A stretch of 64,000 nt of DNA from assembly GCA_011319805.1 (NCBI GenBank), contig SJRY01000312.1:1-64000 (forward strand), written 5' to 3'. Both the position numbers and the translations under genes were made by a program. This DNA comes from Macrocybe gigantea. Lineage: Eukaryota > Basidiomycota > Agaricomycetes > Agaricales > Callistosporiaceae. The notes below the pieces were generated by a model, which saw nothing but the letters and a program-made list of their open reading frames with translations, was not told the DNA's origin and did no database searches. Shown here piece by piece: positions 1 through 64,000 of the stretch; position 1 is the first letter of the stretch, and every line of letters begins with the position of its first letter.

Positions 1-5
1 CACTT

Positions 6-1323
6 TTGATTCCAGCGATGTCGGATTACCGCTGCCGGAGGAACTTTTCCCAAAGGATCTCGATTCGGACCACCGCGAGAGAGTATTCCACACTTTCTGA
101 CCTTCAGCGCGAATATCCGCCTTCAGAGGCGGATGGGGTACGCGAAGGAATCCAGATACTTATAGAGGATCTCGAAGATACCGCATATTTCAGATACGGC
201 TTCTCATTTCAAAGTCCTCTCGTCGCCGGCGTCCACTCCCCCCTGGTCTGTAGTTCGAGAGTATTTAGGGATGGGCGATGGAGAGCAAATAAACCTGATC
301 CCTCATCGGACATAAGGACCTCTTTGTGCTGTTTCTTCGGCTATCTTCAAGAAAACCAAAGGATTCCTGCCATTCCAGCACAGTTACATGATCTTCGCCA
401 AGACAACGCTGACGTTCACCATTTGCCAAGCCGAATAGCAATCTCTGTGATGAAAAGTGCAAATGCTCGCACGTACTACATGATTCATCTCAAATCGTCA
501 AGTTCAGATGCCACGTTTGTCTTTCTGAAAAGTGCTGCTGTTGTTCTAGAGGTCATCCGCCATCGGTGGAATACTCTAGAGGAGATCATGCTTGGCTTGC
601 TTGACAGAAGTATTCCTTTCAATGCTTGCACTCGGGGCCCCCGCCCCTGTCTCCAAACGACAACTTTCCCTTGTTCCCTTATCTTGCCCTGGATTAGGCT
701 ATCGACCCAAAGACCATAAACCAGCGGCCTTTGAGTATCGGTGCTATGAAGACGTGCGAGATCAATTATTACGTTCGCCTCGGGGTCGTGCGGCCCTTCT
801 CGCAGGTGGCCTGATTTCACGCATTGCTCGCGAAGTTGTGAGTTTTGATGACGTTTTCGACGGCCCATCGTCAACCGTCTTCAACGAGGGAGTTGTTATA
901 TCTGAAGGTGACGAGAAACCGGGCTATTGGGATGACCAATTGACAGAGGACGAGATCAACATCATATGTGGCGTGTACAAAGTCGACACTGGTATGTGGT
1001 GTCCGAACGCTATGGAAACTGCTGCTCATTGTTTTATTCAAGGTCAACGTCACGGTAGCGGTCGTCAAACGAGCGATTCCTCATGGTGGCCGAAGCCTTC
1101 GATATGGGAAAATTGTGGCCTTTGGGCTAATTTTTGGAGCGCTGATTGTGAGAAGTGGTTTCTATCCCGCCTAGAGGAGTGCAGGCAAGGAAAAGCAAAC
1201 CTCCGAACACCCTCAAACTGGAGACATTCTCTGAGGTTTAGCAAAACAGTGAATCGAGTGGTCCAGAATAACGACGCCTGTGCTACCGAATGGCTAGATA
1301 GCTTACATCTCCCTCAATGTTGA
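6..1323 (+). pseudogene. WWPK-motif basidiomycete family protein, frameshifted
   Basis: Two overlapping reading frames form one protein of a family I recall as expanded in Agaricomycetes; its function is unknown. The upstream frame (from the window edge to about 620) ends in a helical segment with LEVIRHRWNTLEEI. The downstream frame carries GLGYRPKDHKP, SPRGRAALLAGG, YWDDQLTEDE, IICGVYKVDT and SSWWPKPSIW, then CEKWFLSRLEE. The join needs a one-base shift at about 620-645. A 51-base intron (992-1042) with GT..AG ends fits between IICGVYKVDT and the WWPK block; it is a multiple of three, so it also reads through. The true start is not evident and may lie outside the window. The frameshift could be real decay or a sequence error. 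Family assignment is recall. Confidence 0.6.
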
Positions 1324-2647
1324 CAATCGCTGCATGCAGTCTTGGTTTCTTTATCTATTGTCAAGCTTATGTACCCTTCGACAACGCAATACCGTAATCA
1401 TAATTCTGGTCCAGTAGTGCTAGTTACAAGTCAATCACTCTCGAGTACATAGCATTCAATTGTGAGACCGATGTATCATCTGTACGGCTTTCTTCACAGC
1501 AACATCCTTATTGTGCGAGGAGCTGTACTTCAACAACCCTATCAAAACGTTGTCGAGTGGCCACATTTCTACGTAGTTGTCGAGGACAGGATATTTTTTA
1601 ACCATCTAACAATAAAAATCAGATCGTCTCATAACAGTCAAGTAATGATCCAGTTACCTCTTTTCTAACAGTGGAGAGCTTTGAAGTACTTTGACGTGAA
1701 AAAGGACTTGACGGATCAAGGTGAACATGTATTAGCTTCCGAGCTTCATCCTAAAAAATCATATTAACTGCACAAAAAGTTCAAAAAAAAAGACCGACTT
1801 TGATTGACTCCATGAGCGATTGCGCCCAGTTCACTTGGTCCATGAGATTTTTCCTTCCAGCTCCTTTCGGTCTGTTAATCCTGATCCTGTCGATTTCCCG
1901 GGAGGTAGACGTAGTTGGCGCAAGTTCTGGGACAGGGCTAGCCCTAGGAGTCGTCGAAGCCGATGACAGGGGGCTTGGAGCATCCTCATCGTCCAGCGCG
2001 CCGCCAGGCATAGGAGGAGGATCAGCGTCACTGGAAGTAACGCTCTGCATTGGAGATTGCGAACGTGGAGTATCGATGTCAGTGGAAGGCGCTGGAAAAC
2101 AGATACTAGAATCAGGTTCCTAATTTAAGAGTAGGGGAGCCAATATGCGTACTTTCACTGCTTCGTTTATACGGATGGCAGCGAACGCTGTCTTTACCAT
2201 GAGCGTAATGATGCTTCAAAGGCAAATCTTCGTCGGAAAGAAGCATTGAAAACGATCGACCGCTAGGTCAGTTGCATGAAGAAGAACGATCAATGGAGGA
2301 GGAGGAGGTGCCGCTTGGGCAAACGGGGCGATAAGAGTTGACTTGTCCATGCAAACAACAATACTACGCTGACGCTCCTCTTATTCGCTGACAACCTACC
2401 ATATGGGGAAAGGTAAAAATGCAACGCGGCGTCTTCCACTGTTGGCGACAATAAAATGTTGTGCTGGTCGTTAAGAAGAGGAGTGGAGTTATTATGACGT
2501 TAGTCTGGACCGACGTACCGACAAAAGAAAGTAATCATTAAACACGGAACAATTGAGCCCGCGAAAATCTCATCTTTTTGTCAAGGAGACTTCAAAAGGC
2601 CTGTGTTCGTTCCCAGAGACTCATCTCACCTCCGACTTCCGTAACAC
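1324..2647. other. Intergenic, one weak ORF
   Basis: No recognisable gene. The only protein-like item is an 89-codon minus-strand ORF at 1781-2050 rich in Ser, Pro and Asp, with the basic stretch RINRPKGAGRKNLMDQVNWAQ near its end. Part of its complement is also open, so it may be chance. No RNA gene or repeat structure was seen. Confidence 0.4.
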
Positions 2648-4304
2648 ATGGAACCCTTGTATCCCTCAGACGCTAAGCTGCCCATGCAAGACAAGTACGA
2701 TAAAATAGCAAAAGTGAAGTATCCGGGTCGCATGATTTGTCTCGGCCTAAGTGAAGACGCGAAACTGGCATGCGGTGGTAAGAACCAAATGACTCCGGAT
2801 GTCAGTATCACTGATGTATTGATAAGGCAGCGACGGTGTAAAGATTTGGAATATGCGAACGAAGGCAAAGTTACGTTGTCCTACAGGAGCTGGAATAAGA
2901 GGAGCCACGACCACCCTCGTTTGGATCAGGCGAGAGGATGAACTGGACGCTGGCCTGATGTATGGCACTCAGGCGGGCTTTCTTGTTGGGTGGAAAGAAG
3001 CAAGAAATGCGGAAAATGGAGTAAGCTTGAATTATAACTCGGATAGTATCCCATTCTAATGAGCATGAAGGAGGTTGCATTTGAGGAGGCATACTGCGTG
3101 CAGGTCGCCGATCCCTCCGAAATAACTGGTCTAGTGTACGACGCGTCGTCGAGCCATCTTGCCATCTGCAACCGCAACGCCGTCGTGCAGTTGTTTTCAA
3201 TCGACACTATGATAACACTGCGCAACCTCTTCTCTGTCGTGATCAACGACTATGTTCCGAAGTCCATTGCGTTCGGACCAGTTAACGGCGAGAGTCGGGG
3301 CATCCTTGTGTTTGGACTGCATGACGGGCGGATGTAAGTGTCGGTTTGACATATTACGCGCTCTAACCTACACACACTAGCCATACGCTGAGCGCGTCTG
3401 ATGGAAAGCTAGAGCAGACATTGAGAACTGGTTGTATGATGTACGTCCGTCGACGAAAGCGCAAAAGCAGGTCTAATGTGATTGCAGCGGCGACGCGGAT
3501 GTCAACACGAGAAGTGGAGTATTTTGCATTGATGATCCAGCGGAGGGGGCAGCTCTGTATCGCCTCGGTACGGGGGCTAGAGTCCGCACGTATTCTGTGC
3601 CGGTGACGAAGACTATGAGAGCCCGTCAAATTTCGTTCGCCGAAGACTGCAGTCGCATAGTCATTGGAAGTGACCACGGAGTCATTTATGTCTTTGACAG
3701 GAGAAGCGGAGAGGTCGCCGAGGAGTTAAAGATGGATTCAAAAGGTTGGATACAAACGATTATGGTGCGTAGACCCGACCGAATGGACTTCGTTGTCTGA
3801 ATTAACAATCCAGGCGATGGATATCGACGGAATTCCTACGATTATTGCGGCCAGACCCGCGAGGGTTACGAAAAAAGCGAAGTGTATATCTGGAAGAAGA
3901 CAGCGCATCAGCAACCACCCAATGTAGCGACTGGGGAATATCAAAGCATACGCACCAAAGCAAGCGTCATTCAAATTATTATGTTCATAGCGTCGCTTGC
4001 CTTTATCTGGCAGAATGTGATGGTAAGATGTCTTCCTCTGCGAAAGCAAAAGATGCTGAAACACACCAGGTCCTCATACCCATGGCTCAGAAGACGCTCC
4101 AATGGCTTTGGCTTCTCCCAAAGTTACTCCCCTCATCCGCGTAGCCGTGACAAGCACAAGCATAATACCCCACGTTTCCATAATTTCTATATAACCCAAA
4201 TATCTGACGCAGCGCGCAAGCTCATGGCCGAGGTGAAGCGGTGGTTGGGTATGATGTATGGAACTGAGAATTTGGGGCAATGGAGGGTGATTGCGCAGAG
4301 TTGA
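2648..4304 (+). CDS. WD40-repeat family protein with C-terminal membrane segment, one frameshift
   Basis: Six exons join in frame: 2648-2777, 2827-3020, 3071-3333, 3381-3440, 3488-3764 and 3814 onward, with 48-51-base GT..AG introns (48-54 overall). The joined frame reads as a beta-propeller: DGVKIWN, TTLVWIRREDE, EITGLVYD, SIAFGP..VFGLHDG, CIDDPAEGAALYRL, QISFAEDCSRIVIGSDHGVIYVFDRRSGE. Mushroom genomes carry many such WD40 proteins; their role is unknown to me. In exon 6 the frame breaks at about 3856-3862: reading on gives a stop at about 3925, whereas a one-base shift recovers KSEVYIWKK and a hydrophobic segment IIMFIASLAFIWQ before 4022. A possible further donor lies at 4022, so the 3' end is uncertain. 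Either the gene is a young pseudogene that lost its membrane anchor or the base is an error. Confidence 0.7.
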
Positions 4305-4442
4305 TTTGTATACAGTTCCGGACGATGGCCAATAGACGTGCATGCCAATGAGCGGGACTAAAGATGCGAGCGCAACTGCACGACGTAAGGCATCGTACAG
4401 TCATTGTTGTTAGAGGAAGGCTGGCATGGGCGCCTTAACCAC

Positions 4443-4485
4443 ACTGAACGCTATTCACCCAGCAGATTTGTCAATCACGTGATCT
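4443..4485 (+). repeat. Left terminal inverted repeat of MULE-1
   Basis: Begins ACTGAACGC and matches, reverse-complemented, the end at 8525-8562 and both ends of the element at 40872-41908. It contains CACGTG. Confidence 0.85.
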
Positions 4486-4667
4486 TCCGGAAATCTCCGA
4501 ACGCCCTCGTTCCTGGTCAATTTCGGTTATCAGAGTGCTCATCAGTTGGAACTTGGACGAAAAGATGAGCCAGACGGAAGTAAATGAGGGTGATGGATAA
4601 CATAGCAAAATTGTAACATGGAGAGACAAACAACGTGTGTAGAGTAGAACAATTTTCATCACGTCGC

Positions 4668-7600
4668 ATGCCAAACGTCCCAGATCAGAAGAACATGGCC
4701 AAAAATGGATACATCGGACCAGGCGCGGCATTGTCACGTTGTCAAAAGGAGAAACGCCTCGATTCTGCGAATTTCAAGCCATGTGGCTCAGGGGAGTTCT
4801 TGAAGACGTGTCGCGAGTGTTCGAAGCGCCGATCGGATACCTATGCGGCCAAGCGAGGCAACGCTGACAAAGAAAATGTCAATCCGCAAGCCAAAACAGA
4901 GGAGGACCCCGGGAGATGGCAGGAAGGCGGTCATGATGAAGGACCGAGATGAAGATAGCAGTGGATTGTCAAATTTGAGTCTCAACACGTTTCTGAACTC
5001 AATTTCTGACATCATTGATTTGAAGACAATGACTGCATGTGTCGATGTGTCTAGTTTGGACAGCTCAGCTCATCTCCGGGAGAAAGCTGACAAACTTGTA
5101 GATTTGATCTGGAAACGGTTAAATTATCGGTTTGTGTAAGTAACATGGATACATCTGCCCCTCTTCGATAACTGAAACTGTAGGACTTAGTTACCATAGC
5201 AAATATGAGGCCAAACGCGACTCTAGCGTCTGCTTCATGTATCACTGTGCTCAGCAAAATAAATGTCAACAGGCCTCGAAGAAAAGCACTTGTTGAAGGG
5301 GTTAAACACCGAGACAAGGGATCAATGGCCTCCTTTGATTGCAAAGGCTGGATCTTTATCAAATTCAATGCCCTATTTTGTCCAGCAGTGCAAGACGATG
5401 AGTAATACGAAGAGCAGTCGATTCCCTTACGAGGAAGGTAAGGGATCTGAGTCAAGATGCACGGAGGGACTTAATTGGGTAGGCCCAACTCAGGCGCTTA
5501 TTTATACACATGATCAGTACGTACTCCACTCGCCAACGGACACATCCATGCCATCTGGCCTTTCCTTGTCCCTCTCATGCCCGTGCTCCCAACACCCTAA
5601 CACTTGCTGAAAACATTGTTATTGTCACACTCAAGCACCATGAAGACCACATACCATATTGGTGTATTGATGTGCCAGGTGAAATTCAGAATTATGTTCG
5701 GAGTGAGAGTGCCAGTCAAACCCCATCTCAGGTATGATGAAAATAAATATAAGATTTCTTTTTTAATGCCTTATTTCTAGCTGTGGACCGAGATATTAAA
5801 AACTCATCCTACCCCATCTTTCTCTCGAAAGGCCATATACCATATTTGGGCAACCGAAACCAGCAAACAATGGCAGCGGAATGCAGATGAGGTTGAGTCT
5901 GCTTGTAAATTAATACAGGAGGCTTCTACCACTTCAGAAAACCTGGCACCACAATATGTGGTTGAACCCATTCCATTGCATGATGAGCTGGGATTCATTG
6001 CCATTGCCTTTGCACTACCAGAAATTATCCATCAGTGGGGAGGCAAAGTACGTGAAATTGCACTTGACTCTGCTTGTGTGTGCCGAAAACTTGTTTCAAT
6101 GGGCTTTTTACATATTAACAGTTCCTTGTTGACAGGGAACACTAACAAGTCTCGATTTGAAGTTTTTGCCCTCCTCGGAGAAGTTTATGGCTCTGGTTGT
6201 CCACTCAGATATCTTCTGATACAGTCCCCAGCAAGTGATGAACTTGAATCAGGGTCTCCCACAGGTGGAAAACGGAGATACTTGACAGATTTGCTCAAGC
6301 ATTTCCGTGACTTGTGGAAGGCGAGACCCATTATTACACTGACAGATAAAGATTTCTCAGAGATCAATGCATTTCATTCTGTCTTTTCAGATGCCAAACA
6401 TCAGTTATGTTTCTGGCATTGTCTCCGAGCAATCAAAACTCGACTCTCTATCCTATGGTGCAGGCCATGCTACTATGATGTTCTTGAGGCAAGGAAAGAG
6501 TTTGAATGGATTGATGCAAGTTTCATCCCTATAGCCCAGGCAGAGGAACCTATCGTAAGTTTCCTTGTCAAATTTGATTGAATATAACTAATAGAAGACA
6601 AGGATAATTCCGTTTCACAGAAGCAGATTCTGCATTTGACAATCTGCTTCAACGGGCAATTACAAAATGTTGCACCAGAGCCAACCCCTCGTCCCCCATG
6701 TCTGACTATCAGAATCAATGGTCGCATCCAGACTGTGACCCCATTACCCCAACATTCAAAAGATATCCTCGAATTTCCATGTGCAGAGGACATTGAGGTG
6801 GATGGTCTCGAACACAATGACAACTTGGATGATGGCGAGGAGCATAGGAACCTATTGGATGATGTCGATGAGTATATTGCCCGAGATGATCAAACAGACA
6901 TGGACAACGCACCAGACTGGATGGTAGAGGAAGGAGAAACCACCGTCAATGACCCCAAATACACATTCTGTCCAGCTCCTCATCATCACCAACTCCTACA
7001 TATGTTCATGAAGCATTTTTGTCAGCACCTGATCTTCCCGGAGTGCCTTAGTGCTGAGTCGTGGACTTGCGAACAGATCCATGCAAATGCTGTGTGGGAG
7101 ATGTATCAGTTCTGTCAGCAACAGGGGCTTCGAGAAGTCTGGGGGTATATGTGGGCAAACTGGTACTCACCCTAGAGATGGAAACTCTGGGCACGCTCAT
7201 CATTGGAACACTTATCACGACTACGAACGACAATGAGCATTGAAAACTTCTGGAAGATACTCAAGCATGATTACCTGCATCATCACATACACCTGTGACT
7301 CGACCATCTCGTATGGATTCTCATCTATCACATCACACCAGCATATTTTGCACGAATGGGTTTTCTGCAGGATACCTACCGACTAGGGTGCACAAGGGAA
7401 CTACAGACATACCAGAAATATTTGAAAACTGCCTGGTTGAAGTTATTACCGAAGCTATTGCGCGAAAATGGAAAAAAATACATTACTGATGTGGAGGAGT
7501 GGACATGCAATTGTGGGTGCCAGAAATACGATTGCCACCACCTATGCAAGCACCTTGTTCATGTGGTTGGACGTCCATCAGCCGAGTTTTGGAGCCAAGT

Positions 7601-8361
7601 GGTTCGGCGGCGTACCATGCCTATTTATAGGCATCCACAACTTGTACCAAAGACCACCACTGGGAATACATCCTCACCGACCGAGGCTGCATATGTTGAG
7701 CCCGAGGCAGGAAGTAATACGGATGGGGACGATGGGGACTGGCGATCCAAACATGCTGCAGGGTGGCGGCAGGTGGCGGGATCTGTTGGAAAAGGAAACA
7801 GTCAGTAAGCGGCATAGGGACACTGACGAAGACGACTCAGTGCCACGCCCCAAACGGCCCAACGTCGAAACAAATGAACCAGATGTGGAAAGTGTGCCGC
7901 CCGAGTGTATTGACCTCACTATGGATTCATCGGATATGGAGTTGCCGGATACGGCATCGCAGAATGGTGTTACTCTTCGTGGTTCATCGCCAGGTTATGC
8001 TAGTGAAAGCGAGGAAGAAGAGGTGAGTATTGTATTTATTGAAAGACCTCAAACTCACCTTTGATAGCTTGATCGCATTATTAAGGACATGCGAAAATGC
8101 ACGCAAACCACCCGAGAATGGGCGGACATGGTCGACCAACAAATCCCTCATCGAAACAAAATTGCCCTCAGGCAATGGCACAAAGAAACTCGAAATTCCA
8201 CAAAATATTTCGAGAACTTCATGTTAGATATTCGCCACCTTGAGGAGACTGGGTGAGTGTGTGACAACACGTGGGGAGGGAAGGATCGTGTTTCAAGGAG
8301 GCGGATGAGGAATACCATGGGCTATCAAGTGAATGCGGGCCCTCGTCATGCTGGGAACTAG
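4668..8361 (+). pseudogene. MULE transposase, multiply disrupted
   Basis: Would cut and paste the surrounding element. The N-terminal part has a CRECSKRR motif, then FMYHCAQQ resembling a FLYWCH-type zinc finger, then IVIVTLKHHEDHIPYWCIDVP. The DDE core includes REIALDSA (first Asp, near 6058; an intron follows, with acceptor at about 6136), FEVFALLGEVYGSGCPL, TLTDKDFSEI (second Asp, near 6345), the CFWHCLRAI box typical of MULEs, and MSIENFWKILKHDY (Glu, near 7240). A SWIM-like finger CNCGC..CHHLCKH follows near 7510-7560. Lesions: frameshifts near 4910, 5280 and 7290, a solo LTR at 5376-5594, TAG at 7173-7175, and TGA at 8254-8256 where the sister element at 40872-41908 has CGA. Not functional as written. 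Confidence 0.85.
5376..5594 (-). mobile_element. Solo LTR (family alpha) inside MULE-1
   Basis: A 219-base unit flanked by an exact 5-base duplication CCCTA (5371-5375 and 5595-5599). Read on the minus strand it starts TGTTGGGAGC, carries a TATA-like GTATAAATAAGC and ends GACAAAA. The same unit lies at 49760-49975 with a different exact duplication, so boundaries are supported twice. Removing the unit and one CCCTA joins the MULE reading frame KGWIFIKFNAL to TLAENIVIVTLK without a shift. The last bases are not the usual CA of an LTR, so a short non-LTR element is the alternative. Confidence 0.8.
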
Positions 8362-8524
8362 TAAAAGAATGGAGAACTTACTGACTTGGTGCAGACTTGC
8401 AGAGCGTATAAGTCCCTTGATGATATCACCATAACCGAGTTGCTGCCTCGGTCGTCGGTTGGCTCAGGGAGTGCGAGGAAAAATTTCAAAATCGTCGCTG
8501 AACAAGGCACATGCAGAATTCCCG

Positions 8525-8562
8525 AGATCACGTGATTGACAAATCTGCTGGGTGAATACAGT
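8525..8562 (-). repeat. Right terminal inverted repeat of MULE-1
   Basis: Reverse complement reads ACTGTATTCACCCAGCAGAT and onward, matching the left end except for loss of a short AACGC-like block next to the tip. Confidence 0.85.
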
Positions 8563-8974
8563 GTTTACTGCTCAAAACTGACAACTCCCACGGTCAAAAC
8601 TCGAAGACTTTATACCATCTTGTAAACTCTCTCATTCTACATAAAACACATCTGTTTGTACTCATAAATAGTCCAGCTTCAAAGTTATCTCATCCAATCT
8701 TAATAAAAGTCGAGTTCAAAATTTTATAATGTTCCAAAAGTGAATTTGGAGCGGAGTTTGTTGGAGTTGCCTTATTTGGTATATTATATAATATGGCAGC
8801 CCGGCTAGTTTACCATGATGCTGATGCTCATCATCACCAGCGGCCTGCAATGCCTGTGCGATTTGTATTTCTTCACAGCGTGTTCAGCCGCGCAGCCAGT
8901 CAAGCCTTTCCTGCCATTTTTCTCTTCAGATTTTGCTCCGAATTATTGTAGAACAGTAAAAATCCTTGAGATAC
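8563..8974. other. AT-rich intergenic stretch
   Basis: No gene recognised. The sequence is AT-rich, with short open frames lacking any familiar motif. Confidence 0.4.
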
Positions 8975-9280
8975 TCACCTATATACATCTATGTACCTCC
9001 ATGTCTTGCGAAAAAATGCTCGGATCGTCTTAATGGGGCAATCATCGAGAATTTCTAGACCATCAAGATCGGGCTCATAATTTGGGTCCATGACAATTTC
9101 AAGCAGCTCCTCGATGATTCCCGTGTTGAAGTACTTTGTTCCCGAGGTGCATTGCCTCTTCGCCTGACTTTCTTTCTTTTTTGGATGTGCCATTGCGATT
9201 CTGCAGACCACAGCGGACTCTGATAATGAGCTTAAGAACCCGTGGCTTTGCCACTTGTAATTGAAATCCAAATAGTCCAA
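8975..9280 (-). pseudogene. DDE-type transposase C-terminal fragment
   Basis: The minus-strand frame holds MAHPKKKESQAKRQ, then TIRAFFRKTWRYIDVYR immediately followed by a strong GTGAGT donor at about 8979. I recall the motif (T)IRRF..RSWR(F/Y)xDAYR at the C-terminus of basidiomycete DDE-superfamily transposases, just after the catalytic domain. No catalytic region is present here, so this is a truncated relic. Assignment is by motif recall and moderately secure; the upstream boundary is unknown. Confidence 0.45.
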
Positions 9281-9294
9281 ATAGATTTATTTAC

Positions 9295-10214
9295 AAAACT
9301 CCTGTAAGTATTTCTTTAAATACAATATTGGGAGTCTTTCTATCTCTATTAGTATTGTTTAATAGTATCTTTATACGATTCTCTGATGTACATCTTGATA
9401 ATGCAATATATAATTGTCTATGTGAAAAAACTGGAGACCTAAGATCTAATCCAACTCACTTGACAGATTGTCCTTGTGATTTATTAACTGTCATGCAGAA
9501 TGCAAGTCATACAGGGAATTCATACCTTCGAAGAGGTATAGGAAGATTTTCAATTGATGGAGTAAGAGAAATTCAAGGAATGAAAACAATAGTTCTTGCA
9601 AACTTGGTATTTCCACTAATTATTCTGCATCTCAATACTCTTTTTCCTATTTCCAATACAATCAACTGAGTTCCATTGCATAGTCCAATTGAAGAATCAA
9701 AATTTCAAAGTAGTATAATTGGACAACCTGTCTTCAAAGCTAGCCTTGCTAAAGGAAGACCACCTGCTTTGAGTGAGTGGAGATACTCAACAGGATATAG
9801 CTGAAAGTCTTCCTCTCCTGATTCCACACTATCTGCACTAAGAAGTATCTTTTCTTCTCCTGGAAATTTGTGAAGAATGATGGTGTTGTTGTTATCCACA
9901 TCATCATTAGTGCATGATAATATAGTATGATCAAGGTAGTATTGATCTTCATGACCACCAAGTTTGATGTCAGAATAGATGAAATTGATAAGATTATTGA
10001 TAGTGTTTTCAGTGCAGATCATTTGCTCAGGAATTGTGATTTGTAGTTGAGCTGAAGGAATAGTAGGCATAGGATATTGCCTTGGAGCATCAATAGAAGC
10101 AGGTATAACAACTTGAGGAATAGCAGCAGCCAAGTTTGCAGAAAAATTTGATTGAGGCAATGCAGAAGTAATAGGCCTATTTTGCCATGTATGACTTTCT
10201 TCTGGATCCATCAT
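9295..10214 (-). pseudogene. Helitron/Pif1-type helicase C-terminal fragment, older family
   Basis: Minus-strand translation shows DHTILSCTNDDVDNNN, LYPVEYLHSLKAGGLPLARL and GCPIILL, the C-terminal block of Helitron helicases. After a break at about 9700 it continues with [22 protein letters not shown] and [14 protein letters not shown] interrupts it directly after MTVNKSQGQSVK, where the homologous residue would be expected, and other frameshifts are visible. The sequence differs clearly from the Helitrons at 11-24 kb, so it is a separate and older family. The upstream Rep region is absent. Confidence 0.7.
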
Positions 10215-10349
10215 TTGTAATCGATTATTATGATCTGCTGTATGGGTAGCAGTTCACTCTCTTTCAGGAGTAGTAGGTGAAGAATTTGTATTTGTAGCCC
10301 TATTATAATATCAATATATATAAGTTACTTTTTATAATAAAGCAGCAAC

Positions 10350-10575
10350 TTACATGTTTTAGTTCAGTTACAAAGTGTAATAATTTGTGGCAAGTCAATC
10401 AATCAGTCAATTGGTTTCTATTGGCAAAAATTTAATTATCAAGCCAAAGGTTATTTTGTATCAACTCACATGTTTTAGTTCAGTTACAAATTGTAACAAT
10501 TTGTAGACAATCAATCAATCAATTGGTTTCTATTGGCAAAATTTAGTTATTAAGCCAGAAAGTCATCTTGGATTA
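10350..10575 (+). repeat. Two tandem copies of a ~112-base AT-rich unit
   Basis: ACATGTTTTAGTTCAGTTAC begins both units (near 10352 and 10468), which share TTGGTTTCTATTGGCAAA and several TCAATCAATCAA runs. The copies differ at about one base in ten. Confidence 0.75.
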
Positions 10576-10903
10576 TAAAACAACATACAATGTCAATAGC
10601 AATATTTGTTATTCAATCAATGTGTGTGGGGGTACTAAATCAACTTTGAATAGGTTGTGATTGTGATTGTTTTCAAGCTGCCTTTCACCCCACACATAGT
10701 AGGCATTAGGGTTTGTTTGTTCCCACGGAGCCCAAAATTGAAAGAGGCGTGAAAAAAGGTATCCACACATTTGCGTCCCATTGAAACTCAGCCTTATTAC
10801 ATAAGAACACAGCTTTTCTGACAAATTCTGACAAATCCTGACAAATCCTGACTAAGATTACTAATTTTTATATCAGCATTCTGCCTTGTCCCCTTCTTTA
10901 TAG
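10576..10903. other. Intergenic with short CTGACAAAT repeats
   Basis: No gene. Near 10815-10855 CTGACAAAT(C) is repeated three times and passes into CTGACTAAGAT, a motif that recurs at 17562-17605 in the spacer between the two Helitrons. Confidence 0.5.
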
Positions 10904-11303
10904 ACAAGTATATAACACGTGCTGCTGGCACTTTTATGCCCCCGGCCTTTTATTGATGATGAATTAACCCTTCAGTCACTTCTGATGGAGCTTCTTTAGT
11001 CTTGCTTATAGAAGGCAGGATTCGGAGCTCCTTCAGTCTCGCTCACATGGTGAATCAACCCTTCAGTTGCTCCTGATGGAGCTCCTTCAACCTCACTCGG
11101 ACCGGTGGTCCTCGGAGGCACTGCTGACCAATCTTGCCAAAATAGTCATCGGGCCTTGGGGCTCAGACCTGCGGTCCTCACAGGCACTGCTGACCAATGC
11201 TGCCAAAATAGTCATGGGGCTCGGACCTGCGGTCCTCGTAGGAACGGCTTACTCAGCTTACAAATTAATTTTAGTCAGTGAAACCGTCCTCCCATTCTTA
11301 TTG
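10904..11303 (-). mobile_element. Helitron 3'-end fragment with hairpin repeats
   Basis: The left end (10904-10950) carries the same terminus as the two full Helitrons: on the minus strand a GTGCC..GGCAC-type hairpin, then GTGTTATATACTTGT. No Rep or helicase coding follows. Instead there is a ~75-base tandem duplication (GATGAATTAACCCTTCAGTC-like, near 10957 and 11050) and three copies of the GGACCTGCGGTCC hairpin unit. This looks like a non-autonomous or truncated Helitron next to copy A. Confidence 0.5.
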
Positions 11304-11370
11304 ACAAGTATATAACACGTGCCGCTGGCACTTTTATGCCCCCCGGCCTTTTGTAACACACTTTAAATAT

Positions 11371-14300
11371 TCAATCCAATAGTACTTCATTATATACAAA
11401 GTTTTTAGTTACACTATCTATCTTGTCTGCTTCCCATATTGCTTTAATGTTATGTACTGATGTTACCCGTGATATAGCAACATAAAACTGACCATGAGTG
11501 AAAACCGGTGTATGTAAATCCAGCCCAATATGTGTTACTGATTGGCCTTGTGACTTATTGATTGTCATAGCAAAGCATAAGCGAATGGAAAATTGAAGCC
11601 GAGTGAGTGGAAATGGCACTTGTCCTTCTGGCAGCTCATGCTTGATATGTGGGATAAAGATCAACTCTCGTGCATGATCACCTGTGATGAGCCTGAGCTC
11701 TAAAACATGATTACGGATCCAAGTGATGATTCCCCGACTCCCATTGCAAACACCATGGCTTGTATCCAGATTGCGCAACACCATGACAGGACAGCCTATT
11801 TTGAGAGCCAGCTTGGCCAGTGGCAGTCCTGAGCAATTGATAGAGTTCAAATACTCCACTGGATACAGAAGCTGTTCACCATTATTGCTTGTAGGAACTG
11901 AATCAGCACTGTGAAAGACTTGCTCTGCTCCAGGAAAGTCTCTGAGAATGTAATGGTTCAGAGAGTCCACATCGTCATTGCGGCTAGACAGAATGGTGCG
12001 AGCAGAAAAGTATTGCTGTGGATTCTGGATAGGAGTGTTGATATTGGGATAGATGGTTTGAATAAGAGAAGCAACAGTGTTGTGTTCACAGTGAAAATGA
12101 TCAGGAAGGGTAATGTTGGCATCCATGTCTGTGTGCTGACCATGTCCAACTTGAAGTTGCCACTCTGCAAAAGCATGCTCTTCCAGATTATCGGTATTCA
12201 ATCGCATGTTTCTTCTTAAATGGAGGACTGTAATCTTTCTCCACAATTGAGAACATAGCATGCATGCACCTACTATCTCTGGACGGGATCCTTTTTCAAT
12301 GACAGAAAGAATCTGCTGAAAGTCTCCACCAAAGATGATGGTCAATCCACCAAAGGGTAGATGACTGCCTTGAATGTCTTGGAATGTGCGATCAACAGCT
12401 TCATGGATATGACGATGCTGCATAGGAGCCTCATCCCAGATAATAAGATCTGTTATACGAATCAGAGCAGCAAGTGGTGATGTCTTTGTGATGGTGCACA
12501 CAGTAGACTTATTGATAAGGATGGGGATTTTGAAACTCGAATGTGATGTGCGACCACCTGGAAGCAGAAGAGAAGCAATGCCAGAAGATGCCACACAGAT
12601 AACAATCTTGCCCTCAGAATGCAGACGATAGCAGAGAGTATGGTAGAGGAATATCTTGCCAGTGCCTCCTGGACCATGAAGAAAGAAGATCTGTCCTGTC
12701 TTGTTGGCAATAGCCTGTCTGAACTGATCAAAGGCATCTCTCTGCTCTGGATTCAACCTAGCCTCATTCTCTGCTGCCAATTGAGCCTGCTCCTCCTGAT
12801 CATAATTGTGCTGCTCTGCTATGAGATGATTTGCAATCCTTTCATTCCAATTCTGAGTGATCTGTGGCATGGATGGCCAATCCTTGAGAGAGCGGCGAGA
12901 AGATTGGAGAAGCTGATCAATGAGAAAGAGGCCATAATCCATGATGTCTTCATCTGAGGGATTGACACAGATGTTGTCATGCTCAAGATGATAGCGTAGA
13001 TCATCACAGATCTGGGGCCAATATGTGTTCCATAGAGCAGCAGGATCTGAAGGATTGCAATCTCTCAGAATGGTGACAAAGAGGTGGCGAAGCTGACGAC
13101 CGGTTTGCATAGCAGCTGCTTCACGTAAACACTGATCCCACTCCTGATCATCTTCAAGAAGGCCACGTGCAAGACAGGCATCTTTGAAAGAAGGGTGTAT
13201 GACTTCTTCATATGTGCAAAGGTCTTCAAAAGATGTTGAGCCTGTGACCTGGGTCAAAAGAAGTCGAAGATAGAAGCGATTGCCTGATGTGGGAGGAGCA
13301 TAATTCATGCGGCCTATAGCAAATCCTCTCTGTCTGGGCTTCCACTCATGCTTCTTGTTGAACACAAACTGGGAAGGAAAGTCCTGATAGAGCACAGTGG
13401 ATGCTGTATCGGGATATTTGACATTGGCCTTGAAATAGGCAGTGAGAGTGGAATCCTGCCTTCCTCCTCGCAAAAAGACCTCTGGCATTGACTCTTGACC
13501 ATCCTGCCTCCAAGTGACAAACTGCTCATCTGGAAGGTGAACCTGCAACCATATGACATTGGGTGCTTGGCCATGAAGTGGACATTGGAAGATGCGCCAA
13601 AGACTTTCACATGCAGAGACATAGCGTGCATCCAGATACTGCCTGACTTCATCACCCACAATGCCAAACTGCATGGAGACCCGGTCATGACCCTTGTAAA
13701 CATATTTGTAGATGTATTTGACTGCTTTGATAGATGCAATGCACTCCACATTGATATGGCACTGGTACTTTCAGATAAGCCAGGGAGAACAAGAAACGAC
13801 CCAGCAATTATCGACCTGCTTGCCTCGAACATCATGGGCATGACTGGTGTCTCGACGACGGGTGGCAGCATATGCATTGTCAGTGATGGTGGTATGCTCT
13901 CTGAAGGGCTTTGGAAAGTTCTTGGTGCATTTGCCATTTTCCATGCATTGAGCTCTGGGATTTTCTGCACCGCATGGTGTGTGTTACAGACGTCGCCCAA
14001 AGGACTATTCATTTTCTTATCTTATCTTCCCACATCCCTTATCTCCCCTGTCATGCTGCGCAGCGCGCAGCCATCGAGTCATCTCACTTCCCTAGTCATC
14101 CTGAGTCATCTCCTTCCAGTCTTACTCATCCGCAGTCCACAGCATTGCGCAGCCCATGGTCCGTGCTCGAGTACTGTAATGTATATAAGGGCTCCCAGAT
14201 GTACCAGTAGCGCTAGGCTTAATATTCCTTTTGCCATCATCTCAAGACCACTCTCGCACTTAGTCTGCCCGAGTCCTTCTGAGATTCGTCTAGCCTAACA

Positions 14301-16619
14301 GTGTGTAGACCATGAACTTTTTGATCAGCTCAAGCAGTTCAGGATTGTCCTCTGGGAATTCAGAAGAGAGTAGACTGTCGATATGCTCAGGAGTCTGAAG
14401 TTTAGACTCTGGATCAAGAAAGAGGATGCAGTGCATGTGAGGCAGGCCATGTTTCTGAAACTCAATGACAAAGAGATAGGCTATGACCTTGCCAAAGACA
14501 CCTTTTTTGATGTCCTCAATCAGCTCATCCTTTTTGTGATAAAAGACTCGGATGACCAAATCTGGATGATCAGCTGCTGTCTGGCCAGGCAAAAGCTCGA
14601 CAGTAATTTCTGTCCAGTTTGGATTGGCAGTCATAGTGATGAAGAGATCTCCACCATGACAGAAACGATTGATGGCCAAAGCATCCTGAAGAAGCTGCTG
14701 CATGTTTCTGGTGCTTCCTGCAAAGGTAGCAGGCAGAATGATTCTGCGGCCCAATTCCTCTGTACTAACATCCACATTGGCAGCCACTGCATCAGCCAAT
14801 CCAGCATAAATGTCTCCTCGGATTGTGTTCTGGTTGTGCCAAACCCAATGCAAGTGACTCTGCTCTGCAGTAGCCCAGACATCACAGACAAACTCTTGAA
14901 AGAGCTTTTGAGAGAGAAAGAGATGCTGAGAATCAATGGCAGGAGGACGGGGATGGAGGCGGTAGTAATAAAACTGGACCTTGGAAACGTATCTGCATCG
15001 TATTGTAGTAGTGTTGCCATTGACCTCAGCCTCTTCCTCTGGAGCTTCCTCTGGAGCATCTGGCAGCTGTGCATTTGCATTGACATGCTGCAAAGCATCA
15101 GCTTGGTTGTAGAGAATTTTAGAATGCCAACTGAGCTGTCCAGTAGGAAAGAGCAAGACAAATCGGAGGGCTGGATAGAATGGATGGATGTCTGAAATGC
15201 GCTGGAGAGGTTCACCAAATCGGCGGTACAGAATAATGTCCCGAGCACTCTCGAGTTGATCACCATCACCTGGCAGAATGACAGCAATTTCATTGGTAGT
15301 GGGCATATTATAGCGACGGTGATCAGTAGTATCCTCCAATCGCAATACAATTCTGCACTGGTGATCTTCTGGCATATTTCTGGTTTGCTCATATGCCTGC
15401 CGATATAACTGCACCCCTGGATGACAACGATAGAGCATATCTTGCACAGTGCGAAGAGTCATAGGATCAAGATGGGTATTCCACTGGTTTGTGATACGGA
15501 AATTGTGAGCATCATCAGGATCATAGATGTAGAGCTGGGCATAGACAGGTGGCTCTCCAGGAGGAGGAAGAAGAGACCCAGCTCTGTGAGAGAGCTCTCC
15601 ATGAAGTCTAAACACATAGGGAGCATTTCCATTGGCCTGAAGAGAAGCATCAACTCTGCGCCCAATTGATACCATTGCAAGTGCATTGTTGTAGTTGCGA
15701 ATGTGTTTACGGAAATTGTTTGCAATGGGATTTTGCTCAGAGAGCAAAGTCAAAAGTTCAGGAGGTGGGTGATCCAGAGCAGGAAGTACAATTTTGCCTT
15801 GATAGCAACATATGCCAAACTTGGGGTTACGAATTGAAGACTTGACTAAATGCTCAGAGATCCAATGCAGTGCATGACAGAAAGAACATTCAATGTTCAT
15901 TCTACCCATGTTATGCTGAGGCCAATTGAGATCAAATGGGCGATGTGCCAATGGTAGAATAGTGACAATAGGCAGTGGTGGCAGAGGAGGTGAAGGGGAA
16001 GGTGGTGGTAGTGAAGGAGAAGGCAATGGTGGTGGTAAAGGAGCAAGTGGTTGAATAGGTAGTAAAGGCTAAATGCAAACTGTTATTGATTGAAATCAAT
16101 CTAGCTTATTAGAAAAAATGACATACAGCATGAGAGGCAGCAGGAATGGCAGCAGAAGCAATAGAAGGAGGCATAGGAGGCAATAGCAGTGGTAAAGGAG
16201 CAGGTGGTTGAACAGGTGGTAAAGGCTAAAAGTCAATCATTATTTATTGTAATCAATGTAGCTTATTAGAACAAATAACTTACAGGAGCAATAGAGGAGC
16301 GCATGGGAGGCAATGCAGCCAATGCTTGCTGTAAATGAGCAGGAAGATGCCTATAAATAGGAGCAGCAGCAGCTTGAGGAACAGAAGCATGTACAGGAAG
16401 GGTTCTGCAAATACGCCTCACAGGTTGAAGCTCTGGCAAAGCATTCAACTGTGCACGCAGTTCAGCAACAGACAGAGCATTGTAAGGCAGTGGCATAGCA
16501 ACAGGATTGTCAGGAACATGAGCAGATTCAGCAGGCAGAGGAGGCACAGCAAAGGGATCATCAGAAACATGAGCAGGTCCAGGAGGCACAGGAGGCACAG
16601 GAAGAAGCAGAGGAGTCAC
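11371..16619 (-). pseudogene. Helitron Rep-helicase, copy A
   Basis: Rolling-circle replicase-helicase of Helitron A. A Pro/Ala-rich N-terminus is encoded by short exons (introns near 16225-16283 and 16068-16127). The Rep part (from 16026) has the HUH-type HGLPHMHCIL and, after the LTR, the tyrosine motif KYIYKYVYKGHD. The helicase part has the P-loop GPGGTGKIFLY, IIWDEAPM, GGDFQQIL, TINKSQGQSV and HGQFYVAISRV. Lesions: a solo LTR at 13982-14300, TGA at 13771-13773 (reverse strand), and Ile in place of the conserved Thr after the P-loop Lys (12652-12654). From 13749 to 11371 the helicase frame is open (792 codons). All three lesions are also in copy B. Confidence 0.85.
13982..14300 (+). mobile_element. 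Solo LTR (family beta) in Helitron A
   Basis: 319 bases, TGTTACAGAC...GCCTAACA, flanked by exact GTGTG duplications (13977-13981 and 14301-14305). A TATA-like TGTATATAAGGG sits about two thirds along, giving plus orientation, opposite to the host gene. Deleting it with one GTGTG restores the Rep frame FMVYTPCGAENPRAQCM. No internal retrotransposon sequence remains. Confidence 0.85.
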
Positions 16620-17195
16620 AATTCGATGACGATGAGGACTGTCCAGAGTGCGGTTATCATGCTCATACTGGCGGAGTGCACTTCGTAGAGTAACCGGTTG
16701 ATCCCTGAGGCAATATTATTATTATAAAAAGACATGGTGAGAAAAAGAATCTTCAACGTACATCAGGCCTTCTCAAAAAAAAAAAAAAACCAAAATCAAG
16801 GCAGCTATGAAGCGTTTTCTATGGCAGAGTATATGCAATCCAAATCCTCACACTCAAACAGGGAAATCAGTGCTAACAGTGGTAGTTGATAAAGGAGCGA
16901 CTTCCAAAAAGGAAGGGGAGGCAACTGTAGACCCGCCAGCCCAATCTCCCTACACACTGTGCCCAGAGAGAGGTCTGACCCAAAAAAGGGCCAATAGACA
17001 ACTGGCAAACACTCTTTTTGTTGAAAAAAGAGAAGCCAGGGAGGTAGGACTTCACTGAGCTTCACCTTGGTCTCCTGCAGAGTTGTGGACTGAAGAGCAA
17101 ACCAACTGGAGAAAAGCTGAAGGTGATGGTAGAGGGGGAAAAAGAAGAGGGAGCCAAATTTTCGTTGACAGCTTTTTTTCAGGGCCTGATTTGAT
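16620..17195 (-). other. 5' region of Helitron A, non-coding
   Basis: Matches 17735-18260 in reverse orientation, including an oligo-A run (about 16776-16789) and AAAACGCTTCATAGCTGCCT. Likely the leader or promoter of the Rep-helicase gene. Open frames here mirror those in copy B and show no known domain. Confidence 0.5.
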
Positions 17196-17735
17196 GGGCT
17201 CTTGGGGCTCGGACCTGTGGTCCTCACAGGCACTGCTGACCAATGCTGCCAAAATAGTCATGGGGCTCAGACCTGCAGTCCTCGTGGCACCCAAAATAGT
17301 CATGGGCCTCGGGGCTCGGACCTGCGGTCCTCACAGCACATAGGAGGACCAATGCTGCCAAAATAGTCATGGGGCTCGGACCTGTGGTCCTCGTGGGAAG
17401 GGCTTACTCATCTTAGTCATCAGCCAACTCCCACACCCATCCTCCCATTCTTATTGATTCTGCATTTTCGAAAAATTGGCTGTATTACGTAATCATTCAC
17501 TTTTGGGAGATCGAAAAACAAAAAATCAATAAAGAATGGGAGGACGGCCGTGAGAGACTAAGTCTGACTAATTCTGACTAAGATTCTGACTAATAGTGAC
17601 TAAGCAGCGGGCCAGTTCTCCTATGTGCTGCGAGGACCACAGGTCCGAGCCCCGAGGCCCCATGACTATTTTGGCAGCATTGGTCAGCAGCGCCTGCGAG
17701 GACCGCAGGTCCGAGCCCCGAGAGCCCATCAATTC
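17196..17735. repeat. Central spacer of the Helitron palindrome with hairpin repeats
   Basis: Contains six copies of a ~60-base unit built on CCAATGCTGCCAAAATAGTC and GGACCTGCGGTCC (itself a GGACC/GGTCC hairpin), four forward (17200-17395) and two reverse (17630-17715). Near the midpoint, CCTCCCATTCTTATTGAT (about 17441) and ATCAATAAAGAATGGGAGG (about 17525) are inverted across roughly 65 bases. The forward motif also lies at 11288, directly outside the Helitron A 3' end. Confidence 0.7.
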
Positions 17736-18268
17736 AGGGCCTGAAATGCCAGCTGTCAACGAAAAATTGGCCCCCCTCTTCTTTTTTCCCCCATCACCTT
17801 CCTTCAGCTTTTCTCCAGTTGGTTTGCTCTTCAGTCCACAACTCTGCAGGAGACCAAGGTGAAGCCCAGTGAAGTCCTACCTCCCTGGCTTCTCTTTTTT
17901 CAACAAAAAGAGTGTTTGCCAGTTGTCTATTGGCCCTTTTTTGGGTCAGACCTCTCTCTGGGCACAGTGTGTAGGGAGATTGGGCTGGCGGGTCTACAGT
18001 TGCCTCCCCTTCCTTTTTGGAAGTCGCTCCTCTATCAACTACCACTGTTAGCACCAATTTCCCTGTTTCAGTTGGTGGATTTGGGTTGCATATACCCTGC
18101 CGTAGAAAACGCTTCATAGCTGCCTTGGTTTTGGTTTTTTTTTGGAAAGGCCTAATGTATGTTGAAGGTTCTTTTTCTTATCATGTCTTTTTATAATAAT
18201 ATTGCCTTAGGGATCAACCGGTTACTCCACGAAGTGCACTCCACCAGTATGAGCGTAATAACCGCACT

Positions 18269-21200
18269 TTGGACAGTCCTCATCGTCATTGGATTGTGAC
18301 TCCTCTGCCTCTTCCTGTGCCTCCTATGCCTGCTGGACCTGCTCATGTTCCTGACGATCCCTTTGCTGTGCCTCCTCTGCCTGCTGAACCTGCTTATGTT
18401 CCTGATAATTCTGTTGCTGTGCTACCACTTCGCAATGCTCTGTCTGTGGCTGAACTGCGTGCACAGTTGAATGCTTTGCCTGAACTTCAACCTATGCAGC
18501 GTATTCGCAGAACTCTTCCTGTACATGCTCCTGTTCCTCAAGCTGCTCCTGCTCCTATTTATAGGCATCTTCCTGTTCATTTACAGCAAGCTTTGGCTGC
18601 ATTGCCTCCCATGCACTCCTCTGTTGCTCCTGTAAGTTATTTTTTCTAATAAGCTAAATTCATTACAATAAATAATGATTTACTTTTAGCCTTTATTGCC
18701 TGTTCAACCATCTGCTCCTTTGCCTCCTATGCTTCCTTCTATTGCTCCTGCTGCTGCTCCTGCTCTTTCCTATGCTGAATTGGCTGCTCGATATGCAAAT
18801 TTGCCTCCTTTGGCTGCTCCTGTATGTCATTTTTTCTTATAAGCTGGATTAATTTCAATGAATATTGTTTATTTTTAGCCTTTGCGACCTGTTCAACTGC
18901 CTGCTCCTTTACCACTGCCATTGCCTCCTATGCCTCCTCCTGTTGCCTCTCATGCTGAATTATCTTTGCCTGCTCCTGTACGTCATTTTGTCTAATAAGC
19001 TAAATTGATTTCAATAAATAACAATTTGCCTTTAGCCTTTACCACCTATTCAACCACTTGCTCCTTTACCACTGCCATTGCCTTCTCCATTGCCTTCTCC
19101 TTCACCACCACCACCTTCTCCTCCTCCTCCTCTGCCACCACTGCCTATTGTCACCAACCTACCCCTGGCACGTCGCCCATTTGATCCCAATTGGCCTCAA
19201 CATGATATGGGTAGAATGAACATTGAATGTTCTTTCTGTCATGCACTGCATTGGATCTCTGAGCATTTAGTCAAGTCTTCAATTCGTAACCCCAAGTTTG
19301 GCATATGTTGCTATCAAGGCAAAATTGTACTTCCTGCTCTGGATCACCCACCTCCTGAACTTTTGACTTTGCTCTCTGAGCAAAATCCCATTGCAAACAA
19401 TTTCCGTAAACACATTCGCAACTACAACAATGCACTTGCAATGGTATCAATTGGGCGCAGAGTTGATGCTTCTCTTCAGGCCAATGGAAATGCTCCCTAT
19501 GTGTTTAGACTTCATGGAGAGCTCTCTCACAGAGCTGGGTCTCTTCTTCCTCCTCCTGGAGAGCCACCTGTCTATGCTCAGCTCTACATCTATGATCCTG
19601 ATGATGCTCACAATTTCCGTATCACAAACCAGTGGAATACCCATCTTGATCCTATGACTCTTCGCACTGTGCAAGATATGCTCTATCGTTGTCATCCAGG
19701 GGTGCAGTTATATCGGCAGGCATATGAGCAAACCAGAAATATGCCAGAAGATCACCAGTGCAGAATTGTATTGCGATTGGAGGATACTACTGATCACCGT
19801 CGCTATAATATGCCCACTACCAATGAAATTGCTGTCATTCTGCCAGGTGATGGTGATCAACTCGAGAGTGCTCGGGACATTATTCTGTACCGCCGATTTG
19901 GTGAACCTCTCCAGCGCATTTCAGACATCCATCCATTCTATCCAGCCCTCCGATTTGTCTTGCTCTTTCCTACTGGACAGCTCAGTTGGCATTCTAAAAT
20001 TCTCTACAACCAAGCTGATGCTTTGCAGCATGTCAATGCAAATGCACAGCTGCCAGATGCTCCAGAGGAAGCTCCAGAGGAAGAGGCTGAGGTCAATGGC
20101 AACACTACTACAATACGATGCAGATACGTTTCCAAGGTCCAGTTTTATTACTACCGCCTCCATCCCCGTCCTCCTGCCATTGATTCTCAGCATCTCTTTC
20201 TCTCTCAAAAGCTCTTTCAAGAGTTTGTCTGTGATGTCTGGGCTACTGCAGAGCAGAGTCACTTGCATTGGGTTTGGCACAACCAGAACACAATCCGAGG
20301 AGACATTTATGCTGGATTGGCTGATGCAGTGGCTGCCAATGTGGATGTTAGTACAGAGGAATTGGGCCGCAGAATCATTCTGCCTGCTACCTTTGCAGGA
20401 AGCACCAGAAACATGCAGCAGCTTCTTCAGGATGCTTTGGCCATCAATCGTTTCTGTCATGGTGGAGATCTCTTCATCACTATGACTGCCAATCCAAACT
20501 GGACAGAAATTACTGTCGAGCTTTTGCCTGGCCAGACAGCAGCTGATCATCCAGATTTGGTCATCCGAGTCTTTTATCACAAAAAGGATGAGCTGATTGA
20601 GGACATCAAAAAAGGTGTCTTTGGCAAGGTCATAGCCTATCTCTTTGTCATTGAGTTTCAGAAACATGGCCTGCCTCACATGCACTGCATCCTCTTTCTT
20701 GATCCAGAGTCTAAACTTCAGACTCCTGAGCATATCGACAGTCTACTCTCTTCTGAATTCCCAGAGGACAATCCTGAACTGCTTGAGCTGATCAAAAAGT
20801 TCATGGTCTACACACTGTTAGGCTAGACGAATCTCAGAAGGACTCGGGCAGACTAAGTGCGAGAGTGGTCTTGAGATGATGGCAAAAGGAATATTAAGCC
20901 TAGCGCTACTGGTACATCTGGGAGCCCTTATATACATTACAGTACTCGAGCACGGACCATGGGCTGCGCAATGCTGTGGACTGCGGATGAGTAAGACTGG
21001 AAGGAGATGACTCAGGATGACTAGGGAAGTGAGATGACTCGATGGCTGCGCGCTGCGCAGCATGACAGGGGAGATAAGGGATGTGGGAAGATAAGATAAG
21101 AAAATGAATAGTCCTTTGGGCGACGTCTGTAACACACACCATGCGGTGCAGAAAATCCCAGAGCTCAATGCATGGAAAATGGCAAATGCACCAAGAACTT

Positions 21201-23744
21201 TCCAAAGCCCTTCAGAGAGCATACCACCATCACTGACAATGCATATGCTGCCACCCGTCGTCGAGACACCAGTCATGCCCATGATGTTCGAGGCAAGCAG
21301 GTCGATAATTGCTGGGTCGTTTCTTGTTCTCCCTGGCTTATCTGAAAGTACCAGTGCCATATCAATGTGGAGTGCATTGCATCTATCAAAGCAGTCAAAT
21401 ACATCTACAAATATGTTTACAAGGGTCATGACCGGGTCTCCATGCAGTTTGGCATTGTGGGTGATGAAGTCAGGCAGTATCTGGATGCACGCTATGTCTC
21501 TGCATGTGAAAGTCTTTGGCGCATCTTCCAATGTCCACTTCATGGCCAAGCACCCAATGTCATATGGTTGCAGGTTCACCTTCCAGATGAGCAGTTTGTC
21601 ACTTGGAGGCAGGATGGTCAAGAGTCAATGCCAGAGGTCTTTTGCGAGGAGGAAGGCAGGATTCCACTCTCACTGCCTATTTCAAGGCCAATGTCAAATA
21701 TCCCGATACAGCATCCACTGTGCTCTATCAGGACTTTCCTTCCCAGTTTGTGTTCAACAAGAAGCATGAGTGGAAGCCCAGACAGAGAGGATTTGCTATA
21801 GGCCGCATGAATTATGCTCCTCCCACATCAGGCAATCGCTTCTATCTTCGACTTCTTTTGACCCAGGTCACAGGCTCAACATCTTTTGAAGACCTTTGCA
21901 CATATGAAGAAGTCATACACCCTTCTTTCAAAGATGCCTGTCTTGCACGTGGCCTTCTTGAAGATGATCAGGAGTGGGATCAGTGTTTACGTGAAGCAGC
22001 TGCTATGCAAACCGGTCGTCAGCTTCGCCACCTCTTTGTCACCATTCTGAGAGATTGCAATCCTTCAGATCCTGCTGCTCTATGGAACACATATTGGCCC
22101 CAGATCTGTGATGATCTACGCTATCATCTTGAGCATGACAACATCTGTGTCAATCCCTCAGATGAAGACATCATGGATTATGGCCTCTTTCTCATTGATC
22201 AGCTTCTCCAATCTTCTCGCCGCTCTCTCAAGGATTGGCCATCCATGCCACAGATCACTCAGAATTGGAATGAAAGGATTGCAAATCATCTCATAGCAGA
22301 GCAGCACAATTATGATCAGGAGGAGCAGGCTCAATTGGCAGCAGAGAATGAGGCTAGGTTGAATCCAGAGCAGAGAGATGCCTTTGATCAGTTCAGACAG
22401 GCTATTGCCAACAAGACAGGACAGATCTTCTTTCTTCATGGTCCAGGAGGCACTGGCAAGATATTCCTCTACCATACTCTCTGCTATCGTCTGCATTCTG
22501 AGGGCAAGATTGTTATCTGTGTGGCATCTTCTGGCATTGCTTCTCTTCTGCTTCCAGGTGGTCGCACATCACATTCGAGTTTCAAAATCCCCATCCTTAT
22601 CAATAAGTCTACTGTGTGCACCATCACAAAGACATCACCACTTGCTGCTCTGATTCGTATAACAGATCTTATTATCTGGGATGAGGCTCCTATGCAGCAT
22701 CGTCATATCCATGAAGCTGTTGATCGCACATTCCAAGACATTCAAGGCAGTCATCTACCCTTTGGTGGATTGACCATCATCTTTGGTGGAGACTTTCAGC
22801 AGATTCTTTCTGTCATTGAAAAAGGATCCCGTCCAGAGATAGTAGGTGCATGCATGCTATGTTCTCAATTGTGGAGAAAGATTACAGTCCTCCATTTAAG
22901 AAGAAACATGCGATTGAATACCGATAATCTGGAAGAGCATGCTTTTGCAGAGTGGCAACTTCAAGTTGGACATGGTCAGCACACAGACATGGATGCCAAC
23001 ATTACCCTTCCTGATCATTTTCACTGTGAACACAACACTGTTGCTTCTCTTATTCAAACCATCTATCCCAATATCAACACTCCTATCCAGAATCCACAGC
23101 AATACTTTTCTGCTCGCACCATTCTGTCTAGCCGCAATGACGATGTGGACTCTCTGAACCATTACATTCTCAGAGACTTTCCTGGAGCAGAGCAAGTCTT
23201 TCACAGTGCTGATTCAGTTCCTACAAGCAATAATGGTGAACAGCTTCTGTATCCAGTGGAGTATTTGAACTCTATCAATTGCTCAGGACTGCCACTGGCC
23301 AAGCTGGCTCTCAAAATAGGCTGTCCTGTCATGGTGTTGCGCAATCTGGATACAAGCCATGGTGTTTGCAATGGGAGTCGGGGAATCATCACTTGGATCC
23401 GTAATCATGTTTTAGAGCTCAGGCTCATCACAGGTGATCATGCACAAGAGTTGATCTTTATCCCACATATCAAGCATGAGCTGCCAGAAGGACAAGTGCC
23501 ATTTCCACTCACTCGGCTTCAATTTCCCATTCGCTTATGCTTTGCTATGACAATCAATAAGTCACAAGGCCAATCAGTAACACATATTGGGCTGGATTTA
23601 CATACCCCGGTTTTTACTCATGGTCAGTTTTATGTTGCTATATCACGAGTAACATCAGTACATAACATTAAAGCAATATGGGAAGCAGACAAGATAGATA
23701 GTGTAACTAAAAACTTTGTATATAATGAAGTACTATTGGATTGA
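18269..23744 (+). pseudogene. Helitron Rep-helicase, copy B
   Basis: Same protein as copy A. The N-terminal region has three introns of about 58 bases (starting near 18631, 18821 and 18978), each followed by an exon opening with CCTTT(A/G) and coding for Pro/Ala-rich sequence; copy A has two. The Rep frame 19078-20826 and the helicase frame 21603-23744 hold the motifs listed for copy A. Shared lesions: solo LTR 20816-21134, TGA 21343-21345, P-loop Ile 22461-22463. A private lesion is a T-run of four (21640-21643) where A has five, which shifts frame at the Rep-helicase junction. B is therefore more decayed than A. Confidence 0.85.
20816..21134 (-). mobile_element. Solo LTR (family beta) in Helitron B
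   Basis: Same 319-base LTR at the homologous position as in copy A, flanked by CACAC (20811-20815 and 21135-21139). Same site and same duplication mean it was inserted before the two Helitrons became separate copies, or was copied by conversion. Confidence 0.85.
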
Positions 23745-23820
23745 ATATTTAAAGTGCCAGTGAGCATCAACAAAAGGCCGGGGGGCATTAAAGTGCCAGC
23801 AGCACGTGTTATATACTTGT

Positions 23821-24401
23821 TACGCTAATTAGACCATGTTTCCTTCCTAAATTTCAATTTGCGGTCTTTCGGGCGAAAATTGAGGTCTCCATAGAGACGC
23901 CGCGTTTAAGTGGTTGACACTGTAGCGTTCAGTCTTAACCACTTCAACGATCGAACACTGCAAATATGCGCATACAGATACAAATCTTCGCAAATGGACG
24001 CGCTTTTCACTGGGCTTCGTGGTCAAATACTAATAAACAGCATCAAACTCTGGATGCTGCGCTCAAACAGTCCCGCCTTCACCGTGACCGTCAACCGACG
24101 TATCACCTGTACGATGCATGCGTTGTATAGCAGATGCTGTCTCCAAGTCCCTCTATCATTTTTTGGTAGTCCTTGTTGGCGCTGAAAGGCAATTTTCGTC
24201 TCGTCGCGATGACGACAGCCAGCATTGTACATTTTGTTTCTTGTTCGCCTTGCTCTTGTATTCACTGCCCTTAAAGCTAGCTTGATGCTGTCCCAATGAC
24301 AATGCTTAGCCCGACAGTGACGCTGGCCAGCGCCTTACGCCGTCCTGTGTCTCCTCACTACATATTCTCCTCTTATCCGACGGCTTCTACATCGTCCGCT
24401 C
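23821..24401 (+). promoter_or_regulatory. 5' flank of the tnp2 gene, shared with the segment at 28540-28870
   Basis: No gene. About 400 bases (24000-24400) align with gaps to 28500-28870, ending in an identical run of roughly 50 bases (GTGTCTCCTCACTACATATT and onward) just before each start codon. The position suggests a promoter/5' UTR shared by the tnp2 gene and the coiled-coil relic. No clear TATA box was seen. Confidence 0.5.
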
Positions 24402-27400
24402 ATGGGGCACCAGTTCTTTGTCTGCAAATGCACGTTGCATCCAGGAGGGCATTCTGTCCCTAAGGTGGACAGAGTTAAACACGCTCTGGAGCTCAGAGGA
24501 TTGGAACACCAAGTATGCTCAGTTCCCGTCGTCTCTTAGATCTTGCTCATCGAATCAAAAACAGCGCCAGACAAGTGACGCTCCGCCTGGCTTTGACGTA
24601 TCTCATAAGTGTGCGGAAAACCAGATCCGTAATATCCAAGATGGTACACGTGAACCTTGCGATCCTCCGAACAGCCCAAGCCTTTCCTCCCGCCTTGCCG
24701 CGCTGCAGATTGCGGACGGAAAATCCAAGATCAGCAATGACCAAATCCATGAATCCTACATCGACGTCATCTTAGCTAATTCCCTCATGGCAGTTACGCT
24801 TACGGATCGCCATGCTATGTCGCCGGAGCAGGAGGACTCGTCGGTCAACATACCTTCTCCAGCCAATCCGCCATCAGTTGCGCGAACCGTTTCCTTGGCC
24901 GATGCCCGTTCTAGCGTACAAGCTATCATTAATGAGGAGCATAATGCAAGGCCTTCACCTTCATCTGAGGCTCCTTTCAGGCCCAAACCTCCTGCAGCTC
25001 GAGTCAGAAAGGCCCAAGATATCATTTCAGTAGTCGAGGGCGACGTGCGAGCAATTGCAAAGACCCTGTCTTTTGAAGATGGCCTGCCAGAAGCATACGT
25101 GTTTCACCCTCTGTTGAAAACCGCGAGCAAAACAGTTGAATGCACGGGAAAATCTCTAGCTGCTGTCAAGTCGACCGATGAGGATGTAATTGCGCACAAA
25201 GGGGAAGTTATGAAGCTGCTTAGAACTCTCGATTCCCGGGTTAGTGAACTAGGAGGTTTGGTGCCCCGGGGACACTCCGACCAAACACCAGTCCCCATCA
25301 ATTCAGGTGCGAATTTCCGAATCTTGCTCTCTCTCTGTTGCTTGACGTGTCTCTGTATACAGATATTGTCATCAGGAATCCTGTCGCCGTGCTGGACGTC
25401 ATTGCTCAAATTGTCGTAGTCCTTGGCGTGATATGCCACGTCATCATGGGTGTCAGTACAGAAACCGCTGAATTCATCATCAACAGCGCCATTCTGTTGG
25501 TGAAGCTAGCTTTTGCCACTACCCATTCTACGTCGACCAGCCTTGAATATCACGGCTTTCAGCAATCTGTGTTGAAGCAACTTCCGACGAGTTTGTACAC
25601 AGCACTCAGCAAATTTGATATCGACAGCGAAATTGTGGTGTATGCGACTTGCCCTTCCTGCAAGTACACTTCCAAACCCACTTATGATCCTGTCTCCGCC
25701 ATCGCTTCCTACCATCAGCATTGCCCCAATCGCTTAGTGGGGCCTGAAGGCCCCTATATTTGTGGTGCTTCTCTTTTAGAGGCGAGGAGTGGCCGTCTTT
25801 CTCCCGTCAAGCCGTATGCGGTCTCATCTTTCAGAGATTATCTGGCGAGGTTGCTTGCTGATAGCGAGCTGGAGCGGCACTGCAATTCGGCGTGTGATGA
25901 AGCCTTTGCTGCATTAGGAAAAGATACAGATCACACAGAGAGCATTTTTCACGCGGAATTCATGCGGTCGTTTGAAGGGCCGGTTCCTGGACAACTCTTC
26001 ATCGACCGGGGCGGGAAGATGAGACTTGCGTTTGTGATGCATGTCGACTTTTTCAATCCAAACGGTGTGCGGGAGCGTGGAAACCACAATTCCATTGGTA
26101 TTGCATCGTTGGCGTGCCTCAATCTTCCAGAAACCCTCCGATATGAGCCGGAGAACCTCTACCTCGCAGCCATTATCCCTGGGCCTCAGCAACCTCAAGC
26201 GGAGGAGCTCGCTCATTTTATCCGACCTATTATTGACGAGTTTCAAGTTGGATGGAAACCTGGCTTTCATGTGTCTCGCACTGCATCATCCCCGAATGAC
26301 GGACAAGACGTAAACGTTGCCATCGTCCTCTCCCTCAATGATCTTCCCGCCGCTCGCAAAATTTCCGGTTCAGCGGGTCATGGATCTCATTTCCTTTGTA
26401 CGCGATGCAAGTTACATGGCCGTGCTAATCTTTACAATATCGACATCGAAAACTGGGCCCTCCATGATACGGCAGAACTGCGGCGAAAGGCGGAAGAATG
26501 GCGCGATGCTACTACCCTTCAGGAAAGAAAAACTATTTTCGATTCATGTGGAGTGCGTTGGTCGGAATTTTGGAGGCTATCCTACTGGAATCCATCACAA
26601 ATGCTTGTCGTTGACCCCATGCATTGTCTTCTTGAGGGACTGGTGCATTATCACTGCCGATACGTCCTGGGAATCGATGCGGCGCAAGCCAGAGCTCCAT
26701 GCCCTCCATCACCAGCATTTTCGCATCCTTGGGTTGAATACACTCCTTACGTACCCGCAGATTATCACGTTCGGAACGATGCAGAGATCAAGCAAGTCAA
26801 AGAAATCCATCAGATTCTAATGCTTCCAATTAATGCTGGCCCCGAAACACTTGATGAAAAACATCTCCTGAAGAAATTGATCGGCAAGAACAAGATGCCG
26901 CTCAAATTTGTATGCTATACCCTCGAACTGCTCAACGATGCAAATTTGCCTGACGGTGCGTCAGTGTCCTCGATGACGAAGCAAGATTTTGGGGAAATGT
27001 TGGTTAAATGGGTAAGCCAGGTGATCCAGTAAACGTACCATACCTGATATTTTACTTAGCGGCTCTCTATGCCATTGTCGACCAACACTAGCACAATCCG
27101 AATCTGTACGCCTGACACAATTGCATACATTCAAAGCATCATAAAAAATACCATAACTCCATCTTGGATCAACTCCGTACCTAAGAACTACGGTGAAGCG
27201 AACGCCGGATCCATCAAAGCCGACGAGTGGCGCATCCTTTCTACCATCTATCTTCCGATCGCGTTCATTACTCTTTGGGGCGACGGCACAGCTTATCCGC
27301 TAGTGCAGGACAATCCCTTGATCAAGATTCTTGACCATACGATGGCGCTTTTCCAGGCTGTAACTCTCATATGTCGTGATGCTATGACCATAGATCGTGC

Positions 27401-28258
27401 AACAAAGTACCGCGATCTTGTAAAATGCTGGATAAGGGATCTCGAACACTTGCATCCCCATACGTTAAAACATAAGAAGAGAGCCAATCTCCACGCCTCT
27501 TTACATCTATATGACTTTGCCCTCCTCTATGGCTCTGTAAGATGCTGGTGGTGTTTCCCCTTTGAACGTTTGATCGGGCACCTCAAGAAGATCAATACAA
27601 ATGACCTCATTGGTGGTCAGTGATTTACGGTCTATTTCTTAGTATCAAACTAACGCTGGGATGTAGGTCCGTTGGAACAGACCATTCTTCAATCCTTCAC
27701 AAGGAGTGCGAATCTGAGGTGGTGGTTACACCGCGAGGACTGCCCAGAAGCTCTTCGGCAGTTCAAGAAGCTCTTTGACAAGGCTTTTTCCCGACGTTTG
27801 CCAGAAACCTCGGGTAGATTCTGTGAGCAACCAACTGAAGTGGCGCATTTCCTTTACAATGGCGTTCATTACTCGCGCTCTACCACCCATCTCGGCAATA
27901 GCTTGGTGTTATATTATCCTTCACACTCGTCATCTGTACCTATTGCGGGGAGCATTCAGAAGATAATGCTGCACGGGAAATGTCCTCGATTCTCCATTAG
28001 GCGGCAAAGAATACTTCCCTCCACAATGACAGACCCTTTCGCTCGTTATCCTTACTTTCCTGCCCGAGTTTATTCCTCGAAGCTGGACGATGGCCCATTA
28101 GATCAGGTTCCAATCGCCTCTATAGTTTCTCATGTCGCACGACTTGTCTTTTCATCTGATCGGGCTGTGATTCTTAATCTCTCTCGAGTAAGTCTCCTCA
28201 TTTGGCTGTGTCTAGAATCAGTTACTTACTCAGTCTACTTCGTTGCTTTCAGGCCTAA
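24402..28258 (+). CDS. tnp2-type (En/Spm-like) transposase, apparently intact
   Basis: Six exons keep one frame: 24402-24512, 24565-25306, 25363-27011, 27060-27615, 27667-28187 and 28253-28258, about 1194 residues. The start is set by MGHQFFVCKCTLHPGGHSVP, the N-terminus I recall for fungal tnp2-like proteins. Later blocks are a CPSCKY..C zinc-binding stretch, GNHNSIGIASLACLNLPE, ENLYLAAIIPGPQQP, SHFLCTRCKLH, RWSEFWRLSYWNP, DPMHCLLEGL (a likely catalytic Asp) and WWCFPFERLIGHLKK. Plant relatives mobilise CACTA elements. No terminal CACTA repeats or 3-base duplications were found, so element boundaries are unknown. A start further downstream would lose the zinc-ribbon-like N-terminus and the first intron, so it is less likely. 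Confidence 0.85.
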
Positions 28259-28907
28259 AAATTATGTTTCAAATGCCACAATTGACCTAGCATCTATGCG
28301 ACAAATTACCATACCTCAGTGGCCTGACATCGAACTGTTCACGTCAGCGCTTCCCTTCAGAGGAAGCGCGGAGATTCCGGTCACGTTGCAGCCTGCAGCA
28401 ATGACATTAAATATTCCGTCACCTCTATACTCATCATGTACCATTGTTCGATATATACGCTGCCTATGTGTGCATTACGATGCAAATTGTGCTGTAAACG
28501 ACGAACAGAGCGTCACAGCTTGCCGACGTTCCAATCAAACACCAACAAATAACATCAAGCTCGTAGTGCAAACATCGTCAGTGCCAGTTCATGCACTGAC
28601 TTCCACATCCATCTACTGTACGATGCTTGCGTCGTGCAGAAGATATCTGTGCTTTTCTTCGGTAGCTTATCCTGGTACCGGAATCCTGTCCTTGGTCTGG
28701 TTGCGATGACGGCGAAGAATTATTGTACGTTGCATTGTGGTCTCTTTGTCTGCTATAGTACTCATCGGCTTGTGGCCAGCTCGACACTGGCCAGTGCTTT
28801 GCGCCGTCCAGTGTCTCCTCACTACATATTCTCCTCTTATCCGACGGCTTCTACATCGTCCGTCCCGTTGCTGAAGGGGATACTATACGTCTTCACTCTT
28901 GGTTACC
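28259..28907 (+). promoter_or_regulatory. tnp2-like 5' flank upstream of the coiled-coil relic
   Basis: The last 330 bases resemble the sequence before tnp2, with a ~50-base identical block ending in CGACGGCTTCTACATCGTCC (about 28840-28859). It ends just before ATG at 28908. The first half (28259-28500) shows nothing recognisable. Confidence 0.5.
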
Positions 28908-31850
28908 ATGTCTTTTCCTGCCTACGACGACGATTTGAACTCGATAGAAGCTATTCCCTATTCTGGGATCCGAACATGATGAGGAGTGATGACAATGTTG
29001 TCATTCCTGACAATGAGGATGTCGTAGGTTTCTATTCCTTACGGACTGTCCGACGCATGGTGGTGCCTTCTGACATACTCCTACAAACAGGTCCGAATTC
29101 CTGTCATACCATCGTTCAGGAGGAGAGGCCGCCGATGATAACTCGGACGACTATGACGGTCAAACAGGGCAAGGGCATCGACGACGATGTATGTTAGTGA
29201 GCTTTTGCTGGCGTCACGCCGCGGCCAAGAATTGCAGCCAATAGGCCTCGTGCTTCTCATCCATTGGCGCAAACGATGGTTCCTTCTCCTGGCACGTCAG
29301 ATTCAGGATCTTCTCCAGATCCAGGGGACGCTGCTCAACAGACACGCATGCAGTGAACCACGCCTAACAATCTTTCGCCATACGATGGTGCCGCTGATCG
29401 CGCGTCATTTGTCTCCACTGCGTCCTCGCACGACCTGATGACTCACCACCGCGTGAACACGTCGCTCGACCCCGCCATGGGGTTTGGTGCAGGGACACTC
29501 GGACATGGCGTGGGCCGCTTCAATGCTGGAAGGCTCAACAATTACCTGCACGGCTTGAACCGGCGACTTCAAGAGGCGAATGAGATTCTGTTGGAATGGT
29601 TGCGCAAGCTAGAAGAGGAGAAGAAGGCTAATACCATGGCCAGCACGCCTTCGGTTTCAAGCAATCAGAGTGTTAGGCGGTTGAGTGGTGGCTCGAATAG
29701 GTGTGTCAGTGTTGGAGGAACGGCACTAGGTAATGTGGGGGAGGACGTCGGAGGCGAAAAATGGGTCGAAGAAAAGGCGAGCCTAGAGGAAATGTTGGAC
29801 CACGTCAAGGAAGAACTCGCCAAGTGTTCCCGGGACAGAGAAGATGCAGAAGATGCCCTTCGGAAAGAGAAAGACGAGAGGGCAAGAGACAAGGAACGGT
29901 GGAAAGATCGCATGGCAGAGGTCGAGCAGGGTGTCAGCGCGATCATTAAGGAGTTGGAGAATAAGGCTGAGGCGGCGGAGAGGAAGGCGAAAGACTCCGA
30001 CTCGACAGCTCGCGCTGCATCAGGGAGGTCGAAGGGCAGGTGGAGGCGTTGGAGGAAGAGCGCGCGCTTGCTGTCGAGAGAGCTGACAAGGCCGAACAAG
30101 CTCTTGCGAGTGGAAAAGAGCTTGGAGAAGAGCTCAAGTCGTCCAATGAACGTATCACACAGCTGATGGGCGATCTCAGGAAAGCCAACGCCCAGATCAA
30201 AGCGCTCGAAGAAGTGATGCGCCAGGAGGCCAGGATTGATGACCTCGAGAAGGACCTTCATGACGATCGAGATGTCATTAACAAGATGGAGGAAGAGCTG
30301 AACGGCAAGGCGAAAGAGGTGAGGCAGAGAAGAGGCGTATGACAGAGGTGTTGGCTGCCCTGCGCAAGGCGAACGACGACCTACGAGCCAATCAAGCGTA
30401 TGTCAGTGAGCTTGCAGATGGAGCTTCTTCCGCCATCGAGCGTGTCGAGACACTTGAAGAGGAGCTGGCTTCCGTGAAAGAGAGGATCCCATCACTGACA
30501 GACGCTGAGACGGAGTTGGAAGATGAAGCTGAGAAGGCCAGACAAGTAGCCCGTCAGATGGAAGACGCACTGGAAGACGCTGAGCAGAAGATGGGCGATG
30601 AAGAGGTCATCACGGAGTTCAAGAACAAGGTGGCATTCTTGGAAAGGGAACTCCAGCGACAGAGCACAGATCGCACTGCTCATCAATCGTCGAATGAGCG
30701 CGGACCGGCCCAAGCCGAATTTGAAGCCTTGGAAGACGAGCTAGACGACGCCAACAAGGCGATTGCGAGATTGAACGTGATTCTGAACCAATCCCCGGCC
30801 CACAAGGCTATTGGGAAACAAGACGCCAAGATCGAGATGCTGGAAAGGGAGAAAGAGGAATTGCCGGAACGCAACAAAGCCTTGGGGATGACTATCGACG
30901 AGTTCAACACTCCCAATAAACTCGTCAACGCGAGCGGGATTTCTTCCATTCGTCGTCATGTTTTGTCGTTGTCGGTCAGGGCGCCACGGACACCAGGTGG
31001 ACCATTGAAAGAAGTAAGCGAACATCTCCCTTGATTTTCGAAGAAGTTATCGACTGACTCTTCTAGCTGTCATGGCTGAACAGCATGGCTGCGGATCCAT
31101 CAGTGGCCCCTTTAGTAGCCGAAATTTCTCGTTTGCAGCGTGAGCTCGATGGAGCCAATGAATGCATCGACGACAAATTGGAGAAGTTGGAGGACGCTGG
31201 CTTGGGCGTTGTCGGACTCACACGGCAGCTTGAAGATGCTCGTTACAAGATTTCAGTCTTGGAAGAAGACATTGCAAAGCTGCAGAGAAAGAAGGAGCGC
31301 CGTATGCATCGTCTTGAACACATGCGCTGCAAAAAATGTCACCTTCGATGGGATTTGAGTAGTCTGAACAGTCTTGACGAGAGGTACAGTGTTCTACACA
31401 CTGTTGAAAGTATGTTGTCTGATTCCATTTCGTGTAGCTCGTCCACTATTTTCAAGGATGGCATACCAACGGAGCCGCCGACGCCACCAACGAGAACGGC
31501 TGATGCTTTGCGCGCTAATCTGACACATGTGAACGCTCATTTGGAAGCTCTGCGGAAAGAATGGGAGGAAGAGAAAGGGAGATTGATGGGCAAGAATTCT
31601 GCTCTGCGAGACGCCACGAACAAAATGAGTGCGCAGACCGCAAAAGCAGAAGCTAGAAATCTAGCCGAAACAGAGCGAACAGGAAACAAAATACGATATG
31701 ACATTGAAGAGGTGCAGTCCACTGTTGCGGTGCTGTGCATGGATGCTAATCTGCTTGTCGGGAACTGGAGAAGGCCAAAGAAGCCATTGCTGAGCTCGAA
31801 GAGAACCTCAAGTCTGAGAGAGTTCAACTCCATGGTCTTCATCTATGTAC
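28908..31850 (+). pseudogene. Large coiled-coil protein, broken
   Basis: The conserved-looking core is RFNAGRLNNYLHGLNRRLQE (about 29515-29575), then long heptad-rich helices (29580-31000) in three successive frames, then LGVVGLTRQLEDARYKISVL and a small CKKC motif (31330-31340). I recall similar proteins as long coiled-coil, possibly microtubule- or spindle-pole-associated, in Agaricomycetes; the role is not certain. Breaks: TGA at about 29353 before TPNNLSPYDGAADRASF, frameshifts near 30000, 30330 and 31740, and no intact 3' end past about 31850. An intron near 31013-31067 is plausible. The ATG at 28908 opens only a short frame (MSFPAYDDDLNSIEAIPYSG) of uncertain relation. Confidence 0.6.
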
Positions 31851-32752
31851 GTAGTTCCTTCTTTCTCATCTTCGCCGGCCCTTCTCACGTACCCCAAACA
31901 TTGTCTTTCTTCCTCGTTCAGACTGATCACAAAGAGTACAAATGTTTGTTGTCCGCTTCTCCCCGAAAAGGGTTGGCTGAGCGACCTCACCTGCACATTT
32001 CTAGCTACAAGTCATGCCGTCATCGCCATCGCCCTCGCCTTCTGGCGGCAGTAAATCGCCGTGCCCAAACAGCGCCACTAATGCGTCAAGGATGTCTTCC
32101 AGGCTCCGCCCCTCAATGTTCCACCCCCCTGCCTGTCCTGAGCTCGCTAGTATCACCTTGGCGGCGAGCGCATTCGACTCGATTCCTATGCTCTCGCCCA
32201 AAATCACATTTGCTCATCCTACCGTGGACACATCGGCGGAAGGCGGTCCTTCCGATGCCCTGCCAACGACATCCGTCGCTCTAACGCCGCGTGGTAGTCG
32301 TTATCCCGCCCGACACTCCGTCTGGGACACGTCGAAAAAACACACCCCCGCGCACAAGCAGCAGCGGCGTTCGCGTGTCGTCCTGTCCTGCCCCTCGCGG
32401 TGGAATCATTCACGATGCCGGACAGCTGTGTGATCTCGTCCGCATCGAGCGACCTGAGTTTGTCTCCGCCCAATGTCACCCACGCGTAGACTGCTACCCG
32501 TCCACATCTGTATTCCTGTTTAGGGGGACCGACTACTTCGGCGGGGCGCACGATGGGTCCCCCAGCCCGACGTTCCGTTCGCGCTTTCGTTGGATGGGGT
32601 GCCCAGCTGGACAATCACAAAGTAGTGCCTTTACTCTTTTACGTTTGCATGACCCACTTTTCTCACGGTATGAAATCGACGGAGAGAATAAAATCGGGTT
32701 CCCTTGAGGGACTTTCATGGACAAAAAAAAAAAAATCGGGTTCGAGTCCTTT
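31851..32752. other. Unassigned GC-rich stretch
   Basis: Overlapping open frames on both strands (for example plus 32014-32433 and minus 32219-32614), none with a domain I recognise. A Ser/Pro-rich plus frame starting MPSSPSPSPSGGSK may be an exon linked to the kinase debris downstream, but this is a guess. Confidence 0.3.
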
Positions 32753-32754
32753 TC

Positions 32755-32990
32755 AGATATGTATAAGGGCACGTAGCACGGCCGCTCCGGCGCAACAAAG
32801 GTGGTCGCCGAGTCGACGTTCTGCGAGCTGTTCGGAAGTCCCTCCCAAAGCATCCGAACGTGCTCGAGGTGTATGGCGCGAGCGACCCGCCCTAGCTCAT
32901 TGTCGGGCCCTACCTCCCTAACGGGAGTCTTGTGGATGGGTTGAGGCGCGCGGAGAGCGGATGGAGTGTGCCAGTGCGTGTTTGGGCGCC
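32755..32990 (+). pseudogene. Protein-kinase-like N-lobe fragment
   Basis: The plus frame reads KHPNVLEVYGASDPP, then a stop (TAG near 32896), then GPYLPNGSLVDGLRR. This pattern (HPNVLxxYGAS..P..xxPYxxNGSLVxxLRR) is the alphaC-beta4-beta5 region of kinases expanded in mushrooms. Neither the glycine loop nor the catalytic HRD/DFG motifs are present nearby, so only a fragment survives. Confidence 0.55.
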
Positions 32991-33099
32991 AGGATCAGTG
33001 CAGCTGGGAAAGGCAACCGACGACCAGACCTTCATTCGAGAGGATCCTGAGGGAGCTCGCGGTGATTAGGGAACTTGCAAAAGTGATCGCCATGTGACG

Positions 33100-34200
33100 A
33101 CACCATATCTCCGCGCTCCGCGTTCCCTTCGCGGTTCTCCGCTTCCTCGTCGACCTTCCCATCTACGTCGTCCCTAGGCTGTAACCCCTAACCACGGAGT
33201 TGCGACCGTCTCAGGCCACTGGTGGGGCGGTGCGAAATCCGCGGTCAGACGCTTTTCTTCGTCCTCCCTTGATAACGTCGGAAACGGTATGGATTGGGGA
33301 CGAGGGTGTGCTTCGAACACGACGCTGAGGTGATAACATGCTCCAGGGCGCATCTGTGAGACGCCCTTCACGTCGTAGTGTGGCCTGGGATGGTAGTGCG
33401 GCGGTGCAACTACCGTTTCGGTGTATATGATAGTGGGTTCACTCCCAGTTCTTCGGGCTTCAGATATAGACTGATGGTCTGATGCGCTCATCGGTGAACA
33501 GTAGATTCTCTGATACATCTTTGAAAAAGCTACATTTCCACAGGCAATGCCTGGCGAACTCCAACTTCAGATCGCCTCCAGTCGGCGGCATCGTTTCTGG
33601 ACGCTCAATCTCTTTTTTTCCTGCCAATGCCCTCCATTCCTGTAGCATATTGCATCCGTCACGTCGTCGTCGAAGACATGCATTGTGATAAATGCATGTC
33701 CCTTGCGAAAGCCCCTCCAAGTCCAATGTTTCAGCGGTTCCTTCCAGGATTTGTGAAGTGCTCCCCTGCCAACAGCATTAGCGAAAGAAAAAAAGAAGAA
33801 AACGAATACGGCGCAGATGAAGCCGTCTCACATCAAGACCCAATGAAACTTGAATCTCCCTAACCATCGCAAAGTTTTTGGTTCCAATGCTGCCAATGCC
33901 TCCCTGAACGCGTTCGCAGCGCGCCTGCGTTCCTGGCTCTTTGGGGACGACTCAACGAGATAAAGGAGTGGTGCGACGATGGGACTGAAGGCGACATTTT
34001 TTCGACGCGAGCGATGGACAACGAGGTGCGACAGTTGGGATCTGACAAACGAGGATGGGATACTGGAGCTCAGGATTGAAGGTGAGAGGCTGTTGCGAGC
34101 GGCGTCGAAGTTTACGCGCGAACGTTGTTGCACACAACACGTCAACACGTTACGGGCTGCCGCGAGAACTCATGAGCTCCTGTGGTGTCGATAAACAGGT
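33100..34200 (-). other. Unassigned overlapping ORFs, probable gene relic
   Basis: Minus-strand frames 33174-33518 (RPGACYHLSVVFEAHPRP), 33460-33726 and 33828-34148 look protein-like and may be pieces of one decayed gene. They lie in different frames and I see no domain. A plus frame at 33979-34194 is equally open. Confidence 0.25.
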
Positions 34201-35158
34201 CACTCATCCAGGTCGCTCAAAGAATGCTGCAGGACTATTTACACCCTTCCCAAATCTACTCCCACCGTTTTTCTTTCGCTGTCTTGATTTTATGGTCTTC
34301 CCTGGTGAAGACTGGACAGTGGACGCTCTGTCGACGCTTTGCATCTGCTCATCGTACGCTCATCGTACGATCCATTTCAGTTCTACCGAAACTATCATTT
34401 TCGGTATTTCATTTCAGTATGACAAAATTGGAATCCGACTTTTTTGTTTTCCTACCAATCGAAATTTCTACCGTATTTATTAGATTTCGTATGAATTTAT
34501 AACAAGTTTAATTCATGCTTTTCAGCTGAACCGAAAACTGAGTCTAATCGGAAAAATTAACAAATGATTTCTGAAACATTGATTTTTCGTATTTAAGGTT
34601 CATTTTCGTGAAGTCCGAAAACAATTCTTATATTACAGATTTCGCCATACTTTTCAGCGGATCCGAAATTTTCTATTTCATTATTAATATTAGTTCAACT
34701 AATTTGTGTCCGGAAACTATATAATTAAGTGAAGTTTTCAGATCATCTGAAAACGTGAACTTTCCGGTGTGAAGGGATGTTTAGAGTCACTCGGTCACGC
34801 CTCGCTGCCCAAACTGCAATCAAAGGTTAATTGGACCCACATTGAGCATTACAGAAGACTAGGTGCAGGACGACTCGAGCATTCTTGCATTGAGGAGCTG
34901 CACATCAAACCAGCGTGTCGTCACCATACCCTCAATGCAGGCCACCAGTGCAGGGGCGATATACGAGAACAAGGAGGCGAGCTCAGCGACGGCGCTACGA
35001 GCGTCACTCTCAGGGGACGCATCACTCAATCCTCACGCGCCCAACTCGCTCAGCCTGCAGCTATCCAGTGAACCGGATGCAATCTGTTGATCAGAAATAC
35101 TGGTAAACTTGATAGTGATACAAATTGAGACTAGTTTGCGAAATTTCTCTTGCCACTT
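34201..35158. other. AT-rich then unassigned intergenic stretch
   Basis: 34340-34760 is AT-rich with scattered TTTTCGG/CCGAAAA motifs in both orientations and no coding potential. 34770-35100 has short open frames on both strands (minus: ELASLFSYIAPALVACIEGM) without a known domain. Confidence 0.35.
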
Positions 35159-36436
35159 CTACTCGATAACCTCATTAAATTCGCCATTCTCGATTTTCCC
35201 CGCGATCTCTTCGTATCTTTGTTTAGCTGCAAAGCATGCCTGTTGCGATGTCTCCATTATGCCTCGCCAATAATAAAACTGAGATTGTGCTGCAAGGAGC
35301 TGTGCTTGCAAAGCATCAAGCGAGTCATTCGCAACTTGGTCGATCGATGGCAGTTCCACCTTCGGAATAGTGGCCCGAGGATAGCGACGAGACCGCTTCG
35401 CAAGTGGAGCACCACCGGTACTGTTTGCATCGCTCTCAGCTCGGCGCTTTGCAGACGAGGCGATGGGCGAAAAGACGCAGACACGATGATTGGTGCGGCA
35501 TGGTAAGCACCGAATTTTGCCATCTTCAAAGAAGCACGGACATTCCTTTCTCGACGATTGGCAACACTTGCACTAAATCACATAATTAAAACAGATGGTT
35601 GAAATAAAAGGCGCGACTTACGGCTTGAGAAGGTGAAACAAGAAGTCCACTCGTGCCGTTGATGGAGACCAGCTTCACATCTCGATCGCGCAGTATATCC
35701 GGCATACCAATGTTCGATGTGTCCTTGTCGGAGCCATCCTTCTTTCTGCTCTTGCTCCCATCTCGAACAGTTGCGACGGACGGTTCATTGTTCTTAGCAG
35801 GCTTCTTCCGGGGACGAAGAGTCCGCTAAAAAACAAAATAATATATTGCTGTCGAAAATGAGAATTGCAGTCAACGTACCTTTTCGACCTCTACTCTGGG
35901 TGCCAGTGCACCATCATTCTTTTCGGCTGCCTTCTTCTGTACTGCCACCTCCTGCTCTAATCCGCGCCCCTCCTTCTCCGATGATGGCTGTACGCTGGTT
36001 TCCACTTCATCGGCCTCACCTATCAGAAGCGCGTCGAGGACCTTGTTGTTCTCATCTTCGAGTAATCCCTGTTCAAGGGCTATAGCCCCTGCGATCAGGT
36101 CTTGCAAATGAGCCCGAACTTTCGGCATCAGGTCTCCAGCCCACTCGAACCAATCTTCTTCCCCTTGTTCGTCGAACACGTCGAAAACCTCTTGCAAACG
36201 CGCTTCATCATGCTCAGACCGTTTATATGACATTTTATCTTGTATTTGCTACCAAGGAACACATCAGATGCGTCTACTATGAGAAATCAATTACTCACCA
36301 AAATCTCGATTAAAACCTTCCCGATACTCTCGAGTTCCACCTTCGACTTCTCTTTCGAGGCGCGATATGCGGAAAATCGCTGCAGGATGGAGTCGAAACG
36401 GTTCTGAACATGAGCGAAGAGTTCTGCGGACGCCAT
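35159..36436 (-). CDS. 374-residue cysteine-rich protein, intact four-exon gene
   Basis: Exons 36436-36299, 36248-35880, 35825-35622 and 35572-35159 (minus strand) join without a break; introns are 49-54 bases with GT..AG ends. The start MASAELFAHVQNRFDSILQR gives the longest frame. Part 1 is helical and acidic (DWFEWAGDLMPKVRAHLQDL). The middle is basic (RTLRPRKKPAKN). The C-terminal third opens with CKCCQSSRKECPCFFEDGKI, then CLPCRTNHRVCVF: eight cysteines spaced like a zinc-binding cluster. After that comes a helical segment ending NGEFNEVIE. I recall similar small cysteine-cluster proteins in mushroom genomes without known function; nucleic-acid or protein binding is an inference from the cluster. 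Unlike its neighbours it carries no visible lesion. Confidence 0.8.
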
Positions 36437-37110
36437 ATTGTGAGGCAGGAAGGTGGGCGCGACGAACCGAAGAGGGTGTGTTCAAGTTCTGCGCAATTCC
36501 ATTCCCACGACCAAGGAAGGAAACCATATTCACTTTTATGGCCGATGAAGTACTACAAATGTTCAAGTCAGGGTCGATGAGGCACGGGCCGTATCAACGG
36601 GACTGTAAGGTTTGATGAGCCACGTTCAGTTACTTTCACTATTTTTTTGATCATCCCGACTACTTTGAAGCGATTGTGGATCCGCGGGAGGAATGACCGC
36701 GTTTGCGAACGAACGAGGGGCATACAGACACCCGAGCTGATCGCGAGACCCTGAAACAAGGTCAGCCAACAGGCACACAGGGATCGTGAGAAAGAATGAC
36801 AACTTCCCAAGGCCACAATACATGCCTTCATGCGCTCAAGTTAGATCTGTAATTAGCAGCAACAGTTAGTCATGACTTTGAACTTCCTGACGTGTCTGAT
36901 GGCGATCGACCCCACCGCGAGCCCGTGCGACGTCACGAAGAAACATGTAGGCGGTATGGGGCGACCATTGAAGACCTGTGTGCGCCAGTCGGGTCATATT
37001 GTGACTTCGTGTGCATTTCGATGACGACGGTGATCGTGATCGGGACAACATACGAGGCGACGAGGAGCGTGCCCCACTTGCCTGAGAGGAAATGTTAGTC
37101 GCGCGGGACG
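36437..37110 (-). pseudogene. Multi-span membrane protein fragments (weak)
   Basis: Minus-strand translation shows KWGTLLVASYVVPITITVVI (about 37060-37005) and, in another frame, CHSFSRSLCACWLTLFQGLA (about 36810-36750), both hydrophobic. They resemble pieces of the 4-7-span membrane proteins common in mushrooms, but frames are broken and no signature motif is present. Confidence 0.3.
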
Positions 37111-38760
37111 ATGAGCGATGCTACGGCAAATAGCGCGAGTAGGCAGGTGGTGCTAATGATGACAGTCGCCGAGAACTGAGATCATACGGCGCCCTCGTGT
37201 TACGTAGGATCCTGAGATATTGACTGCCAGCGAGGACGTCGAAGATCAGCCTACCGAAACATGCTGTTCAGCTCACGTGCTACACGCTCACAACCTGCAG
37301 TTGTCAGCAACAAATCAAGGCGAGCATCTCTATATGTCTTTAGCACATCAGCATCAAGCTATTAGGTTTCTGGTCGCACCGTAGGGATGCGCAACATACA
37401 TCGTATCCTGCACATCCAAATATTCAGGAGCTATCAGCGGGACTCCCAAAATAGCACGGCAGGGCCGGCAATACCTCCAGCTGGTGCGCGTTTTACTTGA
37501 TTTCATCTCTTGGACATTGTTGGCATAAACTTTCCGAAATATGATGAAAATTGGTGCGTGATCCGCCTCAGAATTCCATGCAAGGCATAATGGTGCTGTC
37601 CTTTTAATTTTCACTAACAAGTAAAGAGCAGAGCATCTTTACGACGTCGCACTTCGCACCAATTCACTGAAGTGCATGCTTGTGGAACTACGACTCCGTT
37701 CGTACCGACAACGCGATGATAGGCGCTAAGCCTAAGGCACTCGCCGACGTTTCGACATCGGGACTTGACATGCATTCAACACTGCAGCGATGTAACCCTA
37801 AGGCGCCACTTGGACATAGCCAGTTCGAATTCAATGGATCGCCAGGAGCTCGGGGTTCTTCCATGCCTCGCTTATGCGGGTTCATCCAAACTGCTCGTTC
37901 CCATGACATTTTCCCGGACGATCGCTGGTCCTTGCCGCGTCTACCCAAGTAATGATGATGTACGTCATTAGAACGGATCCCCAATTATACTTTGAGCTAA
38001 CCGCATTGGATACAATGATCGTGACGGACCGTGGTTATTTTGCCCATGCTTTATCTTTCAAGTTTGCCAATTAGGCGCACGCGCTGGCGAAGTTGTGCCG
38101 CGTGCGCAGGTAGGACCAGCCAGCGCGCTACGTGCGCATGCGACAGCGGAGGAAGCCGCAATGTCGCTATCAGCTTTGTCTCTGGGACTCAATATCCCCT
38201 CAATGCTGCAATAAACCGCTGCCATATGTATAGACCTGTCAAGGAGGTATTGTATATTTATTTGCATCAAGCGTGGCTCAGGCTGTGCATTTCTCCTGCC
38301 ATACGTGATGTTGTAGCGCACCGCTGATAAGAACACACATCTAGTTTATAATAAAATGCGTCCTGCGATGACCTGGACTTATAGTTGCTGAGAGGTTGAT
38401 TAAAATGGGAGACGACATTGGCTTTAGGTGTCGTGCGACATTTCAAAGCAAAAGGCGAGCTGTGAAAGGCGACAACCCTACATTGCTGTGATGCGCAATT
38501 CAGGAAATGATATTGTAGTGCGTGTTGTTTTCTCCGTCGCAATATTAAAGTTAATTACACATTGTCTCAATATCCATCACCTGAGACGATTTGTCCCTTC
38601 CTCCCCATGTCTTCCCTCCATTACGAAACCATACGGCACTGCTCCCCACGGGCTAAACGTGCAATGTCCCATGCGCGCGACCATTAAGGAACCCTCGCAC
38701 CGTCCAATGCAATTTTTTTTTTCATTGGAAACGTGGATTGGTTCAATGTAGGTAAGTCGA
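37111..38760. other. Intergenic, nothing recognised
   Basis: Short ORFs on both strands (plus 37680-37952, minus 37688-37984, plus 38031-38327) overlap and lack familiar motifs. A GCGCACGCGC/GTGCGCATGC-rich patch lies at 38073-38140. No RNA gene was seen. Confidence 0.4.
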
Positions 38761-38789
38761 TTGAATTTGTGTTGTAGGATAAGTTCATA

Positions 38790-38935
38790 TACTTACATGA
38801 CAACCCAGTCGACGTCTGAGCTCTTAAAGTTGTCGACAATGTCTTCTTCGTGCTCCTGTGCTGCTGCCTTTACCCTTTCGCGCAGCGTATCGCGCTGGAC
38901 CTCGGGAATCGCGTCGAAGCTGACGATGCCCATGT
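38790..38935 (-). CDS. Possible first exon of an unassigned gene
   Basis: The minus strand reads MGIVSFDAIPEVQRDTLRER, continues through an Ala/Glu-rich helix to SSDVDWVVM, and meets a GTAAGT-type donor at about 38796. The ATG context and donor look genuine, but no second exon could be identified in the following bases, so this may be a relic. No function suggested. Confidence 0.35.
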
Positions 38936-38994
38936 TTTATGGAACGCGTTTGTCATTTGCCGATCGCGATGAGCTTAGGAATGCGTGTCTGTGA

Positions 38995-39603
38995 TTCCTA
39001 GGGCGTGTTCGCGCTTGTTGTTGGCAGAGAGCGACGCGCGATAATTGCTACGATGCGAAAATAAGCTCAAAACAACGTGCTGTTGTTGCGATGAAGTGCG
39101 CACGTCTCAGCCCGCTTATCGACCACTGTCTGTCCTCCAAGACTACAACCGGTATCAGTTTGTTGCTGAATACGACGCTTATCGTCTCGCTTGGGACGCG
39201 CTCATCGCGCCTGGCATCGACGCGATGAGCGACGCGATCGGTTTTTCCTTGGCTATTTCACAGCGAAAAATCATTTATTTATTTTATTTTATTTTTCGCA
39301 GGGACAGGGGATACCTTTATTTATTTATTTTCCACTTCAATAAAACTAAGATATAATCCTGTGGCATATCTATTTTCAGCATTAAATACTGATTGCACAT
39401 TACTAGCCATTAATCAATATCACCTTTTTTATGCAGAAAAAACTTGAAGAAAGGTGATATTGCCTGTATGTATTTCTACCAGTTTAAGCTATTATAGACC
39501 TCAGGTTGATATTCTCGAAAAATTTAGAAATAAAGTGGAAGTGGATCTTAGTAGCTTTCTCCCACATTTCTACCTACCGGCCGCAGCAGTGAGGGTTGCG
39601 GTA
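38995..39603. other. Intergenic, AT-rich towards the end
   Basis: 39270-39340 is a TTTATTTATTTTATTTT-like low-complexity run. Elsewhere there are short open frames only. Confidence 0.4.
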
Positions 39604-40129
39604 GAAACTGGGGGGTTTTTTACCGACACTTTTTGACCTAGTAAATTACCGGTTTTGTACATGTATTTTACCCTAGGTCAATGGGACCAGAAATCATAGG
39701 TAATTTACCAGGTCACGTGCTCTGAAATTTTGCAGGGGGAGGATCGCAATGGTGGTAGAGGATACAGTAGAGATGGACAACACGATCCCGTCCTTCGTCC
39801 TCACCAGTCTTATACCATGCGACAAAATCAATGTCGTTGATATTTCACGTTTTCCGTCACCACCAACCGCCAACCCACCGAATTTACTCGCAGACCACAG
39901 GCTCTTTGTCACGAATCGCACTGGCATCATCAGGGATGCTCGATCAGCTCGCGTTCTATTGCAGATACCAATGCCGACATATGATGATGTGTTGAAGCTT
40001 GAAGCACAGGCACAGAAATAGAGCACGTGACCTGGTAAAAAACGGTAAATTACTCGTAAATAACCACGTCGGTCTGGCGAAAATTTCTGCCTAGGTAATT
40101 TACCAGTCAAAAAAGCTTGGGGAGGTTTC
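39604..40129. mobile_element. Foldback / MITE-like element
   Basis: The termini are imperfect inverted repeats (GAAACTGGGG... at 39604 and ...CCCCAAGCTTTTTTGACTGGTAAATTACC when the right end is reversed). Each end is flanked by TA, as Tc1/mariner-type insertions leave. Inside, a perfect 19-base inverted repeat TTTACCAGGTCACGTGCTC (39704-39722) and its complement (40021-40039) bracket a small ORF. Together they look like a non-autonomous DNA transposon of about 526 bases. Confidence 0.6.
39749..40021 (+). CDS. 90-codon ORF inside the foldback element
   Basis: ATG at 39749 opens a frame ending at the edge of the inner inverted repeat. Its sequence (FVLTSLIPCDKINVVDISRF, LFVTNRTGIIRDARSARVLL, PTYDDVLKLEAQAQK) looks protein-like, but I do not recognise it. 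The complement (39694-40110) is open too, so chance cannot be excluded. Confidence 0.35.
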   Translation: MVVEDTVEMDNTIPSFVLTSLIPCDKINVVDISRFPSPPTANPPNLLADHRLFVTNRTGIIRDARSARVLLQIPMPTYDDVLKLEAQAQK

Positions 40130-40631
40130 TAATTAGATGTTACATCTAATGGTTCGGCGCAAGGCCTGCGAAAAAAGTGTGACACGAAAAGTGGACTTTC
40201 CCGATTTAGATGTAGCTCCGCGTATCATCCATTTCCCTTATCTCGTCAATCGATTCAACGTTCCGGAGGTCTACACTATATGGATTGTAAGAAATATTAG
40301 CCTAGACATAAGAAAATTAACTAATGCGCGTGACATCGGACCGTTTAGCCTGCTCTGTCGCCAGATTTCTCACCAGGGCTTGATTCTGGCGCGAAAGAAG
40401 CATGCATGGGCCATTAATGGGTTCTGAGGGGTTGTTTCGGCATGAAAGAATGTGAGATAAATTATTAAGGGATTGTGTCTTTTGTAAAGGAGAGCGGCGC
40501 TTGCCCATTCTGCCTGCAGAGCAGGCAGGAGATATTCACAATACGACGCGTCGATGCGACACGATAAATTGGATTAGTCAGCAGATTGATCGTGTTCTGG
40601 CCGCCCTCGCTCTTCGTTCACTTAGATACTC
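40130..40631. other. Intergenic, nothing recognised
   Basis: Short open frames only. A CCTGCAGAGCAGGCAGG near-palindrome lies at about 40514-40530. Confidence 0.35.
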
Positions 40632-40871
40632 ATGCACAAGCATACAGAAAATGAAACTGAGTTTGATTATGAAGTATTAGCCCAATACCTTCAGGTCCTT
40701 CGGGATGGATTTTCTCTCTTGGTCCTCAAACTCGAGATATCAGAGGATAAAGGTCTTCGGAACACACTGGGCAACTCGCCATGCATGCGTCGGAGTTTCA
40801 ATTGGCAGGCGGTTGCGCCGCACCACTCTAAGTTAACTGAGAAACAAATGCTGCGCGATAAGGATCGCCAG
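40632..40871 (+). pseudogene. Ty3/gypsy gag C-terminal fragment (left of MULE-2)
   Basis: The frame ends SKLTEKQMLRDKDRQ, resembling the linker just before the zinc knuckle of gypsy gag proteins, and is cut at the MULE-2 insertion point. The protease part of a gypsy element resumes right after MULE-2. No zinc knuckle is seen on either side, so the relic is internally deleted. Confidence 0.45.
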
Positions 40872-41908
40872 TTTGAACGCTATTCACCCAGCACTTTTGT
40901 CAATCACATGATGTTCGGCACTTTCCGTGTGCCTGCCGAAGGCTTGCCAGTCCCTGGCCATCTCAGTTAATGGACGAGAAAAATGAGGAAGACGAGGGTG
41001 ATGAAAAGAAAATTGTGCAGGGACAAACAACGCGCGTAGAGTAGAATAAACCAGATTGTCTTGCACATCAAGTGAAGCTGAAGGCCAGAACACATCTAAA
41101 GATGGATATCTCGGATGTCAACACCTGTGCAAGCACCTCGTACATGCTGTTGGGCGTCCTTCAACTGCATTTGTTCGATGGCACATGAAACCTATTTATA
41201 TACATCCTGAGCTGGTGGAAGACACCTGCGGCTGACAGAAATGCAGCTGAAATTGCCGAAAATGTGTACATTGAGCCATATGAGGCTGGAGGCATCAGTG
41301 ATGGAGATGACAGCATCTTTTCAGGTGATCTGCGCATGCTGAGAGGAGGCGGGGGATGGCGAGATAACTTACCAGAGCACCAAAAATGACTGAACACTGG
41401 CACTGCTCCTGAGGTTGTCGATCTAACGACAGATTCCTCAGATGGGGAGACACAGAATGGTGTCTCTTTTCAGGGTTCATCACCTGGGTATGCAAGTGAG
41501 AGTGACGAAGAAGAGGTAAGATTGATTGACTTGAATAATAAGTATGACCCAAGCTTACCTTTCATAGCTTGACCGCATTATCCATCATTTTGAACAGACA
41601 GGTCGAGTATGCGACAATACCTGGGCAGCAAGAGGAGATCACATTGCCAGGAGGTGGATGCGGAATACAATGGACTATCAAGTGGCAGCCTCACATCAGA
41701 TTCAGAAACAATGAAAGAAACGAGCACTTACTGTAGGCTAAGGACTTGTAATCTCGCACCGCACCTGTGCAGCATGATATCATACTGAGTTTGCGCCTCG
41801 GTCGTCGCTGGCAGAAAGGCTTTGCCATTGATTTGACGAAAATCGAGGCACAAGGAAAGCGCTGAACATCACGTGATTGACAAAAGTGCTGGGTGAATAG
41901 CGTTCAGT
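40872..41908 (+). mobile_element. MULE-2, internally deleted MULE with 10-base target duplication
   Basis: Termini TTTGAACGCTATTCACCCAG (left) and ACTGAACGCTATTCACCCAG (right, reversed) match MULE-1. Exact duplications GGATCGCCAG flank it (40862-40871 and 41909-41918). Internally only the end of the transposase remains: CQHLCKHLVHAVGRPSTAF, KPIYIHPELVE and LDRIIHHFEQTGRVCDNTW, with an intron near 41516-41567 matching one in MULE-1. The catalytic domain is gone, so it could move only with an outside transposase. Confidence 0.9.
41080..41690 (+). pseudogene. MULE transposase C-terminal remnant in MULE-2
   Basis: Carries the SWIM-type CxH part (CQHLCKHLVH), the PIYIHPEL segment, the acidic ASESDEEE block, an intron, and the RRWMRNTMDYQ end. 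It retains CGA (in TGRVCDNTW) where MULE-1 has a TGA stop, so it preserves the ancestral C-terminus. Small frame breaks lie near 41225 and 41390. Confidence 0.75.
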
Positions 41909-41918
41909 GGATCGCCAG

Positions 41919-42415
41919 ACCCCCCTCGGCACAGACCTCCCGTCCGTTTAAAGCCAGTAACCGTACAGCTCAACCTATTGCCGCCACGACTGCCTCCGTG
42001 ACCGCCGCGTCTGATGACGAAGAAACTGCTGTCGCTGCCGTACCGGGCGATGGCTCCGATTCCGAATCAGATGTAAGTATTCCATTGACCTCGCCCCATA
42101 TCAAATGGGAATGCCACGTCTCTGGACCGCTGACCGACGAACCATTGACAGTTGACGGGCATACTCGATACCGGGGCACACATCATACTCATTGACGATC
42201 AGCTTGTGTCTCACTTAGGATTAAGACGCTATTACCTATACAAACATCTCCTTTGGGAAGATACGGGAAACTGCCTGGCCTGTTTCCTTTGGCAGGCCTT
42301 CAAAGGAGTTCAGCTTAATTATGCAGTGCACGAGAAAGAGCCGTTACTTATTTATTATGGTAAGATATTGGGCTTACAAGGCAAAGGTACCTCAGGTGTA
42401 TTGCGGCACATGTAA
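41919..42415 (+). pseudogene. Ty3/gypsy protease and RNase H fragments
   Basis: A Ser/Asp-rich linker leads to HIKWECHVSGPLTDEPLTVD, then after a one-base shift GILDTGAHIILID, the aspartic protease active site (DTGA), and SHLGLRRY. The text then jumps to FKGVQLNYAVHEKE, a motif of the RNase H region, so reverse transcriptase has been deleted. This is a relic; no LTRs seen. Confidence 0.65.
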
Positions 42416-43118
42416 TTGCTTTCGTGCCTCGAGCGGCCATTAAAGCCCCGTCCGCATGAGCAAGATCGTAAACTACTTCTCCAGGACAATTTGAGGGGCT
42501 TCTATTCCTTTCTCTGTTCGCCTTTAGCCTCTTTTCTCTCAGCGCATGATTTCCATCAGCGCCGCTTTTCAGCAGCTTTTGCCAGTCATGGAGGAGGCTG
42601 CACAGCTACTTATGGTTGCTTTCTTATGAGCTCACACCAAGGAAGGCTCGTAGACTTACCTGACTAGATATGCAGAAGTCTTTAGAAGTTCCACCCTCCA
42701 CCCTAAGCACATCGTTTTCACTCGTGTTTTCACCCATGTCATAAGCTAAATGATATTTTTCGACCAAAACGTAGGAGATAAACCGTCCGACGGCACTTGC
42801 AGCATCCACGGGGCTGGCATCAGTGATTTTTCCCGTGTCAATGAGCTGAAAAAAAGCGCGATCACGCCCGGATGCGTTGTTTGAGTATATCTCGGTTTCT
42901 CTGAGGGCCTCAATGAGTTTCTGAAAAGCAACTGTCACAGGAATCTCAATAGGGCAAATCCCATCCATAACTCGCCTGCATATCAGGGCCAGGCGAAGCC
43001 AGTTCTTGGGCTCGAGCCCATTTCAGATTCCACCGCCAAACCTTGAACAGAAAGTCGAACTCATGATTCCCAACTGCAGAGCTTTCCCAAAAAACATGAA
43101 TTATATGAGGAGCATTAT
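42416..43118 (-). other. Unassigned minus-strand ORF region
   Basis: 42624-42968 (minus) reads as a plausible globular stretch (AFQKLIEALRETEIYSNN, AVGRFISYVLVEKYHLAYDM). An upstream minus frame at 43070-42970 has VGNHEFDFLFKVWRWNLKWA. They may be two exons of one gene of unknown family. No domain recognised. Confidence 0.35.
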
Positions 43119-43211
43119 GTGATGGGCAGCCTCTGGCGTAGTAGAAGAAGGCCGAGAGCTGGCGGGACGAAAACCGAGAGAATCACTGGTGTTGATTCGA
43201 CGAAGAGAGCG

Positions 43212-43531
43212 ATACTATCTTGGCACCACACATCGGTCACCCCCGACCTTTCGGACAGCTCAAATATCTCAGCTAATTCTCACTATCTCCATGTAAAGCT
43301 TGGTGTAGCATACCTAATACACACTCTCAACCCACTCCTAACAGTTTTATGGCACGGAATGCGTCTAGGACAGAGAACGAAAAAGGGCGTTGTGTCACGC
43401 TTGCCGACTAATGCCTTGTCGGAGTTGGTTCAAATGAAGTTCCGGAAATGGAAAGTAAGCCTCTGCGCCGGCGGTGTCTGGAAAAGTCACCAGTCACAAT
43501 GTGACTGACCGATGTGGTGCCAAGATAGTAC
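43212..43531. repeat. Inverted repeat pair, MITE-like
   Basis: TACTATCTTGGCACCACA plus TCGGTCA at 43213-43239 recurs reversed at 43504-43531, with a two-base indel. Next to the right arm is a 17-base palindrome CAGTCACAATGTGACTG (about 43490-43506). No target duplication was identified. Confidence 0.5.
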
Positions 43532-44748
43532 AAACAAACAAGCAACTAGCTACCTGATCGGGGAATGCCGAGCCAGTACGGACGTGCGCACAGATACAAA
43601 CCTGAGTGCTACAATTGTTCGTGAATTGTAAATAAGAGTCCGTTAGGTAAGTAAAAGGCCGTGAATCCGTGTGAGGGTGACCATAGCCCTCACACACTAT
43701 CAGAAGAAGGTACACCGTGATAAAATTAGCCGAGGATGACGACGCGGCAACGAAGAGAGACGATTGGCGGGTGGGCAAACGCGCGCCCGTACTCTATGAT
43801 TTTCGGGCGCTTAAATATGCGCCCGCATGACAAGTGACATTGGCGTCACGGTCGTATTCCAACACACCGCTGGGCTAAAGGCATTGACATGTATGGGGTT
43901 TGGAGTGGCTTTCCTACAAGCAGCGGATGCACCTAGGGCATCTCATTTCAGGGAAAGTCTGTTGCTTATGGAGTCCTCTTTTCTGATTTGTATCCTAGAC
44001 CTGAAGAGGCCAATAGAAGCAGGCCAATAGCACTTTAGCAAATACAAAGTTTAAAAAAGGCAGGGATGGAAGATGCCGCTTGGCGTCAGAGATGGTGGCA
44101 ACGACTCAGTCGAAGTTTCCTCTACTGCTAACATGGGATGTATAGTCAGCAGTTATGGGTTTACTGTGACCACCCATACATTGGCAACGAGCTACAGGTT
44201 AAATGCAAACTGGGTAAAGAACGAAGAGTAACAGAAAAAGATAAATTCAAAAGAGGAGGAGGTGGGAGGGTCTCGAAAAACTGCCAGCAGGTGTGAATTC
44301 TGTGGAAACAGGGAGGGAGCTTGTCCGGCTCCTCTTCATGACTTGCCTCTGTTACATCCATAGCACCAGTAATAGTGGACGTCGAGGATACGGGCTGCTA
44401 GGAGACGAAGCGGCTATGGGGCAAGGCTGGTGAAGAGGCCGGCGGCGAAGATAGCGGATGCGGCGGTGTGGCAGAAGAACGCTTACCTTAGAGTTCTTCC
44501 CTTCCTCCCTTCAGCTCACCCATGGCTAGCTTTTGCCTTGACAGACTTGCACGGCATTGCAAGTCACGAGATCAAGTGCGAGCACCCACTTGGTCATATG
44601 ATCAGATGGCCCAAAGCCCTCGCTGTTGCGGCGCAACGGCAAACCGTCGGAGTATGAAAACCTGGTAGTGGGAACTCGCCTGAAGGTCTGAGTATTGTAA
44701 ACCACATCGGCATAGCAATTGTAGGTGCTCTGCGACCCGCCTACTGTC
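43532..44748. other. Intergenic, nothing recognised
   Basis: A GTGTGAGGG..CCCTCACAC hairpin lies at about 43668-43694. Other frames are short and without motifs. The last few hundred bases should hold the promoter of the Ulp1-like gene, but no clear TATA box was seen. Confidence 0.4.
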
Positions 44749-47359
44749 ATGTCACGATCCTCGAGTCCAGAGTCTATAATCGGCTTCACCCGTATCTTGT
44801 TCGATGAGCCGCCCAAAGTCAGTTCCGCAGTAGCCCTTGGAAAAAGGAAGATCCGCTCTCTGTCACCCAAGCCGGATGCCATCCGCACACCACCCAACAG
44901 TCGGCGTGCAACTGTCGTTTCCATCTCTTCCAGGGAAGAGTCTCCTCTGCCATCACCACAAGACCCTCTTGTTCTCAGCGACAGCGATGATTTTCCGATG
45001 CAAGCATCTGGCCCCATAGATACATTTAGGACATTACTGAAGGAGGACCTTCTGGCCGAGTTTCTGCAATCAGCCGCACTTTGGCCCAACCCCGCTTTCA
45101 TTCGTGACGCGCTGCAGCGTGAAGAGTTCAAACTAGGCAACTCCCACCCGTTCAAGGTAGTTTTCATTGAGGATCCTTATCGGAAAACAACGTCAGAAGC
45201 ATGTGCTTTTGCCTCACATATGGTCCCGGTGATGTTTTCGGACAACGCAGAGAAGGAATTCTTTCTTAACTCCTTCGCCTCTGATGGCTACATGTACCCA
45301 AAGGGTGAAGAACCGGCTACGGAATATTACCTCTGGGAGATGTTGGCATTGGCAATGACGTTTCTACGCAGTCATAACTGGTCATTTGAGGTGGAGTTGA
45401 TGCCCTGGAACAAATTCAAGTTTGCCATTGTCAGCCGGAAGGGGGAAAGCTGGAAAACACTGGTCGATCAGGATCTTGTCATGGGGGGGGTCGATTTCTC
45501 GGTCGATTTTTTGTATGTACTTTATCACTTTCTTATGGTTCTTGGCCGAGTTGTACTACTCCAGGCATCCACGCACGTCCCTTGCACTCGATGCATCTCA
45601 GTTAGACGGGTACCTCTTTGGGCTCATAGAACTGACTCAACATGCAGCTGTTTGGCCCAACCCCGATCAACTCTCTCGCGCTGGTCAAAAATGCGCTATG
45701 GCTGGGATTCTAGAGCGGATTTATGAAGATACGCTACGAAAACCATATCCGCCATTTTTTACCGCCCTCAACGATCACATCCTGCATGCTGAACTGGAAT
45801 GCATGGTATTGAAGCGGGATTACAGCGATAACGGGTTGCATGTCATCTTTCCAGACATGATAGACCGCCGAGCAAAGCTTGAAGAGCTGCAAGGCGAAAC
45901 AAAAAGCACCTACTTGGACCATCAGAACGCTTTCAAACCAAGATGGCTAGTCCAACCGATCAACAGACAATTCAGCCACATCGGTGAGCTACGAGTCTTG
46001 ATGATGGGTGGGATGGTGGTGCACGTCATCCAAACTCGGCCAAATACTAACAACACGTTGAGCGTCACGGAGCTGAAGTCGATCCCACCGTTGCGGAGGT
46101 TTTCTGAAATGAATGCCGCCCTGAATTCCTCAGATGAACGATTAAACATGTGGGAGGCAACTCAGGGAAAACAGGAACTCCACGACCACTGCACTGCTTT
46201 GCTCCGTGCCTTGGTGGAAGAAGAAGAGGCGATGCTACAGCCGGGGCAGTTTTCTGATCTTCGTCTGCTGTGCCGATTGGATATGGCCGTCTACTACGAT
46301 AGCAGGGAAAAGGCGCACTCGTACTACTGCAACGAAATTACGCGCAATTACGGATGTGATATGTGGCTATCGCGCTGTTTAGACCGAGACCTGGCTCTTG
46401 ATACGCTCTGCGACATAATGGGCTCCGTCTGCGCCATGGTGCAATATAGTGCATCAGAGTTGCAAAAGGAAGAGGTTATCTTCAAGGCTCCATTTGGTCA
46501 GAGATCCTTTCTCTCTGGTGGCCTGCCAATTGATGCATTAGCTAGTTTACGATCACCCCGTGCATGCTGAGGAACTGGCCCACACCGACATGCTTTGGAA
46601 AGTCCCAAGGATATACCATTTTGGCCGAGAAGCTATGCGAGAGCAAGATCTCCACACGCTGGCGCCTGGGCGGGAGTTGAATGACGAAGTAATCAACTGC
46701 TACCTCGAGCTGATCCAACAAGCATCCGATAGCTGCCATTCAGCGGCTATTGGCCTACGAAAGCCGCTCAACGTTTATTGCTTTAAGTCATTTTTTTATG
46801 AAAAATTATCAATGCATGATTGGTTAGCGGTACACCGATGGAGCAAGGTCGATATCTTTTCGAAGGATGCCGTCTTCATTCCGATTCACCAAAGCAGCAA
46901 CCATTGGATTGGTGCTGCTATCCTCCCGCAAAAACAAACTATAATAGGGTATGACAGCCTTTCCGACATCAAGCCTGATATTTTTTCCGTAGGCATTTCG
47001 TCTTGTTGCGCCCTTTGATACAACTGAGCTGTTGCAGAATATACGACTGTACTTGACGAAGGAGCATAATGTGAAGAAAAAAGAAAAACTTGTGCTTGAT
47101 GGGTGGGAGGATTTAGCACTAAAAGTAAGCATTCCTTTCAAGGGCATTCAATGCGTCCGATCACACTTCGCAGGGCCCTAAACAGACGGATGGCTTCAAC
47201 TGCGGTGTATATATGTCGCAGTTCTTTCGATGGGTATTTTGGGGGCTGGATGGGCCAGATTTCGTGTGCACAGAAATCCAGGATCGTCGGAAACAGATGA
47301 TACTGGAGCTTTTGACTGGGAAACTATATAGACCTAGACGCGAGCACACAAACGATTGA
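44749..47359 (+). CDS. Ulp1-like (C48) cysteine protease, one frameshift
   Basis: Exons 44749-45512, 45565-46988, 47038-47124 and 47174-47359. Phases agree throughout if one base is dropped from the CCCC run at about 46555-46559; otherwise the frame stops at LRSPRAC. The N-terminus is Ser/Pro-rich (MSRSSSPESIIGFTRILFDE). A middle region uses a repeated motif (QSAALWPNP, then QHAAVWPNP). The C-terminal protease domain has GRELNDEVINCYLELIQ, SSNHWIGAAI (catalytic His), IIGYDSL (Asp) and QTDGFNCGVYMSQFF (Gln and catalytic Cys). Ulp1/SENP enzymes cleave SUMO-type conjugates; here the substrate is unknown. Such proteins are often transposon-linked in mushrooms. All four active-site residues are present, so a sequence error is as likely as true loss. 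Confidence 0.8.
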
Positions 47360-49759
47360 GAATTGAACATACAAAGTTTTGAAGAAGCTAGTGCATGTTG
47401 GCACCGTCATCAACGTCGTACACTCTTAAGCCAAGGGGCATCCTAGCCCGAAAGTCTCAGCTCATATCGTCCTGTGTTTCTCGCCTCCATCGGTCGATGG
47501 GTCTAAGAATAATGACTGAATGGTGCATCAATGGACGCTCATGCTCAAAAGCCAGGATACAGTTTGCTTCTTGCTTTGACTGCTGCGATGCACATTTGCC
47601 GAGAGGGTCCTGGAGGCGCTGTCCAGGCTCGACTGGACATGCGTTAGGCGGTACAGTATATGACGTAGACGCGAAGGGTTGGAGTGCGCCGTGGTTAACG
47701 GGGCTGCCAGTCGATTGGCCCGGGGATGTGAGCGGTGGGTTGGAATCTCAGGCATTGTTTGCATTTACTGGTAAGTCGGATTAAAAAAAAAAAAAGAAAA
47801 CAAGGAGTTTCTGAGGAACATTTCAGAGCAAGTGTATAAAGAAGCCAAGGAGTAGAGAAGGAGGAAAAGATTTTGAGTGCTTGGAGGATATGATAATGTT
47901 AGCACTGCGAGCAAAGCAAGGGACTGTAAGCTGTTTCTGGCGAGCGAAGCGAGCTGTGGTGAGGACTGTCTCTGGTGAGCGAAGCGAGCCACTGTGCATG
48001 CTGTTTTATCATGCAGTTAGACAAGCAAAATAAAAAGTACACACTGCTGGGTAGTTGATATAGAATAAGAGTTTATTATAGTAACATGTCGTTAGGTTTA
48101 CTTGCGAGCTTAGGTTATTGGGGACTTTGTAGAGAGGAGTAGGGAGCGAAATTTACGTGGATGAGCTAGGGAGGCCTTAGGTGGTGCGGCTGGTTGGCTA
48201 GGGTTTTCGCTACTTGCATGGTAGGATATGGACATGAAAGTTTTTGGAAACATATTTTGTATGTATTGGGAATAATGCCAAAAAGATGGATAGAAAGGAG
48301 AGAAAGCGAGAGCGAGGAGCTGAGGTTCATGACAAGTTGGGTCTGATCATGGACAGAGCGGAGTACTGGTCATCCATGGTAGTGACAGTCGTAGCGCTAG
48401 CCTCGGCGAGCTGGAGGATAGGAATCTTCACGTCTGCGGCTGCCTTTTCTGGAGCATGTTTTTGGGCAGCGGTGAAGGACCTGAAAATCCCTGAAATGCC
48501 CAAACACGGGAACTGAGACTTCGCCCATGGCCAGCCTCGGGGTACTCTCCCCCGCTCGGCAGGCGAGGCTGGCCATGGGCCCCATGGGCGGCGGGTCACG
48601 TGGGCTGTCAATGCATGTGTGAGGGAGGGGGGGCCCACAACAAAAAGCAACGGCGCGCATGATTGGAGTCACGTGATCGGCGAAGGTCACGTCGATGGCT
48701 GTCCTGGTGTCCACCTCCTGAACCCTTTTTTGGGGATCTTTACCAGCGGCTCCTCGCACCACGAATTCCAATGGAGGAGGGGGGATGGCCTGGCCAACAC
48801 GACACTAAGGCTTAGAGTAAGGTAACACAGACGACGGGGACAAATAGTCGGCTGGCGGCACGGCCTTATATTGCGTGCGGAATCAATTTTACTTTACGAT
48901 CGGGCCGCCATCATATGTAGACCAAAAAGAAAAGGCGGCGCCCCCGGGGGAAAAATTTTTTGTAGCGAGGTACTGTCCGTGATCACGATGTGCAAAATGC
49001 ATATTTCTACTCAACCGCTCGCTCTCTCCCTTAGCAAAAATTCAGGCAGATAGTTACAATGTATCTAATTCAGATTCTAACATTGATTTAATAAAACATT
49101 GTGAGATTCTGGAATACGAAACAAAATAAGTGGAAATTTCATCTTTGCCCTCCCATCAAACGCTTCGGAGAATTGATTGCGAAGAGAAATTCCAACGGGA
49201 GTTGTTTCAGTATTTATGTACATATTGAATACTCTATTTTACTAGTTTCTCTGAGCCACAATGCAGTGTGCAATGTTGCCAAACTGCTTGATGGATGTCG
49301 AGGAGTGACTGAAGTGTGATGCTTTCACACTCAGTTACAGCCGTTTCAGCGGGCTCTTCAAACGCGCTCAGAAAACCTTCGCCGGCAGCACGGCATCCAG
49401 TCTGAGTATGAAATTGGCGTGTGACCTTGTGTGACCGGATTTTGCACATCGTGAATTTTTGGGCCCCTCACCTCGGTCAAAGCCCGATGGCCGCTATACT
49501 TCATGTACAGTCCCCAGGAATTTTGACAGTACTTATGAAGTAGTTCTTAAGCATAATCTCGAGTTTGAGAACCGCAGGCAAAGTGCATAAAATTATAAAA
49601 ATCAAACAATGAAAATTTTACATTTCCCGACCATCCACAGTACCTCAAAAAACGGCCTCAACAATATGATGGTTCCCTGGGCTCCTGGGAGTCCTCGCAA
49701 GCGAAAGAGAGCCAGGGTTCAAGTTGATAGCCCAGTCCTAATCTTGGATGATGAGGTGC
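47360..49759. other. Long gene-poor stretch
   Basis: No gene recognised. There are low-complexity A runs (about 47784-47796), a repeated GCGAGCGAAGCGAGC motif (47938-47990), a strong hairpin (48523-48580), and a short plus frame MMVPWAPGSPRKRKRARVQV (from about 49665) cut by the solo LTR at 49760. ORFs at 47395-47784 and 48244-48516 lack known motifs. Confidence 0.4.
48523..48580. repeat. 17-base perfect stem hairpin
   Basis: GCCCATGGCCAGCCTCG at 48523-48539 and its exact complement at 48564-48580 enclose a 24-base loop. Confidence 0.8.
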
Positions 49760-49975
49760 TGTTGGGAGCGCGGGCATGAGAGGGACAAAGAGAGGCCGTA
49801 CGGCATGGATGTGTCCGTCGGCGAGTGGAGTACGTACCGATCACGTGTATAAATAAGCGCCCAATACGGGCCTACCTAATTAAGTCCCTCCGCGCACCTT
49901 GACTCAGATTCCCTACCTTCCTCGTAAAGGAATCGACTGCTCGTATTACTCATCGTCTTCCACTGCCAGACAAAA
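49760..49975 (+). mobile_element. Solo LTR (family alpha), second copy
   Basis: 216 bases, TGTTGGGAGC...GACAAAA, with exact GGTGC duplications (49755-49759 and 49976-49980). It is about 85-90% like the copy at 5376-5594 by eye and carries the TATA-like GTATAAATAAGC. It interrupts a short basic reading frame. Confidence 0.8.
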
Positions 49976-50131
49976 GGTGCATACCTTAATCATGTTTAGC
50001 GCGTACAAACAGATTCCTATACCTAGAGCATTAATATTCACGTCCACGTACGCGTGGTGCTGGATGATTACAAATATAGTCACAGCTGGTAACACATCAT
50101 GTGATGTCGTTGAAACTGCACGCGGCCAACC

Positions 50132-51649
50132 TTATGTGTACTGCTCGTAAATCTCCTTCCAGGTTGATATCAGAGCCACCCCTTTCTCCCAATTTCGTTC
50201 CTCCAACTTCCGTATGCGCTCTGACTCATCTTCATCCCCAGCCTTTGACATGGCCTTCAATGCCTTACGAGTGCGAAAGTCATCATTAACAAAACGAAAG
50301 ATTGCTCCAGGACAGTACTGGGTAAATGAGAGGCGCTGCTCCCCATCTTGAACAGGAATATTGGAATGGGCAACTGTTGCAGAAGGGATGAGGACCGTAG
50401 CACCATGGGGGAATTCAATGATCAGTTTGAGATCCCATAATACCAGATGACCACCTTTTTTCGAGTCGAACTTGCCCAGTGCAGTTATGGCACAAAAGCC
50501 AAAGGGACAATTTAAAACATCCCGATGCCTGTAGCACCAGACATTGCGTCCAAAGTTGAAGGCTGCAGCTGGATAAACCGAGCCAGGAAATGCTGAATGA
50601 AGATGAGGCATCTCCTCATATAGCTGTTGCAGCTTTTCATGATAATATGCATGAACACGAGGTGCCCATGTCCGGAATGCACCTGGATAGGAAGATGGGA
50701 ATGATGAGCATTATATTATTGCGGAGATGGACCCACTATTCTGAAAGCGTGCTATGCGCTGAAGGCCTTTATGCTCAACGAGCTTTTTGATTAAATCTTC
50801 CCGTCCATGATTTTTTAAAAGTTTAGGCTCGCATTGCCCCTGGCCAAAGCCAATCCCAACATTGAGTGCCGCAAAAGCCCCACGGGTAGCATTGGAGTCC
50901 GCAGGAAGGCACGCTTTCTCACCTTCTGCCATCATGAACTCATGTACTGAGTCACAATCAGAGGCATAAGAAGAGTCTGCGGGTTGGCCAGCCATGGAAG
51001 TGGATATTTTCGTCATGCGATCCAGCACTGGACGTGGCTCACTAACAGCTGGTCATCATTGGATCCCTGGAGGACTAGCACAAAATGCACACCTTCCATT
51101 CCATTCCACCAATTCGAAATCTGGATAAGCCTCCTGAAACTCTACCAGTGTGTAGCGTTTCTTGGGATCAGCATGGGGCTCATTTTTAGGCTTCAGTTTA
51201 GCACTGTAAGCCCCCGACGTAACTTCTAGATTCTGGATGCTGAAATTAGCCTCAGCAGGCATGACAGGATTTGCTGGCAGAATATGGCGGGATAAGACAT
51301 GGGAGGGTGGTCGCTTGATGCCTTGGGTTGCTTGTAGATGGCGGCGCTGGCGGCGCTTTGCAGTGCGATAGTTGGAAGAGTTGCCAGGCACATCTGAAGG
51401 CAGGTCGGTAGCCGGACCAGAAGGACCTGAGTCTTCGGTATCAGACTCTACCCCCACACCAAGATCCTCTTTGACCGTAAGCTCCCTAGCTGCATCCTGT
51501 ATTGAGAACTGCTCTAAAAGAACAGCTATATCCACTGGATGGGCAGGGATGAGAGGATGTATGTGTAATGGCGTCATCTGTTGAATTGCTGTGACGTGGT
51601 TTGATTTGAAAGGACAAATCATGAGGACATACATCTGGGTTAAAGTCAT
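50132..51649 (-). CDS. Oxygenase-like GGHLVLWDL family protein, apparently intact
   Basis: Exons 51649-51093, 51041-50737 and 50682-50132 (minus strand) join in one frame of 470 residues. The N-terminal third is polar with a basic block (KRRQRRHLQ). The conserved C-terminal half runs RGAFAALNVGIGFGQGQ, GLQRIARFQNSAFRTWAPRV, VYPAAAFNFGRNVWCYRHRD, FGFCAITALGKFDSKKGGHL, LIIEFPHGATVLIPSATVAH and RLSFTQYCPGAIFRFV. The order H-x-D, distal H, then R fits the double-stranded beta-helix of 2-oxoglutarate/Fe(II) dioxygenases, a group that includes the TET/JBP DNA-base oxidases expanded in mushrooms. That link is an inference from motif order; I recall the family as large in Agaricomycetes but mostly unannotated. 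A short 5' leader frame exists upstream; ATG at 51649 gives the longest open start. Confidence 0.75.
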
Positions 51650-53060
51650 CAGAGGAAGTCCTGATGTGTGATTCCATGGTTTTCGGGATAGTTAGCCAAT
51701 GGATGTAAGGCTAGGAATCAGAGGTTGATAAACGGATTGAGTCAAGATGATTGTTTATGCAATCTACCTCGAATTATTGTTGCAAATTCATATCAATGCT
51801 GATGATTCTCACTAATGTTTTCGCACAAGATATGCTCATTGTACACAAACACAGCAATGACGATACATAGATATAACGTATCTACAAGGTTTCTTGAGAG
51901 AGGCTTCGTCATTAGTTCTCGATGGACAGGCGCAGGAGTGGGGAATGCTGAGGCATTGGTGACATGGCACCGTCATTTGGCACCCAAGGGGCTGCACAAT
52001 CCGATGTCTAAGTCTCGTGGAGGCAGAGGAGAGCGATTCGGCAAAGGTGGCAAGTTGTGCATGACGATGATAACGGCATGGTCATCATTGTCGGGTGGCA
52101 CGGACAAAGGTAGTGGGGTGGGGGGATGGCAAACGGAAGGGCGGATGGTGGATGGCAGGGGAGACGGCGTGGGCGACGAAGCAGCTCCGCCGTCTTCATC
52201 CCTGGTGCCGTTGGGTTGTCACGGGCAAAGCATGGCGTGGGAGAATCGTAGGCAGAGGAGGGGTGGGCAAGGCGGCGTGAGGCAGCCAGGCAGATGAGCG
52301 TTGCATAGGTGACGCGCGTCGTCCACTTCAGGACAGGCGAGGACTCGAGGAGGGAAGGGGGTGGCAGCGTGGGTGGGGGGCATGCCAAAGACGCGGGCAC
52401 GTCGCCTGGGGAAAGAGCTGGCAGCGTCGGTGGCATGAGGGCAGGTCTCAGACCGAAGACCAGGATGTTGGATGGCGTCGTCGTCTTCATTGTCCCTCCG
52501 CACAAAAACGATCCACAAGGACTTCATCTTTCCCTCTCTCATACCGGAACCAATACCGGAAAATGATTTGCTTGATACGGATGCAGTGGGAAACGCTGGG
52601 ACAGCCGACGCCTCGACTTCGACCGCCCTGATTCCGATCACGCAGGTCCAAACCGTCCCTCCACCTCCGGCAGTGCCGCAAACGAGCAACCCCAATCCGT
52701 TTCCGTTCCCGCCCTGGTGTCCTGACAGCGCGCATTTTGTCCGGCAGTGGTGGCCGAGTCTGCCGGGGATCCCACGTGTGAGCTGCACCGTCGTCCTGCT
52801 GTCTGCGCATGACCCGGAATCGCACCGCACGCGGTTCGTCCTCGCGCAGAACGCGGCAGGCAGCACTGGGCGCCGTGGGTGGGAGGTCAATTAGCACAGG
52901 CAAAAAAAAAAGGCTGTTACTCACCTGGGAGGCAGCCCCTTCTCTGCCGTTCGCCGCTGCCGTTTGCTGAGCCAACCGTTGAACATCGAAGATGAAGAGC
53001 GGGAGAGGGCAGGGAGGGAAGAAAATAGCACGGAGGCCTGCCGAAGTGGGTTGGGAAATT
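51650..53060. other. GC-rich stretch with ambiguous ORFs
   Basis: Both strands are open over long distances (plus 51815-52297 and 52472-52894; minus 52008-52505, 52219-52890 and 52487-53068). The plus frame 52472-52894 has SAHFVRQWWPSLPGIPRVSC, the most protein-like of them. Minus frames at 53010-52930 may be a further exon of the SH3-SAM gene. I cannot decide which, if any, is real. Confidence 0.3.
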
Positions 53061-53099
53061 TCATTCAACCCAGGATGAAAGGACTAAGATGGGTAGGGA

Positions 53100-54876
53100 A
53101 AAGTGTAGAAGTGAAGGAAGCGACTCACCGATGAATTTGACGCACACGTCCTGATCGAACCCTTTGACGTGCAACCACTCCACGACATCTTCGACGGTCC
53201 ACTCGCTTGGATGTGCCTTCTCCTTCTCTCCTTCCCTCCTCTCTTCCACAAGCGTGTTCTGCTGGGACGATGTCTGACCCGCCACGCTCCCTGACCCTCC
53301 AATTCCAGCACCACCGCCACCGAAACCAGATTCCCGCGCGGGCGACGCCGAGGAACGGCTGTCGTGCTTTGACTGAACGTGTCCCCCAGGAACGGAGCCG
53401 GCGAACGATGTCGTGGGCGAAGGTAGGGCACCGAGCGACTCGCGCATAGGCGTCTCAGCTCGCGGCATCTCCGGGCTGGTCGTCGTAGTGGTGCCAGTGG
53501 CTGTAATCGAGGAACTCACGTATGTCCCGGGTGGGGATGCGAACGGGTTAGAGAACGTCCCGGAGGGCGGGGAGGGCGGTGAAAGAGACGAAGCGGCACT
53601 TATGCTCGCGTTGAGGGGTGGCTGAATCGTCCGTATGCTGTATTCGTTCTCGACGAGCGGGACCTCAGGCGAGGGTTGCACGGCAAATGTTGCCTTTGGA
53701 ACCGTCGCCGTCTTCACGTCGTATTCGTCATGCTCTGGGATTACGAGATTTACGGACTGAACCGACGCGGACGAGCTGCGCTTGATAAATCTCTCCTCTT
53801 GCACACGCGCCTGGCCGTCCATTGCCGGGCCTTCTTCTTCGTCCTCTTCGGGGATGAAAGGGTGAGTTCTGGAACCTGACCGCATCACGAAATCGTTCTC
53901 TTCCACATCGCTCTCGTCGCTCAGCTCGACATCAATCGGAGGCGCAACCATCCTCGTACCTCACCTCTCCCGCGTCCTATCGCCCGCACTGGTGCCCATG
54001 CTTCCCTCTCGTCCTTCGACGTCACTCAAATCGAATGCGTCCATATCGGTGTCAGTCTCGCGGTCCGTATCCCGCTCGTCGTGGGAGCTGGCAAAGCTAA
54101 AGCTCCGCGTGTCGCCGTCCTCGGCCCTGCTACGATCCCCTCCGCCTAGTTGCTCAATCGCCTGCTGCACATCCGTCATCGTCGCGCGCATGACTTCGCC
54201 GTCTCCATCTCCGTCTCCATCTGTTTGAGTGGCATTGGCAGCGTTGGGTGATGCGGCCTGGTCAGTGCTGCGCGCGAGTCCTCCGTCATCTGCAGCGGAA
54301 CCGGTCTCGTTCGGGTGGCTATTTGCGAGGCTTGCAAAGTCTAGAGGTGCATGCGGGACGGGGGCAATGACGGTGGTGTCATCTTGATAGTCTGCATCCG
54401 CGGATTTAAGGTTAGTGGTGTCGGTAATGACGGTGATGATGGTGTTGAACGTCTGATGGACAGAGGACGTGGCGGCGTCTAAGAGGGCGGAGGGTGCGGC
54501 GTGGGTGGACTCGGGAGAAGATGCTGCAGTGGTGTAGCTCAGAGGAAAAAGTCCGACCTTTCCTGCAAGGTTGCGGCCCTGGAAGAGTGAGTGTAAATAC
54601 GTCGCTGTAGGCATATAGGATGCGGATAAAAGGAAGGTAAATCGGATGTATAAGAAAAGGTGGATAGGAAGAGACATGCCATCCGCATGTCTTTATAAAA
54701 CGTTTTGGGAAGAGGAGGTGATATAGAGGAGGGAGGAGAGAAGGACTTACTTGCCACCATCCGTCTCCGTAGAGGTCATCCTTCTCGACGACCTCGATTC
54801 TCTCACCCGCACGAAAAGCAATCTCGTCGTCGTGCTCTGGCTCAAAGTCATGCAGCGCATAGACGAATTCAGGCAT
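53100..54876 (-). pseudogene. SH3-SAM scaffold protein (Boi1/2- or Pob1-like), truncated
   Basis: Exon 1 starts MPEFVYALHDFEPEHDDEIA and runs to YGDGWWQ. A ~180-base intron follows, then GRNLAGKVGLFPLSY completes a canonical SH3 domain (ALHDF, DGWW, G..GLFP). A long Ser/Thr/Asp-rich linker contains one in-frame TGA at 53961-53963. It ends in HPSEWTVEDVVEWLHVKGFD, the first half of a SAM domain, at a GTGAGT donor near 53125. The rest of the SAM domain and the PH domain expected in Boi/Pob1 polarity scaffolds were not found. The stop plus missing C-terminus suggest a pseudogene; the alternative is a short SH3 protein ending at 53961. Confidence 0.65.
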
Positions 54877-55398
54877 GATTAGGAGACCCTTCGCCAGAAT
54901 ATTAATAGGTCAAGGGCCAGTTGAATTGTTCAGTCAGGTCATTGCATGCACTTTGGTAGGTGAGGAAGGACTTCATCCCGTGTTGTCACAATTCTGGGAG
55001 CAACAGGGTCTGCAAAGATATCGGTGGCAAAACTGCACGGGAAGATTTTTCCTTGCCATCAGCCTACCCACCCACCGGATACAAAAGCAAAAACCCAACA
55101 CTCAACTGGACGCTCGAGCGCTTGCTCATATCCGCGTTCTCATCCGTCATAGACGTATCCGGAATCGTAGCCGGCGCACGCTCGTGCTCCGGCACAGGCT
55201 CTCGAATCGCAGGCTCAGCGCCGCCCCACACCTCCTGTCCACCTAAGTTAAGAGCAGCATTTGAAAACGAGAACAGTAGCACGCGAGATGGAATAACAGA
55301 CTAGACAGTGAGTAGAGAGATTGACGACGTACGAGGGAAAAAAAAAAAAGACCATCGAATGGAAACCATGACAAAAAAAACACCGAAACCTCTAAGCA
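54877..55398. other. Intergenic
   Basis: A minus ORF at 55064-55282 and overlapping plus ORFs have no known motif. An A-rich run lies at 55337-55348. Confidence 0.35.
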
Positions 55399-56070
55399 TT
55401 AATCATCGTGATATCTCGAGCTGCCGACGCTGTTGGCTTCTGCGGCATCTACCTCCTCCAAAAGCTCTTGCTCCAGGTCAGCATCCCCATCGAGATCGAG
55501 AACAGTCGTGGCACGGTGAACGTTGTCGACGCTGCGTTCGCGCGATCCCCCAGTCTCAACAGCCTTCTCGATCTCCGCCTTGACTTCCGCTTCAGCCTCC
55601 GCGTCCATATCGACGTCCTCGCCGTCTGCATCACCCGTCGTGACCCCGTCATCGGTGTCTGCAAGGTGCGCTGTGATGAACGGCGAACACGACGCCTGCC
55701 AGCTGTTGTTGCCATCCAGCGAGCGAACGCTGAGCGCGTCCAGTCCCGCACGCGATTTCTTCACCTTTGGGCTCGCCCGCCCATGCCGGCATCGCTGCGT
55801 GAGACGCCGCACACTGGCTCTGGTGCGGGTGAGGATACGAGCAGGAGGCGAGCACCGGGGAAGCTTCGCCGCCGCGCGCACCAGAAGACGTGTGCAGCTA
55901 GTCATCTTCGCCGAGTGGACCAGAATGGTGCGGGCTCGGCGGCGTTTTGACAGCAGGCTTGGCCGCCTTGCTATATACGGCAATCCCACACGATTCGTAG
56001 CGTGCATCCACGATTCGTGGATTTCGGGGATTTCCACTGGATATCCACGAGACTTGCCAACACTGCTATA
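55399..56070 (-). CDS. Acidic C-terminal ORF, possibly third exon of the H3-tail/PHD gene
   Basis: A minus-strand frame of 223 codons is open from a possible acceptor (TTAG before 56070) to a stop at 55399. Its first part (YSSVGKSRGYPVEIPEIHES) follows the PHD exon in the correct phase across a 44-base intron. Its end is strongly acidic (DADGEDVDMDAEAEAEVKAE). The DNA at 55990-56060 contains repeated ATCCACGA motifs, so part of it may be simple repeat rather than coding. No domain recognised. Confidence 0.35.
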   Translation of the reverse strand, partial: YSSVGKSRGYPVEIPEIHESWMHATNRVGLPYIARRPSLLSKRRRARTILVHSAKMTSCTRLLVRAAAKLPRCSPPARILTRTRASVRRLTQRCRHGRASPKVKKSRAGLDALSVRSLDGNNSWQASCSPFITAHLADTDDGVTTGDADGEDVDMDAEAEAEVKAEIEKAVETGGSRERSVDNVHRATTVLDLDGDADLEQELLEEVDAAEANSVGSSRYHDD

Positions 56071-56114
56071 CTAACCTCGTCAGTCTAGGCCGTCCATGTT
56101 TGAGAATAACTTAC

Positions 56115-56549
56115 CGGATAAGGCTTCCAAACATGATCAACCTTTTGTTTTTTTGCCTCATCTCTCCTGCGCCTCATCCTGGTAACCCAGCAAGCCGGGC
56201 AAATGGCTTTGGCATCCTTGGCCACTGGGCGGGGAACAGGAACGCAACTGGCGCACATGACTTTGGGGCAAAAATCGCACTCCAGTACATCTCCTCCATC
56301 ACCGCAACCTCCACACCACTAGAAAAGCATGGCATTAGCTGAGTTTTATTAAAAGTGATAAATACTTGCAATTCGAGGATTTTTCTCAGTGGCCTCTGGT
56401 AACTTAGCCTGAGACTGTGCGATTCTGGCTGATTTACGTGCTTTCTGAGCAGCTGGGACACCCGTGGTTACATCGGAAGGATCCCCTAGAGGCTTCTTGG
56501 GCGCAGTTGCTCCAGTGCTCTTCTTAGCGGTTTGACGAGTGCGGGCCAT
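56115..56549 (-). CDS. Histone H3-tail mimic fused to a PHD-type zinc finger
   Basis: Exon 1 (56549-56370) begins MARTRQTAKKSTGATAPKKP. The first residues track the histone H3 tail ARTKQTARKSTGGKAPRKQ, with K4 replaced by Arg and R8 by Lys, while K9, S10 and the following motif are kept. A basic linker follows (QKARKSARIAQ). A 51-base intron with a GCAAGT donor (GC-AG type) and a CTAAT branch-like motif leads in phase to exon 2 (56318-56115): WCGGCGDGGDVLECDFCPKV, MCASCV..ICPACW. The spacing C-x2-C-x8-C-x2-C-x4-C-x2-C then C-x2-C suits a PHD-like finger, a domain class that often binds H3 tails. A GTAAGT donor ends exon 2. There is no histone fold, so it is not an H3 gene. Self-binding or competition for H3 readers is my inference. 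Confidence 0.7.
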
Positions 56550-56719
56550 AGGGGAGCAGGTTATAAACGTTGGGTTGCAGTTGGATTCTCATTTGTTAAA
56601 GGGTTTTTATACGTGCTACTGGCCTACCATGACTTTTTGGGCACAAGAGGCCCAACGATATGTCGTCTATTTTACGTGTATCATAGCTAAAATCATCGCA
56701 CCGAGCATGTCAGATCAAG
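56550..56719. other. Probable 5' region of the H3-tail/PHD gene
   Basis: Short stretch upstream of the start at 56549 (minus strand). No clear promoter element was recognised. Confidence 0.3.
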
Positions 56720-57530
56720 AGCGAAGGTTGGCCCTTCCCTTGGCACAGTCTGACAGGTGGCCGGCATCAATCCGAAGCGCATAGCCATGCCTCATGCAAC
56801 CACCCACTGGCGGTGCTGGGCCGAAGCATGCCACGCAACAATGACGCAAAGGGTATGAACAGCCCTTCGCATCACGCCCATGGGTTGATGGTTGCAATGC
56901 AATGTAGCATGGGGGACATGGACCGTCCACCCTCACAGCATCATTATTGACCAATGATGCTGGGCCACAAGATGCCCCGAAGGGATGCACGGAAAGCATG
57001 GGCGGCTTTCCCCACGGCGCTGCCATTGACAGACCACGCCGGGCATATGAAAATGGCACTGCAACACCACATAGAGAGCATGGACAACTCCCTTCAACGC
57101 GCCGCCATGGACAGACGGCGCGGGTGTGATAGTTACAGCGCTATGCGGCCGATCTGATGGAGATGAATTCAAGTGAGCTCGTAATCCCGACGTGATGCGT
57201 AGAGCCAGGGGTGACTCATTCACACCAGTCAAGGATCAGCAGGCACACTTGCCTCCAACATGCCTGCATGAGAAGCATGGGCAGCTTCCCTCATGGTGCT
57301 GTCATGGACCGACATCACCAGGCGGACAAAAACGGCACGCAAACACCACGTGGAAAGCATTGACAACTCTCCGCACCACGCCGCAATGGACAAGCGGCGC
57401 AGGGTGATGGCTGCGGTGCAATGCGGCCGATCTGATAGACATCAAACAAGTCAGCCCAGAATCCAACCCCTGATCCAATGCGTAGAGCCAGGGGTGACTC
57501 ATTCACACTAGTCAAGGGTTGGAGTTCATG
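56720..57530. repeat. Tandem ~290-base repeat array
   Basis: Two clear units (about 57050-57235 and 57345-57520) share GCGGCCGATCTGAT and TGCGTAGAGCCAGGGGTGAC with CATTCACAC. A more diverged third unit precedes them (56790-56950). ORFs on both strands across it are by-products of the repeat. Confidence 0.7.
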
Positions 57531-57769
57531 ATCAAGTTAGTTGGAGGGCACGCCCACTCTGAAGAGGCTGGAAGGAGAAGCATGGTGAGCGTTGAATGCA
57601 AGCATGGATGACGTGGCACGGATGTCAGCTAGAAATTATCAACATGGTCACATGCTTCAACCCTGCATCAATCTCGCTTATCTTGCCTGCGTACTGATGG
57701 CGCTTTCGAGGGGGACTTTTTTGATCTCTGCTAATCTAGGGGAAAAGATGGAGTATGAAGGCAAAGAAG

Positions 57770-58640
57770 AAGGAAAAACGCAAAGAAACATACCTTTGAA
57801 TGTCGCCGCTGGACGACAACGATGACGACGCAGGCGATGCATGGAGGGGGCACTCAAGCTGACGTGGTGGGAAGGGTGTAGGCCGTGAGCATGGGGCACG
57901 GGAGTCTAAGCTGGAATGGCAATGCCAGCATTAAGAAAAGGTATGAGGGAGAAACAGAAAAGGGGCTTACATTGATAGTAGAAGAAAGCGTGAATGCTGA
58001 TGAGGCCGACATAATCTCCAGACGAGCACAGAAAACCGGACAGGGTTGTCCTTGCGATGAACGAAGAGCTGGCGTGAATGCGAGTCTCTCAGCTACCCGT
58101 CGCGTCGGACATGGCTTCCGGCGAGGAAGCAACGGATCCATGTCTGTGTTGAAAAGGCTAACTAATCGGGATGGGGGTGCAGGGGATGAGGAAATCTTGA
58201 GTCGACGAGAAAAATCGTGATAAAATCAGAAGAACTCACTGTTGAACACCGTTAGAGACGACACTAATGCTGACGTGAAGAGCTGCGTGTCACAACGCCG
58301 AATGCCTATGGCGACGTGAGGCGTTGGTGCATGGAGTGGTGAGTGTTGGAGGCGGCGGGTGAGGGGACGATGGACGGAGGGAGTGTTGGACGGGGTGAGG
58401 GGGCGGGGCGATGGGGGATGCTGTGACGCGATGAGAAGAAAGAAAAAAGAACTCACTTTTGAAGGTCGCTGCTTGGACGACGCCGATGCCTACGTGAAGA
58501 GTGGGGAGGCGGGATTGGAGGCGGTGTAGCAAGGAGAGTCGAAGCTGTGACGCGGTGAGAAGACGAGAAAGAAAAAAAAAAAAAGAAAAAGAACATACCT
58601 TGGAAGAGTGAGTGCTGGAGGACACCGATGGCGACGTGGA
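57770..58640 (-). repeat. Tandem array of splice-donor-like units
   Basis: On the minus strand, GTCGTCCA-type sequence followed by TTCAA(A/C) and a GT(A/G)(T/A)G donor with a T-rich intron start recurs near 58600, 58450, 58235 and 57795, with a weaker one near 57970, at 150-260-base spacing. Each looks like an exon end plus donor. Either a gene region with duplicated exons or a minisatellite that mimics one; no domain is visible in the candidate exons. Confidence 0.5.
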
Positions 58641-59394
58641 AGGCGCTGCAGGGGAATGTTGGAACCAGCATGGCGGCAAGGGGAGGCATCTGACGCGACA
58701 ATGCCAGCCGGAGGGCCTGGGACGGCGGGGCGTGGGTAGGGACTTGGGAAGACAATGACGGCGCGCCAGTCATCGTCGTTCGTCATCTCCGCTATCGGCT
58801 CGGCGGGGCTGGTGGGTGGCCTGGGCAGGGAGGGGAAAGGGGAGACGACAACGACGACGCACCGGTCATCGTCGTCTCCGTTGGGCATGGCTGGGGGAGT
58901 GGTCAGCGGAGGAAACAGTGAGAGATCAAAGAGATCATGCTGCCGATGACTCACCTTAGCTCTCCGAGATGACGAGAAAGTGAAGGGGAGAGAAAGAGAT
59001 ACGCTAGAAGTTGGAGGTCGACAAACAAGGGCCGTTATCTTCCCCGAGCTTGTCGTCGCCATCATCTCATCCCGCTCTCTGCCCACCACTGGCCCATCAC
59101 GCCCGGCTGAGGGCAGTGGCGCGTCAACGATGAGGTTTCACTGTCTCCCTCCGCCCCCACCAACTTCCCTCGCGTCACCGGCCAGACGACGATGACGGGC
59201 AGTCGTACCACCTCCCAGCCTCCAGCACTGCCTAGCTCCCAAGACGGGGAGACGACGATGCAAGCCGACAATGTTCGATGACGCCCATCATCTGCCAATG
59301 CTGCCACATAGCACTGAACTGCGGCGTGCATTCCATGTCCGATACATGACGCTCGAACAGACACACGAGCAAGTGCAGATCATGATCGCTCGTA
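58641..59394. other. GC-rich intergenic, nothing recognised
   Basis: Simple GACGA/TCGTC-rich stretches and overlapping ORFs on both strands without known motifs. Confidence 0.4.
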
Positions 59395-61959
59395 TTGACA
59401 TGGCCGACCGTATTGCAACACCGAAAGCGGAAAACACGACGACGAGTGACTGACGCGCCCTTGTTGCTTCGCACATTCAATCCTGATTCTAGTCATGTAC
59501 ATAATAACTCCTCACCTAATACAGAGCCTGCACAACAAAACTATGCCGTGCATGAGATTGAGATGTTGGCGGGTGTAGAGACCATGCTGCGACATCGCGA
59601 TATCCTACAGGGTGTTCAGTTTCAGTGGATCACGGATCACAAAGGACTCCTCCACCTGCTAGATCAGAAGAACCTGTCAGGGCGACAGGCGCGCTGGTTA
59701 GAAAAGATTGGTGAATTCAATTTTAAAGTCGTCTACATACCTGGTGTGGAAAACGTGCTCGCAGATGCCTTGTCCCGCCTGTATGCCAATGATAATCCTG
59801 GCACAATACGTGCAGTCTCAGAATATACTCAACATGATGACACTATGCGTGCCTTCATGGTACTTGAGGTGTCAGACCCGCTCCTTGTTGGCGCGGATGC
59901 ACTGGAGGCTGTAGTGCATTGGGATCCCACCATAGGACAGGTCGCTGCGCTTCCTAGGGGAGAATATGCTCCTGAGTCATCGCGAAAAGGTACAGCGGTC
60001 AGGAGGGTGAGGAGAGGCTTACCCGCCGCTGAGACTGGCCGCCCGGAGACAGCTAGGGAATTTGCAGCACGGATGCGGCCGCTTTTTCGGATCCAAGGCC
60101 CTAGGACAGCGTCAGCACAGCCAAAGGCGAACAACACAGAGCGAGGAACCTCACCTGTGGTCAATAGGATGGTGGGGAGTCGTCGTTTCGTTCTTCATGG
60201 ACCTAGAGATCGAAAGGAGGGTGAGGTGTTGGACTCATCCGAGCAACAGCGGGAAAACTCGGACCTACATGGTAGACAGGCTGAGCCACCTGCTCTGGAG
60301 CAAGAGGAGGAATCATCCCAGCCCATGGAGAATGTCGCCCATAGCCAGAACGAGGAGGTTGAAGGTCAAAATGAAGACGTGGCAGATAAACATGGACCTA
60401 CAACCCAGTGGCGGCTTACCTCAGCCATGGCACCAGCTGAGGCTCCCTCAAGCCTGTTACAGCTGGCAGAATCTAACGGAATCGACATCTTGAAGGAGTT
60501 CCATCGCCGTTATGAGGAAGACTCATTCTTCCAGATGATACTGGAGAGTCCTCGTGATTTCAAGAACTTCATCATTAAAGATGGATTAATCTACATAAAA
60601 TTGCATGACCGAATTCTGCTATGCATACCGAAGATTACCGTGAATGGGCGGAGCACACGCGAAATAATTATCGCGGAAGCTCATTCCCTACTCGCACACC
60701 TCGGCCCAAGCAAAACGATTGATTACTTGCGAAGCCAGGTGTGGTGGAAGGATCTTGTGCCAGATACACAGGCATATTGCAAGTCCTGTATGACCTGTCA
60801 GAAGAGTAAGCCGTTGAACCAGAAGCCCTATGGCTTGCTGAATCCCTTACCAGTGCCTACACAACCTTGGGAGGCCATAGGCATTGACTTCATTGGTCCG
60901 CTCCCTGAATCCTCCAATCGCGATGGGAAATTCGATTGTATTACGACAGTCATTGACTTGCTCACCTCCATGGTCCACTTGATTCCGAGCCGGACGAATT
61001 ACAAGGCGCGTCATATTGCTGAATTGATGTTCGAACATGTCTACAAGCTACATGGGCTACCGAAAGCCATTATCAGTGATCGTGATGTGCTTTTCACGAG
61101 CACCTTTTGGGCTCACCTAAATAGCCTCATTGGTACGACACTTAAGATGTCGAGCGCTTACGATCCAGAGACAGACGGTTCTACTGAGCGAGCCAATCGT
61201 ACGGTGACGCAGATGCTGCGCCACTGCATTTCCCCGAAACAGCATGATTGGGTAGGGAAGCTACCTGCAATTGAGTTCGCAATTAATTCTGCCCGTTCCG
61301 AGACCACGGGATATGCACCATTTTATTTGAACCATGGTCGGATGCCTCGCGCGATGATATGGGATGCCCCTAACTCGACTGAATATCCGGGAGTGCGCAC
61401 CTTCGCACAGCAGAAAAAACTGGCTCTCATGGAGGCGCATGATGCCATACTTGCTGCGCGGGTGAAACAGACGCGTGATGCCAACCGGAAGAGGCGGCAT
61501 TGCCCCTTTGAAGAGGGTAACTTGGTCTATATCTCGACTAAAAACCTATCATTTGCAAAGGGATTAGCTAGGAAATTTATTCCGAAATTTATCGGACCCT
61601 ACCGGATTATGAAGGACTTCGGGAATCAATCCTTTCGGATAGAGCTCCCTAGCCATCTGCGACAGCGTGGGCTGCATGGTGTATTTCATGCCTCGCTCCT
61701 GCGGATCCATATGCCCAACGACGACCGGTTGTTTCCGGGGCGGTTGGACACGGACCCAGAGGAAAACGAATGGGCCGTCGATGAGATCGTCGGGCACTCT
61801 GGTACTCGAGGGGATGCGATTTTCAAAGTGAAGTGGAAGTCAGGGGACATGACATGGTTGCCATACGATCAAGCTACACACCTGCATGCCTTGAACGCCT
61901 ATTTCGAGTCATTAGGCATTAGAGGGATCGGAGAATTGCCGCTAGGGCATGAAAATTGA
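59395..61959 (+). pseudogene. Ty3/gypsy chromovirus pol, 3' half (RNase H, integrase, chromodomain)
   Basis: Retrotransposon polyprotein missing protease and reverse transcriptase; the homologous part starts at about 59525. RNase H: QNYAVHEIEMLAGVE, ITDHKGLLHLL, GVENVLADALSRL. A long acidic linker follows. Integrase: zinc-binding AHSLLAHLG with YCKSCMTCQ, catalytic Asp in GIDFIGPLPE, Asp in IISDRDVLF and Glu in TDGSTERANRTV. The GPY/F module is FIPKFIGPYRIMKDF. A C-terminal chromodomain WAVDEIVGHSG..KVKWKSGDMTWLPYD closes the frame. From 59525 to the stop there is no interruption. No 5' LTR, gag or RT upstream: the element is 5'-truncated. Confidence 0.88.
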
Positions 61960-62163
61960 GGCTCGACCGATCATCTGGTGGAGCTTCATTTCGTCTCGTT
62001 CGATCTAGATACTCCCCTTCCCTCACCTATAAATCACCTCGCCCCCGACACCCGTTCCTTTGTCAATTTCCCCTTCACCTTTATCAGTCTACTCGCGGCC
62101 ACTCCGTCCTCGTATCGACCCTTCCGCCCGTATTTCCTGATAGTCCAAGAATCGCCGCTTATC

Positions 62164-62862
62164 ATGGACCGCAACCGCCACCGACAATTGTGTCGTCACC
62201 CTCTTCTTCGACGGGTGACCACACAGGATTTCCAGATGACACGTCCGAACCAAGGTGCTGTTGCCCCGCAGTTCACGTGTCATGCCTACCAGCTAGTCCG
62301 CTTCATCGAGTACGACGCAGAACTCCGCCGTGGCAAGTTGGATGCCAATGTCCCGTTCGGATACTACGATTTTGCCACCATTTTCAACCGCCACGGACAA
62401 GACTGCGACGTGAAGTTTGCTTACCTTGATCCTGGGTCCAACGCCCTTCATGTGTCCAGCACGCCTCCCAAAGAAGAAGCCTTCGACATCCATTATTTGT
62501 CGATCTTTCCGAACCATGAATATGTCGATCCTCGTGGCATGAACCTCTCACACGAGCAAGCTGTCACTTTTACCACCTTATTAGCCAAGGATCAAGAGAG
62601 GCGCAATATGTACATCACTCGCCGCCGGCAAGAACACGCCGCCAGTCCCCTTCCTTATGACATGCCCCGTGGAGAATCCTCCCGCGGCCGCCATCCAGCT
62701 CGTCGTTCCCGCGCCCAGATTCAAGAATCCGCTGACCCCGGGCCTTCGGCCTCCACCACCACCATTGCTCCAGAAGTGGACGACACGCCAATGGCCGAAG
62801 ACGATGATGCTGAGGGAGAACCCGAGGACGAACTCGTTGACATGCCGTCCCAAGTAAATTGA
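62164..62862 (+). CDS. Extra ORF after pol in the gypsy element
   Basis: An ATG at 62164 opens a 232-residue frame between the chromodomain stop and the polypurine stretch; upstream codons to 61978 are also open but begin without ATG. Core sequence: YQLVRFIEYDAELRRGKLDA, VPFGYYDFATIFNRHGQDCD, FDIHYLSIFPNHEYVDPRGM. An Arg-rich then acidic C-terminus follows (PEDELVDMPSQ). No signal peptide, membrane segment or zinc knuckle, so it is not envelope-like. Function unknown to me. Confidence 0.6.
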   Translation: MDRNRHRQLCRHPLLRRVTTQDFQMTRPNQGAVAPQFTCHAYQLVRFIEYDAELRRGKLDANVPFGYYDFATIFNRHGQDCDVKFAYLDPGSNALHVSSTPPKEEAFDIHYLSIFPNHEYVDPRGMNLSHEQAVTFTTLLAKDQERRNMYITRRRQEHAASPLPYDMPRGESSRGRHPARRSRAQIQESADPGPSASTTTIAPEVDDTPMAEDDDAEGEPEDELVDMPSQVN

Positions 62863-62901
62863 AGCGGTCAAAGCGATTAGGAGAATCGCTGGTGGGAGGT
62901 A

Positions 62902-63240
62902 TGTAGCGGATGACCAAACACGCCCTAATACGAGAAGCACGGGTGTGCACGGAAGGTACTGGAGTCGGGCGAAGGGCAGGTTGTATTTGCAATAGCCGCT
63001 GTGTATAAAAAGTAGAGTAGCCCCGTCAAAAGAAACTCAGTCTTTGAACCTGTCTCAGTGCGGATCCTCGATGGAAACCAAAGGCAGAGATAAATGCTGC
63101 AAAATACATAAGGGATTCCAACAGACGGCAACAAACCAAGAAACCGGCCAATTGTGTCCAAGGTACATGGAGCGGATCCACAGACGAATATGCCGACATG
63201 AGGACGACATTACAAGAAGGCACGACGGCCATTCTATTGG
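62902..63240 (+). mobile_element. Probable 3' LTR of the gypsy element
   Basis: A purine-rich GGTGGGAGGTA precedes TGTAGCGGATGACC at 62902, as expected for polypurine tract and LTR start. A TATA-like TGTATAAAAAG lies at 63002. The right end is not determined; no second LTR is available for comparison and no target duplication was found. Confidence 0.45.
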
Positions 63241-63485
63241 CTTCATTTCGAGCACTCACATACGCGACGCAATGTATTGAATCGAAGTGGCGGACGATGG
63301 GTCACATCGCACGATGCCAATGTCATACGGGTTCTAGATGGTTCTATCCTATCAAGAAAGGAAGAACACTGCTGTAAGAAGAAGTGTGTGATAATGAAAA
63401 GCCTTTTTTTCCTCAACGATGATTGAGACCTGCAGAAACGTATAAAAGGACCAGCTACCCGAGGACGACCTGCAGATTTTTCGAC

Positions 63486-63931
63486 ATGTCTACTACCACT
63501 ATCGCCAACACAATCCCTATGGAAAGCGCATCCGCTCTGAACAGCCACACATCGAACAATGCACAAGGCGGAGAGCCAACGTCTCCTGAAAGTATGCCAT
63601 TTATTTGATTATGCTGGACAATTTTCGTATATGCAAAAATTCTTTAGATGCACCGGTAATAGCCATCATGGTCAGAGATAACGAACGCACATGGTACACC
63701 ATCGTCCGCGGCCTCAACGTCGGAATTGTCTATGGATTGTAAGCATATTTTACCTGTTCAGAAGGGGAATTCACAGTTTTTACAGAGCGGCCGCCCAAAT
63801 GTTATGTTCTGGAATTCCCAACGCCTTGTTCTTGCGAGGGGGTTTCGAACGAGTACGAGCCCAGGCAATGTGGGTCGATTATAAGGATAGAAGGGAGGTA
63901 AAAACGCTCGACATCCATGGCAACCCGTCAC
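63486..63931 (+). CDS. Viroplasmin / RNase H1-N domain protein, 5' part (runs off window)
   Basis: Exons 63486-63591, 63648-63738 and 63786-63931, the last ending at a strong GTAAGT donor; the gene continues beyond the window with an acceptor at about 63987. After a Ser/Thr/Asn-rich N-terminus (MSTTTIANTIPMESASALNS), exons 2-3 give ERTWYTIVRGLNVGIVYG, AAAQMLCSGIPNALFLRGGF and RVRAQAMWVDYKDRRE. The pattern W/Y-Y-x2-x2-G...GI...Q..G.PNA..F....A matches the small domain at the N-terminus of RNase H1, widely expanded in mushrooms as a host gene family. The domain binds RNA/DNA hybrids in RNase H1; the role here is unknown. Confidence 0.65.
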
Positions 63932-64000
63932 GTAAGTACAACTTATGTGCTCAATGAGCAAAGCTAATGACTGTTTTCACATTCAGCGCTCCAAATTCAC

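Follow-up and report, generated by a model that had tools for sequence, protein, structure and literature searches.

The gene that opens at 56549 on the minus strand of the window (the whole stretch of DNA analysed here, bases 1-64000 of contig C310) is predicted to encode a near copy of the histone H3 N terminus joined to a PHD-like finger. On the evidence of its sequence it represents the 5' portion of a host gene that was duplicated recently and whose product is probably a nuclear protein. The gene is real and unusual; its kind, histone mimicry, is already known, and its mechanism is unproven. The reading preferred here, with a probability of roughly 0.4 when taken as a whole, is that the probably captured H3 N terminus and the finger of the duplicated host gene may serve as a docking decoy for the pockets that hold H3 tails. 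The features are listed in Table 1.

Table 1. Modelled parts of the mimic gene and its flanks in the window, and the two intact copies of the gene.
Feature	Coordinates	Strand	Description
Exon 1	56549-56370	minus	ATG at 56549; 60 predicted codons, MARTRQTAKKSTG...NPRI
Exon 1 content	56370..56549	minus	ARTRQTAKKSTG, H3-tail mimic (mature residues 1-12), then basic linker
Intron 1	56319..56369	minus	51 nt; GC-AG (GCAAGT...CTAAT...CTAG), inferred by hand from the frame
Exon 2	56318-56115	minus	68 predicted codons, WCGGC...CDFC....CASC...CPAC...KPYP
Exon 2 content	56115..56318	minus	eight-cysteine PHD-like finger, then basic RMRRRRDEAKKQK stretch
Intron 2	56066..56114	minus	complete, GTAAGT...TATAG; homology with the other copies stops at its last base
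Post-break sequence	55898..56065	minus	unlike exon 3 in the other copies
5' flank	56550..59531		common to the window copy and both intact copies
Intact copy	C146:211501-213179		six exons, 474 aa, without stop or frameshift
Intact copy	C310:159230-160908		six exons, 474 aa, without stop or frameshift

The minus-strand ATG at 56549 opens the reading frame MARTRQTAKKSTGATAPKKPLGDPSDVTTGVPAAQKARKSARIAQSQAKLPEATEKNPRI, and 10 of its first 12 mature residues are identical to H3. K4R and R8K are the exchanges, while R2, T3, Q5, T6, A7, K9, S10, T11, and G12 are kept; this reading of exon 1 bears out the first-pass annotation, which had described an H3-like start with K4 changed to Arg, R8 changed to Lys, and K9 and S10 retained. 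The same annotation took K4R to be a block to K4 methylation of the mimic, which follows from chemistry. When the exon-1 peptide was shuffled 20,000 times, the highest count of H3 identities was 7 of 12, and the number of such starts expected by chance is 5e-7, a figure that assumes general amino-acid frequencies and 15,000 genes. The genome examined comprises 41.2 Mb in 333 contigs, and its short introns, CHAT genes, and kinds of transposon suggest a fungus. The uninterrupted pattern MARTxQTA has seven matches in it, three of them H3 genes (two on C40 and one on C233) and four of them copies of the mimic gene, and the backwards control of the pattern has none in the whole genome. The H3 genes on C125 and C120 escape the pattern because an intron splits the motif. 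The shuffles, the genome-wide pattern count, and the backwards control rule out a chance origin of the tail. Past residue 12 the likeness to H3 is not above that of shuffles (982 of 2000 exon-1 shuffles reach the score); the PDB search nevertheless aligned H3 to residues 1-44 and more. The classification of the product as an H3 mimic is based on this beyond-chance H3 segment in a protein whose first model, of 465 aa, has no Pfam family at E<=10. The genome also has what we read as a CenH3-like H3 variant (G000:C262:518579-519041), with a long divergent N terminus containing ATARKSTGG.

The stretch is present in four copies in the genome; the blocks extend over 1.8-3.5 kb and share 99.3-99.8% identity with the window. 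The sequence, the copies, and their open reading frames are seen directly in the assembly. The window copy corresponds to the 5' part of a 474-aa gene. Its match with the other copies ends at 56066, where intron 2 also finishes, and it therefore lacks exon 3 and everything beyond. If intron 2 were spliced, the window copy would gain 55 codons and a stop, for a conceptual tail-finger product of 183 aa. The break point at 56065-56066 coincides exactly with the intron-2 acceptor. The copy at C310:86926 breaks off within exon 3. The introns of the intact copies, assigned by hand, have lengths of 51, 49, 48, 52, and 57 nt, and the last four are GT-AG; beyond the tail and finger the intact gene has 346 further residues, which fall outside every family searched. 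The tail and finger are protein-identical in all four copies, the three coding differences in exons 1 and 2 being synonymous. Between the intact copies there are six codon differences, five of them synonymous and the sixth I/V; under neutrality, with a neutral nonsynonymous share of 0.75, one or fewer nonsynonymous differences in six has P=0.005. At 6 in 1425, the coding divergence between these copies is close to that of the aligned block (99.585%, 7951 columns), and therefore the case for selection rests on the six sites.

The duplicon common to the two intact copies has a length of about 9 kb. The 5' flank includes two direct repeats of approximately 250 bp, at 56986-57234 and 57265-57517, which are 75% alike. 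Self-comparison of either intact locus found no terminal repeats of at least 60 bp, and only the internal repeats of approximately 250 bp were seen; a mobile-element gene was rejected on the lack of such terminal repeats around the intact loci. The C146 copy holds an insert of roughly 1.3 kb, with inverted ends seen by eye, and at the edge of the duplicon a 229-bp stretch is inverted between the intact copies (L007:1862-2090 vs L006:2090-2318).

Elsewhere in the window, two 5-kb stretches (11304-16290 and 18815-23820) form an inverted, Helitron-like pair with 98.3% identity, with a PIF1 helicase domain in the frame at 11371-13749 and a matching frame at 21603-23744 in the partner stretch. A Tnp2-family transposase frame is found at 25338-27032 (Pfam E 1.2e-11) and a match to the MULE transposase domain at 5958-6581 (E 1.4e-6). 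The Ty3-type pol frame at 59395-61959 has RNase H, integrase zinc-binding, and Tf2-1 SH3 domains as well as a weak chromo-like end; it abuts the 5' flank at 59531, the same base at which both intact copies diverge into different sequence. On the minus strand, the region 53061-54876 has an SH3 domain at 54412-54876 and then, at 53061-53951, a weak SAM match that falls short of the cut-off, and these frames perhaps belong to one intron-split scaffold gene.

No homologue outside this genome was found in protein databases and viral contigs, a search in which distant fungal relatives could be missed. The 128-aa tail and finger returned six candidates from the protein search, none at E<=0.001, and the 465-aa first gene model returned 4766 candidates, none at E<=1. 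A 464-aa query whose first part was the canonical H3 tail, chosen to reach relatives with an unswapped tail, gave 1814 of 5153 candidates at E<=10; among the 120 of these 1814 matches that were listed, each covers 7% of the query and carries the histone domain PF00125. The protein sources included nr, UniRef, and NCBI, with a word filter that would miss distant relatives. The viral contigs had one pattern match and no relative. Among the matches listed from open PMC titles and abstract starts, none described a fungal protein that begins like H3 and has a PHD finger.

The absence of relatives outside the genome in these searches is one of several observations consistent with the gene being a passenger of recent segmental duplications that makes no working protein, the tail and finger being remnants. 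Two of the four copies are truncated, intron 1 has a GC donor, the coding sequence has diverged about as much as the rest of the block, and the contig is rich in transposons and long repeats, with PIF1-helicase (Helitron-like), Tnp2, MULE, and Ty3-type frames in the window itself. Two copies, however, retain all six exons with neither stop nor frameshift, and five of their six codon differences are synonymous. Decay of this kind is considered unlikely, though it retains real weight.

The join of exon 1 to exon 2 needs a GC-AG intron, which is plausible. Its bases are ATT/GCAAGT...CTAAT...TTTTCTAG/TGG, in which CTAAT is branch-like, and on inspection of the locus no GT donor was seen that would keep the finger in frame. 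The frame of exon 1 resumes 51 bases on as WCGGCGDGGDVLECDFCPKVMCASCVPVPRPVAKDAKAICPACWVTRMRRRRDEAKKQKVDHVWKPYP and is followed by a GTAAGT donor; with the intron retained, translation would stop after residue 66. The finger scores E=0.025 and 15.0 bits against Pfam PHD (PF00628), below the cut-off of 24; at E<=10 the longer, 465-aa model matched no Pfam family, PHD included, and the mimic gene is absent among the 34 matches listed for a whole-genome PHD search. The nearest other place in the genome to the finger is at C227:831361 (E=0.01), which is itself a PHD finger (44.6 bits, PF00628).

Among solved structures the best matches of exon 2 are PHD and ADD fingers of the H3K4me0 type. CHD4 is first (E=0.00058), and its CKDGGELLCCDTC is resembled by CGDGGDVLECDFC of the finger. 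The 21 PDB sequences at E<=0.05 are from CHD4/5, TRIM24/33/66, PHF12, PHF21A, AIRE, and ATRX (ADD), whose fingers we take to be readers of H3K4me0. At E<=10 there are 35 distinct sequences, of which one, 9fhl_C, lies outside PHD/ADD; the other 34 are presumed from their names to be PHD or ADD proteins. The finger departs from the C4-H-C3 ligand pattern in that its eight putative ligands are all Cys (CGGC, CDFC, CASC, CPAC). While Cys in the place of the His ligand also occurs in ADD fingers, this and the Pfam PHD score below the cut-off are unlike H3K4me0-type PHDs. Among PHD hallmarks, the Trp that precedes the last Cys pair is missing, and the residue two before the first Cys, acidic in PHD pockets, is Ile. 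AlphaFold models built from the single sequence were too poor to use, with a pLDDT of 57 for the finger and of 50 for a construct of tail plus finger that included the intron as residues, and Foldseek had a single match, which was not a PHD (E=3.8). The finger is best described as PHD-like and closest to H3K4me0-type PHDs, with reading of H3 a possible activity. A PHD-like cysteine cluster in the second exon, as first annotated, is supported by the eight Cys and by the solved PHD/ADD relatives. The accompanying claim that one polypeptide carries both the tail and a potential reader stands in part: the single polypeptide is expected from all four copies if they are spliced as modelled, but the reader function is uncertain because several PHD hallmarks are missing.

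The same arrangement could allow the finger to bind its own H3-like N terminus, in cis or in trans, with autoinhibition or head-to-tail self-association as the outcome and with release by real H3 or by modification. The presence of tail and finger in one modelled polypeptide and the nearness of the finger to H3K4me0-type readers are consistent with such binding, although the finger is under the Pfam cut-off and without several of the expected pocket residues, and models of this low pLDDT are too poor for docking. A precedent is found in BAZ2B, in which intramolecular histone mimicry beside a PHD is described (PMC5663869). Self-recognition as the main role of this protein is nevertheless doubtful.

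Where the tail came from is a separate question, and capture from the 5' end of a host H3 gene is likely because the codons match. Over the first 13 codons, 30 of 39 bases agree with the H3 gene on C233, and nine of the ten shared non-Met codons are equal, compared to three of ten for each of the two H3 genes on C40. The codon match with C233 has P=4e-5, calculated from the codon usage of the mimic gene and six host CHAT domains and uncorrected for the comparison with three H3 genes; the intron-split H3 genes on C125 and C120 were left out of the comparison. A comparison with the sequence upstream of three H3 genes gave two 12-base matches, one of which is the coding start, and similarity in that region was rejected. 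An H3-like N terminus could instead have arisen independently under selection for docking, an explanation that concerns the origin of the tail and not its role. The nine differences from the C233 gene fall in three codons (K4R, R8K, and a synonymous change at S10) in which all positions are changed, unlike ordinary drift from a copy, and the H3 intron after STGG is absent from the mimic gene. With uniform placement the chance of this clustering is 1.3e-6, which ignores the forced two-difference K/R and TCN/AGY changes; part of the clustering follows from the K, R, and S codon families, and this is no full explanation. Set against codon identity with the C233 gene at nine of ten shared residues, independent origin is improbable, and capture is the likelier source of the tail.

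The C-terminal region of the intact gene has no Pfam (E<=10), PADLOC, or NCBIfam match, and a solved-structure search with it had one match, at E=0.39, of no use. By eye, its order is CVMLVIQTHSD (strand-His), LLYLSVCGG (strand-Cys), DLIAFTTP...GMSLERGF (strand and helix), and a Cys cluster, from which a caspase/CHAT-like region (clan CD) is a guess. The CHAT set of the genome (PF12770) is sizeable, with 26 matches over the Pfam cut-off among the 29 listed, and some of these may be pieces of one gene; the mimic gene is absent among the 29. Single-sequence hhalign against six host CHAT domains gave 16.1, a score exceeded by at least 8 of 60 shuffles (19.0-23.0). With no profile match and an hhalign score no better than shuffles, CHAT was not confirmed as the identity of the region. 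An integrated decoy and effector, in which the un-methylatable tail is bait for factors that target H3 tails and its engagement switches a diverged peptidase of caspase/CHAT fold, would suit the order of strand-like stretches and residues and a genome rich in CHAT, but is very improbable given the lack of any family match, the hhalign score within the range of shuffles, and the absence of the gene among the CHAT matches listed. Similarly remote is a fuller version in which the 5' end of the fungus's own H3 was captured, exchanged at K4 and R8, and fused to an ADD/PHD-like finger and possibly a caspase-like C terminus as bait that senses or competes with H3-tail factors, the truncated duplicates supplying a free tail-finger competitor.

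The docking decoy remains the preferred reading. In pockets that hold the H3 N terminus, the bound residues are Ala1, Arg2, and Thr3. Removal of the initiator Met would expose a free A-R-T-R N terminus, which could dock in H3-tail pockets, including those of K4me0-type PHDs, K4 methylases or demethylases, and possibly its own finger in cis or in trans. Since residue 4 is Arg and residue 8 is Lys, the tail would be a constant, K4me0-like decoy or tether that is non-methylatable: Arg4 would be closed to the enzymes that methylate lysine 4, and Lys8 would remove the R8 modification site. Docking may bring the C-terminal region to chromatin or hold it off, and any expression of the truncated window copy would provide no more than the tail and finger. 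Splicing, expression, docking, and function are all steps that we infer. If this reading is true, the exchange would leave a tail that is neither K4-methylated nor R8-modified; an H3-like N terminus closed to K4 methylation and set before a reader-like finger would be nature's equivalent of the K4-mutant tails with which H3K4 enzymes are probed in the laboratory, and the gene would illustrate how the beginning of a histone gene can come to serve as a docking tag.

Non-histone copies of the H3 tail that engage H3-tail readers or enzymes include G9a, SNAIL1/LSD1, and influenza NS1. To our knowledge, no mimic of this type combines a nearly exact H3 N terminus with a PHD-like finger of its own, and we know of no earlier example of a true N terminus with K4 and R8 swapped. 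These three are also named as histone mimics in the text or references of the BAZ2B report (PMC5663869). The statement in the first-pass annotation that no system of this form had been described was too strong in view of BAZ2B and of DPPA3/PAF15-UHRF1, because in BAZ2B a histone-mimicking linker competes with H3 for the PHD in its own chain. The PHD-linker-bromodomain arrangement of BAZ2B is like the present gene in having a histone mimic and a PHD in one polypeptide; however, the mimic in BAZ2B is a basic linker inside the chain, while here a true N terminus copies H3 1-12 with K4 and R8 exchanged. BAZ2B also has a bromodomain, for which the 465-aa model of the mimic gene has no match. In UHRF1 an acidic surface of the PHD binds ART/VRT motifs of H3, PAF15, and DPPA3 (PMC11187062). 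The short, ART-like VRT motifs dock on the PHD, and the motif of PAF15 is N-terminal, as is the tail of the mimic gene. In the DPPA3/PAF15-UHRF1 system the mimic and the reader are separate proteins, whereas in the modelled product of the present gene the two would share one chain and the mimicry is longer, extending to 10 of 12 residues.
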